64,000 nt of DNA from Levilinea saccharolytica. GTDB taxonomy: Bacteria; Chloroflexota; Anaerolineae; Anaerolineales; Anaerolineaceae. The translations under genes were made by a program, and so were the position numbers. Below the pieces are notes generated by a model. That model did no database searches and was not told the DNA's origin. It saw only the letters and a program-made list of their open reading frames with translations. Shown piece after piece: positions 1 to 64,000 of this stretch (positions are counted from its first letter, which is position 1; the number at the start of each line of letters is the position of its first letter). The stretch lies in assembly GCF_001306035.1 (NCBI RefSeq), contig NZ_LGCM01000002.1, positions 1-64,000 on the forward strand. The letters run 5' to 3'.

Positions 1-127
1 AGCCCTGAAAGCAGCTTTGAAGCTCTTCATGTACTGTTTTAATCAACGCCAATTGCATAAGCAACGCTTTCCCAACTACCCTGCTCATGTTTACCAATTT
101 ATCTAAGCCCAACTTTTATCCACTCCC
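1..127 (-). mobile_element. End of an insertion sequence with the first codons of a transposase
   Basis: This AT-richer stretch does not belong to the malK-type gene that follows. On the minus strand an ATG at 88-86 opens a frame that stays open to the window edge (29 codons, beginning MSRVVGKALLMQLALIKTVH). The outer end, read on the minus strand from 127, begins GGGAGTGGATAAAAGTTGGG, which would fit a terminal inverted repeat. The abrupt switch at about 125-128 from this sequence to a well-conserved ABC ATPase supports an insertion. That it is an IS is inference: the family could not be named and the other end lies outside the window. A contig-end artefact is the main alternative. Confidence 0.5.
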
Positions 128-862
128 TTGAAGCGCAAACCGCGTGAACTGTCCGGCGGTCAGCGCCAGCGTGTGGCTGTGGGCCGCGCCATCGTTCGCG
201 AGCCGAAAGTCTTCCTCTTTGATGAGCCCCTTTCTAACCTGGACGCCAAGCTGAGAGTGCAGACCCGTGCGGAAATCAGCAAACTGCACCAGCGCCTGCA
301 GACCACCTTCATTTACGTGACCCACGATCAGACGGAAGCCATGACCATGGCCACCCGTATCGCGGTCATGAACAAAGGCGTTCTGCAGCAATTAGATACG
401 CCCCAGCAGCTGTACGACCGCCCCAACAACCTGTTCGTGGCGGGCTTCATCGGCTCCCCGGCGATGAACTTCTTCCCGGCGCACATCCGCAAAGACGGCG
501 CTGCGCTGTACGTGGACACCAATGAATTTGCGGTGAAGATCCCCGAAAATCGGGCGGAAGTGTACCAGCATCTGGTGGGCAAAGAAGTCATCTTCGGCCT
601 GCGCCCCGAAGACATCCATACCCCGGAATACGCGCCGCCAGGCATTCACGCTGCGCCGGTGGAAGCCAAGGTGGATGTGACCGAGTTGATGGGTAATGAA
701 ATCTTCCTGTACCTGGTGAGCGGCAAGAACAACTTCACGGCTCGCGTGGATCCGCGCACCCGGGTGACGATTGGCTCGCAGACGCAGATGGTCTTCAATA
801 TGGACAACCTCCATATCTTCGATCCCAGCCAGGATCGGGACAACCCCACGGCTGTCCGCTAG
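128..862 (+). pseudogene. Sugar ABC transporter ATPase (MalK/UgpC/MsmK type), 5'-truncated
   Basis: This is the C-terminal two thirds of a CUT1-type importer ATPase. Visible parts are the LSGGQ signature (residues 8-12), Walker B ([12 protein letters not shown]), the H-loop (YVTHDQTEA) and a C-terminal TOBE-like regulatory domain (about residues 120-240, with GLRPEDI). The Walker A P-loop and the Q-loop are absent, so about 130 residues are missing compared with the family's usual 360-380. The frame upstream of the TTG at 128 stops at 104-106 and is not MalK-like; it reads into the IS end at 1-127. Without the P-loop this fragment cannot hydrolyse ATP. It is followed by a strong terminator at 884-914. 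The call of gene disruption depends on the junction being real. Confidence 0.8.
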
Positions 863-883
863 ACCAGATATTTTGTTCGCAGG

Positions 884-919
884 TTGTAGCGCAAGAGTCT
901 CTCTTGCGCTACAATTTTT
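884..919 (+). terminator. Rho-independent terminator after the malK-type gene
   Basis: A perfect inverted repeat with 14-bp arms (884-897 and 901-914) and a 3-nt loop is followed directly by a run of T. It closes the transporter unit and insulates the comB-like gene that starts at 971. Confidence 0.9.
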
Positions 920-970
920 AAGGATACCCAGCGCCTGCGGGCGCAGCCAGAAAGGACGGGTGATTCGCTG

Positions 971-1663
971 ATGCAGATTGAACAATACGGCTTGAAGGAA
1001 TGTGAAAAGATCCGCGGCGGGGCGGTGGTGGTGGACGTGATCCGCGCGTTCACCACGGCGGCTTATGCCTTTGCGGCTGGGGCGGAAAAGATTGTGCTGG
1101 CGGCCACGGTGGAAGAAGTGTTGGAGATCCAGCGCAGCCTGCCGGGGTCGTTGGCGATGGGAGAGGTGGGGGGCATGCCCGTGGAAGGTTTCGCCTTGTG
1201 GAATTCGCCGGTGCAGCTTCAACACATGGATTTGAGCGGCAAGACCCTGGTGCAGCGCACCAGCGCCGGAACCCAGGGGGCCGTGCGCACGCGCAACGCC
1301 ACGCACATGGCGGTGGGCAGCTTTGTGGTGGCGGCTGCCACCGTCCGGCTGGTGCAGTCGTGGGGGGTGGACAGCCTGGGCTTTGTCATCACCGGCTCTG
1401 AGGCCAATTCGGGCGGGTATGAGGACGCCGCTTTTGCAGATTATGCCCAGGCGCTGCTGGAGGGGCAGACACCGGACGCGCAGACGTACCTGCAGCGGGG
1501 GCTGCGCTGGCGCGAATCGTATGCACATTTGCAGGATGAATGGACCGAACGGATGCTGGCGGACCTGGCGCTTTGCCTGGAAGCCGACCGTTTTGATTTT
1601 GCCATGCCGGTGCAGCGTGAGAACGGCCTGCTGGTGGTGCGGCGTACCCCGCCCGGATGGTGA
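971..1663 (+). CDS. 2-phosphosulfolactate phosphatase family protein (ComB-like)
   Basis: The 230-residue protein has the ComB family pattern: VVVDVIRAFTTAAYAFAAGA near the N terminus, then GEVGGMPVEGFALWNSP, and TSAGTQGAV in place of the usual TTNGT. ComB hydrolyses 2-phosphosulfolactate in coenzyme M synthesis, but the family is widespread in bacteria that do not make coenzyme M, so the substrate here is unknown. The Shine-Dalgarno sequence is weak and distant (AAGGAC at about 953). It lies 23 bp upstream of rnhA on the same strand, with which it probably shares a transcript. The family call is confident, the substrate is not. Confidence 0.75.
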   Translation: MQIEQYGLKECEKIRGGAVVVDVIRAFTTAAYAFAAGAEKIVLAATVEEVLEIQRSLPGSLAMGEVGGMPVEGFALWNSPVQLQHMDLSGKTLVQRTSAGTQGAVRTRNATHMAVGSFVVAAATVRLVQSWGVDSLGFVITGSEANSGGYEDAAFADYAQALLEGQTPDAQTYLQRGLRWRESYAHLQDEWTERMLADLALCLEADRFDFAMPVQRENGLLVVRRTPPGW

Positions 1664-1686
1664 GTTGAGATGAAAGCGGTGAGCCG

Positions 1687-2181
1687 ATGAGCGAGGTGGT
1701 GGTGTATACGGATGGGTGCAGCCTGGGCAACCCTGGGCCGGGGGGGTATGGGGTGGTGATTCAGGCTGAGGGTCAGAAGCGTGAGCTGATGGGCGGCTTT
1801 CGGCGCACCACCAACAACCGCATGGAGCTGCGGGCGGTGGTGGAAGGTCTGCGCGCCTTGCCGGAGGGCAGCCGGGTGCGGCTGTATTCCGATTCGCGTT
1901 ATGTGGTGGATGCGGTTAATTTAAACTGGCTGAAAAGCTGGCAGGCGCGTTCCTGGAAAAAGGCGGACGGCAAGCCGGTGCTGAACGCGGACTTGTGGAA
2001 GGCCCTGGTGCAGGAGATGCGGCGGCACGCTCAGGTGAGCTTTGTGTGGGTGGAAGGGCACGCGGGCAACCCCGGCAACGAGCGCTGCGACCGGCTTTCC
2101 AACGCAGCTGCGCGCGGAGACCATTTGCAGGTGGACACGGGTTATGAGGGCGCTGAAAAAGAACCGCCCCGGTTGTTCTAG
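1687..2181 (+). CDS. rnhA: Ribonuclease HI
   Basis: A cytoplasmic enzyme that cuts the RNA strand of RNA-DNA hybrids. The 164-residue sequence shows the full active site: Asp9 (YTDGCSLGNPGPGG), Glu47 (NNRMELRA), Asp69 (YSDSRYV), His125 and Asp135 (EGHAGNPGNERCD). Length is close to the E. coli enzyme (155 residues), with a short Pro/Glu-rich tail after about residue 150. It starts 23 bp after the ComB-like gene and ends about 40 bp before the convergent membrane-protein gene. Confidence 0.95.
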   Translation: MSEVVVYTDGCSLGNPGPGGYGVVIQAEGQKRELMGGFRRTTNNRMELRAVVEGLRALPEGSRVRLYSDSRYVVDAVNLNWLKSWQARSWKKADGKPVLNADLWKALVQEMRRHAQVSFVWVEGHAGNPGNERCDRLSNAAARGDHLQVDTGYEGAEKEPPRLF

Positions 2182-2218
2182 GGGCGGCGGATCAACAGCA
2201 GAGCGGTTCTGGCGGGGG

Positions 2219-2875
2219 TCAGCGCAGTTTGCGCGCGAAAAAGGCCAGAAGCAGCGCGCCCAGCACGGTGAACAGCCCCATCGCAATGAAGGCATCCTGC
2301 CAGAAGCGCATGGGGAAGAGGCGGATGAGCGAATCGCTGTAGAGGAACAGCCAGGTGTCGCCGGTGAAAAACAGGCGGTGGAAGAGGGTGAAGAGGGCGT
2401 TGAAGGACAGAGCCACCGCCAGCAGGATGGCGCTGACCAGCCCCAGAGTCCAGATTCCCCCGCGGCTGAGGGCACGGCCGTAGCCAGCCAGACGGCGGGC
2501 ACGCCAGGCCCACACCCCCACGCCCAACAGCACCCCGGTGAGAACCCAGCCGACGGTGAAGGCTTTTTGCACCAGAATTTTTACATCCAGCATGTGGCTC
2601 AACTCGCGGGCGTTATAGAGGGGCGTTCCGTCCGCCAGGGGGATTTCTTCCAAAAAGGTCAAATCGGAATCGTTCACCAGATACTCCAGCGAGAGGCTGC
2701 CGTAGTGCAGGCGGTCTTGCAGGGTGAAGCCGTAAGGGTCAGCAGGGAAGCCCGGCAGGCGGTATTCCACGTTGAGAAACGCGGGGGTAAACAGCAGGCG
2801 GATGGCGGTGAGGATGAGCCAGAAGGGCACAGCCAGGCTGAGCAGGGTTCGCAGGAGGGGGCGCAGAATTTTCAT
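2219..2875 (-). CDS. TIGR01906 (DUF1461) family integral membrane protein
   Basis: The 218-residue protein has four likely membrane segments (about 8-30, 103-123, 140-165 and 190-212) with an extracytoplasmic loop between the first two that contains the family's HMLDVK motif. The biochemical role of the family is unknown. The ATG at 2875 was chosen because it overlaps the stop of the upstream gene in an ATGA, the usual coupling in this window; an ORF extension to 2932 would lie inside the upstream gene. Its co-transcription with a membrane-bound spermidine-synthase-like protein gives no firm functional hint. Confidence 0.8.
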   Translation of the reverse strand: MKILRPLLRTLLSLAVPFWLILTAIRLLFTPAFLNVEYRLPGFPADPYGFTLQDRLHYGSLSLEYLVNDSDLTFLEEIPLADGTPLYNARELSHMLDVKILVQKAFTVGWVLTGVLLGVGVWAWRARRLAGYGRALSRGGIWTLGLVSAILLAVALSFNALFTLFHRLFFTGDTWLFLYSDSLIRLFPMRFWQDAFIAMGLFTVLGALLLAFFARKLR

Positions 2876-4422
2876 TGGACGGCTTCCGGATTGGCAAAGA
2901 GATAGCGGACGATCATATCGTTGGTGATCCACTCGATGGGGGCCAGGTCGTCGGTGAAGACCACGCCGGGTTCGGGGGCGGGCTGCAGGGCGGCCAGGGT
3001 CAGGCGGGCGGTTTCGGTGAGCAGGGGGTGGGCCTGGGCGCTGTCTTCCAGATAGACAATGTTGTTGATGAGATTGTCAGGCGTGGTAGGCTGCACCGTG
3101 GCGTAGAGGATAGAATTAAAGGTGTTGGGGATATCCATGACGTGGATGGAGGGGAAGATCTCGCCGATGGTGGCGGCCAGGGAGTTGATGAGGCGGCGGT
3201 CTTCGGGGGCGCGGCCCACGTTGATGACCAGCACGCCGTCGGCGCTGAGATGATCGTGGGCGGTCTGGAAAAATTCACGGGTGGTGAGGTGGGCGGGGAT
3301 GTAGGGCGGGCGGTAAGCGTCCACAGAGATGATCTGATAAGTGTGCGGGCTGTGTTCCAGCGCCCAGCGCCCATCCTGCACGATGACGTTGAGGTTGGGC
3401 ATGGTCATGCCGAAGTACTGCTGCCCGGCGCGCACGATCTCGGGGTCAATTTCGATGCCGTCAATCTGCACCGGCCCAAACACGGCGGTGGCCTGGCGGG
3501 CGGTGGTGCCCGCGGCCAGCCCCACGATGGCGATGCGCTTCACATTGGCGGGGTCGTAGGGGGCAGGGTTAAAGAAAGGCCCCACCAGCACCTGTTCCCA
3601 GGGGCCAAAGTAGCGCAGGGTGTCGGGGTGGTAAATGGAATGGACGCCCTGTCCTTCGTTGAGGCGCAGGAGGTGGTAGCCGTTTTCTTCCAGCACCTGA
3701 ATGTAATTGTAAGCAGAATCTTTTTCGAAGATCAGGCCCTGGGTGGTTTTGTCGGTGCCGGGCAGACCGCGCACCAGCAAAAAGATCACCACAACCGGCG
3801 CCCACAAGTAAGGCAGCAGCTTGCGCCAGCCGGCCGCGAACCACAGGCCAAACAGAGCGAAGGCCATCAACAGGATGCTGAGCGCCAGGAAGGTGCGGTA
3901 GATGCCGATGAGGGGGACGAGCACCAGCACGGGCAGAAAGGTGCCCACGAAGGACCCCAGGGTGGAAACGGCGTAGATGCGCCCGGCCACGCCGCCCGCC
4001 TGGACGGTGCCTTGCAGCGCCAGACGCACGGCGAAGGGCGAGGCTGTGCCCAACAGGATGGTGGGCACGCTAAGCAGGATCATCACCGAGGCGAAGGAGC
4101 CGAAGAGGATGCCCAACTGGAGCTGGTCAAAGCCGTTGGCGGCCAGGCGCATGACCGGCCGGGCGATGAGGGGGATGACGGCGATGGCGATGGCCGCCCA
4201 GGTGAGGATCTGGTAAAAGGTGGTGTAGCGCGGCGAGCGGTCGGCCCAGGGGCCGCCCACAAAGTACCCAACGGCCAGGAAAATGAGGATGAGGCCGATG
4301 ATGCTGGCCCATACGAGGTTGCTGGTGCCGAAGACATTGCCCATCAGGCGTGAGGCGGCCATTTCGAGCGCCAGAGAGGTGAGGCCGGAGATGAAAACCG
4401 TCAGGTAGAGATATTTGCGCAT
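2872..4422 (-). CDS. Membrane-anchored spermidine synthase-like methyltransferase-fold protein
   Basis: This 516-residue protein joins an N-terminal membrane half (six to seven segments, residues 1-225, beginning with FISGLTSLALEMAASRLMG as in fused spermidine synthase-like proteins) to a soluble C-terminal Rossmann domain (about 235-440). The Rossmann part shows a nucleotide-binding loop variant (IVGLAAGTTARQ) and an acidic strand end (DGIEIDPEIV), with the later conserved DAYRPPYIP. Such fused proteins resemble SpeE, but many are not known to make spermidine. It is the first gene of a two-gene minus-strand operon, divergent from nnr, with a TATAAT at 4456-4451. Confidence 0.75.
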   Translation of the reverse strand: MRKYLYLTVFISGLTSLALEMAASRLMGNVFGTSNLVWASIIGLILIFLAVGYFVGGPWADRSPRYTTFYQILTWAAIAIAVIPLIARPVMRLAANGFDQLQLGILFGSFASVMILLSVPTILLGTASPFAVRLALQGTVQAGGVAGRIYAVSTLGSFVGTFLPVLVLVPLIGIYRTFLALSILLMAFALFGLWFAAGWRKLLPYLWAPVVVIFLLVRGLPGTDKTTQGLIFEKDSAYNYIQVLEENGYHLLRLNEGQGVHSIYHPDTLRYFGPWEQVLVGPFFNPAPYDPANVKRIAIVGLAAGTTARQATAVFGPVQIDGIEIDPEIVRAGQQYFGMTMPNLNVIVQDGRWALEHSPHTYQIISVDAYRPPYIPAHLTTREFFQTAHDHLSADGVLVINVGRAPEDRRLINSLAATIGEIFPSIHVMDIPNTFNSILYATVQPTTPDNLINNIVYLEDSAQAHPLLTETARLTLAALQPAPEPGVVFTDDLAPIEWITNDMIVRYLFANPEAVQ

Positions 4423-4450
4423 GAAGTCCTCATTTCAGAATAGTGGCTGA

Positions 4451-4493
4451 ATTATACCGTAAGCGCAAGATGTGCACGGTTGCGCGCTATAAT
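4451..4493. promoter_or_regulatory. Divergent promoter region between the SpeE-like gene and nnr
   Basis: Two consensus -10 boxes face away from each other: TATAAT on the minus strand (4456-4451, 29 bp before the SpeE-like start) and TATAAT on the plus strand (4488-4493, 45 bp before nnr). Neither has a good -35 box at 16-18 bp. A TTGCGC-type hexamer occurs near both (minus strand 4468-4463; plus strand 4480-4485), which may be coincidence. Confidence 0.5.
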
Positions 4494-4537
4494 AGGGGGT
4501 ACAGCAGACGGTCTGCAAAAATGCCTGAGGAGGATGG

Positions 4538-6154
4538 ATGATGAAATTGGTGACGGTGGCCGAGATGCGGGCGATGGAAGCGGAGGCAAACGCGCGCGGG
4601 GTCAGCTATGAAACGATGATGGAACGAGCCGGTTTGGGGGTGGCGCGTTTTGTAAATGAAAATTTGTACGTGGGCGAGGATGAAAAGATCGCGGTGGGGC
4701 TGGTAGGCAGCGGCAACAACGGCGGCGACGCTTTGGTGACGCTGGCGGCCCTGGCGCGCATGGGCTGGACGGTGCGGGCGTATTTGACCAGCGCACCGGA
4801 CCGCAGCCACCCGCTGATCAAGCGCCTGCTGGATTTTGACGCGGAATTGGTGGAGATGGCGCAGGACGCGGAATTTTCGCGTCTGGACGGCTGGCTGGAA
4901 TCGGCGGCGGTGATTTTGGACGGGGTGCTGGGCACGGGCATTCATCTGCCGCTGCGCCCAGAGACGGCGCGCCTGTTGGGGCATGTGGCCGAATTTGACC
5001 CGCCGGGGACGGTGGTGGCGGTGGACTGCCCTTCGGGGGTGGACTGCGAGAGTGGGGAGATGGCCGAGGAAACTATCCCGGCGGATGTGACCCTGTGCAT
5101 GGACGCGGTGAAAGTGGGGCTGATGCGCTTCCCGGCTTACGCGGCCATCGGCGATTTGCAGGTGATTGACCTGGAACTGCCGGAAGATTTGCCGACAGAG
5201 CAGGGCCTGCGGCGCAGTGTGGCGGATTACGACATGGTGGGCGAGCGCCTGCCGGTACGCGCGCTGGACGCGCACAAGGGCAGTTTTGGCACGGTGATGG
5301 CGGCGGTGGGCTCCATCCCCTACACGGGGGCGGCTTACCTGGCGGGCATGGCAGCTTACCGCGTGGGGGCGGGGCTGGTGCGCATGGCCGTGCCGGGGCC
5401 GCTGCACGCGGCGCTAGCTGGGAAATTCCCCGAGGCCACCTGGCTGCTGCTGCCGCATGAAATGGGCGTGATCGCCGCGGCGGGGGCCGAGCTGCTGCTG
5501 AAGAATCTGGATCGGGTGACGGCCCTGTTGGTGGGGCCGGGGTTGGGGTTGGAAGAGACCACCGGTGAATTTTTGGCCCATTTGCTGACGGGCAAATCCA
5601 GCAAGACCGCCCGCCATCCGCTGGGGTTCGGCAGTGCAGCCCAAAACCATGAAACTGCCGAGCATCTGGCGGCGCTGCCGCCGCTGGTGATGGATGCGGA
5701 CGGGCTGCGGCTGCTGGCGAAGATGGAAAATTGGCCCGCACGGCTGCCGGAAGGCTGCATTTTGACCCCGCACGCGGGGGAGATGGCGGCGCTGACGGGT
5801 TTGAGCGTGGAAGAAATTCAGGCGGAGCGCATGGCTGTGGCCGAGAAATACGCCCGCGAATGGGGGCAGGTGGTGATTTTGAAGGGGGCCCTGACAGTTG
5901 TGGCCGCGCCGGACGGGCGGGTGACGGTGATCCCCATCGCCACGCCGGCCCTGGCGCGGGCGGGCACGGGGGACGTTTTGGCGGGGGCGGCGGCCGGTTT
6001 CCGCGCCCAGGGGCTGGAGGCTTTTGACGCGGCGGTGTGCGCGGCCTTCATCCACGGCGAGGCGGGCCTGGCGGCCAGCCGCACCAGCGCCGAGGCTTCG
6101 GTGGTGGCGGGCGATCTGTTGCCGCTGATTCCGGCGGTGATGAGCCTGTTTTAG
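4538..6154 (+). CDS. nnr: Bifunctional NAD(P)HX epimerase / ADP- or ATP-dependent NAD(P)HX dehydratase
   Basis: Repairs NAD(P)H that has become hydrated (NADHX, NADPHX). The 538-residue protein has the epimerase half (YjeF_N, about 1-220; SGNNGGDAL at 58-66, then DGVLGTG and DCPSGVDCE) followed by the ribokinase-like dehydratase half (about 235-530; DADGL, LTPHAGEMAAL, VILKGALTVV, ARAGTGDVLAG with the catalytic Asp). Full length for the fused bacterial form. Start: ATG 4538 or the adjacent ATG 4541, both behind GAGGAGG. The neighbouring AT-rich island encodes two NUDIX proteins, which may also act on NAD-derived molecules, although the change in composition argues for a separate origin. Confidence 0.93.
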   Translation: MMKLVTVAEMRAMEAEANARGVSYETMMERAGLGVARFVNENLYVGEDEKIAVGLVGSGNNGGDALVTLAALARMGWTVRAYLTSAPDRSHPLIKRLLDFDAELVEMAQDAEFSRLDGWLESAAVILDGVLGTGIHLPLRPETARLLGHVAEFDPPGTVVAVDCPSGVDCESGEMAEETIPADVTLCMDAVKVGLMRFPAYAAIGDLQVIDLELPEDLPTEQGLRRSVADYDMVGERLPVRALDAHKGSFGTVMAAVGSIPYTGAAYLAGMAAYRVGAGLVRMAVPGPLHAALAGKFPEATWLLLPHEMGVIAAAGAELLLKNLDRVTALLVGPGLGLEETTGEFLAHLLTGKSSKTARHPLGFGSAAQNHETAEHLAALPPLVMDADGLRLLAKMENWPARLPEGCILTPHAGEMAALTGLSVEEIQAERMAVAEKYAREWGQVVILKGALTVVAAPDGRVTVIPIATPALARAGTGDVLAGAAAGFRAQGLEAFDAAVCAAFIHGEAGLAASRTSAEASVVAGDLLPLIPAVMSLF

Positions 6155-6157
6155 GTG

Positions 6158-6185
6158 TAGACAATTGATCACAATTATGTATAAT
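6158..6185 (+). promoter_or_regulatory. Candidate promoter of the NUDIX island
   Basis: TAGACA (6158-6163) and TATAAT (6180-6185) are separated by 16 bp, directly after the nnr stop. This is where the base composition turns AT-rich. If used, it gives a leader of about 250 nt before the first NUDIX gene; apart from this element I see nothing recognisable in 6186-6439. Confidence 0.5.
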
Positions 6186-6439
6186 CATTTAAGAAGTGGG
6201 ATAATAGGATCATGAATAACTCCTAAAATCAGACTTGATCCATAGTGGACAAGAAATTCACATTTTTGTAATTTGTTCGGGGGTTTCCTAAGTCAGTTGT
6301 TGTAATAAAGATACTCTACGGTTGCTTGCGGGGGTGATCATTTTGGCTATCTGTATCACGGTTTGGGGATTTAATAAATTAGAAACCGAGCTATTGCTTG
6401 CCAATTTCATATAGATTGCTGAAAAATTTTGAGGTTTCA

Positions 6440-7150
6440 ATGGATGAATCTCTCAATCGATACTTGCAGCTTATGCAAGAACGTCCCGACCTATTTCGCA
6501 ACCTGAATGAGCCAGGTGAAATCAGGATCATTCAAGACGCAGAGAGAATCCGTTTTGAACAAATGCGCCTACAGTCTGAAATGCAAGACAAAGGTCTACC
6601 AGAACACTATGTCGAAATCGGCGTCTTGTCTGAAGACCAGTGGTTTTGGGTGGTACGCGACCTGGTGGAATTTCCCGGCGGCAAGGTAGGCGGCTACATC
6701 CGTTTCATCAATCGCATGAGCCGCGGAGAAGGTGGTTTTAATGTGGTGATCATGTGTATCCATAATGATCAGGTGTTGATGATACGAAAATTTCGTCATG
6801 AAGAACGTGACTGGAGTTGGGAATTTCCGCGAGGTTTTGGAGAACCGGGTTTAAGCGCTGAAGAGAATGCCCAAAAAGAATTAGAAGAGGAGATCGGCGC
6901 GAAAGCCTTGCGCTTGACTTTGTTGACTCACGTGAATGAACAAAAAGGAGGGACTGCTGTTTTCCTTGCTGAACTTGATCCCGAACAGGAAATTATTCTA
7001 GACGCTGGCGAAGGACTAGCCAGCTACCGATGGGTTTCTCTGGCAGAACTGGAGGACCTGGTGAGACAAGGGAAACTCGCTGATTGGTTTTCGTTGTGGG
7101 CTTTTGCCTTGTTGGAATTAAGGATCAACGATAAACATCATTCTATCTAG
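6440..7150 (+). CDS. NUDIX hydrolase A, ADP-ribose pyrophosphatase-like
   Basis: A 236-residue NUDIX protein. The Nudix box lies around GFGEPGLSAEENAQKELEEE: the metal-binding EExG core (EEEIG) is kept, but the usual Glu seven residues into the box is Leu and the Arg of REL is Lys. The preceding DLVEFPGG...GGYIRF and WEFPRGFGEPG are shared with the second NUDIX gene at 8521. The start at 6440 has TGAGG five bases upstream; a TTG at 6398 is less likely. Family members cleave nucleoside diphosphates linked to X, often ADP-ribose; substrate here is unknown. AT-rich relative to neighbours; 21 bp before the unknown gene, so probably the first gene of a three-gene operon. Confidence 0.8.
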   Translation: MDESLNRYLQLMQERPDLFRNLNEPGEIRIIQDAERIRFEQMRLQSEMQDKGLPEHYVEIGVLSEDQWFWVVRDLVEFPGGKVGGYIRFINRMSRGEGGFNVVIMCIHNDQVLMIRKFRHEERDWSWEFPRGFGEPGLSAEENAQKELEEEIGAKALRLTLLTHVNEQKGGTAVFLAELDPEQEIILDAGEGLASYRWVSLAELEDLVRQGKLADWFSLWAFALLELRINDKHHSI

Positions 7151-7171
7151 TAATTTGTTAGGGAGGAAATT

Positions 7172-8509
7172 ATGCCTGGACGGTACTTTGGTGGACAATA
7201 TGATTCAGTAAAACAAGCAGCATATTTAGATTATGTAATTAATAATAACCCGGGAAAGCTACCTTACCTGGTCATTCTTGATCACTATACCGCAAGGTTA
7301 CGGCTGGATATTCTTCTAGGAGGAAACATTATACTTACAGATGCGATGTTTTTTGATGGATCGTATTTTCAAACATTGTTTTTACACAATGAAAAACGTG
7401 AAGATTTCATGAATTTTATTCGTTTACTTTCAATCGGTGGTGGTGCTCCATTAATTGAAATCCGACAGAGGAAAAGAACGGTAGCCGATACTCTAAAGAC
7501 AATGATTTATCGAGAAAATAGACCAAATGGATTCCTCTTTAGTTCTCTTAGCTCGGATTACCTTAAAACTAAAGTTGCAGAATCATTATCAAGCGCACAA
7601 AATAGCGGAAGGGATTTTGAAAGATGGGATGATTTTTTGCTAAATGCAGTAAATTATGCAGATGAAGAAATTGTTAAGGACGCCATAAAACAAAAAATCG
7701 ATGTTCTAAGATATATGGAAAATCTACCCCCAAATATTTTCCGCGCTTGGGAAGGGGTTTTTAACTTCCAAGATGTTTTGAGTGATGCGATAAATAAACA
7801 AAGGTTTAGAATTATCCGTACCGGAGACCCGGTCTTTGATAGTGTAATCAGTTCGATAGAAAACGAAATTACAAAGCAATATCCTGATCGAAGTAAGTTG
7901 CAAAATGAAATCGCTCAAAAAACTAGAATTTTTGCACGAAGACCAACAACTCCTGCTGAGGAAAAACTGGAACTGTTATGGGGACAATTTTTACAAGTCT
8001 ACAATAGAGCAATAGGAAAACAGCACTATTGTGATTCATTTGATATCGGAGAGATAGCAGTGAGAGGAGATAGAACCGGAACGATAATTGTCGAAGAACT
8101 ATCACAAGCAACCTTGCAAGCTTTGGCAAAAGATAGTTGGTTTGATTTTGGAAGAAAATATAACAACCTTAGCAAGTACAGGGAAGCATGGATTCGTGAG
8201 GTTTGGGATCTGGAACTTGGAAGAAAATCATCTATTACAGATGCTCGGAGAGCACTGGACAATCTATTAACGCAAATTCTTCGAGAGTACAGGATCAGGC
8301 CTACTATCGAGGATGTCGTCAAGGTTGTTGGCGGTGGTGCTTCAATTGATTCTGACTTGATGGATCCGGATGGGTTTTCCTTAGCGGTATCGACAAAAAT
8401 AATAAATATTCCTCTCCAGACTCTAGATTTGGTTAGAAGACAGTGGGTTTACTCTCGGGATAAAGCTAATCTAATTGAATATGGGCAAACATTTGAACAG
8501 GGTATTTAG
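7172..8509 (+). CDS. Protein of unknown function between two NUDIX genes
   Basis: The 445-residue soluble protein was not recognised. It follows a strong ribosome site (GGGAGG, 5 bp before ATG). An N-terminal block (residues 40-70: ILDHYTARLRLDILLGGNII followed by LTDAMFFDG) looks like a conserved core; the middle (90-280) is helical and charged, and the C-terminal part contains VVKVVGGGASIDSDL, a short Gly-rich stretch. There is no signal peptide, membrane segment, P-loop or obvious nuclease motif. Codon use is AT-rich. It sits between two paralogous NUDIX genes (gaps of 21 and 11 bp), so it very likely works with them, for example as the source or target of a nucleotide-derived molecule that they process; that is inference. 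Confidence 0.85.
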   Translation: MPGRYFGGQYDSVKQAAYLDYVINNNPGKLPYLVILDHYTARLRLDILLGGNIILTDAMFFDGSYFQTLFLHNEKREDFMNFIRLLSIGGGAPLIEIRQRKRTVADTLKTMIYRENRPNGFLFSSLSSDYLKTKVAESLSSAQNSGRDFERWDDFLLNAVNYADEEIVKDAIKQKIDVLRYMENLPPNIFRAWEGVFNFQDVLSDAINKQRFRIIRTGDPVFDSVISSIENEITKQYPDRSKLQNEIAQKTRIFARRPTTPAEEKLELLWGQFLQVYNRAIGKQHYCDSFDIGEIAVRGDRTGTIIVEELSQATLQALAKDSWFDFGRKYNNLSKYREAWIREVWDLELGRKSSITDARRALDNLLTQILREYRIRPTIEDVVKVVGGGASIDSDLMDPDGFSLAVSTKIINIPLQTLDLVRRQWVYSRDKANLIEYGQTFEQGI

Positions 8510-8520
8510 GTAATAATAAA

Positions 8521-9222
8521 ATGGCCTATAATGACACGTTCGATAACTATATTTCCATTTTGGAGCAAGTCCCCTATTTGGGGGAAAATTTCCAAGCACC
8601 GATAAAAATCATCAAAGATGAGGCCGCAATTCAAGTTTGGCAAGTCGAACAAAGAACAAAATTGACCCGTTCCGCTAAGGATCCAAAATGGGCGGATATC
8701 GGCATCATTTGTAATGACCCTTACGTGGTTATCCTTCGCGATTTAGTTGAATTTCCGGGTGGATTTCGCGGCGGGTATATCCGACTATATAATCGCGCTT
8801 ATCTTGAGGGTGGAGCAGCAGGCGTGGTGACTCTGCCAGTGAAGGATAATCAAGTTCTATTAATGCACAATTTCCGCCATGCCACTCGCGGATGGCACTG
8901 GGAAATTCCACGCGGTTTTGGTGAACCAGGCGTAGCAGCAGAAACTCAGGCCAGTGTTGAAGTCCAGGAAGAAATCGGCGTTGAGGTGGATGAACTGGTC
9001 AATCTGGGCTTATATTTCAACAATACTGGCCTGGAAGGCAACCCAATTTGGCTGTTCTTAGCACGAGTTAACCAGGATCCTGTGGTGAATGAAGAGATTG
9101 GTGTTGATAAACTTCGCTGGGTGGCGGTTGAGGAATTGGAAAGCATGATCGCAAATGCAGAGATCACGGATGGGTTCACAATCGCTGCATACACACGGGC
9201 GAAACTTCGCAGGTTAATCTAG
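8521..9222 (+). CDS. NUDIX hydrolase B, paralogue of the gene at 6440
   Basis: A 233-residue NUDIX protein clearly related to the one at 6440 (shared DLVEFPGG, GGYIR, FRHA/E, W-E-PRGFGEPG, EEIG). Its Nudix box keeps EEIG but has Val in place of both the first Glu and the Arg (GFGEPGVAAETQASVEVQEE), so it departs further from the consensus than copy A. The start has only a weak ribosome site 11 bp after the preceding stop, suggesting translational coupling. It ends the AT-rich operon, followed by a hairpin at 9241-9269. Confidence 0.8.
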   Translation: MAYNDTFDNYISILEQVPYLGENFQAPIKIIKDEAAIQVWQVEQRTKLTRSAKDPKWADIGIICNDPYVVILRDLVEFPGGFRGGYIRLYNRAYLEGGAAGVVTLPVKDNQVLLMHNFRHATRGWHWEIPRGFGEPGVAAETQASVEVQEEIGVEVDELVNLGLYFNNTGLEGNPIWLFLARVNQDPVVNEEIGVDKLRWVAVEELESMIANAEITDGFTIAAYTRAKLRRLI

Positions 9223-9240
9223 GCAGTAATAAATAGCGAA

Positions 9241-9269
9241 GGGGCTGTCTGTAAATTCCAGACAGCCCC
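9241..9269. terminator. Terminator hairpin between the NUDIX island and the YtxH gene
   Basis: A perfect 11-bp inverted repeat (9241-9251 / 9259-9269) with a 7-nt loop lies between two convergent units. It lacks a long T tract on either strand, so strength is uncertain; it may serve both directions. Confidence 0.65.
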
Positions 9270-9296
9270 GATTAATTGTAAGCTTGGAAAGGGGAT

Positions 9297-9668
9297 TTAG
9301 GCGGCGGCTTCTTCGGCCGTGTCAGACGCGGCTTTCTTGGCAGCGCCGATGCGCGAGGTAATCTTGGCTTTCTGTTCCTCAAGAACCACAGAGCCCTTCT
9401 GGCTCAGTTCCGAGGCGCGGGTCTTCGTGGTCTCGGCCAGCTCTTCAAAGCGGGCGCGGGCTTCGGCGGCGGCGGCTTCGGCGCGGGCATAGGCCTCGTC
9501 CACGGTTTCGCCGGTCTTGTCGCGCAGGACAATAGCTTTCTCTTTGATGACCGCACGGGTCTCTTCACCCGACTGGGGGGCCATTAACAGGGCGGCTACG
9601 GCGCCGGTGAGGCCGCCGACCACAAAACCGACCAAAAACGCACCAAATTCATCATGATTAGACATCAT
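9297..9668 (-). CDS. YtxH-domain small membrane protein
   Basis: A 123-residue protein with one Gly/Ala-rich membrane segment near the N terminus (about 9-31, FLVGFVVGGLTGAVAALLMAP), then APQSGEETR typical of YtxH proteins, and a long Ala/Glu/Lys-rich helix likely to form a coiled coil (40-123). YtxH proteins are envelope-associated stress proteins of unknown mechanism. A good ribosome site (AAGGAGAGA) precedes two ATG codons (9668, 9665). It lies 38 bp after the membrane-protein gene at 9707, same strand. Confidence 0.8.
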   Translation of the reverse strand: MMSNHDEFGAFLVGFVVGGLTGAVAALLMAPQSGEETRAVIKEKAIVLRDKTGETVDEAYARAEAAAAEARARFEELAETTKTRASELSQKGSVVLEEQKAKITSRIGAAKKAASDTAEEAAA

Positions 9669-9706
9669 TCTCTCCTTTTTCTGAGTACTGATCGAAAGTC
9701 CGTTGG

Positions 9707-10147
9707 TTAGCGGCCAGGCCGGAGCAGGTCAAACAGTTTGCGCAGCGCTGCCAGATATTCATTAAGTTTGATCACCGGTTCGGTCAGGTTGTTGCTTAAA
9801 AATGCGATCGTGCCGCGCAGGGTGCTCACGGTCTCCTGGGTGGAATCGAGGATCGGTTTGATCTCGGTTTGCAGCAAATTGATGAGGATGGCCAGCTGGA
9901 TGACCAAAATGACCAGGGCGGCGCCGATGACCAGGGCCTCGAGGGCCATGAAGATGATGAAGATATCGCGCACCTGGCTGGTGACCTGGGGGCCGGAATT
10001 GACCAGGGCGACCGTCCCGGCGATGAGGGCGGCCAGGATCAGCACGGCCACCACCCCAATGGTGATCATGCGGCGGCGGTCTTCCGGCGTGATGCTTTCG
10101 CTGGGAGGGGGCAGGGGGGTGGGTTCGGTTTCGGTCATTTCAGTCAT
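9707..10147 (-). CDS. Small membrane protein with two transmembrane segments
   Basis: The 146-residue protein has a Pro/Thr/Glu-rich cytoplasmic start, two hydrophobic segments (about 27-48 and 60-88) and an amphipathic tail ending LRKLFDLLRPGR. The tail resembles DUF948-type general-stress proteins that are often found beside YtxH proteins, but the match is only by pattern. The ATG at 10147 has GAGG six bases upstream; a longer TTG form starting at 10159 would include that site. A TATAAT lies just upstream on the same strand (10164-10159). Operon with the YtxH gene downstream. Confidence 0.7.
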   Translation of the reverse strand: MTEMTETEPTPLPPPSESITPEDRRRMITIGVVAVLILAALIAGTVALVNSGPQVTSQVRDIFIIFMALEALVIGAALVILVIQLAILINLLQTEIKPILDSTQETVSTLRGTIAFLSNNLTEPVIKLNEYLAALRKLFDLLRPGR

Positions 10148-10220
10148 AATTAACCTCAATTATATCATTTTTAAACATCCGTTTGATTGGAATTATATAA
10201 GAATTGTACCCGAGCAGCGA

Positions 10221-12291
10221 TCATTGGTTGGCGTCAATGCAGGCCTGAATTTCGGCGTCGGAGGGGGTGCCGCTGCCGATGCCAAAACAGGTCAGCCAAC
10301 AGCGCGAGGTGTGCATCAGCGGGCTGCGCAGGGTTTCCACCGTCATGCCCTGGCACACATGGCTGGATTCGGGCGGGGTAGTGGGGTTGTCGGCAGGCGG
10401 CGGCTCGGTGGAAAACTCCTCGGGGGGCGGGTAATCGTCCACCACCGGCGGGGGCAGCAGGCTGCCCAGGAAGGTGATCTGCAGGGTGATGTTGGCGGTC
10501 TGGTTGGGGTCGCGCAAGCTGGAACGGCTGTTGAAGGGGATCAGCAGCAGTTGGCTGAGGCCGCTGCCGGAGCCGTCGGGGCCGAAATCTTCAATGAACA
10601 TTTGCGAGCCGGTTTGGCTGGCGGGGTCGCGCGAGGAAAGATAGGCGAAGGGCGCTCCGGCCAGGGGGTAATATAGGCCGGAGGAACTCTCCAGCCCGTA
10701 GACCAGCACCCCGGCGTCTGCGGGGGCGTCCACGGCGATGATCACCTGGCTGGGTTGGGTGAAGGCCTCCAGGGTGTCGTCTTTTTCGGAGAAAGATAGG
10801 GACAGGGCCGCGGCCGAAAGTCCGCCCAGGCTGAAGCTGGCCTGCAGGGAGGCGGGTTCGCCCGCCAGAAGGGTGCCGGAGGCGGTGGAGGCGGCGGCGT
10901 TCAGCTTTTGATTGGGGGTGAAGCTGACGGTGTAGTCGCTGCCGTCAGCGGTGCGGGCGGCCTGGATGGCGGCTGCATGCGAGATGGGCGGACCGCCGAA
11001 GTCGGCGGAAAGGATGTAGGGGGTGGTGAAGAAGGTTTCCAAGAAGGGCACCCATTCCAGGCCGGGCGAGGAACCTTGCTGGTCGAGGGCGTTGTAGAGG
11101 GCTTCGTTGGCCGTGCCGGAGGGGGTTCCGGCGCGGAGCTGGTTGTAGATCTCCGCTACCCAGCGCTCGCCGTAGCGGGCGGCCAGGGCGCGCAGGAAGA
11201 AGCTGGCCCCGTAGCCGTGATTTTGGGCCTGATCCAGCGGGGCACCGAACAAGGGGTTTTCAAAGAAGCGGACGTTCTGCTGGGCGTTGGGGCTGATGTA
11301 GTCGGGGTTGCCCACGGCGGCGGCCTCAAACCAGGTGGCGGCGGCCTCATCCAGCCACAGGGTGGGCAGGGGGGAGACGGCTTTGGTGGCGGCCCAGCGC
11401 GGGTCGGCGGTGAATTGGGCCAGGTGAAGGAGTTCATGGCCGACGGTGGCCTGCAGCTCGGTGTACTGGTCGGTGAAAAAGCCTTCGTCGTAGAAGAAGC
11501 GGTTGGCCAACTGCAGGGTGCAGCTGGATGCGCCCAGGCGGCTGGGGACGAACAGCCCGGCTTTATCTTTGAGGGGCTGCAGGGTGACTTCAGTGACGGT
11601 GACGCCAGTAAAAGTGAAGTTGTAGTCTTCGATGAGCTGGCGCTGCTCTTCCAGCAGTTCCACGCCGCGGCGCACCATTTCGGCGTTGACCACGCGGCCG
11701 CGGTAGCTGACGCGGAAGTGATCGGAGACGAAGCCGTCGAACACCCAGCCGTTCTCGGCGCGGATGGTGACGGCGGTGGGGGCGGCGGCCTGGGCGGCGG
11801 GGCGGCGGGCTTGGGCGGCGAGCACACCCGCGCCGGAGGACATGCCCACGGGGCCGGTGCCAGAGTTCTCCAGCACGGCCAGCAGTTGACCGGCTTCGGC
11901 ATCCACCTGGGTGGGCAGCACGCGCACGTTGACGGCGGGGCCGCCGCTGGGGGAGAGCACCTCTTCTTCCAGGATCAGGTAAGTGTCGCCGGAGGAGAGG
12001 TATTCATCCGGCACGCTCAGGCCAATTTGCAGGGGGCCTTGCAGGCTCTCCAGCGGGCCGGAGAGGATCACCCCGCGGGAGCGGTAATCGGAGCCTTCCA
12101 CCTCGGCGGGGTCAGAATCCTCGCGGAAGAGCTCCAGTTCCAGGCTTTCGGGGGCGCGCGGCGGCGGGGTTCCAGACCCCATCCTGGGGGGAGATTTGCC
12201 CCTGGGCAGCCAGGGACTGCAGCTCGGCCCAGGTGTGCGGGCCGCTCTTGCCTTGCGGTCGGTTGAGGTACCAGCTAGGGTCGTTGGCCAT
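10221..12291 (-). pseudogene. GYF_2 / peptidase-MA-like protein split by a frameshift
   Basis: The likely start is ATG 12291, behind AGGAGG. The first 43 codons encode a GYF_2 (DUF4339)-like domain (WYLNRPQGKSGPHTWAEL, then VWNP). This frame stops at 12114-12112, while the frame one base away continues to 10221 for about 640 codons. That part has a peptidase-MA metalloprotease core: VGHELLHLAQF (HExxH) and LWLDEAAATWFEA, whose Glu is the likely third zinc ligand. The C-terminal region has Pro-rich linkers and a Cys-containing tail. One extra base, probably in the C/G runs at 12130-12182, explains the break. It could be a real mutation or a sequencing indel. The alternative start at ATG 12182 lacks a ribosome site. 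Confidence 0.75.
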
Positions 12292-12386
12292 GCGCGCCTC
12301 CTGGGGTTGGGTGCGGTGGGGATAGCATGATTATAGCCCCGCGGGCCAGCGCGCGGGGGGATTTTTAAAGGGGAAAGGGCGCGTGG

Positions 12387-15242
12387 CTACGGAACCCGGA
12401 AGACTTTCATGACCTCATCGCCGAGATGGTTGATGACCTTGACGGCGATACGCCCGGAGGCGGGTTTATCAAAGGGGCGCGAGAGGTCGCTGTTGAGGGT
12501 GGCCCAGGCTTCCTCATTGATCTCAGCTTTCAGCGAGGTCTTGAGGGCGGAATAGGGGTCGTTGGCCCCCAGGAAGTAGGCCTGGCGCACGAAGAAACTT
12601 TCTTCGTTGTAGTCGGTATCAATGAACCAGCAGGCGATGCCCTCGGCGCTGTCGCTGCGCACTGCACCCGTGGAGGGGTCGAACACGTCTACCCCGTTGA
12701 CTTTGACCTGAATCTGCCCGCTTTCGAGGGTGCGGATATCTATATCCGGTTCGCCGAAGATGACAAACAGGTTGCCTTTGCCGGTGTTCTTGAGATCCTG
12801 AGCCATGTGCAAGTCGGCGTTCATGCGCGCTTTGAGCACGGGGATGGCGCCCAGGCGGCTAAAATCGGTGGAGCGGGCGTCATAATTGAAGGCGCAAGCC
12901 ACCAGTACGTCAAAACCGGCGTCGCCCGCCTCGCGCGCCGCGGCTACCAGATCGGGACGGCTGACGGTGCCGAATTCGGGGCCGATGAAGATGCCTGCCC
13001 GCCGCTCGCGCCCGCTGTCTTTGCCGCCTTCAAAGTAACGGCCTTCGGCGCAGATGTAGGTGCCGGGCCAGGGGGTGAGGGAGAAGAAGGTGATGCGGTC
13101 TTCTTTGTGGGCCTGCTGCACCCCGGCGGTTTTAAGATTTTCCAGGATCATCTGCTCGAAGCTCTGCCCCGGGGCATAGCCGGCTTTGCCCTCGGCGACG
13201 AAATCAATCAGTTCGTCGTTTTCGTCCACGCCCAGCACGCGGTGGGGGGAGAGGCTTTCGACGGTGAAGGGGCCGGCCACGCGCACTTTGCTCTTATCTT
13301 CATAGGGCTTGTCGTAGAGATATTCGTATTCGGCTTTGGCGGCGATGGAGGCGTCAATTTCTTTTTGGCGGGCGATGCGCAGACGCCACCATTCGGCCAG
13401 CAGGGCCTGGCCACCCTCACCCTGGCCGCCTTCAGCCTGGCCGCCCTCACCCTGGCGACCCTCACCCTTGCCCTCTCCCTCCCAGGGAGAGGGAGGCTGG
13501 GAGCGGGGGATTTCCCATTCCTGCCAGTTTTGCTGAAAGTGGGCGTTGATTTGGGCGCGAACTGGCTCCATCTGTTCCTGGTAGGTGTCGTAGATGACGT
13601 CAATTTCGGCGTTGTTGGCGATGGTGCTGAGCATGATGTGGGGGACGCGCTCGTAGACGAAGCCCTGGCGGATGTTGCCGTAGGTGGGGTCATTGGACGG
13701 GAGGGTGCGGGTGAGCTCGGCTTCTTTTTGCTGGCCGTCGCGGCTGTCTTTGAGCAGGTAAAAGGGGTAGCGCGCACCCATCACCCGCGCCCGCGCCAGG
13801 GCCAGGGCCACGCGCGAGGTGTCGATGGTGATCCAGCGGCGGCCCCACTGCTCGGCCACATAGGCGGTCGTGCCAGAGCCGCAGGTGGGATCCAAAACTA
13901 AATCCCCTGGATCCGTGGTCATTAATATACATCTCTTTATTGCTTCAGGGTTTGTTTGAACAACATATACCTTAGGTTCATGAAAACTACCTGTAATAGT
14001 ATCAGTCCAAATGTTATTGGTTATTGAGATTGGAAAATCATCAATGAAACTGCGGAATTGAATCGATGAACGAGTGGATTGAATTCGAGATGCTTTAGCT
14101 ACTCTTTGCATCCCGTTTAATGTGACTTTCCAATGGCTATTAGCGGGAGGGTAATATATACCACCTTCGAAGATGAATGGCTGTTTTTCTGCGGCCGCAC
14201 CTTGTGAAATTAAACTTACAAGTCGATATTGATGAAATGAAGTGTCGGTGATCCCATTCTCAATTTCGTCATGGGTTAAATTTATTCTAGTTCTGCCGTC
14301 TTCTGACAACGCTTGACGGTATAAATTGAAAGTCTTAATTTCAGATTTTGCTTTATATAAGGGGCGATACTTGACCTGTTCGGACTTAGAATACCAGAGG
14401 ATATTATCTATTACCGATGCTAAGTAATTAGATGTCTCGTAAGGGGCTGTCTGAAAATTTATGACAGCAATAAACCTGTCTTCTCCAAATATTTCATCCA
14501 ATAAGGTTCGTACCAAATGGGTGTTTTCATCGCCCATCTGAACGAAAATTGATCCTGTGGGAGAAAGAAGATCACGCGCGGAAATTAAGCGATCACGCAA
14601 ATACGATAAATATGAATGAATTCCTTCTCGCCACGTATCTCGAAAAGCCTTAACCTGCTCCGGTTCCCTTGTGATTTGATCATAGCTTCCGTCCTTCACA
14701 TCCCGGCTGGTAGTTGACCATTGGAAATTGGAATTAAATTTAATCCCATAGGGCGGGTCAATGTAAATCATCTGCACCTTGCCGCGCAGGCCCTCGCGCT
14801 CGGCCAGCGAGGCCATCACCTGCAGGCTGTCGCCCAGGATCATGCGGTTGGTCCAGTTGGCGTCGTGCTGGTAAAACTCGGTTCGGGCATCGGGGCTTTG
14901 GGGCAGGCCGTTGAAGTCGGAGAAGAAGTCCAACTGCTGCGGCTCCAGTTCTTTCTTGCGGGCTTCGGTCTGGCGGCGCAGATCATCCACCAGCACCTTG
15001 GGGTGGATTTTTTCCTGGATGTAGATGGGCGGGGCCAGCACCACCAGGTCGGAATCGTCCAGCAGGTCTTTGCCGCGCCAGATGAGCTGGGGGTCGAGGT
15101 CGGGGTTGCGGCGCTGGTAGGCCACCTGCACGGGGGTGAGCTGGTCTTCGCTGAGGACGGATTGCAGCTCGGCGGTGGGGATGTGGCGGCGGGAAGCGCT
15201 GGTGTGGCGGATGGTTTCGATTGTTTTTTTCTTGTCAGCCAT
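12387..15242 (-). CDS. Site-specific DNA methyltransferase, type III Mod-like (beta class)
   Basis: The 951-residue protein methylates DNA as partner of the Res-like gene at 16414. Motif order is beta-class: DPPYG (162-166) comes before the SAM-binding LDPTCGSGTTAYVAEQWGRR (about 443-462). The region between them, encoded by 13920-14755, should contain the target recognition domain and is strikingly AT-rich compared with both flanks. At about residues 585-615 an in-frame low-complexity insertion (PPSPWEGEGKGEG then GEGGQ repeats) is encoded by a palindromic repeat. The start has AAGGA about 8 bases upstream. It is separated from the rest of the operon by the 127-bp repeat array. Confidence 0.88.
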   Translation of the reverse strand: MADKKKTIETIRHTSASRRHIPTAELQSVLSEDQLTPVQVAYQRRNPDLDPQLIWRGKDLLDDSDLVVLAPPIYIQEKIHPKVLVDDLRRQTEARKKELEPQQLDFFSDFNGLPQSPDARTEFYQHDANWTNRMILGDSLQVMASLAEREGLRGKVQMIYIDPPYGIKFNSNFQWSTTSRDVKDGSYDQITREPEQVKAFRDTWREGIHSYLSYLRDRLISARDLLSPTGSIFVQMGDENTHLVRTLLDEIFGEDRFIAVINFQTAPYETSNYLASVIDNILWYSKSEQVKYRPLYKAKSEIKTFNLYRQALSEDGRTRINLTHDEIENGITDTSFHQYRLVSLISQGAAAEKQPFIFEGGIYYPPANSHWKVTLNGMQRVAKASRIQSTRSSIQFRSFIDDFPISITNNIWTDTITGSFHEPKVYVVQTNPEAIKRCILMTTDPGDLVLDPTCGSGTTAYVAEQWGRRWITIDTSRVALALARARVMGARYPFYLLKDSRDGQQKEAELTRTLPSNDPTYGNIRQGFVYERVPHIMLSTIANNAEIDVIYDTYQEQMEPVRAQINAHFQQNWQEWEIPRSQPPSPWEGEGKGEGRQGEGGQAEGGQGEGGQALLAEWWRLRIARQKEIDASIAAKAEYEYLYDKPYEDKSKVRVAGPFTVESLSPHRVLGVDENDELIDFVAEGKAGYAPGQSFEQMILENLKTAGVQQAHKEDRITFFSLTPWPGTYICAEGRYFEGGKDSGRERRAGIFIGPEFGTVSRPDLVAAAREAGDAGFDVLVACAFNYDARSTDFSRLGAIPVLKARMNADLHMAQDLKNTGKGNLFVIFGEPDIDIRTLESGQIQVKVNGVDVFDPSTGAVRSDSAEGIACWFIDTDYNEESFFVRQAYFLGANDPYSALKTSLKAEINEEAWATLNSDLSRPFDKPASGRIAVKVINHLGDEVMKVFRVP
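13402..13493. repeat. Palindromic and short tandem repeat inside the methyltransferase gene
   Basis: Four near-copies of a CCCTCACCCTGGCC-like 15-18-mer (about 13408-13465) run into a 10-bp perfect palindrome (13471-13480 / 13484-13493, loop CCC). On the coding strand it is read as PSPWEGEGKGEG plus GEGGQ repeats, a pattern seen where dispersed palindromic repeats invade genes in frame. Length is a multiple of three, so the reading frame is kept. Confidence 0.7.
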
Positions 15243-15274
15243 GAGAAAAGTCCTTAGCTAAAGGTAGAACAGAG

Positions 15275-16012
15275 AAGGCATAGGAACACAGAAGCTCACA
15301 GAGGGGCACAGAGACACACAGAGATTTTAAAGAATTTCGTTCACTCATTTTCCCTCTGTGCATCTCGGTGGTTCTCCGTGTATCTCTGTGAAATCGATGT
15401 GTAAAAGAGGAACACAGAGGCACACAGAGGGGCACAGAGATTCACAGAGAAACCCATAGGTTTTAGCATATCAGTTTTTTCTCTGTGCATCTCGGTGGTT
15501 CTCCGTGTATCTCTGTGAAATCGATGTGTAAAAGAGGAACACAGAGGCTCACAGAGGGGCACAGAGATTCACAGAGAAACCCATAGGTTTTAGCATATCA
15601 GTTTTTTCTCTGTGCATCTCGGTGGTTCTCCGTGTATCTCTGTGAAATCGATGTGTAAAAGAGGAACACAGAGGCTCACAGAGGGGCACAGAGACACACA
15701 GAGATTTTAAAGAATTTCGTTCACTCATTTTCCCTCTGTGCATCTCGGTGGTTCTCCGTGTATCTCCGTGTAGCTTTGGTGAGGGAGCAGGACACAGAGA
15801 ACGCAGAGGGGCACGGAGATTCACAGAGAAAAGCGAAGGTATTAGCATATCAGTTCTTCCTCTGTGCATCTCGGTGGTTCTCCGTGTATCTCTGTGAAAT
15901 CGATGTGTAAAAGAGGAACACAGAGGCACGCAGAGGGGTACAGAGATTCACAGAGAAAAGCGAAGGTATTAGCATATCAGTTCTTCCTCTGTGTATCTCC
16001 GTGAAACTACTC
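15275..16012. repeat. Six-copy tandem repeat, 126-127 bp period
   Basis: The landmark CTCTGTGCATCTCGGTGG recurs at 15354, 15481, 15608, 15734 and 15860, with a variant at 15987, giving spacings of 127, 127, 126, 126 and 127. Each unit contains short inverted pieces (CTCTGTG against CACAGAG), so a single strand could fold into a long imperfect hairpin. Between hairpins there are about three alternative 30-bp spacers (for example 15324-15350 versus 15463-15480). Short ORFs across it (HRDTRRTTEMHR-like) are read from the repeat and not judged to be genes. The array fills the 779-bp gap between the GxxExxY gene and mod; nothing else was seen there. Confidence 0.93.
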
Positions 16013-16021
16013 TCGAATTAA

Positions 16022-16417
16022 TCACCGCACATACCGGCGAATGCCGTGCTTTAGAATTTTCATATTGAAATTGATCAGCAGGCCAATCTTTCGATCTGCT
16101 AATTTCAGATAGGTAAGTATTTGAGCCTCGTGCACCCCGGTCAACTGCTCCACGACTTTGAGTTCAACTAAAACCTGGTTTTCCACCAACAGATCTATGC
16201 GGTAGGCAGTCTCAACCGTCAGGTCTTTGTATACGAGGGGCAGCAGCAGTTGTTCGTCCACATGCAGGCCTAAAGACCGTAACTCGTAGGCCAGGCAGCG
16301 CTCATAAGCCGTTTCCAGCAAGCCAGGACCCAAATGGCGATGAACCTCAATCGCAGCTCCAATGATTTTTCCGGTGAGTTCGTCCGGTGGGGGCGGAGGC
16401 CATGCATTCACCATCAT
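16022..16417 (-). CDS. GxxExxY family protein
   Basis: The 131-residue protein carries the name-giving motif GLLETAY (GxxExxY, within LGPGLLETAYERCLAYEL), followed by YRIDLLVENQVLVELKVVE, a PD-(D/E)xK-like strand pattern (D...ExK), and LLINFNMKILKHGIRRYV at the end. The family's function is unknown; the fold suggests a nuclease-like core. ATG 16417 overlaps the stop of the upstream restriction gene in an ATGA, with AAGGAGC upstream, so the two are translated together. The tandem array starts directly behind its stop codon. Confidence 0.88.
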   Translation of the reverse strand: MMVNAWPPPPPDELTGKIIGAAIEVHRHLGPGLLETAYERCLAYELRSLGLHVDEQLLLPLVYKDLTVETAYRIDLLVENQVLVELKVVEQLTGVHEAQILTYLKLADRKIGLLINFNMKILKHGIRRYVR

Positions 16418-19400
16418 GGAAGAGCTCCTTTCTCACAAGGCAGAGCATTGGCCACTACGCGCGTTTCGATGGCTGCGGCGAATTCATCCTGGATCTGGAA
16501 TACGTCAGTCAGCTCGATGAAATCCCAGCGCCCGTAGGTTCCCAGGTGGTTCACGCCGGGGATCCACCGGGTTTCCATGGTGGCCTTCTTTTCTTTGGCG
16601 TCCTCGCCGCGGAAGCCCTTGATCTCTACAATGAGATTCAGCGGATCCGGGCGCCCATCCTGCACCTGAACGATAAAATCGGGGATGTAGATGCGCTGGG
16701 TGGAACCGAACAGGTAGGGGACTTCCAGGCCGAGGCCCTGGTTTTTGACATAAGCGCGCACGCGCGGGTGATCTTCGACCACGCGGCAGAATTCGCCCTC
16801 CCAGTCGCTGTCGAGGATGGCCCAGTTGATCTGACATTTGCGCGAATCGGTCTGCCAGCGGCTGGGTTTGGAGGAAAAGAAATTCACAAACAGGCTGGAG
16901 CCGGTGGGGTTGTAGGGGTCGAGCACGGCGCGGATGGGGCGGGTGTCTTGAAAATGGCGGCTGATGGCGGTGTGGATGCGGGCGCAGGCCATATCTGCCA
17001 GCTCCTGGTAAAGCAGCTGCGCCGGGTAAGTGCCGCCCTTGCAAATCAGGTATTGGTCCAGCCACTGGCGGGTGATGCGTTTGAGCTGCCCAAACAGATG
17101 CATTTCCGGTTCTTGATTGGGGTCGCGGAAGTAAGTGTAGAGCAGGCGGCTGGTGAGGTGAAAGAGCAGGGTGGGCTGGCGCACATCGCCCAGGTGTTTT
17201 AAGTTCAGGTTGACGGCTTCGCCGATGATGCCTGAATTTTGGGTGATGGAAGGCCCCACCAGGTTGGGGGTGAGCATCAGGGTGGAATCGGGGGTGAAGC
17301 GCGCTTCCAGGCGTTCATTGGGCAGCTCAACGCGGTAGCCCATCACCCGCGGGAATTGAATTTCGAGGGAGTCCCGTTCGGGGCGTACGGCGTGGACGTG
17401 CACGCTTTCACGCGGGGGCTGCGGCTGTGAAATGACCGGTTTGGCGGTGAAATCGAAGGGGATGCCGAGGACGTCGGCATATTCCACATCGAAAAGACCT
17501 TCTTCGTTGAGGTCATAGGATTGACGGCGCAGGGCGCGCCCTACCACCTGCTCACACAGCAGCTGGGTGCCAAAGGCGCGGATGCCCAAAATGTGGGTGA
17601 CGGTGTTGGCGTCCCAGCCCTCGGTGAGCATGGAGACGGACACCACACAGCGGATGGATTCGCCCATGCGGCCGGCTTTGCCCACGGTGTTCATCACCTC
17701 GCGCAGCAAGTCCTGGTCGGTGATGATCTCCGCCGCGCGCTGGTCACCGGTGCGCTGGAGGATATCACGGCGGAAGCGTTCGATTTCATCCGCAGCGAAG
17801 GCACGGAAGTTTTTATCCAGGGCTTCCCCCGATTCCAACTGCTGGCTGTCAATTAACAGGGTGTTGGGCCGCGGCAGAGGGCGGCCGAATTCATCAAAAT
17901 TGCTGAATAAAGGCAAACGGCCGGGCACCACATCGCTGGAGCCGTCTTCTCTTTCACGTTGGAAACCGGAAATGAAGTCGTACACCAGTTTGGAAATGGC
18001 CGTGTTTTGGCAGACAATAATGAAACAGGGAGGCGTGCTGATGCCAGCCTGCTGCCAGAGATGAAAGGTCTTTTCGTAATGGCCGTACAGCGCGTCTAAG
18101 GCGGTTTGCAGCTCCACCGGCAGGCTGAGCGGATCGAGGTTTCCGGCATTTCCGCGGCCTTTGCGGGGCATTCTGCCGCCCACATGCTCCCAAATGTTGC
18201 GGAATTTGGGCGTGTCGCCGCCGGGGATATTATCGGCCACGGGGACGCGGGGCAGCTTGACAATGCCGCATTCGATGGCGTCCATCAGCGAGAAGTCGCT
18301 CATCGTCCAGGGGAAAATGGTTCCCTCGACATAGCCGGAACCTTTGAGAAAAAAGGGCGTGGCGGACAGGTCAATCACCTGTTCCAGGCCCAGGTTTCGG
18401 GCCACCATCTCCAGGCCGCTGATCCACAGGCGGGCGGCTTCGTTGTTGGCTTCGGCTTCTTCGCGGTCTTCTCCGCTCCAATCCTCACCGTTGTCCTCCT
18501 CTGGCTTTTGTCGGTAACAGTGATGGCCTTCGTCGTTGATGGCGAGGATATTTTTAATGCCCATCAGTTCCGGCATGACCCGCTGAAGCATTTGGCCTTC
18601 GGTTTCCAGGGTGTTCAGGGCCTCGCCGCGTCCTTGCAGCAGGGCGCGCCCACCTTTAGAAAGCTCCATGCGCTCGCGCAGCTTGAAAGCGTGGTAGTTG
18701 GTGATGATGATTTTGGCCTTGCCCAGCTCTGGCAGCAAGTCGTTGGGCACCAGTTCGCGGCTGGCGTAATAGCTATCCGGGTCGTTGGGCAGCAGCACGC
18801 GCAGGCGGTCTTTGATGGTGATGCCGGGGGTCACCACCAGAAAGCCGCGGGCGAAGCGTTTGCTGGTGGGGTAGCGCAGGGCGTTGATCGTCTGCCAGGC
18901 GATGATCATGGCCATCACCGTGGTTTTTCCCGAGCCGGTCGCCATTTTCAGCGCAATACGGGAAAGCCCAGGGTTGGCCTCCTGGCTGACCTGTTCCAGG
19001 CGTTCGAGCAGTTCTTTTTCTCGTTTTCCGCCTTTGGGGGCCACTTCCGTCAGCCAGATGAGGGTCTCGACGGCCTCGACCTGACAGAAGAAAGGCCGGA
19101 TGCTGGCATAAGGATGGCTGCGCCAGTGCTGCAGCAGGCGGGCGGTTTCGGGAGTCACTTTCCAATCGCTGGGGTCGGCAATTTTGCGCCACTGATCCAC
19201 ATAGGAGCGGACGAGGTTAATCGTTCCAGTTAAATCGTACTGCTGTTGGGGGGTGGAAAGCCCTTTGCCTTCGTCCAGCGCTAAAAGGGCCTGTGTGTAG
19301 GGGTCTGGTTTCTTGGATTTTTGTTTCTTGGGCTTGGGGATGGGGGTGATAAATTCGGCAGGACGCCGGCGCTCAAAGATTCGCTGGGTGGGCTGCCCGT

Positions 19401-19479
19401 CCTTGTCCAGTTCCCAATGGCGGGAAGGGTATTCGTAGGGGGAATTGAGGATCGGGTGGGTAAAGAACTGGTTATCCAT
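16414..19479 (-). CDS. Restriction endonuclease with DEAD-like helicase, type III Res-like
   Basis: The 1021-residue protein has a superfamily 2 helicase motor: Walker A MATGSGKTTVMA (179-190), motif II DEGHH, and motif VI-like QVVGRALRR. A C-terminal nuclease domain shows the PD-(D/E)xK pattern (IPDFIVQ...LNLIVEIKGFRGED). The C-terminal block, EDAKEKKATMETRWIPGVNHLG, resembles the BPTD_3080-type restriction enzymes as I remember them. With the Mod-like gene it forms a restriction-modification system. ATG 19479 (MDNQFF) was preferred to the ORF start at 19533. A TTGAAA with 17-bp spacing to TATCCA (minus strand, 19544-19516) is a weak promoter candidate. The order res-GxxExxY-mod is the reverse of the usual mod-res. 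Confidence 0.88.
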   Translation of the reverse strand: MDNQFFTHPILNSPYEYPSRHWELDKDGQPTQRIFERRRPAEFITPIPKPKKQKSKKPDPYTQALLALDEGKGLSTPQQQYDLTGTINLVRSYVDQWRKIADPSDWKVTPETARLLQHWRSHPYASIRPFFCQVEAVETLIWLTEVAPKGGKREKELLERLEQVSQEANPGLSRIALKMATGSGKTTVMAMIIAWQTINALRYPTSKRFARGFLVVTPGITIKDRLRVLLPNDPDSYYASRELVPNDLLPELGKAKIIITNYHAFKLRERMELSKGGRALLQGRGEALNTLETEGQMLQRVMPELMGIKNILAINDEGHHCYRQKPEEDNGEDWSGEDREEAEANNEAARLWISGLEMVARNLGLEQVIDLSATPFFLKGSGYVEGTIFPWTMSDFSLMDAIECGIVKLPRVPVADNIPGGDTPKFRNIWEHVGGRMPRKGRGNAGNLDPLSLPVELQTALDALYGHYEKTFHLWQQAGISTPPCFIIVCQNTAISKLVYDFISGFQREREDGSSDVVPGRLPLFSNFDEFGRPLPRPNTLLIDSQQLESGEALDKNFRAFAADEIERFRRDILQRTGDQRAAEIITDQDLLREVMNTVGKAGRMGESIRCVVSVSMLTEGWDANTVTHILGIRAFGTQLLCEQVVGRALRRQSYDLNEEGLFDVEYADVLGIPFDFTAKPVISQPQPPRESVHVHAVRPERDSLEIQFPRVMGYRVELPNERLEARFTPDSTLMLTPNLVGPSITQNSGIIGEAVNLNLKHLGDVRQPTLLFHLTSRLLYTYFRDPNQEPEMHLFGQLKRITRQWLDQYLICKGGTYPAQLLYQELADMACARIHTAISRHFQDTRPIRAVLDPYNPTGSSLFVNFFSSKPSRWQTDSRKCQINWAILDSDWEGEFCRVVEDHPRVRAYVKNQGLGLEVPYLFGSTQRIYIPDFIVQVQDGRPDPLNLIVEIKGFRGEDAKEKKATMETRWIPGVNHLGTYGRWDFIELTDVFQIQDEFAAAIETRVVANALPCEKGALP

Positions 19480-19700
19480 GTTTACGCGCCTTTGACGAAA
19501 TTCAGAATGTCCGTATGGATAGCAAACATCCATGTGCGTTTCAAGAGAAGTGACGGGCCGTCGAATATCAGCAATTTCGGGTTATGCTGCTGCCATTCCC
19601 CACCTGGTTGTTGAATCAAGACAAAAGCCACCTCAGTGGAAGCTTACCGTTAATCCTAGGTGAGGAAGGCAAAAATGTCAATACGGCGTTTCCCCCGCAG

Positions 19701-20963
19701 CTACTTCTTTTCGTGCGCCTTGCGGATGATGGTTTCAAACAGGGCGACTGCTTTATCAATTTCCTCGGTGGGTACCTTTTCCTGCCGCCAGAGGATCTCC
19801 AATTGGGTCTCCAGCTCACCCAGCTTCCAGACGGGCACGGCGGGGTCTTCCACCGTGAGTAGGTCATCCTCCCCGGCCCACACTACCACCGGCTGAACCC
19901 ATCTGACGAGCACGTTGTGATTTTGCAGATAGGTCTGAACCGTCTGGGCGGTTCTGCGCGCCTGCTTTCCAGGGTGTTTGCTGGTGTTGCGCCAGCCGAA
20001 GCGCGATTTATACTGCCAGCGGTCGCCGATGTTGCGGGTGCGCGTGCTGTAATTTTTGACTTCCAGGCACCAGATACCCCCTGGCCCAACCAGGATAATA
20101 TCGGCGTCTCCCCACTTGCGGTTCGGCCATTCCAGGTTATGCACCAGCACCCACGGGCTGGCGAGATAGGCGCGCAGCAGGTCCAGCACGCGGCGTTCCC
20201 CCCGGCGGCCGGTTTTGTAATTGACCATTTCATTTGTCGCCCGGTCAGCCAGCCGAAGTAAGATGAATGCAATGACAAAAGCAGCCAGGTTAAGAGGTGT
20301 CACCCATCCATTATCTGTCCAATTGAAAAACGAGCTTCCGATCCACAATACCATAGTTAGGATTGCTAAGGCTACCACAAACCCGAGGTAAATACCGGTA
20401 TTTACACTCGCGACCCGCTCTCGGTATTCCAAATTTTCCCGGCCTTCCAACGCTTTGAGGGGTTTGGGTGGGGCTTTCAAGTCCCCCTGGTGCAGCTGGG
20501 TCAGCAAGATGGTGCGGGCAGCTTGCTTAATGAGCCCGTCCTGGACGTTGTCTGCTGCCCATATCAGATCTTGCATGGTGATTTTCTTTTCATCGAGGAG
20601 CACCCCGATGGGTGCATTCAGTTTTTTGAAAGGCCAATACACCGACCTGGCCTGCGCTTCCGTCATGCCGGTCAGGCGCAGCAGCTCGAACTGCGGGGCG
20701 CGCAGGTCTTTCCCGGCGAATTTCTGTGCCACGCTGGTCACTGCTCGTTGGGCAATCTCGTTGTCTGGTGCGATGATGAAGGCCAATTCTGCGGCGGCGA
20801 TGGCCTCGCGCGGCTGGTCGGAGGCGCGCGCTAACCACAGTAAGGCGTCAATCATGTCCTCTTTTTCGTGCAGGTAGGAGAGGATCAGTTGGCGGCTCGC
20901 TTCGGTTTGGCCTTCCTTCTGCAAACGAATGGCTTCGAGGATTTCAGGGCGGTAGGTTTTCAT
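19701..20963 (-). CDS. NERD-domain membrane protein
   Basis: The 420-residue protein has a helical N-terminal half (about 1-170) that may hold TPR-like repeats, two membrane segments (about 190-212 and 222-240) and a NERD nuclease-related domain (about 252-360). The latter shows GRRGERRVLDLL, WGDADIILVGPGGIWCLEVK and QVQTYL-like features, that is the D...ExK core of the family. NERD proteins are thought to act on DNA or RNA but are largely untested. Position upstream of the restriction locus on the same strand (gap 221 bp) could mean it is part of the defence island. Start is uncertain: ATG 20963 and ATG 20981 both lack a clear ribosome site. Confidence 0.8.
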   Translation of the reverse strand: MKTYRPEILEAIRLQKEGQTEASRQLILSYLHEKEDMIDALLWLARASDQPREAIAAAELAFIIAPDNEIAQRAVTSVAQKFAGKDLRAPQFELLRLTGMTEAQARSVYWPFKKLNAPIGVLLDEKKITMQDLIWAADNVQDGLIKQAARTILLTQLHQGDLKAPPKPLKALEGRENLEYRERVASVNTGIYLGFVVALAILTMVLWIGSSFFNWTDNGWVTPLNLAAFVIAFILLRLADRATNEMVNYKTGRRGERRVLDLLRAYLASPWVLVHNLEWPNRKWGDADIILVGPGGIWCLEVKNYSTRTRNIGDRWQYKSRFGWRNTSKHPGKQARRTAQTVQTYLQNHNVLVRWVQPVVVWAGEDDLLTVEDPAVPVWKLGELETQLEILWRQEKVPTEEIDKAVALFETIIRKAHEKK

Positions 20964-21112
20964 AGGAGCAGAGGTTCCCATACAAGATGACGGCTGCGGC
21001 GGGTGGTGTGCTGCGTTTCCCCGGGCTAGAAGCGATTTATTGAAGTATACATGGATTCATTCAAGGACAGAGCTTGAGGACGCGGGTGATGCGTTCCCAG
21101 GAGACCCACCCA

Positions 21113-22084
21113 TCACCCCTCATCGGGGGCGTAGACCGCCAGGGACTGGCGGGCGAAATCCGCCAGACTGCAGCGCAGGGCGAAGGGTGCCAACACTTCC
21201 ACGGCCCCGCCGTAACCTAAAAGCTGGGTTCGCGCCGTCTCAAAGGAGTCGAAAGTGATGGTCAGCTCTTGCCAGGCGGCGCGCGGGGTGGGGGCGGCGG
21301 GAAGGGGCAGGTGCGGGGGCTGCCCGAGGGTTAAGCTATGAACCAGTTCGGGGGCGGCCGCCACCCGCGCCGCAAAGTGGGCGCGCCCGGCCTGCTCATA
21401 GGCCGCGCTCCATGCGCTCCAAAAGGCCTGCAGGTCAAAATCTGCGGGGCGCTCAAAACAGCCTGCGCTCATTTCGGCAGTGAGGATGCGCATCACGGGC
21501 AGGGCGCGCAGGCGGCCTTCGCTGGCAAACACCAAATACCAGCGGCTGGCTTTGGCCACCAGCCCGTACGGATCTACAAGTTGTTCGATTTGCGCCCCAA
21601 ATTCCCCACGGATCACCATCCGTACCGGACGGTCCTGCCAGATGGCCTGCTGAAGGCATTCCAGGCAGGGGGTGGGCTCTTCTTGATGAAACCACCCGCG
21701 CGCGTCCAGATGAATGCGCTGGCGGAGGCGCTCTTGCTGGCCGCGGGCCGCGGCGGGAACGGCGGCGGACAGCTTGAGCAGGGCAGTTTTCAAGGCGTCA
21801 CCCACCCCCAGACGAGCGAGTGGCTCTGGGATGGACAGGAGGGAAAGCGCCTGGGCTTCCTCAGGCCGCAGCCCGGTGAGATCGGTGCGGTAGTCTTCCA
21901 GCAGGGTGATGCCCCCGCCCGGGCCGCCTTCGGTGTACACGGGGATGCCGGCGGTGGATAGGGCGGTCACATCGCGGTAGATGGTACGTTCAGACACTTC
22001 CAACTGGCTGGCAAGCTGGCGGGCGGTGCAGCGCCCGTGGGTTTGCAGGAGCATGAGCATGGAGAGCAGGCGGTCGGCGCGCAT
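21113..22084 (-). CDS. WYL-domain transcriptional regulator (YafY/DeoR type)
   Basis: The 323-residue protein has an N-terminal winged HTH (ADRLLSMLMLLQTHGRCTARQL, then SERTIYRDVTALSTAGIPV) and a central WYL-type ligand-sensing domain (about 130-220; SRWYLVFASEGRLRALPVMRI). ATG 22084 has CAGGAA upstream. It is transcribed away from the GyrI-like gene at 22202. Its own promoter -10 (TATAAT, 22115-22110) is adjacent to a perfect palindrome (22123-22145) that would cover the -35 region, so it probably represses or activates itself and the neighbour. The ligand is unknown; the GyrI-like partner suggests a small hydrophobic compound. Confidence 0.88.
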   Translation of the reverse strand: MRADRLLSMLMLLQTHGRCTARQLASQLEVSERTIYRDVTALSTAGIPVYTEGGPGGGITLLEDYRTDLTGLRPEEAQALSLLSIPEPLARLGVGDALKTALLKLSAAVPAAARGQQERLRQRIHLDARGWFHQEEPTPCLECLQQAIWQDRPVRMVIRGEFGAQIEQLVDPYGLVAKASRWYLVFASEGRLRALPVMRILTAEMSAGCFERPADFDLQAFWSAWSAAYEQAGRAHFAARVAAAPELVHSLTLGQPPHLPLPAAPTPRAAWQELTITFDSFETARTQLLGYGGAVEVLAPFALRCSLADFARQSLAVYAPDEG

Positions 22085-22109
22085 GGGTAAGGTTCCTGAG
22101 TGTAGGCAC

Positions 22110-22145
22110 ATTATAACCTGAATCCCTGACAAGAGATGTCAGGGA
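22110..22145. promoter_or_regulatory. Operator palindrome and promoter between the WYL regulator and the GyrI-like gene
   Basis: TCCCTGACA (22123-22131) and TGTCAGGGA (22137-22145) form a perfect 9-bp inverted repeat with a 5-bp spacer. A minus-strand TATAAT at 22115-22110 puts the dyad over the -35 position of the regulator promoter. The TGACA/TGTCA half-sites are of the kind expected for a dimeric winged-HTH regulator; assignment to the adjacent WYL protein is inference. Confidence 0.75.
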
Positions 22146-22201
22146 TGGATGCTAGACTTAAGCTGCACGTGCACAATCCCTCACACTTATGGAGTCAACC
22201 T

Positions 22202-22669
22202 ATGAGCAACCTGCAAGTTCGTATTGAAACCCTGCCGAAGATGCGCATGATCAGCGCCTACGGGTTTGGCGCAGCGCCGGAGGAAATAGCCATGAAGAAA
22301 ATGGCTGCATTTATGGAGGAAAAGGGTTTGCTGGAAGGGTACGGAACCACCTACCCGCACTACGGCTTTAACAACCCCAGTCCGTCGGCGGGCAGCCCCA
22401 ACTACGGCTATGAAATCTGGGTGGCTGTGCCCGCGGGGGTTCAGCCCTGCGGCGATCTGAAAGAGGTACAGTTTGGCGGGGGCCTATATGCAGTGACGCG
22501 GTTTGAGAACCTGGAAGCCATCGGGTCTGTCTGGCAGGCGCTGGTGCAGTGGCGCGAGGCCAGCCCCTACCAGGCCGCCCACCATCAGTGGCTGGAACGG
22601 CTGTTCAACCCTCTGGAGCCGGACCTTTCGAAAAGCGTTTTTGAGCTGTACTTGCCCATTCGGGAGTAG
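22202..22669 (+). CDS. GyrI-like small-molecule-binding protein
   Basis: The 155-residue protein has the SHS2/GyrI-like (AraC effector-binding) pattern: VRIETLPKMRMISAYGFG, PNYGYEIWVAVP and GGLYAVTRFENL. Members bind small hydrophobic molecules or act as esterases on them. ATG 22202 (GGAG 7 bases upstream) is preferred to 22136, which lies inside the operator. Divergent from the WYL regulator, the typical partner of such genes, so the pair is likely a small self-contained response module. Confidence 0.85.
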   Translation: MSNLQVRIETLPKMRMISAYGFGAAPEEIAMKKMAAFMEEKGLLEGYGTTYPHYGFNNPSPSAGSPNYGYEIWVAVPAGVQPCGDLKEVQFGGGLYAVTRFENLEAIGSVWQALVQWREASPYQAAHHQWLERLFNPLEPDLSKSVFELYLPIRE

Positions 22670-22827
22670 GGGAATCGGTTGAAAACGGGGTGGAGGGTCT
22701 TGTGCGCTCCTGCCGGACTCTTCACCCCAGCGGGCGGCATTTTGGCTGGGGGAGAATCAGCTTTACCGCATGCGCGGACGCACAAGTTTCTAAGATGGTA
22801 CTTCCCTTCTGCCAATTAAAATACAGG

Positions 22828-22882
22828 TTGACTTTACATATTATTTGATATATTATAAATAGGAGTTTACAAAAAGGAGATT
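22828..22882 (+). promoter_or_regulatory. Strong promoter and ribosome site of the AAA/DUF4143 gene
   Basis: TTGACT (22828-22833) and TATTAT (22851-22856) are separated by 17 bp in an AT-rich block. AAAAAGGAGA (22871-22880) lies 6-7 bases before the ATG at 22887. The leader is about 25 nt. Confidence 0.8.
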
Positions 22883-22886
22883 TCGG

Positions 22887-24119
22887 ATGCCGGTTTTATT
22901 TCAGCGTGATGCCCTGACGGAAATGACCCCCTTCCTGTTCACCGAGGATGTCATCGTCATTCACGGCGCCCGGCAGGTGGGCAAGACCTCCATCCTGATG
23001 GTTCTGCAAGAGCAATTGCGTTCTCAAGGCCAGTCGGTGGCTTACCTGGATCTGGAAGACAGCCGCCTTACGAGTGTTCTGAATCGGGGGGTGGACGAAT
23101 TCTTGATGCTGCTCCGTGAAGACGGCTACGATACCCAGTCCCTTGCGCAAAGCGGGAATAAGCTGTTTGTGATGATTGATGAAATTCAATATCTGGAGAA
23201 TCCATCCTCTTTTCTGAAGCTGGTGGCCGATCACCACCGTTCCATCAAGTTAATCGTTTCGGGATCCTCCAGCTTTGAAATGAAAAGCAAATTCAAAGAC
23301 TCGCTGGTGGGGCGAACGGTGAATTTTGAAATTTTCCCGCTTTCCTTTGCCGAATTCCTCGAGTTCAAAGGGATTGCTTTTGCCCCTGCCCCGCATTATA
23401 CCGAAAAGAAAATTGCCGAGCTGCAGGCCGCCTATCTGGAATTTGCCTTATACGGCGGTTACCCCAAGATCGTGCTCGCCAGCGACCTCGCGGTCAAGGA
23501 AAAATACCTGCAGCAGATCATCGACACGTACATTCGAAAAGACATTCGGGATTTGGCTGACATCAAGGATGTGAACAAGTTCAATCAGTTGATTGAAATC
23601 CTGGCATCACAGAGCGGCAGCCTGCTGAACATGGCAGAGCTAGCCAATACCTGTAATCTGGCGCGGCAGACCGTGGAGCGGTACCTGCTGATCCTGGAAC
23701 AAACCTATATTATTCGTCTGGTGCGCCCCTTTAGCCGGAATTTGCGCACCGAACTGACCAAAACGCCCAAGATCTTTTTCTACGACACCGGGTTGATGCA
23801 AATGCTGTGGCTCAAGCGGCTGCAGAAAGAAGTGTTAGGGTCGGTTTTTGAAACCAGTGTGTTCGGCGAATTGGTAAAGCGTTTTGGGCGCGATGCGGTG
23901 TATTACTGGCGAACCACGGATAAAAAGGAAATTGATTTTATTTTGCGCACACCAGAGAAGCTGTGCCCGATTGAAACAAAACTTCACTTTCCGCGCGGTA
24001 TCCCGGCGGCGCTGGAAAACTTTGGCGAAAACTACTCCGGGCTGGCCTCGGCAGGCAGGGTGATTGCCTTGCAAGGGACGCCGAATCATCCGCAGATGGT
24101 CTATCCATGGCAGGTGTAG
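22887..24119 (+). CDS. AAA_14 / DUF4143 ATPase
   Basis: The 410-residue protein has Walker A GARQVGKT (27-34), Walker B LFVMIDEIQYL (about 92-102), sensor-like LIVSGSSSFEMKSK, a winged-helix segment in the middle (LLNMAELANTCNLARQTVERYL) and a DUF4143 nuclease-fold tail with DKKEIDFIL and PIETKLHFP (D...ExK). Such ATPases are common in bacteria and archaea, often as solitary genes with a variable presence; role not known. It has its own strong promoter and no operon partners, which fits a mobile accessory gene. Confidence 0.88.
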   Translation: MPVLFQRDALTEMTPFLFTEDVIVIHGARQVGKTSILMVLQEQLRSQGQSVAYLDLEDSRLTSVLNRGVDEFLMLLREDGYDTQSLAQSGNKLFVMIDEIQYLENPSSFLKLVADHHRSIKLIVSGSSSFEMKSKFKDSLVGRTVNFEIFPLSFAEFLEFKGIAFAPAPHYTEKKIAELQAAYLEFALYGGYPKIVLASDLAVKEKYLQQIIDTYIRKDIRDLADIKDVNKFNQLIEILASQSGSLLNMAELANTCNLARQTVERYLLILEQTYIIRLVRPFSRNLRTELTKTPKIFFYDTGLMQMLWLKRLQKEVLGSVFETSVFGELVKRFGRDAVYYWRTTDKKEIDFILRTPEKLCPIETKLHFPRGIPAALENFGENYSGLASAGRVIALQGTPNHPQMVYPWQV

Positions 24120-24235
24120 AAAAACGAGTTGTGACTGTCTGCACACGCAGCCTAGCCCAGCCGACTCTTCACCCGCGGGGCGGCCCGGCGCATTCGTGGT
24201 AAACTAGCAGAGACACCCGAACGCAAGGAGCCGCC

Positions 24236-25207
24236 ATGCCCACCTGTACCGCCGCTGCACATCCCAACATCGCCTTCATCAAATATTGGGGAAACCGCCA
24301 CGAGGGGCTGCGCCTGCCCGTGAACGGTTCTATCTCTATGAACCTGGCCGGGCTGGAGGCGCGCACCACGGTGCGTTTTGAGGCCGGGCTGCCGCAGGAC
24401 GCTTTCACCCTCAACGGGGCGGCGCAAAGCGGGGCGGCCTTGGAGCGGGTGAGCCGCTTTTTGGATGTGGTGCGCGGGCTGGCGCACAGCGATCAGCGCG
24501 CGGCGGTGGAGAGCCAGAATAACTTCCCCACGGGCGCGGGCATCGCCTCCTCCGCGGCGGCTTTCGCGGCCCTGGCGCTGGCAGCCTCGACGGCCGCGGG
24601 GTTGGAGCTGGACGAGGCGGCCCTGTCGCGGTTGGCGCGGCGCGGGTCAGGCTCGGCCTGCCGCTCGGTTCCGGCGGGGTTTGTGGAATGGCACCTGGGC
24701 ACGGGGGACGGCGACAGCGGGGCGGTTTCGATTGCGCCGCCGGAGCATTGGGCCCTGGCCGACTGCGTGGCCGTGGTGGCGGCGGGGGAAAAGCCGGTGG
24801 GTTCCACCGCCGGGCACGCCCTGGCGGGCAGCAGTCCGCTGCAAGGGGCGCGCGTGGCGGATGCGGCGCGGCGGCTGGACTTGTGCCGGCGGGCGGTGTT
24901 GGGGCGGGATTTCGCGGCGCTGGCTGAGGTGGTGGAGCTGGACAGCAACATGATGCACGCGGTGATGATGACCTCGCAGCCGGCCCTGTTCTACTGGCAG
25001 CCGGCCTCGCTGACGGTGATGCAGGCGGTGGGGGAATGGCGGCGGGCGGGGCTGGGGGTGTGTTACACCCTGGACGCGGGCCCCAACGTGCACGTGCTGT
25101 GCGCGGCGGCCGAGGCCCCAGCGGTGAGCGCGCGGCTGGCCGAGCTGCCGGGGGTGCGTCAGGTGCTGACGGCCGGGGTGGGCGGCGCGGCGCGGCGGGT
25201 GGCTTAG
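24236..25207 (+). CDS. mvaD: Diphosphomevalonate (or phosphomevalonate) decarboxylase
   Basis: A GHMP-superfamily decarboxylase of the mevalonate route to isopentenyl units, 323 residues. Key blocks: HPNIAFIKYWGNRHEG, LPVNGSISMNL, the P-loop NFPTGAGIASSAAAFAAL, SGSACRSVPAGFVEW, and YTLDAGPNVHV. The lysine of the usual KYWGK is Asn. Within Chloroflexota a Roseiflexus homologue is known to act on phosphomevalonate (the alternative mevalonate pathway), so either substrate is possible here. No other mevalonate gene lies in the window. A ribosome site AAGGAG lies 6 bases before ATG. Confidence 0.9.
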   Translation: MPTCTAAAHPNIAFIKYWGNRHEGLRLPVNGSISMNLAGLEARTTVRFEAGLPQDAFTLNGAAQSGAALERVSRFLDVVRGLAHSDQRAAVESQNNFPTGAGIASSAAAFAALALAASTAAGLELDEAALSRLARRGSGSACRSVPAGFVEWHLGTGDGDSGAVSIAPPEHWALADCVAVVAAGEKPVGSTAGHALAGSSPLQGARVADAARRLDLCRRAVLGRDFAALAEVVELDSNMMHAVMMTSQPALFYWQPASLTVMQAVGEWRRAGLGVCYTLDAGPNVHVLCAAAEAPAVSARLAELPGVRQVLTAGVGGAARRVA

Positions 25208-25222
25208 CCTTTTGCAAAGGGT

Positions 25223-25251
25223 TTGAAATACGCGCGTGAACCGGATATAAT
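25223..25251 (+). promoter_or_regulatory. Promoter of the rseP operon
   Basis: TTGAAA (25223-25228) and TATAAT (25246-25251) with 17-bp spacing, the best consensus promoter in the window. The predicted start point is at about 25258, giving a leader of about 45 nt. Confidence 0.85.
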
Positions 25252-25289
25252 CCAGTCAGGCACAGCTTGTGCCGCCTATTGACTGGATT
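25249..25289. promoter_or_regulatory. Nested inverted repeats over the rseP transcription start
   Basis: The outer arms AATCCAGTCA (25249-25258) and TGACTGGATT (25280-25289) are perfectly complementary over 10 bp; inside, GGCACA/TGTGCC (25259-25264 / 25268-25273) with loop GCT. Because the outer left arm overlaps the -10 box, the outer repeat is better read as a DNA operator, while the inner one could form a hairpin at the 5' end of the mRNA. Confidence 0.6.
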
Positions 25290-25303
25290 TGAAGGATTGA
25301 GGA

Positions 25304-26386
25304 ATGGACACTCTGATTACCATCGCTGGTTTCGTCCTGTTTTTCGGCTTACTGGTGTTTCTGCACGAATTGGGACACTTCATCATGGCCCGCCTGGCCA
25401 AAATTGAGGTGGAAGAATTTGGGTTCGGCTTTCCGCCGCGCCTGGTGAAGCTGTTCACCTGGCGGGGCACGGAATTCACGCTGAACTGGATCCCTTTCGG
25501 GGCCTTTGTGCGCCCGCGGGGGGAGAACGATAACGAAGTGGAGGGGGGCATGGCCTCCGCCAGCCCCTGGGCGCGCCTGGGGGTGCTTTTGGGCGGGCCG
25601 GTGATGAACCTGCTGACTGGCGTGCTGCTCTTCAGCCTGGTGTTTGTGCAGATCGGCGCGCCGGACACCAGCGTGGTGAAAATTATCGAAATCGCCCCCG
25701 ATTCGCCCGCCAGCCAGGCGGGTTTGATGGTGGACGATGTGATTGTGCAGGTCAACGAAGTGAAGACCGACAGCATGGACGCGCTTTCGGGCGCCATCCG
25801 CTCCAATTTGGGGCAGGAGATCACCCTGCGCTATCAGCGCGGTGAGACGGTGGGCGAGGTGCGCGCGGTGCCGCGGGTGAACCCGCCGGAGGGGCAGGGG
25901 GCGCTGGGGATTGTGATGGGCAACCCGGTGCTGCCCATTTCCTGGCTGGATTCGCTGCCCTATGCGCTGCGCACCACGGGCGAGCAAATTCGCCAGCTGA
26001 TCGCCCTGCCGGGCCGGCTGATCGCCGGGCAGGTGGCCCCCAGCGAGGCGCGCGTGGTGGGGCCGGTGGGCATTTATTCCATCTACGCCCAGGCGCGCGA
26101 GGCCGATCAGGTGACGCAGGCACAGCCGGTGACGCAACAGCCGCGCGGGGTGAACACCCTGGCGCTGATGGCCACCCTCTCGGTGGCGTTGGGCTTCACC
26201 AATCTGCTGCCCATCCCCGCCCTGGACGGCGGTCGCATCATCTTTGTGCTGCCTGAGCTGCTCTTCCGGCGGCGTATCCCGCAGCGCTACGAAAATGTGG
26301 TGCACATGGTGGGCTTTTTGGCTCTGCTGGCGCTGATGGTGATCATCACCGCGCAGGATATTTTTAACCCGATCGTGATCCCCTAG
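25304..26386 (+). CDS. rseP: RIP metalloprotease, site-2 protease
   Basis: An inner-membrane zinc protease that cuts within membrane segments of anti-sigma factors or signal-peptide remnants. In 360 residues: HELGH at 21-25 in the first membrane segment, a PDZ domain (about 112-190, SPASQAGLMVDDVIVQVNE), and the second zinc motif NLLPIPALDGGR (300-311), followed by the last membrane segment. A single PDZ domain is typical outside Proteobacteria. Start ATG 25304 has GATTGAGGA upstream. Followed by the HEAT-repeat gene 27 bp downstream, then a peptidase-MA gene and acylphosphatase, all probably on one transcript. Confidence 0.95.
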   Translation: MDTLITIAGFVLFFGLLVFLHELGHFIMARLAKIEVEEFGFGFPPRLVKLFTWRGTEFTLNWIPFGAFVRPRGENDNEVEGGMASASPWARLGVLLGGPVMNLLTGVLLFSLVFVQIGAPDTSVVKIIEIAPDSPASQAGLMVDDVIVQVNEVKTDSMDALSGAIRSNLGQEITLRYQRGETVGEVRAVPRVNPPEGQGALGIVMGNPVLPISWLDSLPYALRTTGEQIRQLIALPGRLIAGQVAPSEARVVGPVGIYSIYAQAREADQVTQAQPVTQQPRGVNTLALMATLSVALGFTNLLPIPALDGGRIIFVLPELLFRRRIPQRYENVVHMVGFLALLALMVIITAQDIFNPIVIP

Positions 26387-26413
26387 CGTCTGGGGAGAAA
26401 GGTGGTTTTGAGG

Positions 26414-27514
26414 ATGGTGGAACAGAATCAACCAACGTTTGAGATGGTGGTAGAGGCGCTGCTGGATGCATCTCAGCCTTTTCCGCCGCGCTTGCTGCAC
26501 CGCCTTTCTGACCTGACCCCCGACGAACTGGCGCGCCTGCGTGAGATTTGGCCGCAGGTGGGCACAGAGCGGCGCGTCAGCTTGATGGAAGACCTGGAAG
26601 ACCTGACAGACGTGGATACCCTGGTGTTCTTTGACGATATCGCCCGTTTTGCCCTGGAAGATGAGGAACCGCGCGTGCGCGCCAGCGCCATCCGCCTGCT
26701 GTTCACCGCTGACGATCCCAAGCTGGCTCTCAGCTTTGTGCGCATGATGCGCAAAGACCCCGATGTGCACGTGCGTGCGGCGGCGGCCAACGCCCTGGGA
26801 AATTTCGTGTATTACGGCGAGCTGGAAGAAATTCCCGCGGAAACGTTGGAAGTGGTGGAGAACGCCCTGATCGCGGTGATGGGCATGGAAGAGGACTCCC
26901 AGGTGAAGCGCTGGGCGCTGGAATCGCTGGGTTATTCCAGCCGTCCTGAGGTCCCCCCGCTGATCCGGCTGGCGTTTGCCCGCGCGGATTTGGAATGGAA
27001 AGCCAGCGCGCTGTGCGCCATGGGGCGTTCGGCGGATAAGGTCTGGGCCGAGACGGTTTTGGCGCATGTGGACAGCAGCCTGCCTGAACTGCAATTTGAG
27101 GCGGTGCGGGCGGCAGGTCAGTTGGAATTGGCCGGGGCGCGCCGGCCGCTGCTGGATTTATTGGAGGAGCCGCTGGAACTGGATGAGGATGTGTATTTGG
27201 CGGCGGTGTGGTCCCTTTCGCAGATCGGCGGCCAGGGCGTGCGCGAACGGCTGGATGATCTGTTGGAAGACAGCGATGATGAAGAAGTCAGCCAGCTGAT
27301 TCAAGACGCGCTGGACAATCTGGAATTCACCGAGGGCCTGTCCCTGTTTGATATGATGGATGTGGAGCCTGAGGAAGAGGAAGAATTGAGCCGGGTGATT
27401 GACCTGGAGGAAGATGGCGCGGATCTTGCAGGGGAAGATGAAGGGTTTGACGAGGCTGAGGATGACGAAGAGCCGCGCAAACCGACACCGCGTAAACGAC
27501 ACCGACACCAATAG
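26414..27514 (+). CDS. HEAT-repeat protein with acidic tail
   Basis: The 366-residue cytoplasmic protein consists of HEAT-like helical pairs from about residue 60 to 310 (for example EEPRVRASAIRLLF, PDVHVRAAAANALG, SQVKRWALESLGY) followed by a strongly acidic tail (about 310-355) that ends in a basic PRKRHRHQ. Such proteins serve as interaction scaffolds; partner unknown. ATG 26414 (MVEQNQ) is preferred; a GTG at 26402 is possible. The stop is 6 bp before the next gene. Confidence 0.8.
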   Translation: MVEQNQPTFEMVVEALLDASQPFPPRLLHRLSDLTPDELARLREIWPQVGTERRVSLMEDLEDLTDVDTLVFFDDIARFALEDEEPRVRASAIRLLFTADDPKLALSFVRMMRKDPDVHVRAAAANALGNFVYYGELEEIPAETLEVVENALIAVMGMEEDSQVKRWALESLGYSSRPEVPPLIRLAFARADLEWKASALCAMGRSADKVWAETVLAHVDSSLPELQFEAVRAAGQLELAGARRPLLDLLEEPLELDEDVYLAAVWSLSQIGGQGVRERLDDLLEDSDDEEVSQLIQDALDNLEFTEGLSLFDMMDVEPEEEEELSRVIDLEEDGADLAGEDEGFDEAEDDEEPRKPTPRKRHRHQ

Positions 27515-27520
27515 GCTGCT

Positions 27521-28723
27521 ATGACTTGGATGGGACGTTGGGTGCTGCTGGTCAGTTGGCTGGGGGGATGGCTGCTTTCCGCTCCGGTGGGGGATGTGCG
27601 CCCCGCGCCGGTGATTGAGAATCCCAGCGTCAGCTTTCAATTTGGAGAACAGGCTGTGTTTGAGGCCGAAATCCGCCCTGCGGAAGGGTTGGATTCGGTC
27701 TTTTTGTTTATCCAGCCCGAAGGGTCGGCGGCGCGCAGCGAACGCGTTCCCGTGGTCAAGGGGGCGGCGCGGATGGAGTACGATCTGCGCGAACATCCTC
27801 TGCGGCCCTTTGTGCGCATCACCTACTGGTTTGAGGGGCAGAGCGCGGACGGCGCACGAGTGGAAAGCCCGCGCAAGGTGTTTGATTACGTAGATAACCG
27901 CTTCACCTGGCAGTCGCGTTCGCAGGGGGTGTTTGAGGCCCTGTGGATCGAAGGGGACGTGGACTACGGGCAGACCATTCTGGATGTGGCCGCCGCGGGC
28001 GAAGAAGCCCTGCGCACGCGCATCCCCGGGGTCAGCCTGCCGGCGCCCGTGCGCATTTTTGTGTACACGGAGGCCAGCGAGCTGCAAAACGCGCTGCGCC
28101 TGAGCCAGCAGTCCTGGGTGGCGGGGCACGCCAGCGCGGATCTGGGCGTGATCCTGATCTCCTCGCCCAGCGGGCCGCAGCAGCGCCTGGAGCTGGAACG
28201 CCAGATTCCGCATGAGCTGGCGCATATTCTGGAATATGCCCGCCTGGGCGATGCCTATAACCGCACGCCGGTGTGGCTGCTGGAGGGCATCGCCTCGGTG
28301 GCCGAGACCTATCCCAACGCGGAATATGCGCGCGTGCTGGAAGACGCCGCCCGCAGCGGAAAACTGCTGCCGCTGCGCGGGCTGTGCAGCGCCTTCCCGC
28401 GCGAGGCTTCGCGGGCCTTTTTGGCCTATGCCCAGTCGGAATCCTTCACGCGCTACCTGTATCAGAAATACGGCGTGACGCGCGTCAACGGCCTGTTGGG
28501 GGCCTATCGCGACGGCGTGGGCTGTGAGGAAGGCTTTTTGAGCACGATGGGCGTGACCCTGCAGCAGGCCGAGGCGCGCTGGCAGGAAGAAAGCCTGGGG
28601 GTCAACGCCGGGCGGGTGGCGCTGCGCAATTTGTCCCCCTATCTGCTGGTGCTGGCCTTCATTTTGGTGCCTCCGGCGGCGGTGGGGCTGAGCGCACTGC
28701 GAAAGTCGAGGAAACGCGCATGA
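27521..28723 (+). CDS. Membrane-anchored peptidase-MA-like metalloprotease
   Basis: The 400-residue protein has an N-terminal signal peptide (1-20, cleavage possible after LLSAP), an Ig-like region (30-130), a peptidase-MA domain with IPHELAHILEY (HExxH, near 230) and WLLEGIASVAETYP (downstream Glu), and a C-terminal membrane anchor (about 372-392) ending in Arg/Lys. It is expected on the outer face of the cytoplasmic membrane. Position in the rseP operon suggests envelope proteolysis, although its substrate is unknown. It overlaps acylphosphatase by 4 bp. A relative of the broken gene at 10221. Confidence 0.85.
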   Translation: MTWMGRWVLLVSWLGGWLLSAPVGDVRPAPVIENPSVSFQFGEQAVFEAEIRPAEGLDSVFLFIQPEGSAARSERVPVVKGAARMEYDLREHPLRPFVRITYWFEGQSADGARVESPRKVFDYVDNRFTWQSRSQGVFEALWIEGDVDYGQTILDVAAAGEEALRTRIPGVSLPAPVRIFVYTEASELQNALRLSQQSWVAGHASADLGVILISSPSGPQQRLELERQIPHELAHILEYARLGDAYNRTPVWLLEGIASVAETYPNAEYARVLEDAARSGKLLPLRGLCSAFPREASRAFLAYAQSESFTRYLYQKYGVTRVNGLLGAYRDGVGCEEGFLSTMGVTLQQAEARWQEESLGVNAGRVALRNLSPYLLVLAFILVPPAAVGLSALRKSRKRA

Positions 28724-29010
28724 ACGCCGACCGGAGCGCGCTGCATTGCACCGTGGATGGGCATGTGCAGGGGGTGGGGTTCCGCATGTTCGTATCCCAA
28801 AGCGCCGAACGGCTGGGGCTGGTGGGCTGGGTGCGCAACACCTGGGACGGTCAGGTGGAGGTGTGGGCCGAGGGGCCGCGCGCTGATTTGGAAGAGCTGC
28901 TGACGGCGCTGCGGCGCGGGCCGCGCTCGGCCTTTGTGACCGAGGTGAAGACGGGCTGGGAGGATGCCAAAGGCAGCTACACCCGTTTTTCGATCGCGCC
29001 CACCGTCTAG
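28720..29010 (+). CDS. acyP: Acylphosphatase
   Basis: A 96-residue enzyme that hydrolyses acyl phosphates such as carbamoyl phosphate or 1,3-bisphosphoglycerate. The active-site signature is present: VDGHVQGVGFRMFVSQSA with the catalytic Arg, and GWVRNTWDGQVEVWAEG with the catalytic Asn. ATG overlaps the preceding stop (ATGA), so it is the last gene of the rseP operon. Full family length. Confidence 0.95.
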   Translation: MNADRSALHCTVDGHVQGVGFRMFVSQSAERLGLVGWVRNTWDGQVEVWAEGPRADLEELLTALRRGPRSAFVTEVKTGWEDAKGSYTRFSIAPTV

Positions 29011-29014
29011 GGGC

Positions 29015-29049
29015 AAAAAAAGGCGCCCACCCCAAAGCGGATGGACGCC
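29015..29049 (-). terminator. Terminator of the mfd-NYN operon
   Basis: On the minus strand an 8-bp stem with one G-T pair (29049-29042 / 29029-29022) is followed by seven T (29021-29015). It lies 25 bp after the stop of the NYN gene and also between convergent genes. Confidence 0.8.
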
Positions 29050-29073
29050 GTGTGTTTTAAATCCCCATTCTCA

Positions 29074-29874
29074 TCATTCTTTGAGTTTTACCGAAATGAC
29101 CGAGTTGCCGTCAGCGGTCTTCAGTTCGCGCACGGTAAAGATCTTGGGGTAAGCGCGGATGAGCGAAGACAGCTGCTTGTAGCCGTAGGTGCGCGAATCG
29201 AAGCCGGGGTCCAGCTGGCGCACATGGTGGCCGAGGGTGCCCAGGAAAGCCCAGCCATCATCCGAAGCGGCGATGTCGAAGGCATTGCGCAGCAGCGGCA
29301 GCGGGTCGGGGGCGGCGGCTTCGGGCGGCTCGACGGGTTCGGGGGCCTGGTTGTTGTTGGCAGCCGCGGCCGAGGTGGTTTTAGGTTTGGAGGGCGCGGG
29401 CTTGGGTGGTTCCTGGGGGACCAGATTCTGCGTGTAGACGAACACATCGCAGGCGTTAACGAAGGCGCGCGGGGTGGTCTTCTTGCCGATTCCCATCACG
29501 AAAAAGCCCTTTTCGCGGATGCGGGTGGCCAGGCGGGTGTAATCGCTGTCGGAGGACACCAGGCAAAAAGCGTCGACTCCGCCGCCGTAGAGAATATCCA
29601 TGGCGTCAATGATCATGGCTGAGTCGGTGGCGTTTTTGCCGATGGTGTAGCGGAACTGCTGGATGGGCTGGATGGCGTAGGTTTGCAGCATTTCTTTCCA
29701 GCCGCCCATATTCGAGGCGGTCCAATCGCCGTAGATGCGGCGGATGGTGATGAGGCCGTATTTGCTGGTTTCGGCCAGCATTTTTTCAATGAGCGAGGGT
29801 TGGGCGTTGTCGCCGTCAATCAGCATGGCCATGCGGCGGTTGCCTGGGGTCCCAATGGGTGTCATAGGCATCAT
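29074..29874 (-). CDS. NYN (LabA/DUF88) RNase-like protein with OST-HTH/LOTUS domain
   Basis: The 266-residue protein joins an N-terminal PIN-like NYN nuclease domain (15-150; MAMLIDGDNAQPS, KNATDSAMIIDAMD, LVSSDSDYTRLATRIREKG with the acidic residues) through an Ala/Pro-rich linker (155-190) to a C-terminal LOTUS/OST-HTH domain (about 195-262; GWAFLGTLGHHVRQLDPGFD, YGYKQLSSLIRAYP). LOTUS domains bind RNA, including G-quadruplexes. It starts 40 bp after mfd on the same strand, so it is likely cotranscribed with pth and mfd. Confidence 0.9.
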   Translation of the reverse strand: MMPMTPIGTPGNRRMAMLIDGDNAQPSLIEKMLAETSKYGLITIRRIYGDWTASNMGGWKEMLQTYAIQPIQQFRYTIGKNATDSAMIIDAMDILYGGGVDAFCLVSSDSDYTRLATRIREKGFFVMGIGKKTTPRAFVNACDVFVYTQNLVPQEPPKPAPSKPKTTSAAAANNNQAPEPVEPPEAAAPDPLPLLRNAFDIAASDDGWAFLGTLGHHVRQLDPGFDSRTYGYKQLSSLIRAYPKIFTVRELKTADGNSVISVKLKE

Positions 29875-29914
29875 AAGTTCAAAATCTCCAAAAAAAGAGT
29901 GAAAACAAGGGCGC

Positions 29915-32900
29915 TCAGTGGACGGGCGCCGGTTGAGACGAAGATGGCTGATTACTTTCGATTATAGCAGAAAGCACATCCAAAAGCCGCTGGGGCCAAT
30001 CCCCATTCAAGCCTGCCAGGGGCATCCAATAGGCGTTTTTACCAGCGCGCGCCTGGGGGCCGATGAAGGGCAGGCTGCGCGTGCCCACGGATTCGGGCAG
30101 GGGCGGGTAACGCAGCACAATTTGTCCGCTTTCCACCGTCACCGAAGCCAGACCAGCGGCTTCGGCGCGCAGCTTAATGCGCATTTGGGTGAGTAGATTG
30201 AGCACATCTTCGGGCGGCGGGCCAAAACGGTCTGCCAATTCATCCTGCATGGCCTGCACTTGCTCTTCGGTGTCCAGGCTGGCCAGGCGGCGGTAGAGGC
30301 GTAGGCGCAGGTTTTGATCGGTGACGTAATCGCCGGGGATGCCCACGGACATGGGCAGATCCACGCTGACCGGCAGGCGCACCGCCCGGAAAGCCCCGTT
30401 GGGGCCTTCGCCCAGGGCTGATTCGGGGGCGGGCAGTCCGCCAATGCGGCGCATTTCGCGCACGGCCTCGGCCAGCAGGCGGGTGTAAAGATGGAAGCCG
30501 ACGGTGGCGATGTAGCCGGATTGGCGCGTACCCAGCAGTTCGCCCGCGCCGCGCATTTCCAGGTCGCGCATGGCGATGGTGTAGCCTGCGCCCAACTGGG
30601 TGTTCTCGGCGATGACCTCCAGGCGTTCCAGCCCTTCGGGGGTGGGCGGTTTCTTGCGGTGGCGGAAGAAATAGGCGTAGGCGCGCACGGCTCCGCGGCC
30701 CACCCGTCCGCGCAGTTGGTAGAGCTGGGCCAGGCCGAATGTGTCGCCGCGATCCACGATGAGGGTGTTGGCGTTGGGGATGTCCAGGCCGGATTCGATG
30801 ATGGAGGTGCACAGCAGCACGTCAATCTCGCCGCGGGTGAACTGGTTCATCACCGCCGAAAGCTCGCCCTCGTGCATTTGCCCGTGCCCCACGCCCACAC
30901 GCGCCTCCGGCACGAGCTTGTTCAGGTGGCGTTCCATGGCGCGAATGGTCTGCACGCGGTTGTGGACGAAGAACACCTGCCCGCCGCGTTCGATTTCACG
31001 CAGGACGGCCTGACGCACCAGCCGGGGGGAATAGGGGCCGATGTGGGTGATGATGGGCAGGCGCTCTTCCGGCGGGGTGTTGATGGTGGAAATGTCGCGC
31101 ACGCCGGTGAGGGCCATATAGAGAGTGCGGGGGATGGGGGTGGCTGTGAGGGTGAGCACATCCACCTCGGTGCGCAGCTTTTTGAGGAACTCTTTGTGGG
31201 TCACCCCGAAGCGCTGCTCTTCGTCAATGATCACCAGGCCGAGATCCTTAAAGCGCACATCGCCCTGTACCAGGCGGTGGGTGCCGATGACGATATCCAC
31301 CGAGCCGTTGGCCAGCTTGCGCAGGATGGCGTTTTGTTCGCGGGCGGTGCGGAAGCGCGAGAGCATCTCCACTTCCACCGGGAAGGCGGCCAGGCGCTGG
31401 CGGAAGGTTTCGTAATGCTGCTGGGCCAGAACGGTGGTGGGCACGAGCACGCCCACCTGCTTGCCGTCCATAACGGCCTTAAAGGCGGCGCGCAAAGCTA
31501 CTTCGGTTTTTCCGTAGCCCACATCCCCACACAAGAGGCGGTCCATGGGGCGGGGGCTGTGCATATCGTGCTTGACCTCGGCGATGGCGCGCAGCTGGTC
31601 TTCGGTTTCCACGTAGGGGAAGCTGGCTTCCAGTTCGCGCTGCCAGGGGGTGTCATTGCGGAAGGCGTAGCCTTTGGCCACCTGCCGCTGGGCGTAAAGT
31701 TCCAGCAGCTCCTGGGCCACTTCCACCACGGCTTCACGCACGCGTTGCTTGGCGTTGGCCCATTCGGCGGTGCCCAGCCGCGTGGGGGTGGGAGCATCCG
31801 AGTCGGGACCGATGTAGCGGCTGAGGCGGTCGGCCTGATGCACGGGGACGTAAAGCTGGTCGCCGCCGTCGTATTCCACCAGGAGGAAATCGCGCTCGGC
31901 GGAGTCGATTGTGCGGCGCACGAGGCCAGCGTAGCGCCCGATGCCGTAATCCACATGCACCACCCAATCCCCGGGGCGCAGATCGGCATACAGAGATTCG
32001 GGGGCTTCGGCCTGCGGGCGGCGGCGCTGACGGGGTTTGGGACGCTCCCAGCCGAAAATTTCGCTGTCGGTGAGCAGGTGAAAATGATGACCGCTGGGCA
32101 GGTTGAGCACCCAGCCTTCGGTGAGGGAACTTTCCATGAAGGTGGGCGGCTGGGCCGTCAGGTTTGCGTCGCCGCGCTCGGCCCACAGCTCCTGCAGGCG
32201 GGTGGACTGGCGCGAGACGATGATGAGGGCTTCGTCGCGGGCGGCCAGAGGCGCCAGCTCATCCATCATCACTTTGAGCCGCCCGCCAAAACGCGGCCCC
32301 GGCTGGAAATGCTGGGCGAGGGGCGGAAGGTCTTCGGCGGTGGAACGGCCCAGTTCGACCCAGGCGTGAGCGGAGAGGGCGTCCTGCAGCTCCGACCAGG
32401 ACAGGTAGGGAACGGGGTAATCCTCCGGCAGGGTGCCTTCCTGGATGCTGTCGCGGCGCATCTTGACGGCGGCCTCTTCGATCTCGCTGGCCACCACCTG
32501 AATCTGGTCGAGGTCGTCCACCAGCACCACAGCCTCACGGGGGAGATAATCCAGCAGGCTGGCGGGGGCGGGGTGCACCAGGGGCAGGTAATATTCGTCC
32601 ACTTCCTCCATTTCGGGCAGATGCAGCCCGGCGGCCTTGCCCGGCAGCACCTCGCGGGCGGGGGTGATGAAGACCTGCTCTACCTGACGGGTAGTGCGCT
32701 GGGTGGCGGGGTCGAAGCTGCGGATGGTTTCGATCTCATCCCCAAAGAAATCCAGGCGCAGGGGGCTTTCCTCGGCGGGTGGCCAAACGTCCAGCAGGCC
32801 GCCGCGGCGGGAAAACTGCCCGGGTTCTATGACGATTTCATTGGCTTTGTAGCCGATCTCCACCCAGGCGCGCTGCAGGGCTTCGGGCTGAATCTGTTGG

Positions 32901-33376
32901 CCGCGCTTGATCCAGCGGGAGGCTTTGAGGAAATCGCGGCGCGGCAGGGTGCGGGCCATGAGGGCGCGCACGGGGGCGATCACGAAGGGCGGCTGGGCGG
33001 GACGGGGCGCACCGGGCATGTGATAGACGGCCAGGTTGGTGACGGCGTGCAGCCGGTCGCGGCGGGTGAGCGTGCCCCAGGCGGCCGGCTCGTAAAACAT
33101 GGGATTGGGCTCGGGGAAAAGCAGGCGTAGGGCGTCAGAGGCCCAAAAGCCCAACTCATCCAAGGCGGTCAGGGCGTGGTCGGCGCGGCCGGTGAGATAG
33201 AGCACAGGCCGGTTCAGCTGCCGGTAGAGAGCGGCGGCCACCGGCAGGCGGGCAGCCGAGATCAGCCCAGCCCCGGGCTGGGTTTGACCCGCCGCCAGGC
33301 GTTCGCGAAGCAGTTGGTAGGCTTCGAGGGTTTCAATATGAGACAGAAGGGTATCAATCAACGGAAAGGTTTCCAT
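29915..33376 (-). CDS. mfd: Transcription-repair coupling factor
   Basis: Removes stalled RNA polymerase from DNA lesions and recruits UvrA. The 1153-residue protein has the UvrB-like N-terminal region (about 1-350), the RNA polymerase-interacting CarD-like domain (460-525, [17 protein letters not shown]), the translocase motor with Walker [13 protein letters not shown] (617-628) and DEEQ (718-721), then motif VI and the TRCF C-terminal domain. Length is close to E. coli Mfd (1148). The start overlaps pth by 23 bp; pth-mfd is a widely conserved order. No frame damage seen. Confidence 0.97.
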
Positions 33377-33989
33377 TAAACTGATTCATAGCGGTTTGCA
33401 GGCCCGCGCGCACGTAGGTGAGGGCGGCCTGGACGGCGCGCTCCAGAATGAACTGAAGAGTATCCTGCTCCGCCGGGCTGAAACCGCGCAGGACATAATC
33501 AGCGGCGGTCTTTTGGCCGGGGGGGCGGCCCACACCCATGCGCAGGCGGGGAAAATCCTGGCTGCCGAGCTGGGCGATGATGGAAGCGATCCCTTTTTGC
33601 CCGGCGCTGCCCCCGCCAGGGCGCATGCGCAGCGTGCCGAAGGGTAGATCGATGTCGTCGTGGGCGACGAGCAGATCCGCGTTTTCGATGCGGTAAAAGC
33701 GCATGAGGGCGGCCACCGACTGGCCGGACAGGTTCATATAGGTCTGCGGCTTGGCCAGGATGATCTTATGCGGCCCATAGGGAACCTGCACGATCAAGGC
33801 TTTGGATTGGACGCGGGTCATGCGCACATCCAGTTGTCGGCAGAGGGCGTCCACGACCATGAAGCCGATATTGTGGCGGGTGTCGCGGTATTCGCGCCCG
33901 GGGTTGCCCAGGCCCGCCAACAAAACTGTGCGCGGGGAGGGTTGGGCGGGGGAGGGGGCTGCGGGTTGAGAGAGGATGGGTTCTTCCAC
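33354..33989 (-). CDS. pth: Peptidyl-tRNA hydrolase
   Basis: Releases peptides from prematurely dropped peptidyl-tRNA. The 211-residue protein has a 20-residue Pro/Ser-rich N-terminal extension, then VLLAGLGNPGREYRDTRHNIGF (catalytic Asn and His), KPQTYMNLSG, HDDIDLPFG (catalytic Asp), and FPRLRMGVGRPPG. At the position of the conserved HNG loop (E. coli Asn114) the sequence is GQKG, that is His-Asn replaced by Gln-Lys. An internal start nearer VLLAGLGN would shorten the extension, but no better start codon was seen. Gap of 32 bp to the upstream secreted-protein gene. Confidence 0.93.
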   Translation of the reverse strand: MEEPILSQPAAPSPAQPSPRTVLLAGLGNPGREYRDTRHNIGFMVVDALCRQLDVRMTRVQSKALIVQVPYGPHKIILAKPQTYMNLSGQSVAALMRFYRIENADLLVAHDDIDLPFGTLRMRPGGGSAGQKGIASIIAQLGSQDFPRLRMGVGRPPGQKTAADYVLRGFSPAEQDTLQFILERAVQAALTYVRAGLQTAMNQFNGNLSVD

Positions 33990-34021
33990 GGGACGGCTAA
34001 ACCTCAGAGGGGCTAAGAAGG

Positions 34022-34624
34022 TTAACGGCGGCGCAGAGCGGTGATGAAGGCATACACCCCCAAAGCGGCCAGGGCCAGCACGGCCAGCGCAGCGCCTTGC
34101 AGGGCGCTGAAGGTCAGCGCACCGCTGGTAACTTCGGCCGGGTTGGCGGGCAGCGGGCTGGGGGTGGGGGGCTGCACCCGCCCAGGGGTGGGCGAGGCAG
34201 TGGGCTGCCCAGAGTCAGCTAGGGTGGGGCGGGCGGCAGGCTGGGTTTCGATGGGGGTGTAATTGCGCACGCGCAGGCCGTCCACCTGGGTCTCCACGCG
34301 GCTGCCGTCCTGCAAAGTGACCTGAAGACGCAACGTATATAGCCCGTCGGTGATGGTGGTGGTGTCCCATTGAGCCAGGGGGCCTTCGCGCACCGCTTCT
34401 TGACTGCGCTGGATGGGAAACCAGTTGGGACTGCCCTCCTGGTCGTAGGCAAAGGACACTTCGGCGGATTTAAAATTTTCCACCTGGGTGCTGCCGGTGA
34501 TGGTGACCACGCCCTGGAGGGCGTCCCCAGGCTGCGGGGAGGTGATGCGCGGCTGACCCGCCAGGAGCGGGCCAGGGTGGAGAATCGAAAAAGCCAGCCA
34601 AAGGCTGAACCAGAGTCGCATCAT
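34022..34624 (-). CDS. Exported Ig-like protein with C-terminal membrane anchor
   Basis: The 200-residue protein has a signal peptide (about 1-23, LAFSILHPGPLLAG), a single Ig/fibronectin-like domain (25-125; PRITSPQPGDALQGVVTITGS, DGLYTLRLQVTLQDGS), a Pro/Thr linker and a membrane helix near the C terminus (about 170-193) ending in RRR. Domain of this type usually decorates larger cell-surface proteins; role unknown. First gene of the pth-mfd operon. There is no ribosome site before the double ATG (34624, 34621), and a TAAACT sits 8-13 bases upstream, so the mRNA may be leaderless. Confidence 0.7.
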   Translation of the reverse strand: MMRLWFSLWLAFSILHPGPLLAGQPRITSPQPGDALQGVVTITGSTQVENFKSAEVSFAYDQEGSPNWFPIQRSQEAVREGPLAQWDTTTITDGLYTLRLQVTLQDGSRVETQVDGLRVRNYTPIETQPAARPTLADSGQPTASPTPGRVQPPTPSPLPANPAEVTSGALTFSALQGAALAVLALAALGVYAFITALRRR

Positions 34625-34723
34625 AACAGCTTAGTTTAACACAGGCGGGGCAATCTTGCAAATTTTCAAGCTGCCGCGCCGCGAAAGTGCCCGGCGTGGA
34701 AAGGCCCTTTTTGAGAATATTTG

Positions 34724-34869
34724 TATAATTAATGGAAGCGGCTGCTGGCTGATACGTTTTTGGGAGCCCTCACGGGTGAGGAAGCGCCGAGCAGTCGGGC
34801 AGCCGTTGCGACGGCCCAACCGAAACAGCCGTCCGACAGAGTCATGCGGGCGCACACAGGAGCGAAGGG
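34724..34869 (+). promoter_or_regulatory. Promoter -10 and structured leader of the ATP-grasp gene
   Basis: A TATAAT at 34724-34729 is followed by an unusually long leader of about 135 nt. It contains several possible short stems: CTGCT/AGCAG enclosing CCTCA-CGGG-TGAGG (34769-34782), and GCCGT-TGCG-ACGGC (34802-34815). I could not match it to a known riboswitch. Confidence 0.4.
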
Positions 34870-35727
34870 ATGAAGACGATCTTAATCACAGGGGTGGGCG
34901 GGCCAGCCGGGGCGAATTTGGCCGCGATGCTGGTGGAACGCGGCTGCCATGTGGTGGGGGTGGATTTGCGCGAAGTGCCGTTCACGGAAGGACTGTTCCT
35001 TCAGGCCCCGCCGGTGTTGGAACCGCAGTATCTGCCCTTCCTGCAGGAGATCGTACGGCGCGAGGGCGTGGATCTGGTCATCCCCACGCTGACCGAGGAA
35101 CTGCCCTTGATGGCCGGGGCGTGGAGCCAGTTAGAAGATACGCCGGTGGTAATCTCCTCTGAACAGGCGGTGGCGGTCGCCCAGGATAAATACTGGACGG
35201 CCAAAGAGCTGGCGCGGCGTGAGGTTCCGGTTCCCAAATTCGGCCTGCCCTCCGATTTTGCGGATGCCCAGGTGGTGGCCGAGCGTTTGGGTTGGCCGTG
35301 CGTGGTGAAGCCGCGGCGCGGGCGGGGCGGGCGCGGTGTGCGGCTCTTGCAGGCGGGGGAATGGGAGCAGAACGCCTGGCCGGATGAGGATTGGATTGTG
35401 CAGGAGTTTGTGCCGGGGATTGATTACGCGCCTAATGTGTTTGTGGGCGAGGCCGAATCCTTTGCGGTGGTGCTGGAAAAAACCGTGCTGCGCGAAGGGA
35501 TCACCGGCAATGCGCTGAGCGTGGAACGGGTGGAGGCGGCAGACGTGGCCCGCACGGCGATTTTGGCGGCGCAGGCGGTGGGGCTGACCGGCCCCCTGGA
35601 TGTGGACATCCGGCGGCGAGCCAACGGCCAGCCAGTGGTGCTGGAAATTAATGCGCGCTTCGGGGCCAATATCCGCTGCGCCCCTGAGGTGTTAGACGCG
35701 ATGCTGAAAGTGTATTTCCCGCGCTGA
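34870..35727 (+). CDS. ATP-grasp domain protein
   Basis: The 285-residue protein begins with a Rossmann-like pre-ATP-grasp domain (MKTILITGVGGPAGANLAAML) and continues with an ATP-grasp domain (about 105-280): LGWPCVVKPRRGRGGRGVRLL (ATP-binding lysine and Gly loop), EDWIVQEFVPG, and VVLEINARFGANI, whose Glu and Asn bind magnesium. The layout resembles carbamoyl-phosphate-synthase-like ligases that couple a carboxylate to an amine. Substrate unknown. Shares a transcript with the epimerase 17 bp downstream. Confidence 0.85.
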   Translation: MKTILITGVGGPAGANLAAMLVERGCHVVGVDLREVPFTEGLFLQAPPVLEPQYLPFLQEIVRREGVDLVIPTLTEELPLMAGAWSQLEDTPVVISSEQAVAVAQDKYWTAKELARREVPVPKFGLPSDFADAQVVAERLGWPCVVKPRRGRGGRGVRLLQAGEWEQNAWPDEDWIVQEFVPGIDYAPNVFVGEAESFAVVLEKTVLREGITGNALSVERVEAADVARTAILAAQAVGLTGPLDVDIRRRANGQPVVLEINARFGANIRCAPEVLDAMLKVYFPR

Positions 35728-35744
35728 GCGGGCAGGAGGCTGAC

Positions 35745-36740
35745 ATGAAAGTTTTGTTCATCGGCGGGACGGGGATCATCAGTTCGGGCTGTGCGCCGCT
35801 GGCTGTAGAACGCGGCATGGAGCTGTATTTAATGAACCGCGGGCAGTCCTTCCGCCCTCCGGCGGCAGGGACGCACCTGTTGGTTGGAGACATCCGCGAG
35901 CGTGAATCGGCCCTGCGCGCGCTGGGGGATCATACTTTCGATGCGGTGGTGAACTGGGTGGCCTACCTGCCGGAACAGGTGGAGATGGATTTGGAATTGT
36001 TCCGCGGACGCACGGATCAATATGTGTTCATCAGTTCGGCTTCAGCGTACCAAACTCCGCCGCGGCGGCTGCCGGTGACGGAAGCGACCGTGCTGGACAA
36101 CCCATTCTGGCAGTACTCGCGCAACAAAATTGCCTGCGAAGAGCGCCTGCTGCGGGCTTACCGCGAAGAAAAATTCCCTGTGACCGTGGTGCGCCCGTCG
36201 CACACCTATGCCCCTTCGTATTTACCGGTGGAGGGCGGTTATTCCGTGCTGGACCGCATGCTGCGGGGAGAGCCGGTAATCGTGCACGGGGACGGCACTT
36301 CTCTGTGGACGCTGACCCACCATACCGATTTCGCGCGCGGGTTCCTGGGTCTGCTGGGCAACAGCCACGCGCTGGGCGAGACCTACCATATCACCTCAGA
36401 CGAGTGGCTGACCTGGGATCAGATTCATGCGATGATCGCGCAGGCGGCGGGGACGCGGGCGAAGATTGTGCATGTGCCTTCGGAGGTCATTGCGGCCTTT
36501 GACGCGGAATGGGGGGCCAGTCTGCTGGGGGATAAGGCCCACAGTCGGGTGTTTGACAACCAAAAAATCAAACGGGCCGTGCCGGATTTTCGTGCAGTGA
36601 TCCCGTTTTCACAGGGGGTGAAGGAGATCGTCGCCTGGCACCAGGCGCACCCGCAGGACTGCAAAGTGGATGCGGCATATAACCGCACCACAGAACGCAT
36701 CCTGGCGGCCATGCGCGGGGTGCGGCCTGGGGAGAGCTGA
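35745..36740 (+). CDS. NAD-dependent epimerase/dehydratase (extended SDR)
   Basis: The 331-residue protein has the nucleotide-binding VLFIGGTGIISSGCAPLA at the N terminus, then FISSASAYQ (active-site Ser region) and a degenerate YxxxK (QYSRNKIACEE, Tyr and Lys present). The C-terminal part binds a sugar-like substrate (WTLTHHTDFARGFLGLLGN). It resembles NAD-dependent epimerases of nucleotide sugars and chloroplast RNA-binding-like SDRs. Operon with the ATP-grasp gene suggests modification of a common small molecule. Confidence 0.87.
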   Translation: MKVLFIGGTGIISSGCAPLAVERGMELYLMNRGQSFRPPAAGTHLLVGDIRERESALRALGDHTFDAVVNWVAYLPEQVEMDLELFRGRTDQYVFISSASAYQTPPRRLPVTEATVLDNPFWQYSRNKIACEERLLRAYREEKFPVTVVRPSHTYAPSYLPVEGGYSVLDRMLRGEPVIVHGDGTSLWTLTHHTDFARGFLGLLGNSHALGETYHITSDEWLTWDQIHAMIAQAAGTRAKIVHVPSEVIAAFDAEWGASLLGDKAHSRVFDNQKIKRAVPDFRAVIPFSQGVKEIVAWHQAHPQDCKVDAAYNRTTERILAAMRGVRPGES

Positions 36741-36979
36741 AAGCCGCGGGGGAGAAGCAGCAGGGGCCTGATGAGACCCTACAATATTGCAAGCTGCCAT
36801 TTTTTGTCGGACGAATTGGGCGGTTATCTTGTATATTTAAGATGCCAATCAAATCGCACGATGTCGAATTGGCTGCGTTTCAACACTTAATCAATCACCT
36901 TTGAGTTTGGTGTGGATGTAGGTCTGACGGCTCCTATCCTTAAGTCTTTGTAGAATTATTGCTCTTTGCAGGTGAGACC

Positions 36980-39900
36980 GTGGGTATTTTTCAATTTGGC
37001 CTGTTAACCCTGATGGTTGTGCGCATCATTGCAGTTGTGGTCACGCTGGATCTGGCAGCGCGATTGAAGGATATCCGCTATCGGTGGATTTCTCTGGGCT
37101 GGGGCATTTACGTGCTGTCGGCAGTGGCGGGATTTTTATCACCGTACGGACTGGTATGGGAATTCCTGTATCCATTCTTAGCGGCGGCGGCGCTGCTGGT
37201 GGCGGTGATGGGCACCCTGGGTCTGTTCTATGAAGTGAAGCCGATCGCGATGTTGGCATGCGTTGGGGGGGCCTTGGCTGTGGGCGGGGTTATCCGTCTG
37301 TTCGTGTCCATGCAGGCTGCGGCAATTTTCTTTATGGCCGTGCAATTTTTAACTCTGTTCTGCGGCGCGGTGGTTTTGTTCCGTTCCTATCAGGTTTTTC
37401 GAAAAATTGCGGGCAGCAGCCTGAAATGGTTGATGCTTGTTTTCTTATTAGGCGCGTCGCAGGTTTTGGTGACATTTTGGCACGTTAACCCGGTGCAGTC
37501 CCCGGTTTCGATGATCGGCACGATTGCCATCTCAATAGCGATGCTGATTTTCTTCATCTATTTAGAACAGACTCTTCTGCAGGCCCGCTTTCAGCACGGA
37601 GAAGAACGCTACCGGCGCATTGTGCAGAATGCGCAGGAGGGCATTTGGGAGACAGACAGCGAAGGGCGCACGGTGTTTACCAACGAAGCCCTGCAAAAAC
37701 TGCTGGGATATTCTGCTGAGGAACTGCGCAACCATCCGGTGGAAGATTTTGTGTACGCTTACGATCAGGAGATGGTGCAGGAGGCCCGCGCCCAACTGCG
37801 TCAGGGGGAGCGTATTCAATATGAAGTGCGGCTGCTGCGGCGGGACGGCGATCTGATCACCGCCCTGGTCAGCTCCAGCCCAATTCAGAACGCAGAAAAG
37901 GTGTATCAGGGGGCGGTGGATACCGTTCTGGACATGAGTGAGCAGTATCAGCGCCAGCAGGAACTGACGGTGATCGCAAACGTGTCTTCGGCGCTGCGCC
38001 TGGCCCCTACCCGCAAAGAGATGGGCCCCATTTTGGTGGATCAGGCGGCGCAGCTGCTGCATGCGGCCGCAGCAGCTCTGGTGATTCGCATGGGGGAATA
38101 CGATGAGGTGTTCGTGGAGGAGGCGGGGGGAGCCTGGGCGTCGCTGCGCGGGCTGCGCTGCAAGAGCGTGGAATTGACGGAGCGGCTGTCGGAAGTGACC
38201 CCGGATTACTATGTGGCCTGCGGGATTGTGGCGGCGCGGGAACAGCAGATTGGCGCGGTGTGGGTGGGGCGGGAACGGGTGTTTGAGGTGGGCGAACAGC
38301 ATTTGCTGTATTCGATCAGCGACATCACCGCCAACGCCATTCAGCGAGCCGCTCTGCACGAAGCCACCGAGCACCGTGCCCGCCAACTGGCGATTGCTAA
38401 CCGCATGGGGCAGGAACTGGTCGGCAGCCGGGATCTGTATAGTGTGTATCAAACGGCTTGCAAATATGTGCGCCAGTTGATCAACGCCGATAACTTTGGC
38501 ATTTCGCTGTATGACGCCGAAAAGAGCGAGCTCACCGCGGCGTTTATGATGAACGGATCGGAAGAAATTGATCCCAGCGAGTTCCCGCCGCTGCACTACA
38601 CGCCTGCAGATGCCAATTACGGGCGGGCGAAGGCCATCTACAGCGCCCGGCCGGTGGTGTGCGATGAATTGGGCGCGCGTGCACGGGCCGGGAGAGGCCA
38701 TTTTATGGGGCAGGGGGAACTGCCGGAAACCGGTATGTACGTGCCCTTATTGGTCGAAGGACGTGTGATTGGCCTGATGGAGCTGCAAAGCTATCAGGTC
38801 AATATCTACAATCAAAATGAAGCCGATTTTCTCAGCATGCTCGCCAACCAGGTCGGTCTGGCCATCATGAACGCGCGCCTGTTTGATGAAACTCAGCGGC
38901 AGCTGCGCCAATTGACCTCGCTGCGGGCGATTGACCAGACCATCATTCACAATATGGATCTGTCATCCACGCTAAAGGCCATCTGCGAGCAGGCTGCTGT
39001 GCAGCTCAATGTGGAAGGGGTGGCGGTGCATCTGGCGCGCGGCAAATCGGGCATATTGGCCTTGATGGCTTGCTGCAGCCCCAATGGAAAATTGGAATTT
39101 CGCAATAAGGTGGGTCACGCGCTGGCGGCCTGGGTGGCGGAGAAGCGCACCATCCTGATGATTGACGACCTTGCCAACCCGCCGGAAGAATTCTGGGGGG
39201 ATGAATCTATTCAGGCGGTGCATGAAGCCGGAATCCAGAAGTATGTGGGCATACCGCTGGAATCCAAGAACACGTTTGAAGGCGTGCTGGAAGTATACGG
39301 CAGCGACGCCGGGCGCATGGATGAGGAATGGCTGGAATTTCTGATCACGATTGCTGGCCAGCTTTCCATTGCTGTGGAAAATGCAATTCTGTTCAGCGAT
39401 TTGCAGCAAAGCAACCGCGAACTGGCTGAGGCCTACGACGCCACCATTGAGGGGTGGTCGCGGGCTTTGGATTTACGCGATAAAGAAACCGAAGGCCACA
39501 CGCGCCGGGTAACGGAAATGACCCTGAGGTTGGCTGAGGCGATGGGCGTTTCGGGGGAGGAACGGGTGTATTACCGGCGGGGGGCGCTGCTGCACGACAT
39601 CGGCAAGATGGGCATCCCCGACAGCATCCTCTTGAAACCTGGTTCGCTGACCACCGAAGAATGGGCCATCATGCGGCGGCATCCTTCCTATGCCCAGGCC
39701 ATGCTTTCCCCGATTCCCTATTTGTGGCAGTCGCTGGACATCCCCTACAGCCACCATGAACGCTGGGACGGCAGCGGCTACCCACGCGGGCTGAAAGGGG
39801 AGCTGATCCCCTTGGCGGCGCGCATTTTTGCGGTGGTGGATGTTTGGGACGCGCTGACCTCGAACCGGCCTTACCGCCCGGCCTGGGGCGAAGAGGAAGC

Positions 39901-39994
39901 CCTGGCCTACATCCGCGACCAGGCGGGGAAACATTTTGACCCGGCGGTGGTGAATATCTTTTTAGAGAATTATCCGGAATGGACCAAGACCTAG
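36980..39994 (+). CDS. Membrane sensor with PAS, three GAF-like domains and HD-GYP phosphodiesterase
   Basis: The 1004-residue protein should hydrolyse cyclic di-GMP. Order: six to seven membrane segments (about 1-195), PAS (205-320; NEALQKLLGYSAEEL), three GAF-like regions (about 335-455, 470-640, 655-805) and a C-terminal HD-GYP domain (815-1000) with HDIGKMGIPD (872-881) and HHERWDGSGYPRGL. All metal-binding residues of an active HD-GYP appear present. The GTG at 36980 follows AGGTGAG; the longer TTG form at 36959 has no ribosome site. The 240 bp upstream contain no other gene. Ends at a strong terminator. Confidence 0.88.
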   Translation: MGIFQFGLLTLMVVRIIAVVVTLDLAARLKDIRYRWISLGWGIYVLSAVAGFLSPYGLVWEFLYPFLAAAALLVAVMGTLGLFYEVKPIAMLACVGGALAVGGVIRLFVSMQAAAIFFMAVQFLTLFCGAVVLFRSYQVFRKIAGSSLKWLMLVFLLGASQVLVTFWHVNPVQSPVSMIGTIAISIAMLIFFIYLEQTLLQARFQHGEERYRRIVQNAQEGIWETDSEGRTVFTNEALQKLLGYSAEELRNHPVEDFVYAYDQEMVQEARAQLRQGERIQYEVRLLRRDGDLITALVSSSPIQNAEKVYQGAVDTVLDMSEQYQRQQELTVIANVSSALRLAPTRKEMGPILVDQAAQLLHAAAAALVIRMGEYDEVFVEEAGGAWASLRGLRCKSVELTERLSEVTPDYYVACGIVAAREQQIGAVWVGRERVFEVGEQHLLYSISDITANAIQRAALHEATEHRARQLAIANRMGQELVGSRDLYSVYQTACKYVRQLINADNFGISLYDAEKSELTAAFMMNGSEEIDPSEFPPLHYTPADANYGRAKAIYSARPVVCDELGARARAGRGHFMGQGELPETGMYVPLLVEGRVIGLMELQSYQVNIYNQNEADFLSMLANQVGLAIMNARLFDETQRQLRQLTSLRAIDQTIIHNMDLSSTLKAICEQAAVQLNVEGVAVHLARGKSGILALMACCSPNGKLEFRNKVGHALAAWVAEKRTILMIDDLANPPEEFWGDESIQAVHEAGIQKYVGIPLESKNTFEGVLEVYGSDAGRMDEEWLEFLITIAGQLSIAVENAILFSDLQQSNRELAEAYDATIEGWSRALDLRDKETEGHTRRVTEMTLRLAEAMGVSGEERVYYRRGALLHDIGKMGIPDSILLKPGSLTTEEWAIMRRHPSYAQAMLSPIPYLWQSLDIPYSHHERWDGSGYPRGLKGELIPLAARIFAVVDVWDALTSNRPYRPAWGEEEALAYIRDQAGKHFDPAVVNIFLENYPEWTKT

Positions 39995-40016
39995 AAAAAC
40001 CGAGATGAACACCCGC

Positions 40017-40052
40017 CAGCCGCACGGAACACCACCGGGCGGCTGTTTTTTT
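40017..40052 (+). terminator. Terminator after the HD-GYP gene
   Basis: CAGCCGC (40017-40023) and GCGGCTG (40039-40045) form a 7-bp stem, with inner pairing possible, followed by seven T. Confidence 0.9.
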
Positions 40053-40155
40053 GGCGGTTGTGGCTGGACTTTGCCATACAAAGCGGGTGATTTTCATCCT
40101 TTTTAGGGGAGGACTGCCTGAGAGTGGCGCAAGATGCAGTATAATCAAATGAAGC

Positions 40156-40169
40156 GATACAAATATACT
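40156..40169. promoter_or_regulatory. Motif GATACAAATATACT upstream of tupA
   Basis: Located 21 bp before the tupA start and 11 bp after a TATAAT (40140-40145). The same 14 bases occur at 42491-42504 before the SUOX-like lipoprotein gene, and similarity continues as N-TATT. The AT-rich, partly symmetrical form (ATACA...TGTAT here) fits an operator for the GntR-type regulator encoded between the two sites; this is inference. Confidence 0.6.
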
Positions 40170-40189
40170 GTATTTCTCAGGAGATGATT

Positions 40190-41155
40190 ATGCGTTCACT
40201 CACTCAAATGCGCCCGTGGATGGCGCTGATGTTGGCCTTTGCTTTGGTTTTGGCGGCGTGCACCCCCGCGGCGCCCGCAGCCCCGACGGCTGTTCCAGCC
40301 CCAGTGGATGTTCCAGCCCCAACGGATGTTCCGGCGGAACCCGCGGCCCCCACCGCAGAAGCCCCGGCGGCCCCTGCTGCACCGGCGGTCACGGAACTGA
40401 TTCTGGCGACCACCACCAGCACGCGTGATTCGGGCCTGTTAGACGTGCTGCTGCCCGTATTTCAGGAGAAAAGCGGCTACCAGGTGAAGATGGTGGCGGT
40501 GGGCAGCGGTCAGGCTTTGAAAATGGGCGAAGAAGGCAACGCGGATGTGCTGCTGGTGCATGCGCCCGCCGCGGAAAAAGAGCTGATGGACCAGGGCTTT
40601 GGCAAGGAGCGCTTGCTGGTGATGCACAACGACTTCATCTTTGTCGGGCCCAAGGAAGATCCGGCGGGGGTGAAGGGTGTGAAAGCTCCGGCGGACGTGC
40701 TCAAGAAAATTGCGGAAAGCAAGGCGGTGTTTGTTTCCCGCGGCGACGATTCGGGCACGCACAAGATGGAGCTTAATTTGTGGAAGGCTGCCGGGATCAC
40801 CCCTGAGGGCGATTGGTATTTGCAGTCGGGGCAGGGCATGGGCGAAACCCTGCGCATCGCTTCGGAAAAGGCCGGGTACACCCTGACCGATCGGGCGACC
40901 TACCTGGCGCAGAAAGATACGCTGGAATTGGAAATTCTGGTGGAAGGCGACGCTTCGCTGCTGAACATCTACCATGTGATCACCGTGAACCCGGAGAAAT
41001 GGCCCAAGGTGAATGTGGAAGGGGCCAAGGCTTTCGCTGATTTCTTGGTGGCGGCGGACACGCAGAAAATGATTTCTGAATTTGGCGTGGAAAAATACGG
41101 CCAGCCACTGTTCTTTGCAGACGCGGGTAAAGCTGAAGACGCCGTCGGGAAGTAA
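40190..41155 (+). CDS. tupA: Tungstate-binding lipoprotein
   Basis: The 321-residue extracytoplasmic solute-binding protein has a lipobox (LVLAAC, Cys24), an Ala/Pro linker with VPAPTDVPAP repeats (25-65), and the TupA core: LATTTSTRDSGLLDVLLPVF, GSGQALKMGEEGNADVLLVH, HNDFIFVGP and SRGDDSGTH, the TTST and SGT segments being the oxyanion-binding signatures. ATG 40190 has AGGAG 7 bases upstream; ATG 40184 is too close to it. No tupB or tupC follows, which is unusual. Terminator at 41178. Confidence 0.9.
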   Translation: MRSLTQMRPWMALMLAFALVLAACTPAAPAAPTAVPAPVDVPAPTDVPAEPAAPTAEAPAAPAAPAVTELILATTTSTRDSGLLDVLLPVFQEKSGYQVKMVAVGSGQALKMGEEGNADVLLVHAPAAEKELMDQGFGKERLLVMHNDFIFVGPKEDPAGVKGVKAPADVLKKIAESKAVFVSRGDDSGTHKMELNLWKAAGITPEGDWYLQSGQGMGETLRIASEKAGYTLTDRATYLAQKDTLELEILVEGDASLLNIYHVITVNPEKWPKVNVEGAKAFADFLVAADTQKMISEFGVEKYGQPLFFADAGKAEDAVGK

Positions 41156-41177
41156 ACCGGGCGGTTAAGCAAGCGTG

Positions 41178-41215
41178 CGGGCTGGGCAAACTCATTTTGC
41201 TCAGCCCGTTTTATT
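41178..41215. terminator. Bidirectional terminator between tupA and the regulator
   Basis: A GC-rich 12-13-bp stem with one bulge (41178-41190 / 41195-41208, loop CTCA) is followed by TTTTATT. The AAA/TTTT base of the loop arm gives T-rich output on both strands. It separates two convergent genes. Confidence 0.85.
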
Positions 41216-42329
41216 ATGTCTGGGGTGGGTCCGCGAGGTGAATCTGACCGGTTTCCTGGTTTTCATAGCCGGGGAAACGGGAGATGAAATCTTTGCCAGC
41301 GGGGGAAGCCAGCCAGTCAGCCAGGGCGTTCAGAGGCGGCTGGGCCAGGGCCTCGGCGGGCGCGACCAGATCGTAGCGTTCGCGGGTGAGGAAGATGAAA
41401 TCCAGGCCGTAGGCCAGGGCCGCGGATTCGAGGCCCAGACCGGTGGAAGCGGCGCCTTCGGCCACTGCGCGAGCCACGTCGGAATGGGTCAGGCGCTCGT
41501 CGCTGTAGCCCTGGATGTTTTGGGGGGCTATGCCCGCCTGTTCCAACATGGCATCCAGCCAGACGCGGGTTCCCGAGCCGGGCTGGCGGTTGACAAAGCG
41601 AACGCGCGGCTGAGCCAGATCCAAAAGGCCGCTTAGTTTCAGCGGGTTGCCGGGGGGGATGATGAGACCCAGGCGGCGGTGAGCCAGGGTGAGCAGGGCC
41701 ATTTTTCGGCCGGGGAGGGCCTTTTGCACGGCGGTGCGGTTGTAGCCGCCGCTGTGCGGGTCCCACAGATGGCAGCCCGCCAGATCGGCGCGGCCTTCGG
41801 CCAGAGCCTGCAAGCCGCCCTGACTGCCGGCGTAGGCAATTTGCAGGGCGCAGCCGGGCACAATCTCGCTGAATTGGGCCGCCAGGGCGTTGAGCAGGGG
41901 GTCATGGCTGCCTACAAAGCGCAGGACGCGCCGCAGGGGGATGTGCTGCTGGTGTTCCAGAGTGCGCCAGCGGTCCATGGCTAACTGCAAAGCGGACTGC
42001 ACCTCTTCCAGGGTGTGGCCGGCGGTCAGCGTTTCCAGCAGGAAAGCTTCGGCGCGGTGCACCAGGCTGGCCTGACGGATGACGGTCTGGGTCTGAGCCT
42101 GGGCGGGGGGGATGGCCTCGCCCACCTGGGTTCCCTGTCCAGCGCGGCTGACCAGCAGCCCCTGGCGGGAAAGCTCGTTGTAGGCGCGCTGCACCGTACC
42201 GGGGGTGCAGTTCCAACGGGCGCACATCTGGCGCACAGCGGGCAGACGGTCCCCCGGCTGCAGGCGGCCGCTGAGGATCTCCTGGCGGATGGATTCGGCG
42301 ATCTGTTGATACAAATAGGTTTCGTCCAT
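41214..42329 (-). CDS. GntR-type regulator with periplasmic-binding-protein-like domain
   Basis: The 371-residue protein has an N-terminal winged HTH of the GntR kind (YLYQQIAESIRQEILSGRLQ, PAVRQMCARWNCTPGTVQRAYNEL) and a C-terminal PBP_like domain (about 120-350; VRFVNRQPGSGTRVWLDAML, YSDERLTHSDVARAVAEGAAS), the type that senses molybdate or tungstate in related regulators. ATG 42329 has AAGGTG upstream; the ORF extends to 42758 without support. It faces tupA and is divergent from the SUOX-like gene, so it most likely controls both. A partial copy of the shared motif (GATACAAATA) occurs at 42308-42317 inside its own first codons. Confidence 0.85.
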   Translation of the reverse strand: MDETYLYQQIAESIRQEILSGRLQPGDRLPAVRQMCARWNCTPGTVQRAYNELSRQGLLVSRAGQGTQVGEAIPPAQAQTQTVIRQASLVHRAEAFLLETLTAGHTLEEVQSALQLAMDRWRTLEHQQHIPLRRVLRFVGSHDPLLNALAAQFSEIVPGCALQIAYAGSQGGLQALAEGRADLAGCHLWDPHSGGYNRTAVQKALPGRKMALLTLAHRRLGLIIPPGNPLKLSGLLDLAQPRVRFVNRQPGSGTRVWLDAMLEQAGIAPQNIQGYSDERLTHSDVARAVAEGAASTGLGLESAALAYGLDFIFLTRERYDLVAPAEALAQPPLNALADWLASPAGKDFISRFPGYENQETGQIHLADPPQT

Positions 42330-42441
42330 GTGCGCACCTTCATCGTAGCGGCTGCGGGTGAACCCCTTGTGTTGAGTATATCGTTTGCGGGTGAAAATGA
42401 CAACGGTAGGGCATGCGCTGAAGACTGCTCCCCTGGGAAGA

Positions 42442-42470
42442 TTGACAAGCGGGGTAGGAACGATTAGACT
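42442..42470 (+). promoter_or_regulatory. Promoter of the SUOX-like lipoprotein operon
   Basis: TTGACA (42442-42447) and TAGACT (42465-42470), 17-bp spacing. The repeated motif at 42491-42504 lies just downstream of the predicted start point, a position that would allow repression. Confidence 0.6.
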
Positions 42471-42490
42471 TAGCAACGGATAATTGTATA

Positions 42491-42504
42491 GATACAAATA
42501 TACT
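42491..42504. promoter_or_regulatory. Second copy of motif GATACAAATATACT
   Basis: Identical over 14 bases to 40156-40169, with flanking N-TATT also alike. It lies 55 bp before the lipoprotein start and about 15 bp after the predicted transcription start. In GC-rich surroundings such an AT-only repeat is unlikely by chance. Confidence 0.65.
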
Positions 42505-42558
42505 TTATTCGCCCTTTCGTTTTTGAAGACCCAAACATCTATTTCTGAGGAGAAACCC

Positions 42559-44016
42559 ATGCGTAAACACACTTTGCTTGCGTTCATTCTGGCGCTGAGC
42601 CTGATCTTAGCGGGCTGCCAACCCGCGGCTGCGCCCGAACCGACGGCTGCGCCCACCGCTGTGCCCACGGCGGCCGAGGTGCTGGCCCCTGAGCTGCCCG
42701 CGTTGACCGTTTTGAGCGGGGAGAAGAGCCTTGAATTGACCCTGGAAGAAGTTCTCAAGATGCCGGCGGTGGAAGGCTATGCAGGTATCAAATCGAGCAC
42801 GGGGAAAATCACCCCGCCGGCCCTGTTCAAGGGCGTTTTGATCACCGATTTGCTGAAGGATATGGGCGGCCTGACCCCTGAGTTGGGCGTTCAGCTTGAA
42901 GCTGAAGACGGCTACGCCATCACCTATTCGGCGGACCAGATCACAGAGGGCGATTTCATCACCTATGACCCGGTGACCGGAGATGAAATCGAGGTTTCAG
43001 GACCGCTGCAGGTGATCCTGGCGTATGAGATGGACGGCCAACCTTTGGATGCCAAACGGGACGGCCAACTGCGCGTGGCGGTGATCAGCGCGGAGAAAAA
43101 CCAGGTGGTGGACGGCCACTGGGCGGTAAAGTGGGTGAGCAAACTCACCGTAAAGGATATGGGCGAGGAATGGACGCTGGTTCTGGACGGCGCCATCACC
43201 CAAGAAATTGACCGCGGGACGTTTGAATCGGGCGCGGCGGAAAACTGCCATAAGGCCACCTGGACGGACGATAAAGCCCAGGAGTGGACGGGGATTCCCC
43301 TGTGGCTGCTGGTGGGCTATGTGGATGATGAGATCAAGCACAACGGCCCGGCCTTCAACGACGCTCTGGCGGACGCGGGCTACACCGTGGAAGTGGTGGC
43401 CAAGGACGGCTATTCGGTGACGTTCGACAGTGCGAAGGTAAAACGCAACGACAACATGATCGTGGCCTACCTGATGAACGGCAATCCGCTGACCGAGAAG
43501 GACTTCCCGCTGCATCTGGTGGGCAGTGACGCGACCAAGAAAGACAGCATTGGCTCCATCGCCCAGATCATTGTGCATCTGGACGCCAAGCCTGCCGCTG
43601 AATCCGCCTCCACCGAAGAAGTCAAGCCGACCGAAGCGGCCCCTGCGCCGGCGGCCGAGGTGAGCGGCGATTTCGTCATCACGGGTATGGTGGAAACGCC
43701 CACCGGCTGGACGATGGACGATCTGAAGAAATTGGAAGTGGTCAAATTGAATGTGGAACACCCCAAGAAGGGCAAGATGGATGTGGAGGGTGTGCTCCTG
43801 AAGACTTTGTTCGACGTGGTTAAGGTGAAGGTGGAAGCTGCCACGCTGGTGCTGACGGCCTCGGATGGGTACACCGCGGAAGCCAAGATGGCGGATGTGC
43901 TGGCCTGCAAAGACTGCCTGGTGCAGTTCACCGAGGACGGCAAGCTGAACGCGGTCATGCCCGGGCTGGAAAGCAGCACCTGGGTGAAAGAGATCGTCAA
44001 GTTCGAAATCAAGTAA
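42559..44016 (+). CDS. Lipoprotein with three sulfite-oxidase-like (Oxidored_molyb) modules
   Basis: The 485-residue protein has a lipobox (LILAGC, Cys20) and three domains that look like the molybdopterin-binding fold of sulfite oxidase (about 40-185, 190-345 and 380-485). Each has the strands 'LTLEEVLKMP', 'FKGVLITDLL', 'DGYAITYS' and 'NDNMIVAYLMNG' or near equivalents. The active-site Cys of sulfite oxidases is not evident at the expected place in any module, so they may not hold the cofactor. The location suggests extracytoplasmic binding or handling of molybdo/tungsto compounds, which is inference. ATG 42559 has GAGGAG upstream. Confidence 0.75.
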   Translation: MRKHTLLAFILALSLILAGCQPAAAPEPTAAPTAVPTAAEVLAPELPALTVLSGEKSLELTLEEVLKMPAVEGYAGIKSSTGKITPPALFKGVLITDLLKDMGGLTPELGVQLEAEDGYAITYSADQITEGDFITYDPVTGDEIEVSGPLQVILAYEMDGQPLDAKRDGQLRVAVISAEKNQVVDGHWAVKWVSKLTVKDMGEEWTLVLDGAITQEIDRGTFESGAAENCHKATWTDDKAQEWTGIPLWLLVGYVDDEIKHNGPAFNDALADAGYTVEVVAKDGYSVTFDSAKVKRNDNMIVAYLMNGNPLTEKDFPLHLVGSDATKKDSIGSIAQIIVHLDAKPAAESASTEEVKPTEAAPAPAAEVSGDFVITGMVETPTGWTMDDLKKLEVVKLNVEHPKKGKMDVEGVLLKTLFDVVKVKVEAATLVLTASDGYTAEAKMADVLACKDCLVQFTEDGKLNAVMPGLESSTWVKEIVKFEIK

Positions 44017-44029
44017 ATCCGATTTCAGA

Positions 44030-44058
44030 CCGGGCTGACCTGCACAAGGCCAGCCCGG
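44030..44058 (+). terminator. Hairpin after the SUOX-like gene
   Basis: CCGGGCTG (44030-44037) pairs with CAGCCCGG (44051-44058), with further pairing of ACC/GG inside; followed by ATTCTTTATT. A partial terminator that may let some transcription through to the wtpA-type gene 20 bp downstream. Confidence 0.7.
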
Positions 44059-44079
44059 ATTCTTTATTGTGAGTGTGCC

Positions 44080-45156
44080 ATGACAAAATGCCTGCGGTGG
44101 CTGCTGACGGCAGCGATGATTCTAATTACGGCGGCGGGCTGCGCCTCAACCCCGAAAGAAAAAACGCCCCTGGTGGTTTTTGCGGCGGGCAGCCTGATTC
44201 AGCCTTTTGACGCGCTGGAAGCGGCCTTTGAAAAAGCCCATCCGGATGTGGATGTGCTGAACGAATATCACGGCAGCATTCAGGTGATGCGCCACGCCAC
44301 GGAGCTGCACGAAGAGATTGACGTGGTGGCGACCGCCGATGATGCCCTGATTCCCCTGCTGATGTACGACCGCAGCGATCCGGCCACCGGTAAGCCCTAC
44401 GCCGCCTGGGCTTTGCGCTTTGCCACCAACCGCCTGGGGATCGCCTACACCGAGCGCAGCCGGTACGCGGATGAGGTCACCTCTGAGAACATCTGGGAAA
44501 TTTTGACTCGCCCGGATGTGCGCGTAGGTATTGCTGATCCGCGCTTTGACGCTTCGGGCTACCGGGCGATGATGGTCTTTACGCTGGCGCAGGGCAAACA
44601 GGCCCCCGCGGATCTTTTTGACCAGATGTTCATGGGCCAGTTCCGCTATCCGGTCATGCTGGTGGGGGACGGCAGCGGCGGGACGCTGATTCACATCCCT
44701 GAGATTTTGGAGACGAAGAAGGACGCGCATGTGGTCATTCGCGGGGCCAGCATTCAGCTCATCGCCTTGCTGGAATCAGGCGATCTGGATTACGCTTTTG
44801 AATATGAGAGTGTGATCGAGCAGCACGGACTTAAGCTGGCCGCCCTGCCGCCGGAGCTGAACCTGGGAGAAGCCGGTATGGACGATGTGTACGGCCAGGC
44901 CACGGTGAAGCTGGATTTTCAACGTTTTGCCAGCGTTAAGCCCGAATTTCGCGGGGAACAGATTGGGTACGGTATCACCGTTCCGGCCAATGCCCCGCAT
45001 CCAGAAGCCGCTGTGGAGTTTATCGCCTTTTTATTGGGGCCGGAGGGACGCCAGATTATGGAATCTTACTCCCATCCCATCTTTGAACAGGTGACCGCGG
45101 ACCACTGGGATCAGGTTCCCGCCAAACTTCAGCCTCTGGTGACGGCCGCACCGTGA
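44080..45156 (+). CDS. wtpA: Tungstate/molybdate ABC transporter binding lipoprotein, WtpA type
   Basis: The 358-residue solute-binding protein has a lipobox (TAAGC, Cys21). The WtpA-like core contains LVVFAAGSLIQPFDALEAAF, NEYHGSIQVMRH, the FATNRLGIAYT hinge, ADPRFDASGYRAMM, and DYAFEYESVIEQHGLKLAALP. These segments fit the archaeal/bacterial tungstate- and molybdate-binding family. It overlaps the permease by 4 bp (GTGA), the usual partner order. It differs in family from tupA, 4 kb upstream. Confidence 0.85.
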   Translation: MTKCLRWLLTAAMILITAAGCASTPKEKTPLVVFAAGSLIQPFDALEAAFEKAHPDVDVLNEYHGSIQVMRHATELHEEIDVVATADDALIPLLMYDRSDPATGKPYAAWALRFATNRLGIAYTERSRYADEVTSENIWEILTRPDVRVGIADPRFDASGYRAMMVFTLAQGKQAPADLFDQMFMGQFRYPVMLVGDGSGGTLIHIPEILETKKDAHVVIRGASIQLIALLESGDLDYAFEYESVIEQHGLKLAALPPELNLGEAGMDDVYGQATVKLDFQRFASVKPEFRGEQIGYGITVPANAPHPEAAVEFIAFLLGPEGRQIMESYSHPIFEQVTADHWDQVPAKLQPLVTAAP

Positions 45157-45932
45157 AGTTTTCGCCTTTCTGGGTGTTCTCCTGGATGGCGGGCGGGCTG
45201 GTTTTGCTGTTCATTGGCCTGCCGCTGGCCAACACGCTGCTCAGCACCCCGCTGGAAAATTTGGCGGCGACTCTGAGCGATGCAGAAGTGGGGCGCTCTA
45301 TGCTGTACACCTTTGGCGGGGCGGGCCTGGCCACCCTGCTGGCGGTGGTAGGCGGGGTTCCGCTGGCCTATCTGCTGGCGCGCACCGAATTTCCCGGCAA
45401 GCGCGTGGTGGAAGCTGTGGTAGATCTGCCGGTGGTCATCCCGCACACGGCGGCGGGCGTGGCGCTGCTGCTGGTGTTTGGGCGGCAGGGAACCTTGGGG
45501 AAGCTGTTTCAGCCCCTGGGCATCCATTTCACGGACGACCTGAACGGCATTGTGGTGGCGATGATGTTTGTGAGCATCCCCTATCTGGTGAACGCCAGCC
45601 GCGAATCTTTTCGGATGGTGGACGCCGAGATGGAACGCGTGGCCATGATTGACGGGGCTTCACCCTGGCAGGCCTTTTGGCTGGTGACTCTTCCGCAGGC
45701 CTGGCGCGGGGTGTTGGGGGGTATGCTGATGATGTGGGCGCGCGGAATCAGTGAATTTGGGGCGGTGGTGATTTTGGCCTACCATCCTAAAGTGGTTCCG
45801 GTGCTGATTTTCGAACGTTTTCAGGGATATGGGCTTGACTCAGCCCAGCCAGTAGCGGTAATCTTAATCGTAGTGGTCCTGGTGGTGTTCAGCCTGCTGC
45901 GCACGGTGCTGCTGCGGCCTGAAAAGCCATAA
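45153..45932 (+). CDS. wtpB: Tungstate/molybdate ABC transporter permease, WtpB/ModB type
   Basis: The 259-residue protein has six probable membrane segments and the EAA-type loop that contacts the ATPase (about 175-200, ERVAMIDGASPWQAFWLVTLP). The N-terminal segment (SFLxxGLPLANTLL) and PVVIPHTAAGVALLLVFG are typical of molybdate/tungstate permeases. Start GTG 45153 overlaps the binding-protein stop. No ATPase gene follows; the next gene is a Mop protein, so the ATPase must come from elsewhere. Confidence 0.87.
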   Translation: MKFSPFWVFSWMAGGLVLLFIGLPLANTLLSTPLENLAATLSDAEVGRSMLYTFGGAGLATLLAVVGGVPLAYLLARTEFPGKRVVEAVVDLPVVIPHTAAGVALLLVFGRQGTLGKLFQPLGIHFTDDLNGIVVAMMFVSIPYLVNASRESFRMVDAEMERVAMIDGASPWQAFWLVTLPQAWRGVLGGMLMMWARGISEFGAVVILAYHPKVVPVLIFERFQGYGLDSAQPVAVILIVVVLVVFSLLRTVLLRPEKP

Positions 45933-45964
45933 GACTTTTTCAGATAACCCCAAAGGAGGACGGT

Positions 45965-46174
45965 ATGAAAATCAGTGCGCGCAATGTGTTAAAAGGTAAG
46001 GTAAAGCAGATCACCCCCGGTGCGGTGAATTCGGAGGTGGTGATTGAACTGCCCGGCGGGACCGAGGTGGTTTCGGTGATCACCAAAAGCTCGGTAGAAA
46101 CCTTGAAGCTGGAAGTTGGCAAAGAGGTGTACGCGGTGATTAAGGCCTCCAACGTGCTGGTGGCCATCGAGTAG
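45965..46174 (+). CDS. Mop/TOBE-domain molybdate-binding protein
   Basis: The 69-residue protein is a single Mop unit: ISARNVLKGKVKQITPGAVNSEV, then VVSVITKSSVETLKLEVGKEVYAVIKASNVLVAIE. Such proteins form oligomers that store or buffer molybdate or tungstate. AAAGGAGGA precedes the ATG by a few bases. It may partly substitute for the TOBE domain of a missing ModC/WtpC. Confidence 0.95.
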   Translation: MKISARNVLKGKVKQITPGAVNSEVVIELPGGTEVVSVITKSSVETLKLEVGKEVYAVIKASNVLVAIE

Positions 46175-46192
46175 ACGTGCGGTGAGTCTATG

Positions 46193-46945
46193 TCAGGCGG
46201 TGGGGGCGGTATGTTTGCGAACGAATTGCAGGCACAGCTCCGCTGCCGCGGGAAAATCCGGGTCGAGCAGAATGCAGTGCCCGGATTGATCCATCCAATG
46301 CAGGCTCTTGTCCTGGGAGGCGATGCCTTCCAGGACTTTTTCTGCGCTGACGGGATCAATGGTCTGGTCGTGGTGGCTTTGGAAGATGACCGCGGGCTGG
46401 GTGATCTGCGGCAGCAGGGCGCGCACCACACCTTGAAAGCGGTAGAGCTGGGCAGCGGCGCGCAGGGGTTTGGCGGCGTACCCCTGCCAGGGGGTGACCT
46501 CATCCAATGGGCTGGGGCGGGTGTGGCGCATGAAGGGGGCCAGCCATTCCGCCATCCACAAATTGGGAGATTGGAGGGCGGGAGCAAACAGCATCAGCCC
46601 GCGGATATGAGGCGTGCGGGCGGCCAGGTACAGGCTGATTAAACCGCCCATTGATTCCCCGCCCACAAACACCTGTTCGCAGGTGTGCAGAAGCTGGTGC
46701 AGCTGGTCTTCAGCTGCATTGGTCCAGTTCTGCCATTTTTTGGCGTTGAGATCGTCCAGGGTGGTGAAATGACCCGGAAGCAGCGGGGCGGCGACGGTGT
46801 AGCCGTGATCGCGGAAGAATTCACCCAGCGGGCGCACCTCCACGGTGGTGGCGGTGAAGCCGTGGATCAGCAGAATGCCCACCGGGCCTCCGGGGAAGAA
46901 GAAGGACGATCCGTCCATGTGGGGGTTGATGAACAGTTTTTCCAT
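46193..46945 (-). CDS. Alpha/beta hydrolase (carboxylesterase type)
   Basis: The 250-residue soluble enzyme has the oxyanion HG (LLIHGFTATTVEVRPL, about 26-41), nucleophile Ser98 in GESMGG, and the late acid and base in HDQTIDP and SGHCILLD. The lid-like region between (ALQSPNLWMAEWLAPF) is typical of monoacylglycerol lipase/carboxylesterase relatives. Substrate unknown. Its start is 25 bp after the end of the THUMP methyltransferase on the same strand. Confidence 0.88.
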   Translation of the reverse strand: MEKLFINPHMDGSSFFFPGGPVGILLIHGFTATTVEVRPLGEFFRDHGYTVAAPLLPGHFTTLDDLNAKKWQNWTNAAEDQLHQLLHTCEQVFVGGESMGGLISLYLAARTPHIRGLMLFAPALQSPNLWMAEWLAPFMRHTRPSPLDEVTPWQGYAAKPLRAAAQLYRFQGVVRALLPQITQPAVIFQSHHDQTIDPVSAEKVLEGIASQDKSLHWMDQSGHCILLDPDFPAAAELCLQFVRKHTAPTA

Positions 46946-46969
46946 AGGATCCTCCGGTGCGTTTGCGGA

Positions 46970-48142
46970 TTAGGAATGGGATTTGTGCGGTACGCGGGCG
47001 CGGGTGAGGTGCACGGGCAGCCCGCCGTTGACGAAGGGGATGCCTTTTTCGTAAGCCAGACGCGTCTGGTGGACGAGAGTTTCGCTGTTACACAGGATGG
47101 CGGCCTGCCAGCCGGGACACTGCTCGCGCAGGACCTGCCCAAAGCGGGCGTATAGGTTGCGCAGATCAGCAGAAGAAGATATGCGCTGCCCGTAGGGCGG
47201 ATTGGTGACCACCCAGCCGGGGCCGGCGGGGGCGTTGAGGGCGGAAACGGCCAGGCAGCTCAACTGCAGGTCTTCGGCCACACCGGCGCGCTCGGCGTTG
47301 GCCTGGGCGCTTTGGACGGCGCCTGCGTCGCGGTCGGAGCCTTGCAGCAGGGCTGGGCAGGGGATTTCCTGGGCGTTGGCCTCATCCAACAGGCTTTTCC
47401 ACAGGCGCGCATCATCATTAACCCAGTTTTGAAAGGCAAAACGGCGGTGCTTGCCAGGGGCCATGCGGCGGGCCAGCAGGGCGGCCTCGATGAGGATGGT
47501 TCCGGAGCCGCAGAAGGGATCCAGCAAGGGAGAGCGGCCGTCCCAGCCGGAGGCCAAAAGCACGGCGGCGGCCAGGGTTTCGCGCAGGGGGGCCTTGGCG
47601 GTGGCCAGGCGGTATCCGCGGCGGTGCAGGTGCGCACCGGAGGAATCCAGGCTGAGGGTGACTTGATCGTTGACCAGACGGGCGATGATCAGCTGGGGCG
47701 GCTCGGGGGCGTCTTCATCGGCGCGCGCCCAGAGGGACGGGCGACCTAAAGCATCTGAGATTGCCCCGGCCACACGTTCTGCCACGGCGTCGGAATGGTA
47801 CAGGCGGGAATGGTGACAGGTGGCGCGCACAGCCAGGGGCACGCCAGGGCGCAGGAATTGGCCCCAAGGCAGGCGGCTGGCTTTCTTGCGCAGCTCGGAA
47901 AAGGCGGTGGCGTGAAATTCACCCATGCGCACCAAAACGCGGCTGGCGGTGCGCAGGTGCAAATTGGCGCGGTAGATGGCGGCTAAATCACCCAGCAGGG
48001 TAATGCCGCCCGTTTCTTCGCCCCCTTGCGCGGCGGGTTGGGCAGAGCCGGGCTGTACCGCCAGTCCGCAGGCGGCCAACTCCTGAGCGGTGAATGCCTC
48101 TACCCCTGGGGCGGTGACGATAAACAAGCGCAAGGGATCCAT
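46970..48142 (-). CDS. THUMP-domain RNA methyltransferase (RlmL/YpsC type)
   Basis: The 390-residue protein has an N-terminal ferredoxin-like plus THUMP RNA-binding region (about 1-160) and a C-terminal SAM-dependent methyltransferase domain with DPFCGSGTILIEAALLAR (motif I), DRDAGAVQSAQANAERAGV and the catalytic TNPPYGQRI (N6/N2 type). It likely makes N2-methylguanosine in rRNA or tRNA. ATG 48142 has GAGG five bases upstream; GTG 48157 is the alternative. A TATAAT lies at 48177-48172 on this strand. Confidence 0.87.
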   Translation of the reverse strand: MDPLRLFIVTAPGVEAFTAQELAACGLAVQPGSAQPAAQGGEETGGITLLGDLAAIYRANLHLRTASRVLVRMGEFHATAFSELRKKASRLPWGQFLRPGVPLAVRATCHHSRLYHSDAVAERVAGAISDALGRPSLWARADEDAPEPPQLIIARLVNDQVTLSLDSSGAHLHRRGYRLATAKAPLRETLAAAVLLASGWDGRSPLLDPFCGSGTILIEAALLARRMAPGKHRRFAFQNWVNDDARLWKSLLDEANAQEIPCPALLQGSDRDAGAVQSAQANAERAGVAEDLQLSCLAVSALNAPAGPGWVVTNPPYGQRISSSADLRNLYARFGQVLREQCPGWQAAILCNSETLVHQTRLAYEKGIPFVNGGLPVHLTRARVPHKSHS

Positions 48143-48313
48143 CCATACCTCTTTCACAGCAAGATGATTCGATTATACGCTTGAACAATGGACTTGATGT
48201 GGAAAAAAGTGATCTATAAGCGGTTGATCTCTCGAGAGGAGCTTTTTGGAAGTTTCAGATGGGGGCTGAACTGGACGCGGATCCTGGGCAGACAGTAGGC
48301 CCAGGTACGGTGA

Positions 48314-50065
48314 TTATTTACGACCGGAACCCCTAGCCGCTGACGGCTTGCGGGCAGGCGGAAGGGGCGCTTTTTCAAGCACTATCTGTTTCTGGCGCTC
48401 CTTCCGCTGCGGATCTTTTTCCACAAACAGCGGCTGGCGGGTGAAGGGATCCATCTCGGTGTAATACATCAGGCTGGCGTAGGTGGAGGGGGTGGGGGTG
48501 AAGATTTGCACCTGCTCCGGATGGGTTTGCAACTGCTGGCTGGTGAACTGGCGCAGGGCGAGCATATCGGCTTCGCTGCAGCCGGGGTAGGCGGCGATGA
48601 GATAGTAGGTGAGATACTGCTCTTTTTTCACCTCACGGCTGAGAGCATCAAACTGGGCTTTGAAATCCAGCAGGCTCTGGGGGCCGGGTTTGCCCATTTT
48701 TTGCAGGACATGAGCCTGGGTGTGTTCGGGGGCCACCTTCATTTGGCCGGAGACGTGGTGTTCGACGATCTCTTTTAAGTAAGCACGGCCGAATTGGCGG
48801 TCTTTGAGGATCAGATCATAGCGGATGCCGGAGGCCACAAACACCTTGCGGACGCCGGGAAGCTCGCGTAGCCGCCGCAGCAGGCGGGTTTGCTTGCTGT
48901 GGTTGGGGCGCAGGGCCGAACACACCACCGGGTAAAGGCAGCGGCGGTCGGGACAGGGGCCTTTGGTGACCTTCTTATCACATTCAAAGCCGTACATGTT
49001 GGCGGTGGGGCCGCCGACATCCTGCAGGATGCCTTTGAAACCCGGCAGGGCGGTGAGGGCAGCGGCTTCGGCCAGGATGGAATCTTCACTGCGCCAGTGC
49101 ACGGTGCGGCCCTCGTGGACGGCAATGGCGCAGAAATTACATTCGCCGTAGCATCCGCGGTGGGTGGAGATGGAAAAGCGGATGGTTTCCAGGGCGCGAA
49201 CGGGGCCTTGGGCCTGGTAATGGGGGTGCTGGCCGCGCTGGAAGGGCAAAGCAAACACCGCATCCATCTGCGGCTGCGTCAGGTAAGGCGCGGGGGGGTT
49301 GTGCACCAGCCAACGGTTGCCGTGGCGCTGGGCCAGGCGGCGGGCGGTGATGGGGTCGTTGTTTTGATAAAAGCTGTGGAACATTTCGATGAAGGCCAGC
49401 TTATCCGTGCTGACCTGTTCGAAAGAGGGCAGTTCCAGGGCGCCTTCAGGCTTTTGGGCGGCGATGTAGCACAGCCCGCGCACTGCGCTGGGATCCGCAC
49501 CGGAGCGCAGATGGGCGGCCAGCTCCAGCACAGAGCTTTCGGCCAGACCGTAGAGCAGATAATCGGCTTTGGCGTCAAATAGCAGCGAGCGGCGCAAAGT
49601 GTTGTCCCAATAATCGTAATGGGCCACACGGCGCAGGCTGGCTTCGATGCCGCCCAGGACGATGGGACGGGTGTTCTTGAAGGCACGCCGAATCCAGTTG
49701 GCATACACGATGGAGGCACGGTCGGGACGGCGGTTGTTTTGGCCACCGGGGGTGTAATCATCGTCGCGGCGTTTCTTTTTGTTGGCGGTGTAATTGGCCA
49801 CCAGCGAATCCACGCTGCCGGCGGTGACCCCCCAGAACAGGGCTGGCTCGCCCAGGCGGGCGATATCCTGCGGGTTAGCGGGGTCGGGCTGAGCCACAAT
49901 GCCCACGCGGTACCCGGCCGCCTCCAGCACGCGGCCGATGACGGCAGCGCCGATGAAGGGGCTGTCGATGTAGCTGTCGCCGGTGACCAGGATGACATCC
50001 AACTGATCCCAGCCGCGCGCGGTCAGCTCATGGGGGGTGGTGGGCAGGTAGGCGGTTTCAGACAT
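48314..50065 (-). CDS. YgiQ family radical SAM protein
   Basis: The 583-residue protein has a YgiQ-type N-terminal cobalamin-binding-like part (ILVTGDSYIDSPFIGAAVIGRVL), and the radical SAM cluster motif STHRGCYGECNFCAIAVHEGR (CxxxCxxC). A second Cys-rich block (CDKKVTKGPCPDRRCLYPVVC) and the C-terminal PTPSTYASLMYYTEMDP block are also YgiQ features. Reaction unknown. The C-terminal tail is Lys/Arg/Pro-rich. Its start is about 50 bp from the divergent ECF ATPase start. Confidence 0.93.
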   Translation of the reverse strand: MSETAYLPTTPHELTARGWDQLDVILVTGDSYIDSPFIGAAVIGRVLEAAGYRVGIVAQPDPANPQDIARLGEPALFWGVTAGSVDSLVANYTANKKKRRDDDYTPGGQNNRRPDRASIVYANWIRRAFKNTRPIVLGGIEASLRRVAHYDYWDNTLRRSLLFDAKADYLLYGLAESSVLELAAHLRSGADPSAVRGLCYIAAQKPEGALELPSFEQVSTDKLAFIEMFHSFYQNNDPITARRLAQRHGNRWLVHNPPAPYLTQPQMDAVFALPFQRGQHPHYQAQGPVRALETIRFSISTHRGCYGECNFCAIAVHEGRTVHWRSEDSILAEAAALTALPGFKGILQDVGGPTANMYGFECDKKVTKGPCPDRRCLYPVVCSALRPNHSKQTRLLRRLRELPGVRKVFVASGIRYDLILKDRQFGRAYLKEIVEHHVSGQMKVAPEHTQAHVLQKMGKPGPQSLLDFKAQFDALSREVKKEQYLTYYLIAAYPGCSEADMLALRQFTSQQLQTHPEQVQIFTPTPSTYASLMYYTEMDPFTRQPLFVEKDPQRKERQKQIVLEKAPLPPARKPSAARGSGRK

Positions 50066-50117
50066 GGTTCAACGTATTGTATCATCATCGCTTATAATAA
50101 ACGACCGGGAAACAAGC

Positions 50118-51860
50118 ATGGCTCTGATTGAACTGGATCATGTGACCTATCGCTATGAAAGCGCCAGCGGGGCGGTGGTGACCGCGCTGGACGATCTTTC
50201 GCTGCGGATTGAGGAGGGGGAATTTGTGGCGTTGGTGGGGGCCAACGGCTCCGGCAAAACCACCCTGGCGCGGCATTTAAACGCTTTGTTCATCCCCTCC
50301 AGCGGCACGGTGCGCGTGGCGGGTATGGATACGCGCGAGGTCCAGCAGCACGCGGCCATCCGCGCGATGGTGGGCATGGTCTTTCAAAATCCAGAAGATC
50401 AACTGGTGGCGGGGGTGGTGGAAGAGGACGTAGCTTTTGGCATGGAAAACCTGGGCCGCCCCGCGGAGGAAATTCGCCAGCGGGTAAGCGAGATGCTGGT
50501 GGAATTTGACTTGTGGGAAGCGCGCCAACGGCCTCCGCACCTGCTTTCTGCTGGACAGATGCAGCGGTTGGCGCTGGCGGGGGTGTTGGTGATGCGCCCG
50601 CGGGTGCTGGTTTTTGACGAAACCACGGCCATGTTAGACCCGGCGGGGCGGCGCAAGGTGATGGAGATCGTTCGGCAGCTGCACGCCGAAGGGGTAACGG
50701 TGGTGTATGTGACCCATTTGATGCGCGAGGCGGTGCAGGCCCAGCGTATGGTGGTGCTTTCTCATGGGCGGGTAGCCGCGGACGGCACCCCGGAAGAAAT
50801 CTTCGCGCGGCGGGGAGAGCTGCGTGCCTGGGGGCTGCGGCCTCCGCTGGCGGCCTTGCTGGCTGAGCGACTGCGGAAACGACTGCCGGAGCTGCCGGAA
50901 GGCATTTTGACCGGCGGGCGTCTGATGGATGCGCTGCCTGTGTATGGGGGGATAATGGCTCTGCCCGCGGGTGAAGACGAGCCTTTTTTTCCAGCGGCGC
51001 GCGAGGCAGCCGTGCGGGTGGAAGAGCTGGGGCACATTTACCTGCGCGGAACCCCCCTGGCGCACCGCGCGCTGAGCGGGGTGAGCCTGGAAATTGGCGA
51101 AGGGCAGTCCTACGGCCTGGCAGGCGGCACCGGTTCGGGCAAATCTACCCTGCTGCAGCACATGAACGGTCTGCTGCGCCCGCAGGAGGGGCGGGTGTGG
51201 GTGGGGCCGCACGCCTTGCACGGCAGCCAGCCCGATCTGCAAGCGGTCCGGCGGCGGGCGGGGCTGGTGTTTCAAAGCCCGGAGTACCAGTTGTTTGAAA
51301 CCTATGTGGGGGATGAAATCGCCTTCGGGCCGCGCCAACTGGGCTGGGATCGCGCCCGGGTGCGCGAAAGCGTGGCCTGGGCGATGGAGATGGTGGGACT
51401 GAGCTTCGCGGCTTATAAAGACCGGCTGACATTTGGACTGAGTGGGGGCGAGCGCAAGAAGGTGACTCTGGCCTCTCTGCTGGCCATGCGCCCAGCCGTG
51501 CTGCTGCTGGATGAACCGGTGGCCGGGTTAGACCCTTTGGCGCGGGCGGACCTTTTGGGGCGGCTGCGCCAGCTGCGCGGCGAGGGAGTGACCCTGGTGA
51601 TGACCTCGCACCAGATGGAAGACCTGGGCGAACTGGTGGAAGGGCTGAGCGTGCTGAAAAAGGGGCGCGACGCCCTGCGCGGCCCGGCGCGCTGGGTGTT
51701 GGCGCAGGATGCCGACCTGCGGGAGGCGGGGTTGGAAGCCCCGCTGCCCTGTCAGGTGGCGGCGCGGCTGCGGGAACGCGGCTGGCCGTTGGGCGAGGGG
51801 CTGATGAGCGAGGATGAATTGGTGGCGGCGGTGGATGCAGCCCTGGCAGGTGGGGTATGA
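50118..51860 (+). CDS. ECF transporter ATPase, two nucleotide-binding domains fused (EcfA1-EcfA2)
   Basis: The 580-residue cytoplasmic protein contains two ABC ATPase domains. First: Walker A VGANGSGKTTLARH, signature LSAGQMQRLA, Walker B VLVFDETTAMLD, VTHLMREA. Second (after about 290): GGTGSGKSTLLQHM, LSGGERKKV, VLLLDEPVAGLDPL, TSHQMEDL. The first signature has Ala for Gly and the first Walker B Asp-Glu-Thr. Together with EcfT (4-bp overlap) it powers vitamin import through an S component. ATG 50118 has only a weak ribosome site (CCGGGAAA); the ORF start at 50064 lies in the divergent gene's region. Confidence 0.9.
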   Translation: MALIELDHVTYRYESASGAVVTALDDLSLRIEEGEFVALVGANGSGKTTLARHLNALFIPSSGTVRVAGMDTREVQQHAAIRAMVGMVFQNPEDQLVAGVVEEDVAFGMENLGRPAEEIRQRVSEMLVEFDLWEARQRPPHLLSAGQMQRLALAGVLVMRPRVLVFDETTAMLDPAGRRKVMEIVRQLHAEGVTVVYVTHLMREAVQAQRMVVLSHGRVAADGTPEEIFARRGELRAWGLRPPLAALLAERLRKRLPELPEGILTGGRLMDALPVYGGIMALPAGEDEPFFPAAREAAVRVEELGHIYLRGTPLAHRALSGVSLEIGEGQSYGLAGGTGSGKSTLLQHMNGLLRPQEGRVWVGPHALHGSQPDLQAVRRRAGLVFQSPEYQLFETYVGDEIAFGPRQLGWDRARVRESVAWAMEMVGLSFAAYKDRLTFGLSGGERKKVTLASLLAMRPAVLLLDEPVAGLDPLARADLLGRLRQLRGEGVTLVMTSHQMEDLGELVEGLSVLKKGRDALRGPARWVLAQDADLREAGLEAPLPCQVAARLRERGWPLGEGLMSEDELVAAVDAALAGGV

Positions 51861-52675
51861 GCGAATTTGAGTTCCTGCGCAACCTGCCGCTGGGGCAATC
51901 CGTCCCCGGTGATTCTTTTCTGCACCGGCTGGATCCGCGTGTGCGCATTGTGATGCTGTTGGGGCTGCTGGCAGGGTTGGTGTTCAGCCGCAGCCTGGCC
52001 GGGCTGGGGGTGGGGTTGGGCCTGGTGCTGGTGGGGCTGGTGGTGGGGCGCTTTTCGGTGAGGTTCGCCCTGCGCGGGCTGATCACCCCGCTGCCTTTTT
52101 TACTGATTCTGGCCGTATTGCAAGTATTCTTGAACGCGGTTCCAGATGAGGGCCGGGCGTTGTTCACTGTGCTGGGGGAACGCGTGACCTGGGGGGATGT
52201 GTGGGTGGGGGGGATGCTGCTGCTGCGCTTTGCCGGACTGGTGTTGGGGTTGAGCCTGGCGACTCTGAGCCTGACGACCTCAGAATTGACTCATGGGCTG
52301 GAAAAGCTGCTGCAGCCGCTGGCGGCGCTGCGGCTGCCGGTGCGCGATTGGGTGGTGGTGGTGCAGGTGACGCTGCGCTTTTTGCCCTTTTTGGCGCAGG
52401 CGGCGGAGCGGATTGCCAAGGCGCAGGCTTCGCGCGGGGCAGGGATTGGCGGCGGGGGCAGCCTGTGGCGCCGGGCACGTCAGGCGCTGCCGCTGGTGAT
52501 CCCTTTGTTTCTGACCAGTTTGCGGCGCGCGGAAAACATGGCTTTGGCGATGGAGGCGCGCGGATACAGCAGCGGACAAGCGCACACCAGCATGACCGAA
52601 TTTAACATGCACCCCCGGGATGCGGGAGTGCTGGGGTTGGTTTTGTTGGTGGAAAGCGCGATGTTCTGGCTTTAA
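51857..52675 (+). CDS. ecfT: ECF transporter transmembrane component EcfT
   Basis: The 272-residue membrane protein has five to six segments and the ATPase-coupling Ala-Arg-Gly type motifs: AKAQASRGAGIGGGG and MALAMEARGYSSGQAHTS. FLHRLDPRVRIVMLLGLL near the N terminus is diagnostic. Start overlaps ecfA. It converges on the S component gene with only 12 bp between the stop codons, where a short AACCC/GGGTT hairpin lies. Confidence 0.92.
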   Translation: MSEFEFLRNLPLGQSVPGDSFLHRLDPRVRIVMLLGLLAGLVFSRSLAGLGVGLGLVLVGLVVGRFSVRFALRGLITPLPFLLILAVLQVFLNAVPDEGRALFTVLGERVTWGDVWVGGMLLLRFAGLVLGLSLATLSLTTSELTHGLEKLLQPLAALRLPVRDWVVVVQVTLRFLPFLAQAAERIAKAQASRGAGIGGGGSLWRRARQALPLVIPLFLTSLRRAENMALAMEARGYSSGQAHTSMTEFNMHPRDAGVLGLVLLVESAMFWL

Positions 52676-52687
52676 CCCGTGAGGGGG

Positions 52688-53245
52688 TTACAGGTCGGCG
52701 CCCTGCTTGCGCCCGACAGGAATTTGACGCCAGGCGGCGACCACCGCCAGCACAATCACCGCTGAGATGAGCACTTCGGGCAGGCCGTTAGACACCAGCA
52801 CGCCGCCGATGACCGGCCAGGGGTAGGCCCCGGTGAGGCCGATCATGCCCAGAACCAGCACGGTGTTGGTGAGGCTGCCCACCGCGCCTGCGGCCAACAG
52901 CCCCGGAACCGGCCAACGCTTCAGCCCGGTCCACACCAGCCAGGCCAGAGGGCCGATGAACAGGCGGGGGAGGACGGAGATGAGGGGGTTGGTGAAGATC
53001 ACATCGCCAGGGCCGTTGGGGGCCACACCTGCCTGAATCATGCTGAACAGGCCGAAAATCAGACCTATTCCCAGCCCCACCACGGGGCCTTCCAGAACCG
53101 CGCCGATGATGACCGGCACGTGCATGATGGTGAGCGAGACGCCCCCAAACCAGGGGATGAACCCCCAGCGGGTGATGCCCAACATGACGGCCACGGCGGC
53201 CAGAACGCCCGTCATGACAATTTTACGAGTGCGGGAAGCAGGCAT
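52688..53245 (-). CDS. ECF transporter S component
   Basis: The 185-residue membrane protein has about six segments and an N-terminal basic start, with VAVMLGITRWGFIPWFGGVSLTIMHVPVIIGAVLEGP, the pattern of the riboflavin/thiamin-type ECF S components (PF12822). Substrate cannot be told from sequence. It lies on the opposite strand to ecfA-ecfT and 30 bp after the pfk-like gene on its own strand, so it is expressed with a different operon than its presumed motor. Confidence 0.82.
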   Translation of the reverse strand: MPASRTRKIVMTGVLAAVAVMLGITRWGFIPWFGGVSLTIMHVPVIIGAVLEGPVVGLGIGLIFGLFSMIQAGVAPNGPGDVIFTNPLISVLPRLFIGPLAWLVWTGLKRWPVPGLLAAGAVGSLTNTVLVLGMIGLTGAYPWPVIGGVLVSNGLPEVLISAVIVLAVVAAWRQIPVGRKQGADL

Positions 53246-53275
53246 GGATTTCGATTCCTCCTGAATTGAAGATGA

Positions 53276-54403
53276 TCAGGCCGATGGGTAAGAATCGCCC
53301 AGGCAGGTGCCCACACGGCGGGCGCTGTCGAGGCGGGGGTCATCCAGGGGGACGGTTTTGCAGCCGCCCGCCACCTTTTCCAAGGGGACGGGGGTGGCCA
53401 CACCCTGGCGGATGCCCACCATGAGACCAAAGCAGTTTTCGTGCACCAGGGCCGCACAGGCGGTTCCCAGGCGGGTGGCTAGAATGCGGTCGGTGGCCGA
53501 GGGGGTGCCGCCGCGCAGCAAGTAGCCCAGGATGGTGGTGCGCGTTTCGAGCTGGGTGAAGGATTCCAGGCGGTTGGCCAGCAGCAGGGTGTTGCCGCGG
53601 GTGGCCTGACGCTCAATTTCGTGCAGTTGGGCGGCCACGCGGTCGCGGTCGTCACCCTGGCGTAAGGATTGGTTGGCTTTGCGGGAGCGTTCAAAGAATT
53701 GGATCTGCTCGTAAGGCATGGCGCCTTCGGCTACGGCGATAATGCTGAAGCGTTTTCCGGCCTGGCGGCGTTCCAAAATGGCGTCAGCCACTTTGCGAAT
53801 GTGGTAAGGGACTTCCGGAATGAGAATGACATCCGCGCCGCCTGCCAGACCTGCGCCCAGGGTGAGCCAGCCGGAATACTGCCCAACGATTTCCACAATG
53901 AGGATGCGGTGGTGCGAGGATGCGGTGGAATGTACGCGGTCAATGGCCTCCACGGCAGCTCCCAGGGCGGTATCGCAGCCGATGGACAGATCCGTTTCGG
54001 GCAGGTCGTTGTCAATGCCGCGCGGCAGGGTGAGGATGTTCAGCCCCTGGCGGGCCAGAAAGAGGGCGCTGGCCTGGGTTTCGCGCCCGCCCAGGCAGAT
54101 GAGGGCGTCCAGCTGGCGGCGGCGGTAGGTTTCCAGGATGGAGGCGGTCAGTTCAGGGTGGCTGCCTTCCAGGGGGTGGTCGGGGCTGGTTCCCAAGAGG
54201 GTGCCGCCCTGGGTGAGGATGCCGGAGAGCAGGTCGCCTTCCAGGGGGATGGCGCGGTCTTCGGCCATGCCCTGAAAGCCGTCTTGAAAGCCGATCAGGT
54301 GCATGCCAAATTCCGAGCGGGCGGTTTTGCCAAAGGCGCGGATGGCGGCGTTGAGACCGGGACTGTCGTTTCCAGCGGTGAGAATGCCAATTTGTGAGCT
54401 CAT
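53276..54403 (-). CDS. Diverged 6-phosphofructokinase-like protein
   Basis: The 375-residue protein is clearly of the PfkA family (ILTAGNDSPGLNAAIRAF, RGIDNDLPETDLSIGCDTAL, VGQYSGWLTL, YLLRGGTPSATDRILA). Several active-site residues differ from E. coli PfkA: the GGDGS loop is GGRET (Asp103 to Arg), Thr125 is Gly, Arg162 is Gln, and GGDAPG has GND. Asp127, Asp129, Glu222 and Arg243 are kept. Whether it phosphorylates fructose 6-phosphate is open. ATG 54403 overlaps the ferredoxin-like gene's stop. Confidence 0.85.
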   Translation of the reverse strand: MSSQIGILTAGNDSPGLNAAIRAFGKTARSEFGMHLIGFQDGFQGMAEDRAIPLEGDLLSGILTQGGTLLGTSPDHPLEGSHPELTASILETYRRRQLDALICLGGRETQASALFLARQGLNILTLPRGIDNDLPETDLSIGCDTALGAAVEAIDRVHSTASSHHRILIVEIVGQYSGWLTLGAGLAGGADVILIPEVPYHIRKVADAILERRQAGKRFSIIAVAEGAMPYEQIQFFERSRKANQSLRQGDDRDRVAAQLHEIERQATRGNTLLLANRLESFTQLETRTTILGYLLRGGTPSATDRILATRLGTACAALVHENCFGLMVGIRQGVATPVPLEKVAGGCKTVPLDDPRLDSARRVGTCLGDSYPSA

Positions 54404-54747
54404 GCGGAGCCTCCTGGTGGGCGTGATGTGTGCGTCAGGGGATGAACGTACTCGGTAACAGGTTGGTTGGCGAGCAGGTGTTCATAGAAGATGCGCTCAG
54501 CGGCGGCGAGATCGACGCGGTGATACCAGACGCGGTCCGGATGGACGATGAGGGTGGGCCCGTTGACGCAGATATTCAGACATCCGGCCAGTTTGCATTT
54601 CAGGGAAGTGGGGCTTTCAAAGTCGTTGAGATGGTGCTCTTCGGTCAGCTGCACCAGGCGGTCGTAGACCGATTGGGCCAATTCACGGCTGGCGCAGTTG
54701 CCGTTGAAGCAGATGTAAACCCGGCGGTCGTGCGTGGGTGAGGTCAT
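54400..54747 (-). CDS. Thioredoxin-like [2Fe-2S] ferredoxin
   Basis: The 115-residue protein has four cysteines in the thioredoxin-like ferredoxin arrangement: ICFNGNCASR near the N terminus and LKCKLAGCLNICVNGPTLIVHPD later, followed by VWYHRV. It likely transfers electrons. ATG 54747 was chosen with AGGAAAG upstream; the ORF extends to 55206 without support. It is translationally coupled (ATGA) to the pfk-like gene, an odd pair. Confidence 0.85.
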   Translation of the reverse strand: MTSPTHDRRVYICFNGNCASRELAQSVYDRLVQLTEEHHLNDFESPTSLKCKLAGCLNICVNGPTLIVHPDRVWYHRVDLAAAERIFYEHLLANQPVTEYVHPLTHTSRPPGGSA

Positions 54748-54937
54748 GGCGGCGCTTTCCTGAACGCGGTGAATTTTATCCATTATACCCGCACTCGCCC
54801 GGGATGGAACCGCAAACCTTCGGGCGGGAGGGGTTTGGGAGTATAATCGCAGCAGTCCAAGGATTGACCATCTGGATTGGGGGCCAAGGCCAGCCGCTGG
54901 ACATCTGATTTCATCTTGGCGTGTCTGGGAGGGTTGG

Positions 54938-56200
54938 ATGACAGAGCGAACGGTGGAGCAGGCGGCGAAGCGCCCCGCGGATGAGGGCCTGCGCAGTTTA
55001 CCGCGCAACGTTTGGGCAGTTAGCGCAACCAGTTTTTTCATGGACATCTCCAGCGAGATGGTGATCAACATCCTGCCGTTGTTTTTGAGCAACGCGCTGG
55101 GGGTCAAGACCAATCTGATCGGTTTAATTGAAGGTGTGGCCGAGTCGACTTCCAGCCTGCTGAAACTGTTCTCCGGCTGGCTTTCGGACCGGCTGGGGGG
55201 GCGCAAGTGGATCGCGGTGGCGGGCTACAGCATTTCGATGCTGGCCAAGCCCTTTTTCTATTTTGCCAATACCTGGGGCATGGTGGCAGGGGTGCGCTGG
55301 GCGGACCGGGTGGGCAAAGGCATCCGCACGGCCCCGCGCGACGCCCTGGTGGCGGATTCGGTGGAAGAGTCCAGGCGAGGGGCGGCCTTTGGTTTTCAGC
55401 GCGCGGCCGACACAGCGGGGGCCATGCTGGGCCTGCTGATTGCTCTGCTGGTGGTGTGGATGGCACAGTCGAACAGTGTGTCTTTGGGGGCGTCCACCTT
55501 CCGCACGGTGGTGCTGATCTCCATCATTCCGGCAGTGTTGGCGGTGGCCGCCTTGGCCTTTGGCGCCAGGGATGTGCCGCGCCAGGGACAGCGGGCCATG
55601 CCCAAGTTCGCGTTCCGGGCTTTGGGCAAGCGCTTTATGGTCTTTATGCTGATCGTGAGCATTTTTGACCTGGGCAACTCCTCTGACGCGTTTTTGGTGC
55701 TGCGCGCCCAGGAACGCGGGCTGAGCGTGACGGGCATTCTGGCCATGCTGGTGGTGTTTAACCTGATCTACACCCTGGTATCCGCACCGGCGGGCAAATT
55801 ATCCGACCGGATCGGGCGGCGGCGGCTGATCATTTACGGGTGGGTGGTGTATGCCCTGATTTATCTGGGCTTTTCGGCGGCGCAAAGCGGCTGGCAGATT
55901 TTTGGTCTGTATGTGATGTACGGGCTGTATTACGGCCTGGCCTACGGCTCCAGCAAGGCGATTGTGGCCGATTTGGTTCCGGCGGAACTGCGCGGCACGG
56001 CCTACGGCACCTACAACGCCGTGCTGGGCATCCTGGACCTTCCGGCTTCGCTGATCGCGGGGATTTTGTGGCAGGGATTGGGCAGCTGGGCGGGGTTTGG
56101 CCCGTCAGCCCCATTCTTGTTTGGGGGCGTCTTGGCGCTGGTCGCCGCGGTGATGATGGCCGTGTGGAAGCCGGAGGCTCAAAAGAGCCTGTCCGCCTGA
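54938..56200 (+). CDS. MFS transporter
   Basis: The 420-residue membrane protein has 12 likely segments. It shows the family motif between segments 2 and 3 (GWLSDRLGGRKWIAVAG), and WADRVGKGIRTAPRDALVADS, a highly conserved block of a distinct MFS group whose substrate is unknown. A second A-loop lies mid-protein (GKLSDRIGRRRLIIYG). Followed by a strong terminator at 56224. Confidence 0.9.
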   Translation: MTERTVEQAAKRPADEGLRSLPRNVWAVSATSFFMDISSEMVINILPLFLSNALGVKTNLIGLIEGVAESTSSLLKLFSGWLSDRLGGRKWIAVAGYSISMLAKPFFYFANTWGMVAGVRWADRVGKGIRTAPRDALVADSVEESRRGAAFGFQRAADTAGAMLGLLIALLVVWMAQSNSVSLGASTFRTVVLISIIPAVLAVAALAFGARDVPRQGQRAMPKFAFRALGKRFMVFMLIVSIFDLGNSSDAFLVLRAQERGLSVTGILAMLVVFNLIYTLVSAPAGKLSDRIGRRRLIIYGWVVYALIYLGFSAAQSGWQIFGLYVMYGLYYGLAYGSSKAIVADLVPAELRGTAYGTYNAVLGILDLPASLIAGILWQGLGSWAGFGPSAPFLFGGVLALVAAVMMAVWKPEAQKSLSA

Positions 56201-56223
56201 GCGGCACGGTGGCTTGTCTATGG

Positions 56224-56258
56224 GTGGCTGTTTGGGAAACCAGACAGCCACTTTTTTT
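56224..56258 (+). terminator. Terminator after the MFS gene
   Basis: GTGGCTGT (56224-56231) pairs with ACAGCCAC (56244-56251), extended inside by TTGG/CCAG around a GAAA loop, then seven T (56252-56258). Confidence 0.95.
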
Positions 56259-56270
56259 GGCAGGCGCGGG

Positions 56271-56298
56271 TTGCATTTTTTTGTGCGGCCGGTATAAT
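56271..56298 (+). promoter_or_regulatory. Promoter of the acyl-CoA ligase gene
   Basis: TTGCAT (56271-56276) and TATAAT (56293-56298) with 16-bp spacing, 46 bp before the ATG. Confidence 0.75.
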
Positions 56299-56344
56299 CA
56301 GGGACGAGCAATTGGGACTGATCTTATCTGGTTTGGAGGCGCGC

Positions 56345-58021
56345 ATGACAGCAAAACCCTGGCTGAAGCAGTACGATGCAGGCGTACCGGCGGCAATGAA
56401 CTACCCGGCTGTGCCTGTGACGGCTTTTCTGGAGGAGGCAGCGCGCACCTACGGCGAACGCGATGCGCTGGTGTACCGCGACCAGGCGGTGATCTTTCAC
56501 ACCCTGGAGCAGTTGACTGAACGCCTGGCATGCGGGTTGGTGCGCTGGGGACTGCGCAAAGGGGATGTGGTGGGACTGCTGATGCCCAACTGGCCGCAGT
56601 TTGTGATCTCTTTTTTTGCGGTGCTGCGTGCGGGTGGGGTGGCGGCAGCCATTAACCCAGCCTACAAGGCGCGCGAGCTGGAATTTCAGCTCAAAGACAG
56701 CGGGGCGGTGATGGTGATTGCCCAAATGGAAGCCTACGAGCTGCTGCAAAGCGTGCGTGACAAAACCCAAGTGCGCACGATCGCCCTGACCGGCGGGGAG
56801 GACGGCGTGCGGCTGGGAGAATGGCTGCGCGGAAGAGCGCAGCCCCCCGCGGAACTGCCCGCTTTGCAGACGGGGGATGTGTGGTTGGGGGCGTGGGCGG
56901 CGGAAGGGGTGCCGGTGTCTTTACCCGCCGTGGGGCCAGAGGACGCGGCCATTTTTCAATACAGCGGCGGAACCACGGGCGTGCCCAAGGCGGCTATCGG
57001 GCTGCACCGCAATTTGGCAGCCAACACGCTGCAGTTCCGCGCCTGGCTTTCGGGCTTGAAGGATGGGCAAGAGACAGCCCTGCTGGCGATTCCGCTGTAC
57101 CACGTGTACGGCATGGTGGTGGGCATGTGCGTGAGCCTGCGGCTGGGGGCGCGCATGGTGCTTCAGCCCGACCCGCGCGATTTAAACGAGATTCTGCGCC
57201 TGATCCAGACCTACCAACCGGCGTTTTACCCCGGCGTTCCGGCTATGTACGCGGCTTTGAACCAGCACCCGGATGTCATATCGGGGAAGGTGGGGCTGCG
57301 TTCCATCCGTGCCTGCATTTCTGGCTCGGCGCCGCTGCTGCGCGAGGTGCAGGAGCGCTTTGAGGCGCTGAGCGGGGCCAAGCTGATGGAGGGCTATGGG
57401 CTTTCAGAAGCGCCGACGGCCACGCATTGCAACCCCATGTTTGGCGAAAAACGCCCCGGCTCCATCGGCCTGCCGCTGCCGGATGTGGACTGCCGCCTGG
57501 TGAGCCTGGAGGACAGCACGCGCGAGGTGGGGGCGGGTGAAATCGGCGAACTGACCCTGCGCGGCCCGCAGGTGATGGCGGGATACCACGGCATGGCAGA
57601 AGAGACCGCTTTGGTTCTGCGGGATGGGTGGCTGTTCACAGGTGATATCGCCCGCATGGATGGGGACGGTTATTTTTACCTGGTGGACCGCAAGAAGGAT
57701 CTGATCAAGGTGGGCGGCCTGCAGGTTTGGCCGCGCGAGGTGGAAGAGGTGCTGGCGGAACACCCGGCGGTGAGCGAAGCCGCCGCGGCGGGCGTGCCGC
57801 ACCCCATGCGCGGTGAGGTGGTGAAGGCCTGGGTAGTGCTGAGGGCGGGGGCCGCGGCCAGCGCAGAGGAACTGCGCGAATGGTGTGAGCAGCGCCTGGC
57901 ATCGTTTAAGACCCCGGTAGAAATTGCTTTTCGTGAGCGGCTGCCGCGCACGCTGGTGGGCAAGCTGCTGCGGCGCGAATTGGTGCGCGAACACCTGGAA
58001 GCAGCGGACCAGAAGGTTTAG
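56345..58021 (+). CDS. Long-chain acyl-CoA synthetase (AMP-dependent ligase)
   Basis: The 558-residue enzyme activates a carboxylic acid through an acyl-AMP to the CoA thioester. Motifs: the P-loop-like YSGGTTGVPKAAIG, YGLSEAPTATHCN, the hinge GWLFTGDIARMDGDGYFYLVDRKKDLI (split here: D of GDIARMD, K in RKKDLIK) and the catalytic lysine region RTLVGKLLRREL. ATG 56345 has GGAGG five bases upstream and replaces the ORF start at 56312. Its TAG stop overlaps the TAA of the convergent GGDEF gene. Confidence 0.92.
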   Translation: MTAKPWLKQYDAGVPAAMNYPAVPVTAFLEEAARTYGERDALVYRDQAVIFHTLEQLTERLACGLVRWGLRKGDVVGLLMPNWPQFVISFFAVLRAGGVAAAINPAYKARELEFQLKDSGAVMVIAQMEAYELLQSVRDKTQVRTIALTGGEDGVRLGEWLRGRAQPPAELPALQTGDVWLGAWAAEGVPVSLPAVGPEDAAIFQYSGGTTGVPKAAIGLHRNLAANTLQFRAWLSGLKDGQETALLAIPLYHVYGMVVGMCVSLRLGARMVLQPDPRDLNEILRLIQTYQPAFYPGVPAMYAALNQHPDVISGKVGLRSIRACISGSAPLLREVQERFEALSGAKLMEGYGLSEAPTATHCNPMFGEKRPGSIGLPLPDVDCRLVSLEDSTREVGAGEIGELTLRGPQVMAGYHGMAEETALVLRDGWLFTGDIARMDGDGYFYLVDRKKDLIKVGGLQVWPREVEEVLAEHPAVSEAAAAGVPHPMRGEVVKAWVVLRAGAAASAEELREWCEQRLASFKTPVEIAFRERLPRTLVGKLLRRELVREHLEAADQKV

Positions 58022-59997
58022 CCAGTGGTCTCTGAGGGGGCGGAATCGGAGGTGAGGATGGGCATCCACACCTGGGTGCGGTTTCGTCCCAGGGTCTTGG
58101 CTTGATACAGGGCCTGGTCCGCGCGCTTGATGAGATCGTCAATGAGCCAGGCGTTTTCATCGCTGCTGGCTACCCCCAGGCTGACGCGCACCTGTACCGG
58201 CCCTTCGCTGGTGATCACCTGGGCGGGCACAATGGATTGGCGGATGCGCTCGGCGATGAGTTGAGCTTGTTCCAGGGGGGTTTCGGGCAGCAGGATGATA
58301 AATTCCTCGCCGCCAAAGCGCGCCAGAAGATCGGCGGCGCGTAAGTTCTCCTGACAGGCGGCGATGACGAAGCGCAGCACCTGATCCCCGGCGGTATGGC
58401 CGAAGGAATCGTTGATCTGTTTGAAATGATCCAGATCCATCATGATCAAGCTGACCGCGTGGCGGTAGCGTTGGGCGCGCTGACATTCCTGAGCAGCCTG
58501 ATCCAGAAAATAGCGGCGGTTGTAGGCCCCGGTCAGCGGATCGGTGATAGCCAGACGGTGAACCTCTTCGAAGAGGCGGGCGCGTTCGATGGCCACAGCA
58601 AAGGGAGCGCACAAAGACTGCACGCGGGTGATATCTTCGGCTGAGAACGGCAGCGAACGCGGACGCATGAGGTTGAGCAGCCCCAGGGGACGGTCGCCGG
58701 TCTGGATGGGGAAGGTCATATGCGACCAGTTTTCTGGCTGGTCGGGGAAGAGATGCCGCAGCAAGGCGCAGGATTCCACCAGATAAGGCGGAACAGGGGT
58801 GCCGTTATGGAAATTTTCCGACAGGTGGGTGTGGCTGCATGCGCATAGGTGTTCATCGCGGATGTGGGGCGTCAGACCTTCGGGCAGGACGGCTGCCAGA
58901 GTGGGGTTTTGGTTGACCTGAAAGAGGATCACCCAGACGGCGTCGGCTTGAAATTGGATTCGAATGACGCCGAGCCCCTCTTGCAGGGTCTGGTTTAAGG
59001 TGGCAGCATGGTTGAGCACCGAGGAAAGCGACTGCAGGCTTTGCAGCTCGCTGAGGCGGTTCTCGGCCAGATTGCGGCTGATGCGTTCCATATCCGTCAG
59101 GGCCTGGCGCTTGGCTACCTCACTTTTCAGGGTGATGTTGGTTTGGGCGATCTGGCGGCTTTGGGTGAGCAGACGGTAGACCAGGAACGATATAAAAATG
59201 GATGAAAGCAGGGCAACGGCCAGGCCGGGGTAGTAACCGGGGGAGGTTTTCCAGCCTGCGGAAGGGGCGGCCGAAAGAGTGAACTGAAGGTTGTTGACTG
59301 TGAAGATGTGGCGAATGGGGTTTTGCAGGCGGGTGGGGGAAACGGCGTCCACCAGGCCGCTGTAGGGGGTGAGCTGATCTTCAAAAGTCAGTTCATAGTT
59401 CAACCCGTGCTCGCGCAGGTTGGCCAGGCTGCCCACTTGAGTCAGGTCAGAAAAATCAAGGGTGATGAGGACAAACCCCCAAAAATATTCTTGCTGGTCG
59501 GGGGTGAGCAAATAGACCGGCTGCCAGCCCATGATGCCAGATTGGCCTGCAGAGGTGCGCACGGGGGCGGAGAGGATCATGCGGTGTTCGTCGCGGGCGG
59601 TGCGGGCGGTTTGGGCGTAGGCGGGATGTTCAAACACGTTGATTCCCATGAAACTCTGGCCGCTGTCGGGGTTATAGGCCTGCGAGACCAGCCCGCCGGG
59701 GGCCAGATAAATGGAATCAATCCCGCTGTAGATTTTGGTCATGTTTTCGGACAGGGAGGAAAACCCAGGTACCACGCCGTTATTTTGATGGATGAGCATG
59801 GAGAGGGCCAAACCCGCCGAAAGGGATCGGTTGATTTGCAGCTGAATCTGGCTGCCGTGAACCTCCAGCAGCTGCTGGAAATCTTTGTTTTGCTCAGCGT
59901 GATAGGTGGCCTCCAGAAGCTGCACCACTAGGATCATGGATCCCATGAGGATCAACAAGAGCAAAGCGGTGGCGATATATATAGTACGCTTCTTCAT
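58018..59997 (-). CDS. Membrane diguanylate cyclase with CHASE-like, GAF and GGDEF domains
   Basis: The 659-residue protein makes cyclic di-GMP. It has two membrane segments (about 5-28 and 255-278) enclosing an extracytoplasmic CHASE-like domain (30-250), then a short coiled coil, a GAF domain (about 325-475) and a C-terminal GGDEF domain. The active-site motif is GGEEF (562-566) and the RxxD inhibitory site (RAAD) sits exactly five residues before it, so product inhibition is expected. ATG 59997 (MKKRTIY) is preferred to 60027; neither has a good ribosome site. Confidence 0.9.
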   Translation of the reverse strand: MKKRTIYIATALLLLILMGSMILVVQLLEATYHAEQNKDFQQLLEVHGSQIQLQINRSLSAGLALSMLIHQNNGVVPGFSSLSENMTKIYSGIDSIYLAPGGLVSQAYNPDSGQSFMGINVFEHPAYAQTARTARDEHRMILSAPVRTSAGQSGIMGWQPVYLLTPDQQEYFWGFVLITLDFSDLTQVGSLANLREHGLNYELTFEDQLTPYSGLVDAVSPTRLQNPIRHIFTVNNLQFTLSAAPSAGWKTSPGYYPGLAVALLSSIFISFLVYRLLTQSRQIAQTNITLKSEVAKRQALTDMERISRNLAENRLSELQSLQSLSSVLNHAATLNQTLQEGLGVIRIQFQADAVWVILFQVNQNPTLAAVLPEGLTPHIRDEHLCACSHTHLSENFHNGTPVPPYLVESCALLRHLFPDQPENWSHMTFPIQTGDRPLGLLNLMRPRSLPFSAEDITRVQSLCAPFAVAIERARLFEEVHRLAITDPLTGAYNRRYFLDQAAQECQRAQRYRHAVSLIMMDLDHFKQINDSFGHTAGDQVLRFVIAACQENLRAADLLARFGGEEFIILLPETPLEQAQLIAERIRQSIVPAQVITSEGPVQVRVSLGVASSDENAWLIDDLIKRADQALYQAKTLGRNRTQVWMPILTSDSAPSETTG

Positions 59998-60132
59998 CAA
60001 GCAGCCATCCGATCGGCGGGGAGTCATTACCGCGTAATTGGGTCTGAATCGTTATTCATTATGCCATAAGGCAAGGGTAAAAAACAACTGGCAGTTTGGC
60101 GGTGGGGGTAGGGAAGCAAGTATAATTGGCCT

Positions 60133-62016
60133 ATGGCTCGTCGAACCCGATGGATTCTTGTGCTGCTCGGCCTAACCGCGCTGGGACTATGCGTTGGCCT
60201 GGGTTGGTGGGCTGCGCGTTCGCCCTGGGGGGCCAGAGCGGCAGCCTGGGTGATTTCTCCCACGCCCACGCCCCTGCCCACCTGGACACCCCTACCGACG
60301 CAGACTCCCACCCCCACGCGCCAGCCGCCGGTGCGGCTGGACACGGCCACGCCAGCTGCACCCCCAACGCTCTCGCCGCAGGAGTCCAACCGTCTGCGGT
60401 TGGCGATGGACCCCGGCGGCGGGGTGGTGATTGATCCGGCCTGGGTGGCGCTGAACAACCACGCCAATGGGCTGCAAATCGTGGAAGAGACCCTGCCCGG
60501 GCTGACGCGCATCAACGAGCAGACGGCGCAGTTGGAGCCGGGGATCGCACAGGCCTGGAACGTGTCGCCGGATGGGCTGGTGTACACCTTCTTCCTGCGG
60601 GGGGATGTGGCCTGGGTGCGTTGGGATGCCAGCCGCAATCAGGCGTTTCCGGTGGAAGACTGCAACGGCCAGCAGCGTTTTTTGCGGGCGGAGGACTTTC
60701 GTTACGGTATTTTGCGCACGTTGAAGGCCGATACGCGCTCGGAAGCGGCCAGCCTATTGGTGAATTTGATCGAAGGGGCAGATTTATACCATCAGGGGGT
60801 GGTGGAAGAGGATTACCCGCGCATCAAGGTGCTGGACGATTTGACCCTGGAGGTGCGTTTTACCGAACCCGGCTCACATTACGCTTTGCTGATGGGGTTG
60901 GCAATGGTGCGGGCGCAGCCGCGCTGGCTGATTGAGGGGGACGACTGTCACAACGCCAATCCGCAGCAGTGGACCGAAGCGGCGTATTTCCAATCCTACG
61001 GGCCGTACTTGCTGAAAGAGTGGGTGACCAACACGCGCATCACGCTGATTGAAAATCCCTACTGGCCGGGACAGGATAATATCCCCAAGCCGCGCATCAG
61101 CCAGTTGGAATGGACGGCGATGGATGGGCAGGCGGCGCTGGCGGCTTACCAGCGCGGAGAGATGGACGTGGTCAGCGTGCCGCCGGATGCGGTGGCGGCT
61201 GTGCGCGGCGACCCTGAGCTGAGCGCGCAGGCGGGCAGCGCACCAGAGCTGTGTACCACCTACCTGGCCTTTAATTCACAGGCGGCGGTGGTGAAAGACC
61301 GGCGCGTGCGGCGGGCGCTCTCTTTGGCTCTCGACCGGCCGGCGCTGACGGCAAAATTCCTGGACGGCTTAGCCGACCCGGCTTTTTGGTTCAGCACGCC
61401 CGGCCTGGTGGGGGCGCCTGCCAGCCCAGAGATGTTCCCCGACCTGGGGGTGCGCTTTGATCCGCAGGCCGCTCAGGATGAACTGGCCGGGTATTTGCGA
61501 GAATTTGCCCTGCAGCCCGAGGGGGTGGACCTGACGCTGACCTTCCCAGAGGGAGAAACCCAGCGCAAAATTGCCGAGGGACTAGCGGAACAGTGGCAGC
61601 AGGTGCTGGGCGTGCGGGTGAAGCTGGACGAAAAGCCGCTGAAGGACTTTCGCGCGGCTGTGGCAGGAGTGCCCGCGCCGCAGATGTGGCGGGGGCTGCA
61701 CTGTTACCAGTACCCGGATGCCAATGACTTCATCAAAGAAGAGTTTGGCATTGGCGGAGCGGTGAACCCCAACTTTACCGGCATTCAATACTACAACCCG
61801 GCTTTTGAGAACGCGCTGAGCGACGCTGCCCGCGAGCTGGATGGGCTGAGGCGCATGGAAGCCTTCGCCGCTGCCGAGCATGTGCTGGTGGATGAAGACG
61901 CGGTGGTGATTCCGCTTTTCTGGCATAAGCGCACCATGCTGACCCAACCGTATGTGTGGCGCACGCTGTCGGTGATCGGCGGGCTGGAACACTATGAAAA
62001 GTGGGGTTTTCAGTAA
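60133..62016 (+). CDS. Family-5 extracellular solute-binding protein
   Basis: The 627-residue protein has an N-terminal hydrophobic signal/anchor (about 7-30), a Thr/Pro linker (40-85) and the oligopeptide-binding protein fold: LEPGIAQAWNVSPDGLVYTFFLRGDVAW, GPYLLKEWVTNTRITLIENPYWPG, VRRALSLALDRPAL. Substrate may be a peptide, nickel or other. No permease or ATPase gene is nearby, so it is an orphan binding protein. No Shine-Dalgarno sequence was seen. Confidence 0.87.
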   Translation: MARRTRWILVLLGLTALGLCVGLGWWAARSPWGARAAAWVISPTPTPLPTWTPLPTQTPTPTRQPPVRLDTATPAAPPTLSPQESNRLRLAMDPGGGVVIDPAWVALNNHANGLQIVEETLPGLTRINEQTAQLEPGIAQAWNVSPDGLVYTFFLRGDVAWVRWDASRNQAFPVEDCNGQQRFLRAEDFRYGILRTLKADTRSEAASLLVNLIEGADLYHQGVVEEDYPRIKVLDDLTLEVRFTEPGSHYALLMGLAMVRAQPRWLIEGDDCHNANPQQWTEAAYFQSYGPYLLKEWVTNTRITLIENPYWPGQDNIPKPRISQLEWTAMDGQAALAAYQRGEMDVVSVPPDAVAAVRGDPELSAQAGSAPELCTTYLAFNSQAAVVKDRRVRRALSLALDRPALTAKFLDGLADPAFWFSTPGLVGAPASPEMFPDLGVRFDPQAAQDELAGYLREFALQPEGVDLTLTFPEGETQRKIAEGLAEQWQQVLGVRVKLDEKPLKDFRAAVAGVPAPQMWRGLHCYQYPDANDFIKEEFGIGGAVNPNFTGIQYYNPAFENALSDAARELDGLRRMEAFAAAEHVLVDEDAVVIPLFWHKRTMLTQPYVWRTLSVIGGLEHYEKWGFQ

Positions 62017-62022
62017 CGGCGA

Positions 62023-62065
62023 TAAAAAAGAAACGAACCGCAGACGGATGGACGCCTGCGGTTCG
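62023..62065 (-). terminator. Terminator of the PH/SHOCT gene
   Basis: A perfect 10-bp stem (62065-62056 / 62043-62034 on the minus strand) with a 12-nt loop is followed by a T-rich tail (TTTCTTTTTTATC). It is also between convergent genes. Confidence 0.85.
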
Positions 62066-62086
62066 CGGTGGTAAGGTGGGGGTAGG

Positions 62087-62728
62087 TTAGAGCCGCCGCA
62101 GCAGATCGGCTTTTTTGGCCTGGAATTCTTCTTCTGTGACCCAACCCTTGTCGCGCATAGTACCCAGACGTTCAATGAGGGCTGGAATATCTTCGCGCGG
62201 CGCGGCAGCCGCCGCGGGGCGCAGATTTTCACCGCTGTCCAACTTGCCTTTGGCGTTGAGCATGACGGTTTTAAAGCGGATGGGATCGCCTATTTTGGTA
62301 AAACGGTTGACGCCCAGCTCGCTGGCGGTGAGGATTTCGACATCGCCGTAGTTGAAGATGCGCCCAAAGAAGGACTGCACCATTTTGACGTCATTGACCT
62401 TTTCCAGCGAAGAATCGGTGACATTTTTATTGATCACGCCGAAAATTTGGATGACGCGGCGGTTGGTGACGATATATTGGTGGTTGTACCAGATGATCAC
62501 ATCCCGCGTCAGGCTGACCAGGGGGATGATGACCAGGAAATAGCCCAGGGCGAAGAGCGGGTTGGGCAGCACGGCCAGCTGAATGCCGGTGAAGACGAGG
62601 ATGATGACCAATGCCAGGACAATTTCCAAAAAGATTTCCTGGATGAGGCGGAACCAGTGTTGGTGAGTAACCAGCAGGATTTTCTCGTTTTCGCCGAGGA
62701 GCTGTTTTAAGTAGGTTTCAAGGGGCAT
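62087..62728 (-). CDS. Membrane protein with bacterial PH domain and SHOCT tail
   Basis: The 213-residue protein has two adjacent membrane segments (about 32-75), a bPH_2-like domain (80-165; WYNHQYIVTNRRVIQIFGVIN, GDVEILTA) and a C-terminal SHOCT helix pair (180-213; IERLGTMRDKGWVTEEEFQAKKADLLRRL). Such proteins are of unknown function, often envelope-related. It lies about 160 bp from the next upstream gene, with its own terminator. Confidence 0.87.
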   Translation of the reverse strand: MPLETYLKQLLGENEKILLVTHQHWFRLIQEIFLEIVLALVIILVFTGIQLAVLPNPLFALGYFLVIIPLVSLTRDVIIWYNHQYIVTNRRVIQIFGVINKNVTDSSLEKVNDVKMVQSFFGRIFNYGDVEILTASELGVNRFTKIGDPIRFKTVMLNAKGKLDSGENLRPAAAAAPREDIPALIERLGTMRDKGWVTEEEFQAKKADLLRRL

Positions 62729-62832
62729 GGCGGCTGCCTTTCACAAGCCAGGGATGTGTGAAACTACGGTCTAGTATATCCAGGCGCGCAGCAAAGGGCA
62801 AGACTTTGCCGCCGCAGGATTTGCAGGGCAGC

Positions 62833-62863
62833 AAAAAGGGCCTGGCATGTGCGGCCAGACCCT
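62833..62863 (-). terminator. Terminator of the SlyD-like gene
   Basis: A 10-bp stem with one wobble (62863-62854 / 62846-62837) and a 7-nt loop is followed by TTTTT (62837-62833) on the minus strand, about 30 bp after the stop codon. Confidence 0.85.
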
Positions 62864-62892
62864 GATGTGAAATCACAAGTGAAAACGAAGGG

Positions 62893-63474
62893 TTACTTCT
62901 GATCCTCGTCTTCTTCTTCCTCTTCTTCCCACTCGCCTTCTTCGTCGTCGAAGTAGTCTTCGTCGAGGAGTTCATCGTCAAAGTCGCTGCCGTGCACATG
63001 GCCGTGGGCCAGTTCTTCTTCGGTAGCGGCGCGCAAATCCACGACTTTCACCGAGAAATGCAGGTCTTTGCCAGCCAGGGGGTGGTTGAAGTCGAGGCGC
63101 ACCGAATCGGCGCTGACTTCCACAATGCGCGCGTCCATGATATCGCCGTCCATATCCTTGACCTGAAGCTGGATGTCCACTTCCAGGGGGATATCCGCGG
63201 GGAACTGGTCGCGGGGGATGTTGACGACGGCCTCGGGATCCACGGTGCCGTAGGCGTCTGCGGCAGCCACATCCACCTCTTTGCTGTCGCCGATGGTCAT
63301 GCCGTAGATCTGGCGTTCCAGGCCGGGGATGACGTTCTGGTGGCCGACCAGGAATTCCAAAGGCTCGCCCTCTTCCGAAGAATCCATGATCTCATTTTCC
63401 ACGGTCAAGGTATAATCCAGGCTAACGACCACATCGTCCGCCACAACAGTAGGTTTGGTTTGATTTGTGCTCAC
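62893..63474 (-). CDS. FKBP-type peptidyl-prolyl isomerase, SlyD-like
   Basis: The 193-residue protein has an FKBP core (VVSLDYTLTV, LEFLVGHQNVIPGLERQIYGM) interrupted by the insert-in-flap chaperone domain (about 75-125) and NHPLAGKDLHFSVKVVDLR. The C terminus carries a His-containing HGHVHG and a long run of acidic residues (165-192). It should help protein folding and may bind metal. A TATAAT on this strand at 63532-63527 lies 53 bp upstream, with a poor -35. Confidence 0.93.
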   Translation of the reverse strand: MSTNQTKPTVVADDVVVSLDYTLTVENEIMDSSEEGEPLEFLVGHQNVIPGLERQIYGMTIGDSKEVDVAAADAYGTVDPEAVVNIPRDQFPADIPLEVDIQLQVKDMDGDIMDARIVEVSADSVRLDFNHPLAGKDLHFSVKVVDLRAATEEELAHGHVHGSDFDDELLDEDYFDDEEGEWEEEEEEDEDQK

Positions 63475-63578
63475 GTTCTCTCCTTATTAATTATGGACGG
63501 ACTGCGCCGCGCCAAACAAGCGCTTGATTATAACATGGAACCCTAAAAACTGGCGGCGACATTACGCGAGGAGACCTT

Positions 63579-64000
63579 ATGCAGCTGTATTTTATTCGTC
63601 ACGCGCAATCCAACAACAACCTGCTGTTCTTGCAAACGGGCGAATCGAAGGGACGCAACGAAGACCCTGAGCTGAGCCGCCTGGGGCAAGAACAGGCGCG
63701 GCGGCTGGCGGCTTTTTACGCGGCTTTGCCGGTGGGCAGAGAACTCGGCCCCGAGGAGCGCGGTGAGCACGTGGGCTTTACCCACCTGTATTCCAGCCTG
63801 ATGGTGCGGGCCATTGAGACCGGCCTGGCGCTGTCGCGCGCCGTGGGGGTGCCGCTGGTGGGGTTAAAGGATTTGCACGAAGCAGGGGGGATCTATCTGG
63901 ATGATTTTGACACAGGGGAGCGCAACGGGCTGCCAGGGAAGAGCCCACAGGAATTGGCAGAGCGCTTTCCGGAGGTGATTTTGCCGGAGGACTTGAACCC
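63579..64000 (+). CDS. Histidine phosphatase family protein (phosphoglycerate-mutase-like), partial
   Basis: The first 140 residues (to the window edge) start MQLYFIRHAQSNNN, with the catalytic RHA(Q/E)SN block, followed by DPELSRLGQEQARRLAAFY, YSSLMVRAIETGLALSR and LHEAGGIYLDDF, as in cofactor-independent phosphatases or broad-specificity mutase-like enzymes. ATG 63579 has GCGAGGAG about 5 bases upstream. Reading continues off the window end. Substrate unknown. Confidence 0.9.
   Translation, partial: MQLYFIRHAQSNNNLLFLQTGESKGRNEDPELSRLGQEQARRLAAFYAALPVGRELGPEERGEHVGFTHLYSSLMVRAIETGLALSRAVGVPLVGLKDLHEAGGIYLDDFDTGERNGLPGKSPQELAERFPEVILPEDLN

What the first reader, a model, noticed from the sequence alone, without database searches (positions are those of the whole stretch)
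6158..9269. AT-rich island with two NUDIX paralogues flanking an unknown 445-residue protein
Three genes with gaps of 21 and 11 bp, their own promoter and a terminator, sit in a block that is much more AT-rich than the surroundings, pointing to acquisition by transfer. Pairs of paralogous NUDIX enzymes around one uncharacterised protein suggest a small self-contained system that handles a nucleotide-derived molecule. It is inserted directly after nnr, an NAD(P)H-repair gene. A role in defence or stress is possible but not shown; the next islands downstream include restriction genes.
Basis: partly seen in the sequence, partly recalled or inferred. Interest (0 to 1): 0.75.

Follow-up and report, generated by a model that had tools for sequence, protein, structure and literature searches.

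The report
NUDIX-bracketed, exchangeable defence-like gene cassette
A three-gene island acquired by gene transfer belongs to a recurring bacterial module in which two related NUDIX enzymes flank an exchangeable, so far unannotated protein, often beside restriction or other anti-phage genes, so it is probably a new type of nucleotide-linked defence cassette.

Summary
In detail: NUDIX-A, X (445 aa) and NUDIX-B form a tight operon at 41.6% GC in a 60% GC window. A same-genus genome has the empty site, and three more family members lack the cassette there. X matches no family in the libraries searched. NUDIX-A - X - NUDIX-B recurs in 14 loci, window included; in one more, PycTM plus a weakly PycC-like protein fills the slot. 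Ten of 22 relatives lie beside type I restriction genes, five of them between hsdR and hsdM-hsdS. Two pairs of closely related loci carry different middle genes, so the payload is exchanged while NUDIX stays. A and B are separate, well-supported clades; all 53 NUDIX compared keep acidic catalytic positions. X relatives in Clostridia carry a TIR domain; other branches have hydrophobic C-terminal segments. Searches started from X found NUDIX downstream in 12 of 13 independent genomes. Best reading: a nucleotide-ligand-controlled abortive-infection module, the NUDIX enzymes clearing or editing the ligand. Defence is inferred from context; the ligand is unknown; fold comparison was inconclusive; the link of the window's X branch to the other X branches rests on motif order, not on significant profile scores.

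The parts
6155..9286 (.). acquired stretch, absent from a same-genus genome (there 74 bp with a terminator-like hairpin)
   Evidence: alignment of window 128-6154 and 9287-12168 to L152 with nothing between
6158..6185 (+). sigma-70-like promoter TAGACA-16-TATAAT
   Evidence: 11 of 12 consensus; consensus match only
6440..7150 (+).
   Evidence: Pfam NUDIX 57.2 bits; ATG behind TGAGG; in the A clade, local support 0.994
6833..6898 (+). Nudix box of A, GFGEPGLSAEENAQKELEEEIG; the three acidic positions kept, consensus E and R positions are L and K
7172..8509 (+). X, 445 aa, unannotated middle protein (branch X2); motifs DSVK, IILTDAMFFDG, RS, YN
   Evidence: no family at a curated or significant score; relatives L056 (190.7 bits) and G1230 (partial)
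8521..9222 (+). NUDIX-B hydrolase, 233 aa
   Evidence: Pfam NUDIX 43 bits; B clade, local support 0.967
8914..8979 (+). Nudix box of B, GFGEPGVAAETQASVEVQEEIG; the three acidic positions kept, consensus E and R positions are V and V
9241..9269 (+). intrinsic-terminator-like hairpin after the cassette
   Evidence: 11-pair stem, 8 G-C pairs

Best explanation
The cassette is a horizontally moving, exchangeable defence-type module: NUDIX-A - payload - NUDIX-B. Shown: the empty site, the recurring order, different payloads in closely related loci, and type I restriction genes beside about half of the relatives. Inferred: X is the sensor-effector. Its core, with conserved polar residues at or near strand ends, would bind a nucleotide-type ligand, and an attached module (hydrophobic C-terminal segments or an N-terminal TIR in other branches) would damage the membrane or NAD+ and stop the infected cell. 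Inferred: the NUDIX enzymes hydrolyse or edit that NDP-linked ligand, so the module stays off until infection, or failure of a partner restriction system, lets the ligand build up. I put about 0.7 on a defence module of some kind and about 0.35 on this ligand/off-switch mechanism.
For: Empty site, and nnr next to the same downstream gene without a cassette in three more family members. A-X-B in 14 loci, and A-PycTM-(PycC-like)-SDR-B in L070. Between hsdR and hsdM-hsdS in L057, L060, L062, L065 (without A) and L070. L070 against L062: hsdR 94.6% and hsdM 81.8% identical, but Pycsar-type genes in one and X4 in the other; L037 against L071: six downstream genes at 98-100%, X4 against X1. A and B as separate clades; acidic Nudix positions in 53 of 53 chosen sequences. 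TIR_2 fused to an X1-type core in L094 and L104, which lack the hydrophobic segments; a DUF4062-TIR gene 75 bp after NUDIX-B in L056, the closest full relative. Hydrophobic C-terminal segments in 6 of 6 X5 and 5 of 12 X1 members. Searches started from X: NUDIX downstream in 10 of 10 (X6), 1 of 2 (X5) and 1 of 1 (X2) genomes not reached before through NUDIX.
Against: No phage test exists. Profile comparison does not tie the window's X and L056 to the other branches: 2.5 and 4.3 bits, within shuffles. X2 shows no hydrophobic segment at the threshold used and the window has no TIR gene beside it. The window cassette lies next to nnr, not inside a restriction operon; the nearest R-M gene starts 3.1 kb downstream. 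The PycC-like protein of L070 scores weakly (E 5.6e-4), shows no cyclase domain in Pfam and nothing in PDB sequences. SDR or RmlC-type genes in four loci also fit metabolism. A broken X5 (G441) has no NUDIX at E 1e-6 in the fetched stretch (one 17-bit hit). 12 of 22 relatives showed no type I gene in the stretch seen.
Confidence: 0.36

Rival explanations
1. The NUDIX domains are ligand sensors or structural partners rather than signal-clearing enzymes; X is activated through them when an NDP-linked metabolite changes.
For: NUDIX domains sense ADP-ribose in NrtR-type regulators (PMC9503650 passages). For CBASS effector Cap16 a NUDIX mutation did not abolish toxicity (PMC10419184 passages). The consensus E and R of the Nudix box are lost in both window enzymes.
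Against: The three acidic positions are kept in 53 of 53, which pure sensors need not keep.
Confidence: 0.2
2. Self-protection (toxin-antitoxin-like): X or its effector makes a toxic nucleotide product and the NUDIX enzymes detoxify it in the producer.
For: X and one NUDIX are an overlapping or adjacent pair in X5 and X6 loci, the smallest unit seen; TIR effectors act on NAD+ (recalled knowledge of the family).
Against: No product is known; the two NUDIX genes are also kept around Pycsar-type genes in L070.
Confidence: 0.2
3. A metabolic island: NUDIX, SDR and RmlC-type genes handle sugar nucleotides and the restriction setting is only a shared insertion site.
For: SDR genes in L062, L065, L070 and L072 and a dTDP-sugar epimerase in L065; the neighbour here is the NAD(P)H-repair gene nnr.
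Against: Exchange with a Pycsar-type pair, TIR and CHAT partners, and patchy occurrence (4 of 200, 11 of 198, 2 of 350 genomes, seeds included).
Confidence: 0.15

Closest known systems
Pycsar (PycC cyclase + PycTM)
   Same: PycTM and a weakly PycC-like protein occupy the slot between NUDIX-A and NUDIX-B in L070; L072 has PycTM, the PycC-like gene in two pieces and B.
   Different: The window's X matches neither Pycsar protein. NUDIX is not part of Pycsar as I recall it; the search for papers with both words gave 2: a CBASS review, passages seen, and a virome paper seen in the listing only.
PrrC anticodon nuclease of type I R-M loci
   Same: An accessory effector genetically linked to a type I restriction system; PrrC is silenced by its R-M partner and activated by a phage anti-restriction factor (PMC2610378, start of abstract in the listing).
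   Different: X has no nuclease or ABC-type match in Pfam; two NUDIX genes; the window copy is not inside a type I operon.
CBASS Cap16 (TM + NUDIX)
   Same: NUDIX linked to a membrane-type effector in a nucleotide-signalling defence (PMC10419184 passages).
   Different: Here the NUDIX are separate proteins and no CD-NTase was matched among the proteins scanned.
PADLOC PDC-S07
   Same: Both window NUDIX proteins hit this candidate model (3.7e-9, 3.8e-5).
   Different: Only the NUDIX domain region matches (residues 118-220 and 107-209); the N-terminal extension and X are outside it.
ADP-ribose/NudE-type NUDIX hydrolases
   Same: Best curated profile neighbour of A and B is NudE; PDB neighbours include NudF and ADP-ribose pyrophosphatases.
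   Different: Far below the NudE cut-off (41.4 and 32.4 against 169 bits); about 90 extra N-terminal residues; altered Nudix box.

Membership tests
NUDIX hydrolase superfamily | NUDIX domain by profile | tested here: met
   PF00293 57.2 and 43 bits, cut-off 21.1
NUDIX hydrolase superfamily | acidic metal-binding positions of REUXEE | tested here: met
   EEE in both; acidic in 53 of 53 chosen sequences
NUDIX hydrolase superfamily | full Nudix box GX5EX7REUXEEXGU (consensus recalled) | tested here: not met
   E and R positions are L and K (A), V and V (B)
NudE equivalog | score above the NCBIfam cut-off | tested here: not met
   41.4 and 32.4 against 169 bits
Pycsar | PycTM effector and PycC cyclase in the window cassette | tested here: not met
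   no PADLOC or Pfam match of X to either; PycTM found in L070 and L072 only among loci scanned
Type I R-M embedded accessory effector | lies between hsdR and hsdM | tested here: not met
   not in the window; met in 5 of 22 relatives
X superfamily (this work) | NUDIX gene adjacent | tested here: met
   window and both other X2 members have NUDIX-B directly downstream
X superfamily (this work) | significant profile similarity of X2 to branches X1, X3-X6 | tested here: inconclusive
   not above shuffles, HHalign at most 2; motif order agrees
Known folds (PDB, viral models) | structural match of the modelled X | tested here: inconclusive
   best VIA Z 4.2 (X1 model) and 5.4 (X2 model), within the range the tool calls common
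Anti-phage defence system | protection against phage | not testable with these tools
   needs plaque assays

The most novel reading that the evidence does not exclude
NUDIX-A/NUDIX-B is a general bracket for exchangeable immune payloads, inserted into restriction operons as a guard layer. X is a new superfamily of nucleotide-ligand sensors or synthases, and its signal, an NDP-linked molecule cleared by the NUDIX pair, is a second messenger not yet described.
Probability: 0.27. Interest if true: 0.92.

Novelty: new variant of a known kind. Interest (0 to 1): 0.72.

Why it matters
If right, a widely scattered family whose scanned members are not named by Pfam, NCBIfam, PADLOC or PHROGs becomes testable as immunity, with a chemical clue (NUDIX substrates) to its signal. 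The exchange of X with Pycsar-type genes in one slot of related restriction operons is a natural experiment on how signalling defences are modularised and tied to restriction.

Tried and rejected
Led nowhere: X2 in viral contigs, plasmids and phages, the first genome-contig scan with X2 (short exact peptide patterns only), NUDIX-B alone in viral contigs, X6 in plasmids and phages, X1b and X5 in plasmids, X5 and X1 profiles in viral contigs, X against PDB sequences (nothing below E 0.8), Rfam over 6100-9350, tRNA genes in 1-30000 as an insertion mark.

Structure: the X1 model is good over its core (mean pLDDT 77.3; 26 of the first 27 ten-residue blocks at 86 or more), the X2 model weak (60.8). 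Foldseek gave no match at E<=0.001 in PDB for either model or in viral models for X1. VIA rows such as Hef (Z 4.2), cyclodipeptide synthases (Z 3.9, 159-167 residues aligned) and a PIN-domain protein (Z 2.2) are within what the tool calls common; I considered PIN-nuclease and tRNA-synthetase-like readings and did not adopt them. A missing match does not show a new fold.

Considered and rejected: CHAT proteins of Streptomyces as X homologues (HHalign probability at most 0.4); nnr linkage as functional; a duplication within this genome as origin of A and B (the two clades span 34 sequences). HHalign joins X1, X1b and XT (99.9-100), X3-X4 (93.8) and X4-X5 (95.3); X1, X2 and X6 are not joined to the rest (at most 20).

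Caveats on counts: X profiles were built from NUDIX neighbours, so the 33 of 55 adjacency count is partly circular; the searches started from X are the fair test, and from them I left out the seeds (G400, G401, G000) and G555, whose X5 (581 bits, same start) looks the same as L101. The motif pattern was loosened while looking at P0002 and L056: it hits 14 of 1100 ORFs, each upstream of a NUDIX gene, and 7 of 20000 shuffles of P0002, but this is post hoc, and it does not hit X1 or X3. The tree holds 53 chosen NUDIX (not every locus: for example L055-A, L066-B and L068-B were found later, and many Streptomyces copies were left out), is rooted on L076-C by my choice, and uses FastTree local supports. 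L035/L059, L036/L060, L038/L076 and L044/L085 are the same loci from two sources and counted once.
Full report
The observation. Window 6155-9286 holds three + strand genes: NUDIX-A (6440-7150), X (7172-8509, 445 aa) and NUDIX-B (8521-9222), with gaps of 21 and 11 bp, a promoter-like site at 6158 and a terminator-like hairpin at 9241-9269.

Acquisition. A same-genus genome (G802, nnr 98% identical) matches window 128-6154 (92%) and 9287-12168 (89%); between them it has only 74 bp with a terminator-like hairpin. In three more family members (L153, L154, L155) nnr also lies next to the homologue of the 9297-9668 gene, 52 to 109 bp apart, without a cassette. With the low GC, gain is the simpler reading than loss. 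No target duplication was seen in the printed flanks and no tRNA gene in 1-30000. The genome holds one X and, besides A and B, two weak NUDIX matches elsewhere.

X is unannotated. It has no match at a curated cut-off in Pfam, none in PADLOC or NCBIfam, only chance-level PHROG hits, and none in PDB sequences. Direct relatives are rare: none beyond itself in 400 phylum genomes, one more in 350 order genomes (G1230, cut by a contig end, E 6.9e-15), and L056, a Herpetosiphon MAG (190.7 bits). All three have NUDIX-B directly downstream; NUDIX-A lies upstream in the two where that side is visible.

The neighbourhood recurs. A genome scan with the NUDIX alignment gave 55 loci. In 33 of 55 an X-type gene lies within 100 bp upstream of a NUDIX on the same strand; in 2 more (L062, L065) SDR-type genes lie between; in L085 it is divergent; in 19 no adjacent X was found. 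Those 19 include Streptomyces loci with a CHAT-type protein upstream (Pfam CHAT in L078), L070 and L072 with Pycsar-type genes, L096 and L106 with weak X scores, and loci whose neighbours I did not classify. The X profiles were built from these neighbours, so the fair test starts from X. With X5, 4 of 200 genomes have it and 3 of the 4 have NUDIX downstream; with X6, 11 of 198 and 11 of 11; with X2, 2 of 350 and 2 of 2. Leaving out the three seeds and G555, which looks the same as L101, this is 12 of 13.

The bracket. A-X-B sets: the window, L055, L056, L057, L058, L059, L060 (with an extra gene after A), L061 (A broken over two frames), L062 (SDR before B), L064, L066, L068, L071 and L076 (with a divergent second NUDIX), 14 in all. 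L063, L065, L067, L069, L072, L073 and L037 show B without A, some at contig ends. A and B form separate clades with local supports 0.994 (15 sequences) and 0.967 (19). All 53 chosen NUDIX have acids at the three REUXEE positions, 52 as EEE and one as EDE. In window A and B the consensus E and R of the box are replaced (L/K and V/V).

Restriction genes and payload exchange. Of 22 relatives mapped (L037, L055-L073, L075, L076; most filed as Chloroflexi, Chloroflexota or Anaerolineales, L058 as Caldithrix, L067 as bacterium), five lie between hsdR and hsdM-hsdS: L062 and L065 almost without gaps (L065 lacks A), L057, L060 and L070 with small ORFs in between. Five more have a type I gene on one side: L037 (a short HsdR remnant, 27 bits), L058, L059 and L071 by similarity and L061 by Pfam. 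Twelve showed none in the stretch seen. In L070 the slot between A and B holds PycTM (Pfam 50.3 bits, PADLOC 103 bits), a protein with a weak PycC match (5.6e-4) but no cyclase domain in Pfam, and an SDR. L070 and L062 share hsdR at 94.6% and hsdM at 81.8%, but one has Pycsar-type genes and the other X4, with no BLAST match between them; L037 and L071 share six downstream genes at 98-100% and carry X4 against X1, A only in L071. So the middle gene is exchanged while NUDIX-B, and usually NUDIX-A, stay. The window cassette is not in such an operon; a methylase (12387-15242) and a ResIII protein (16414-19533) follow, and the alignment to the same-genus genome ends at 12379, so they too look acquired.

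Domains of X. In L094 and L104 an N-terminal TIR_2 domain is fused to an X1-type core. Hydrophobic segments near the C terminus are seen in 6 of 6 X5, 5 of 12 X1, 2 of 7 X1b and 1 of 2 X3 proteins, not in the two TIR fusions and not in X2. In the X1 model conserved polar residues (D24, N70-R71, R140) fall at or a few residues after strand ends and others (R210, Y214, K241, D245, Y248) on two helices, as expected of a ligand or active site; that is my reading, since coordinates were not at hand. Fold comparison was inconclusive. Motifs run in the same order in the branches: DS[VA][KR] or DNQ; a hydrophobic strand followed by NQxxDS or similar; R[SN]; YN. For X2 this rests on motifs, and on a like order of predicted strands and helices in two models; profile scores are no better than shuffles.

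How it may work, and what is known. I infer a defence module in which the NUDIX pair controls an NDP-linked ligand of X. Comparisons are to Pycsar, PrrC in type I loci (PMC2610378, start of abstract in the listing), NUDIX in NAD-linked conflicts (PMC9503650, passages; PMC7159879, passages) and Cap16 (PMC10419184, passages). Eight searches of the open library listed no paper that I recognised as describing this bracket; two searches listed only 15 of 38 and 12 of 23 papers, and most subscription papers are not held, so this is no proof of novelty.

Noticed in passing
window 12380 onward (12387-15242 methylase, 16414-19533 ResIII): A second, restriction-type island seems to start here: the alignment to the same-genus genome stops at 12379, about 3 kb after the cassette.
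   Followed up: partly
window 6186-6439: About 250 bases of leader between the promoter-like site and NUDIX-A, without an Rfam match.
   Followed up: partly
window 6268-6281 and 7150-7163: A 14-base near-repeat (GTAATTTGTT[CA]GGG) in the leader and just before the X ribosome site; possibly regulatory, possibly chance.
   Followed up: no
L078, L084, L087, L095, L103 and plasmid locus L053: Streptomyces and Embleya relatives of the NUDIX follow a roughly 900-residue protein instead of X (CHAT by Pfam in L078; annotated CHAT in L053 though Pfam gave no match there; the others not scanned).
   Followed up: partly
L065 2883-4615: An RmlC-type dTDP-sugar epimerase and an SDR-like gene lie between X4 and NUDIX-B inside the hsd operon.
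   Followed up: no
L038 / L076: A HerA-type ATPase precedes A-X3 and a divergent second NUDIX.
   Followed up: no
L113 (viral contig): An X6-NUDIX pair on a contig filed as viral.
   Followed up: no
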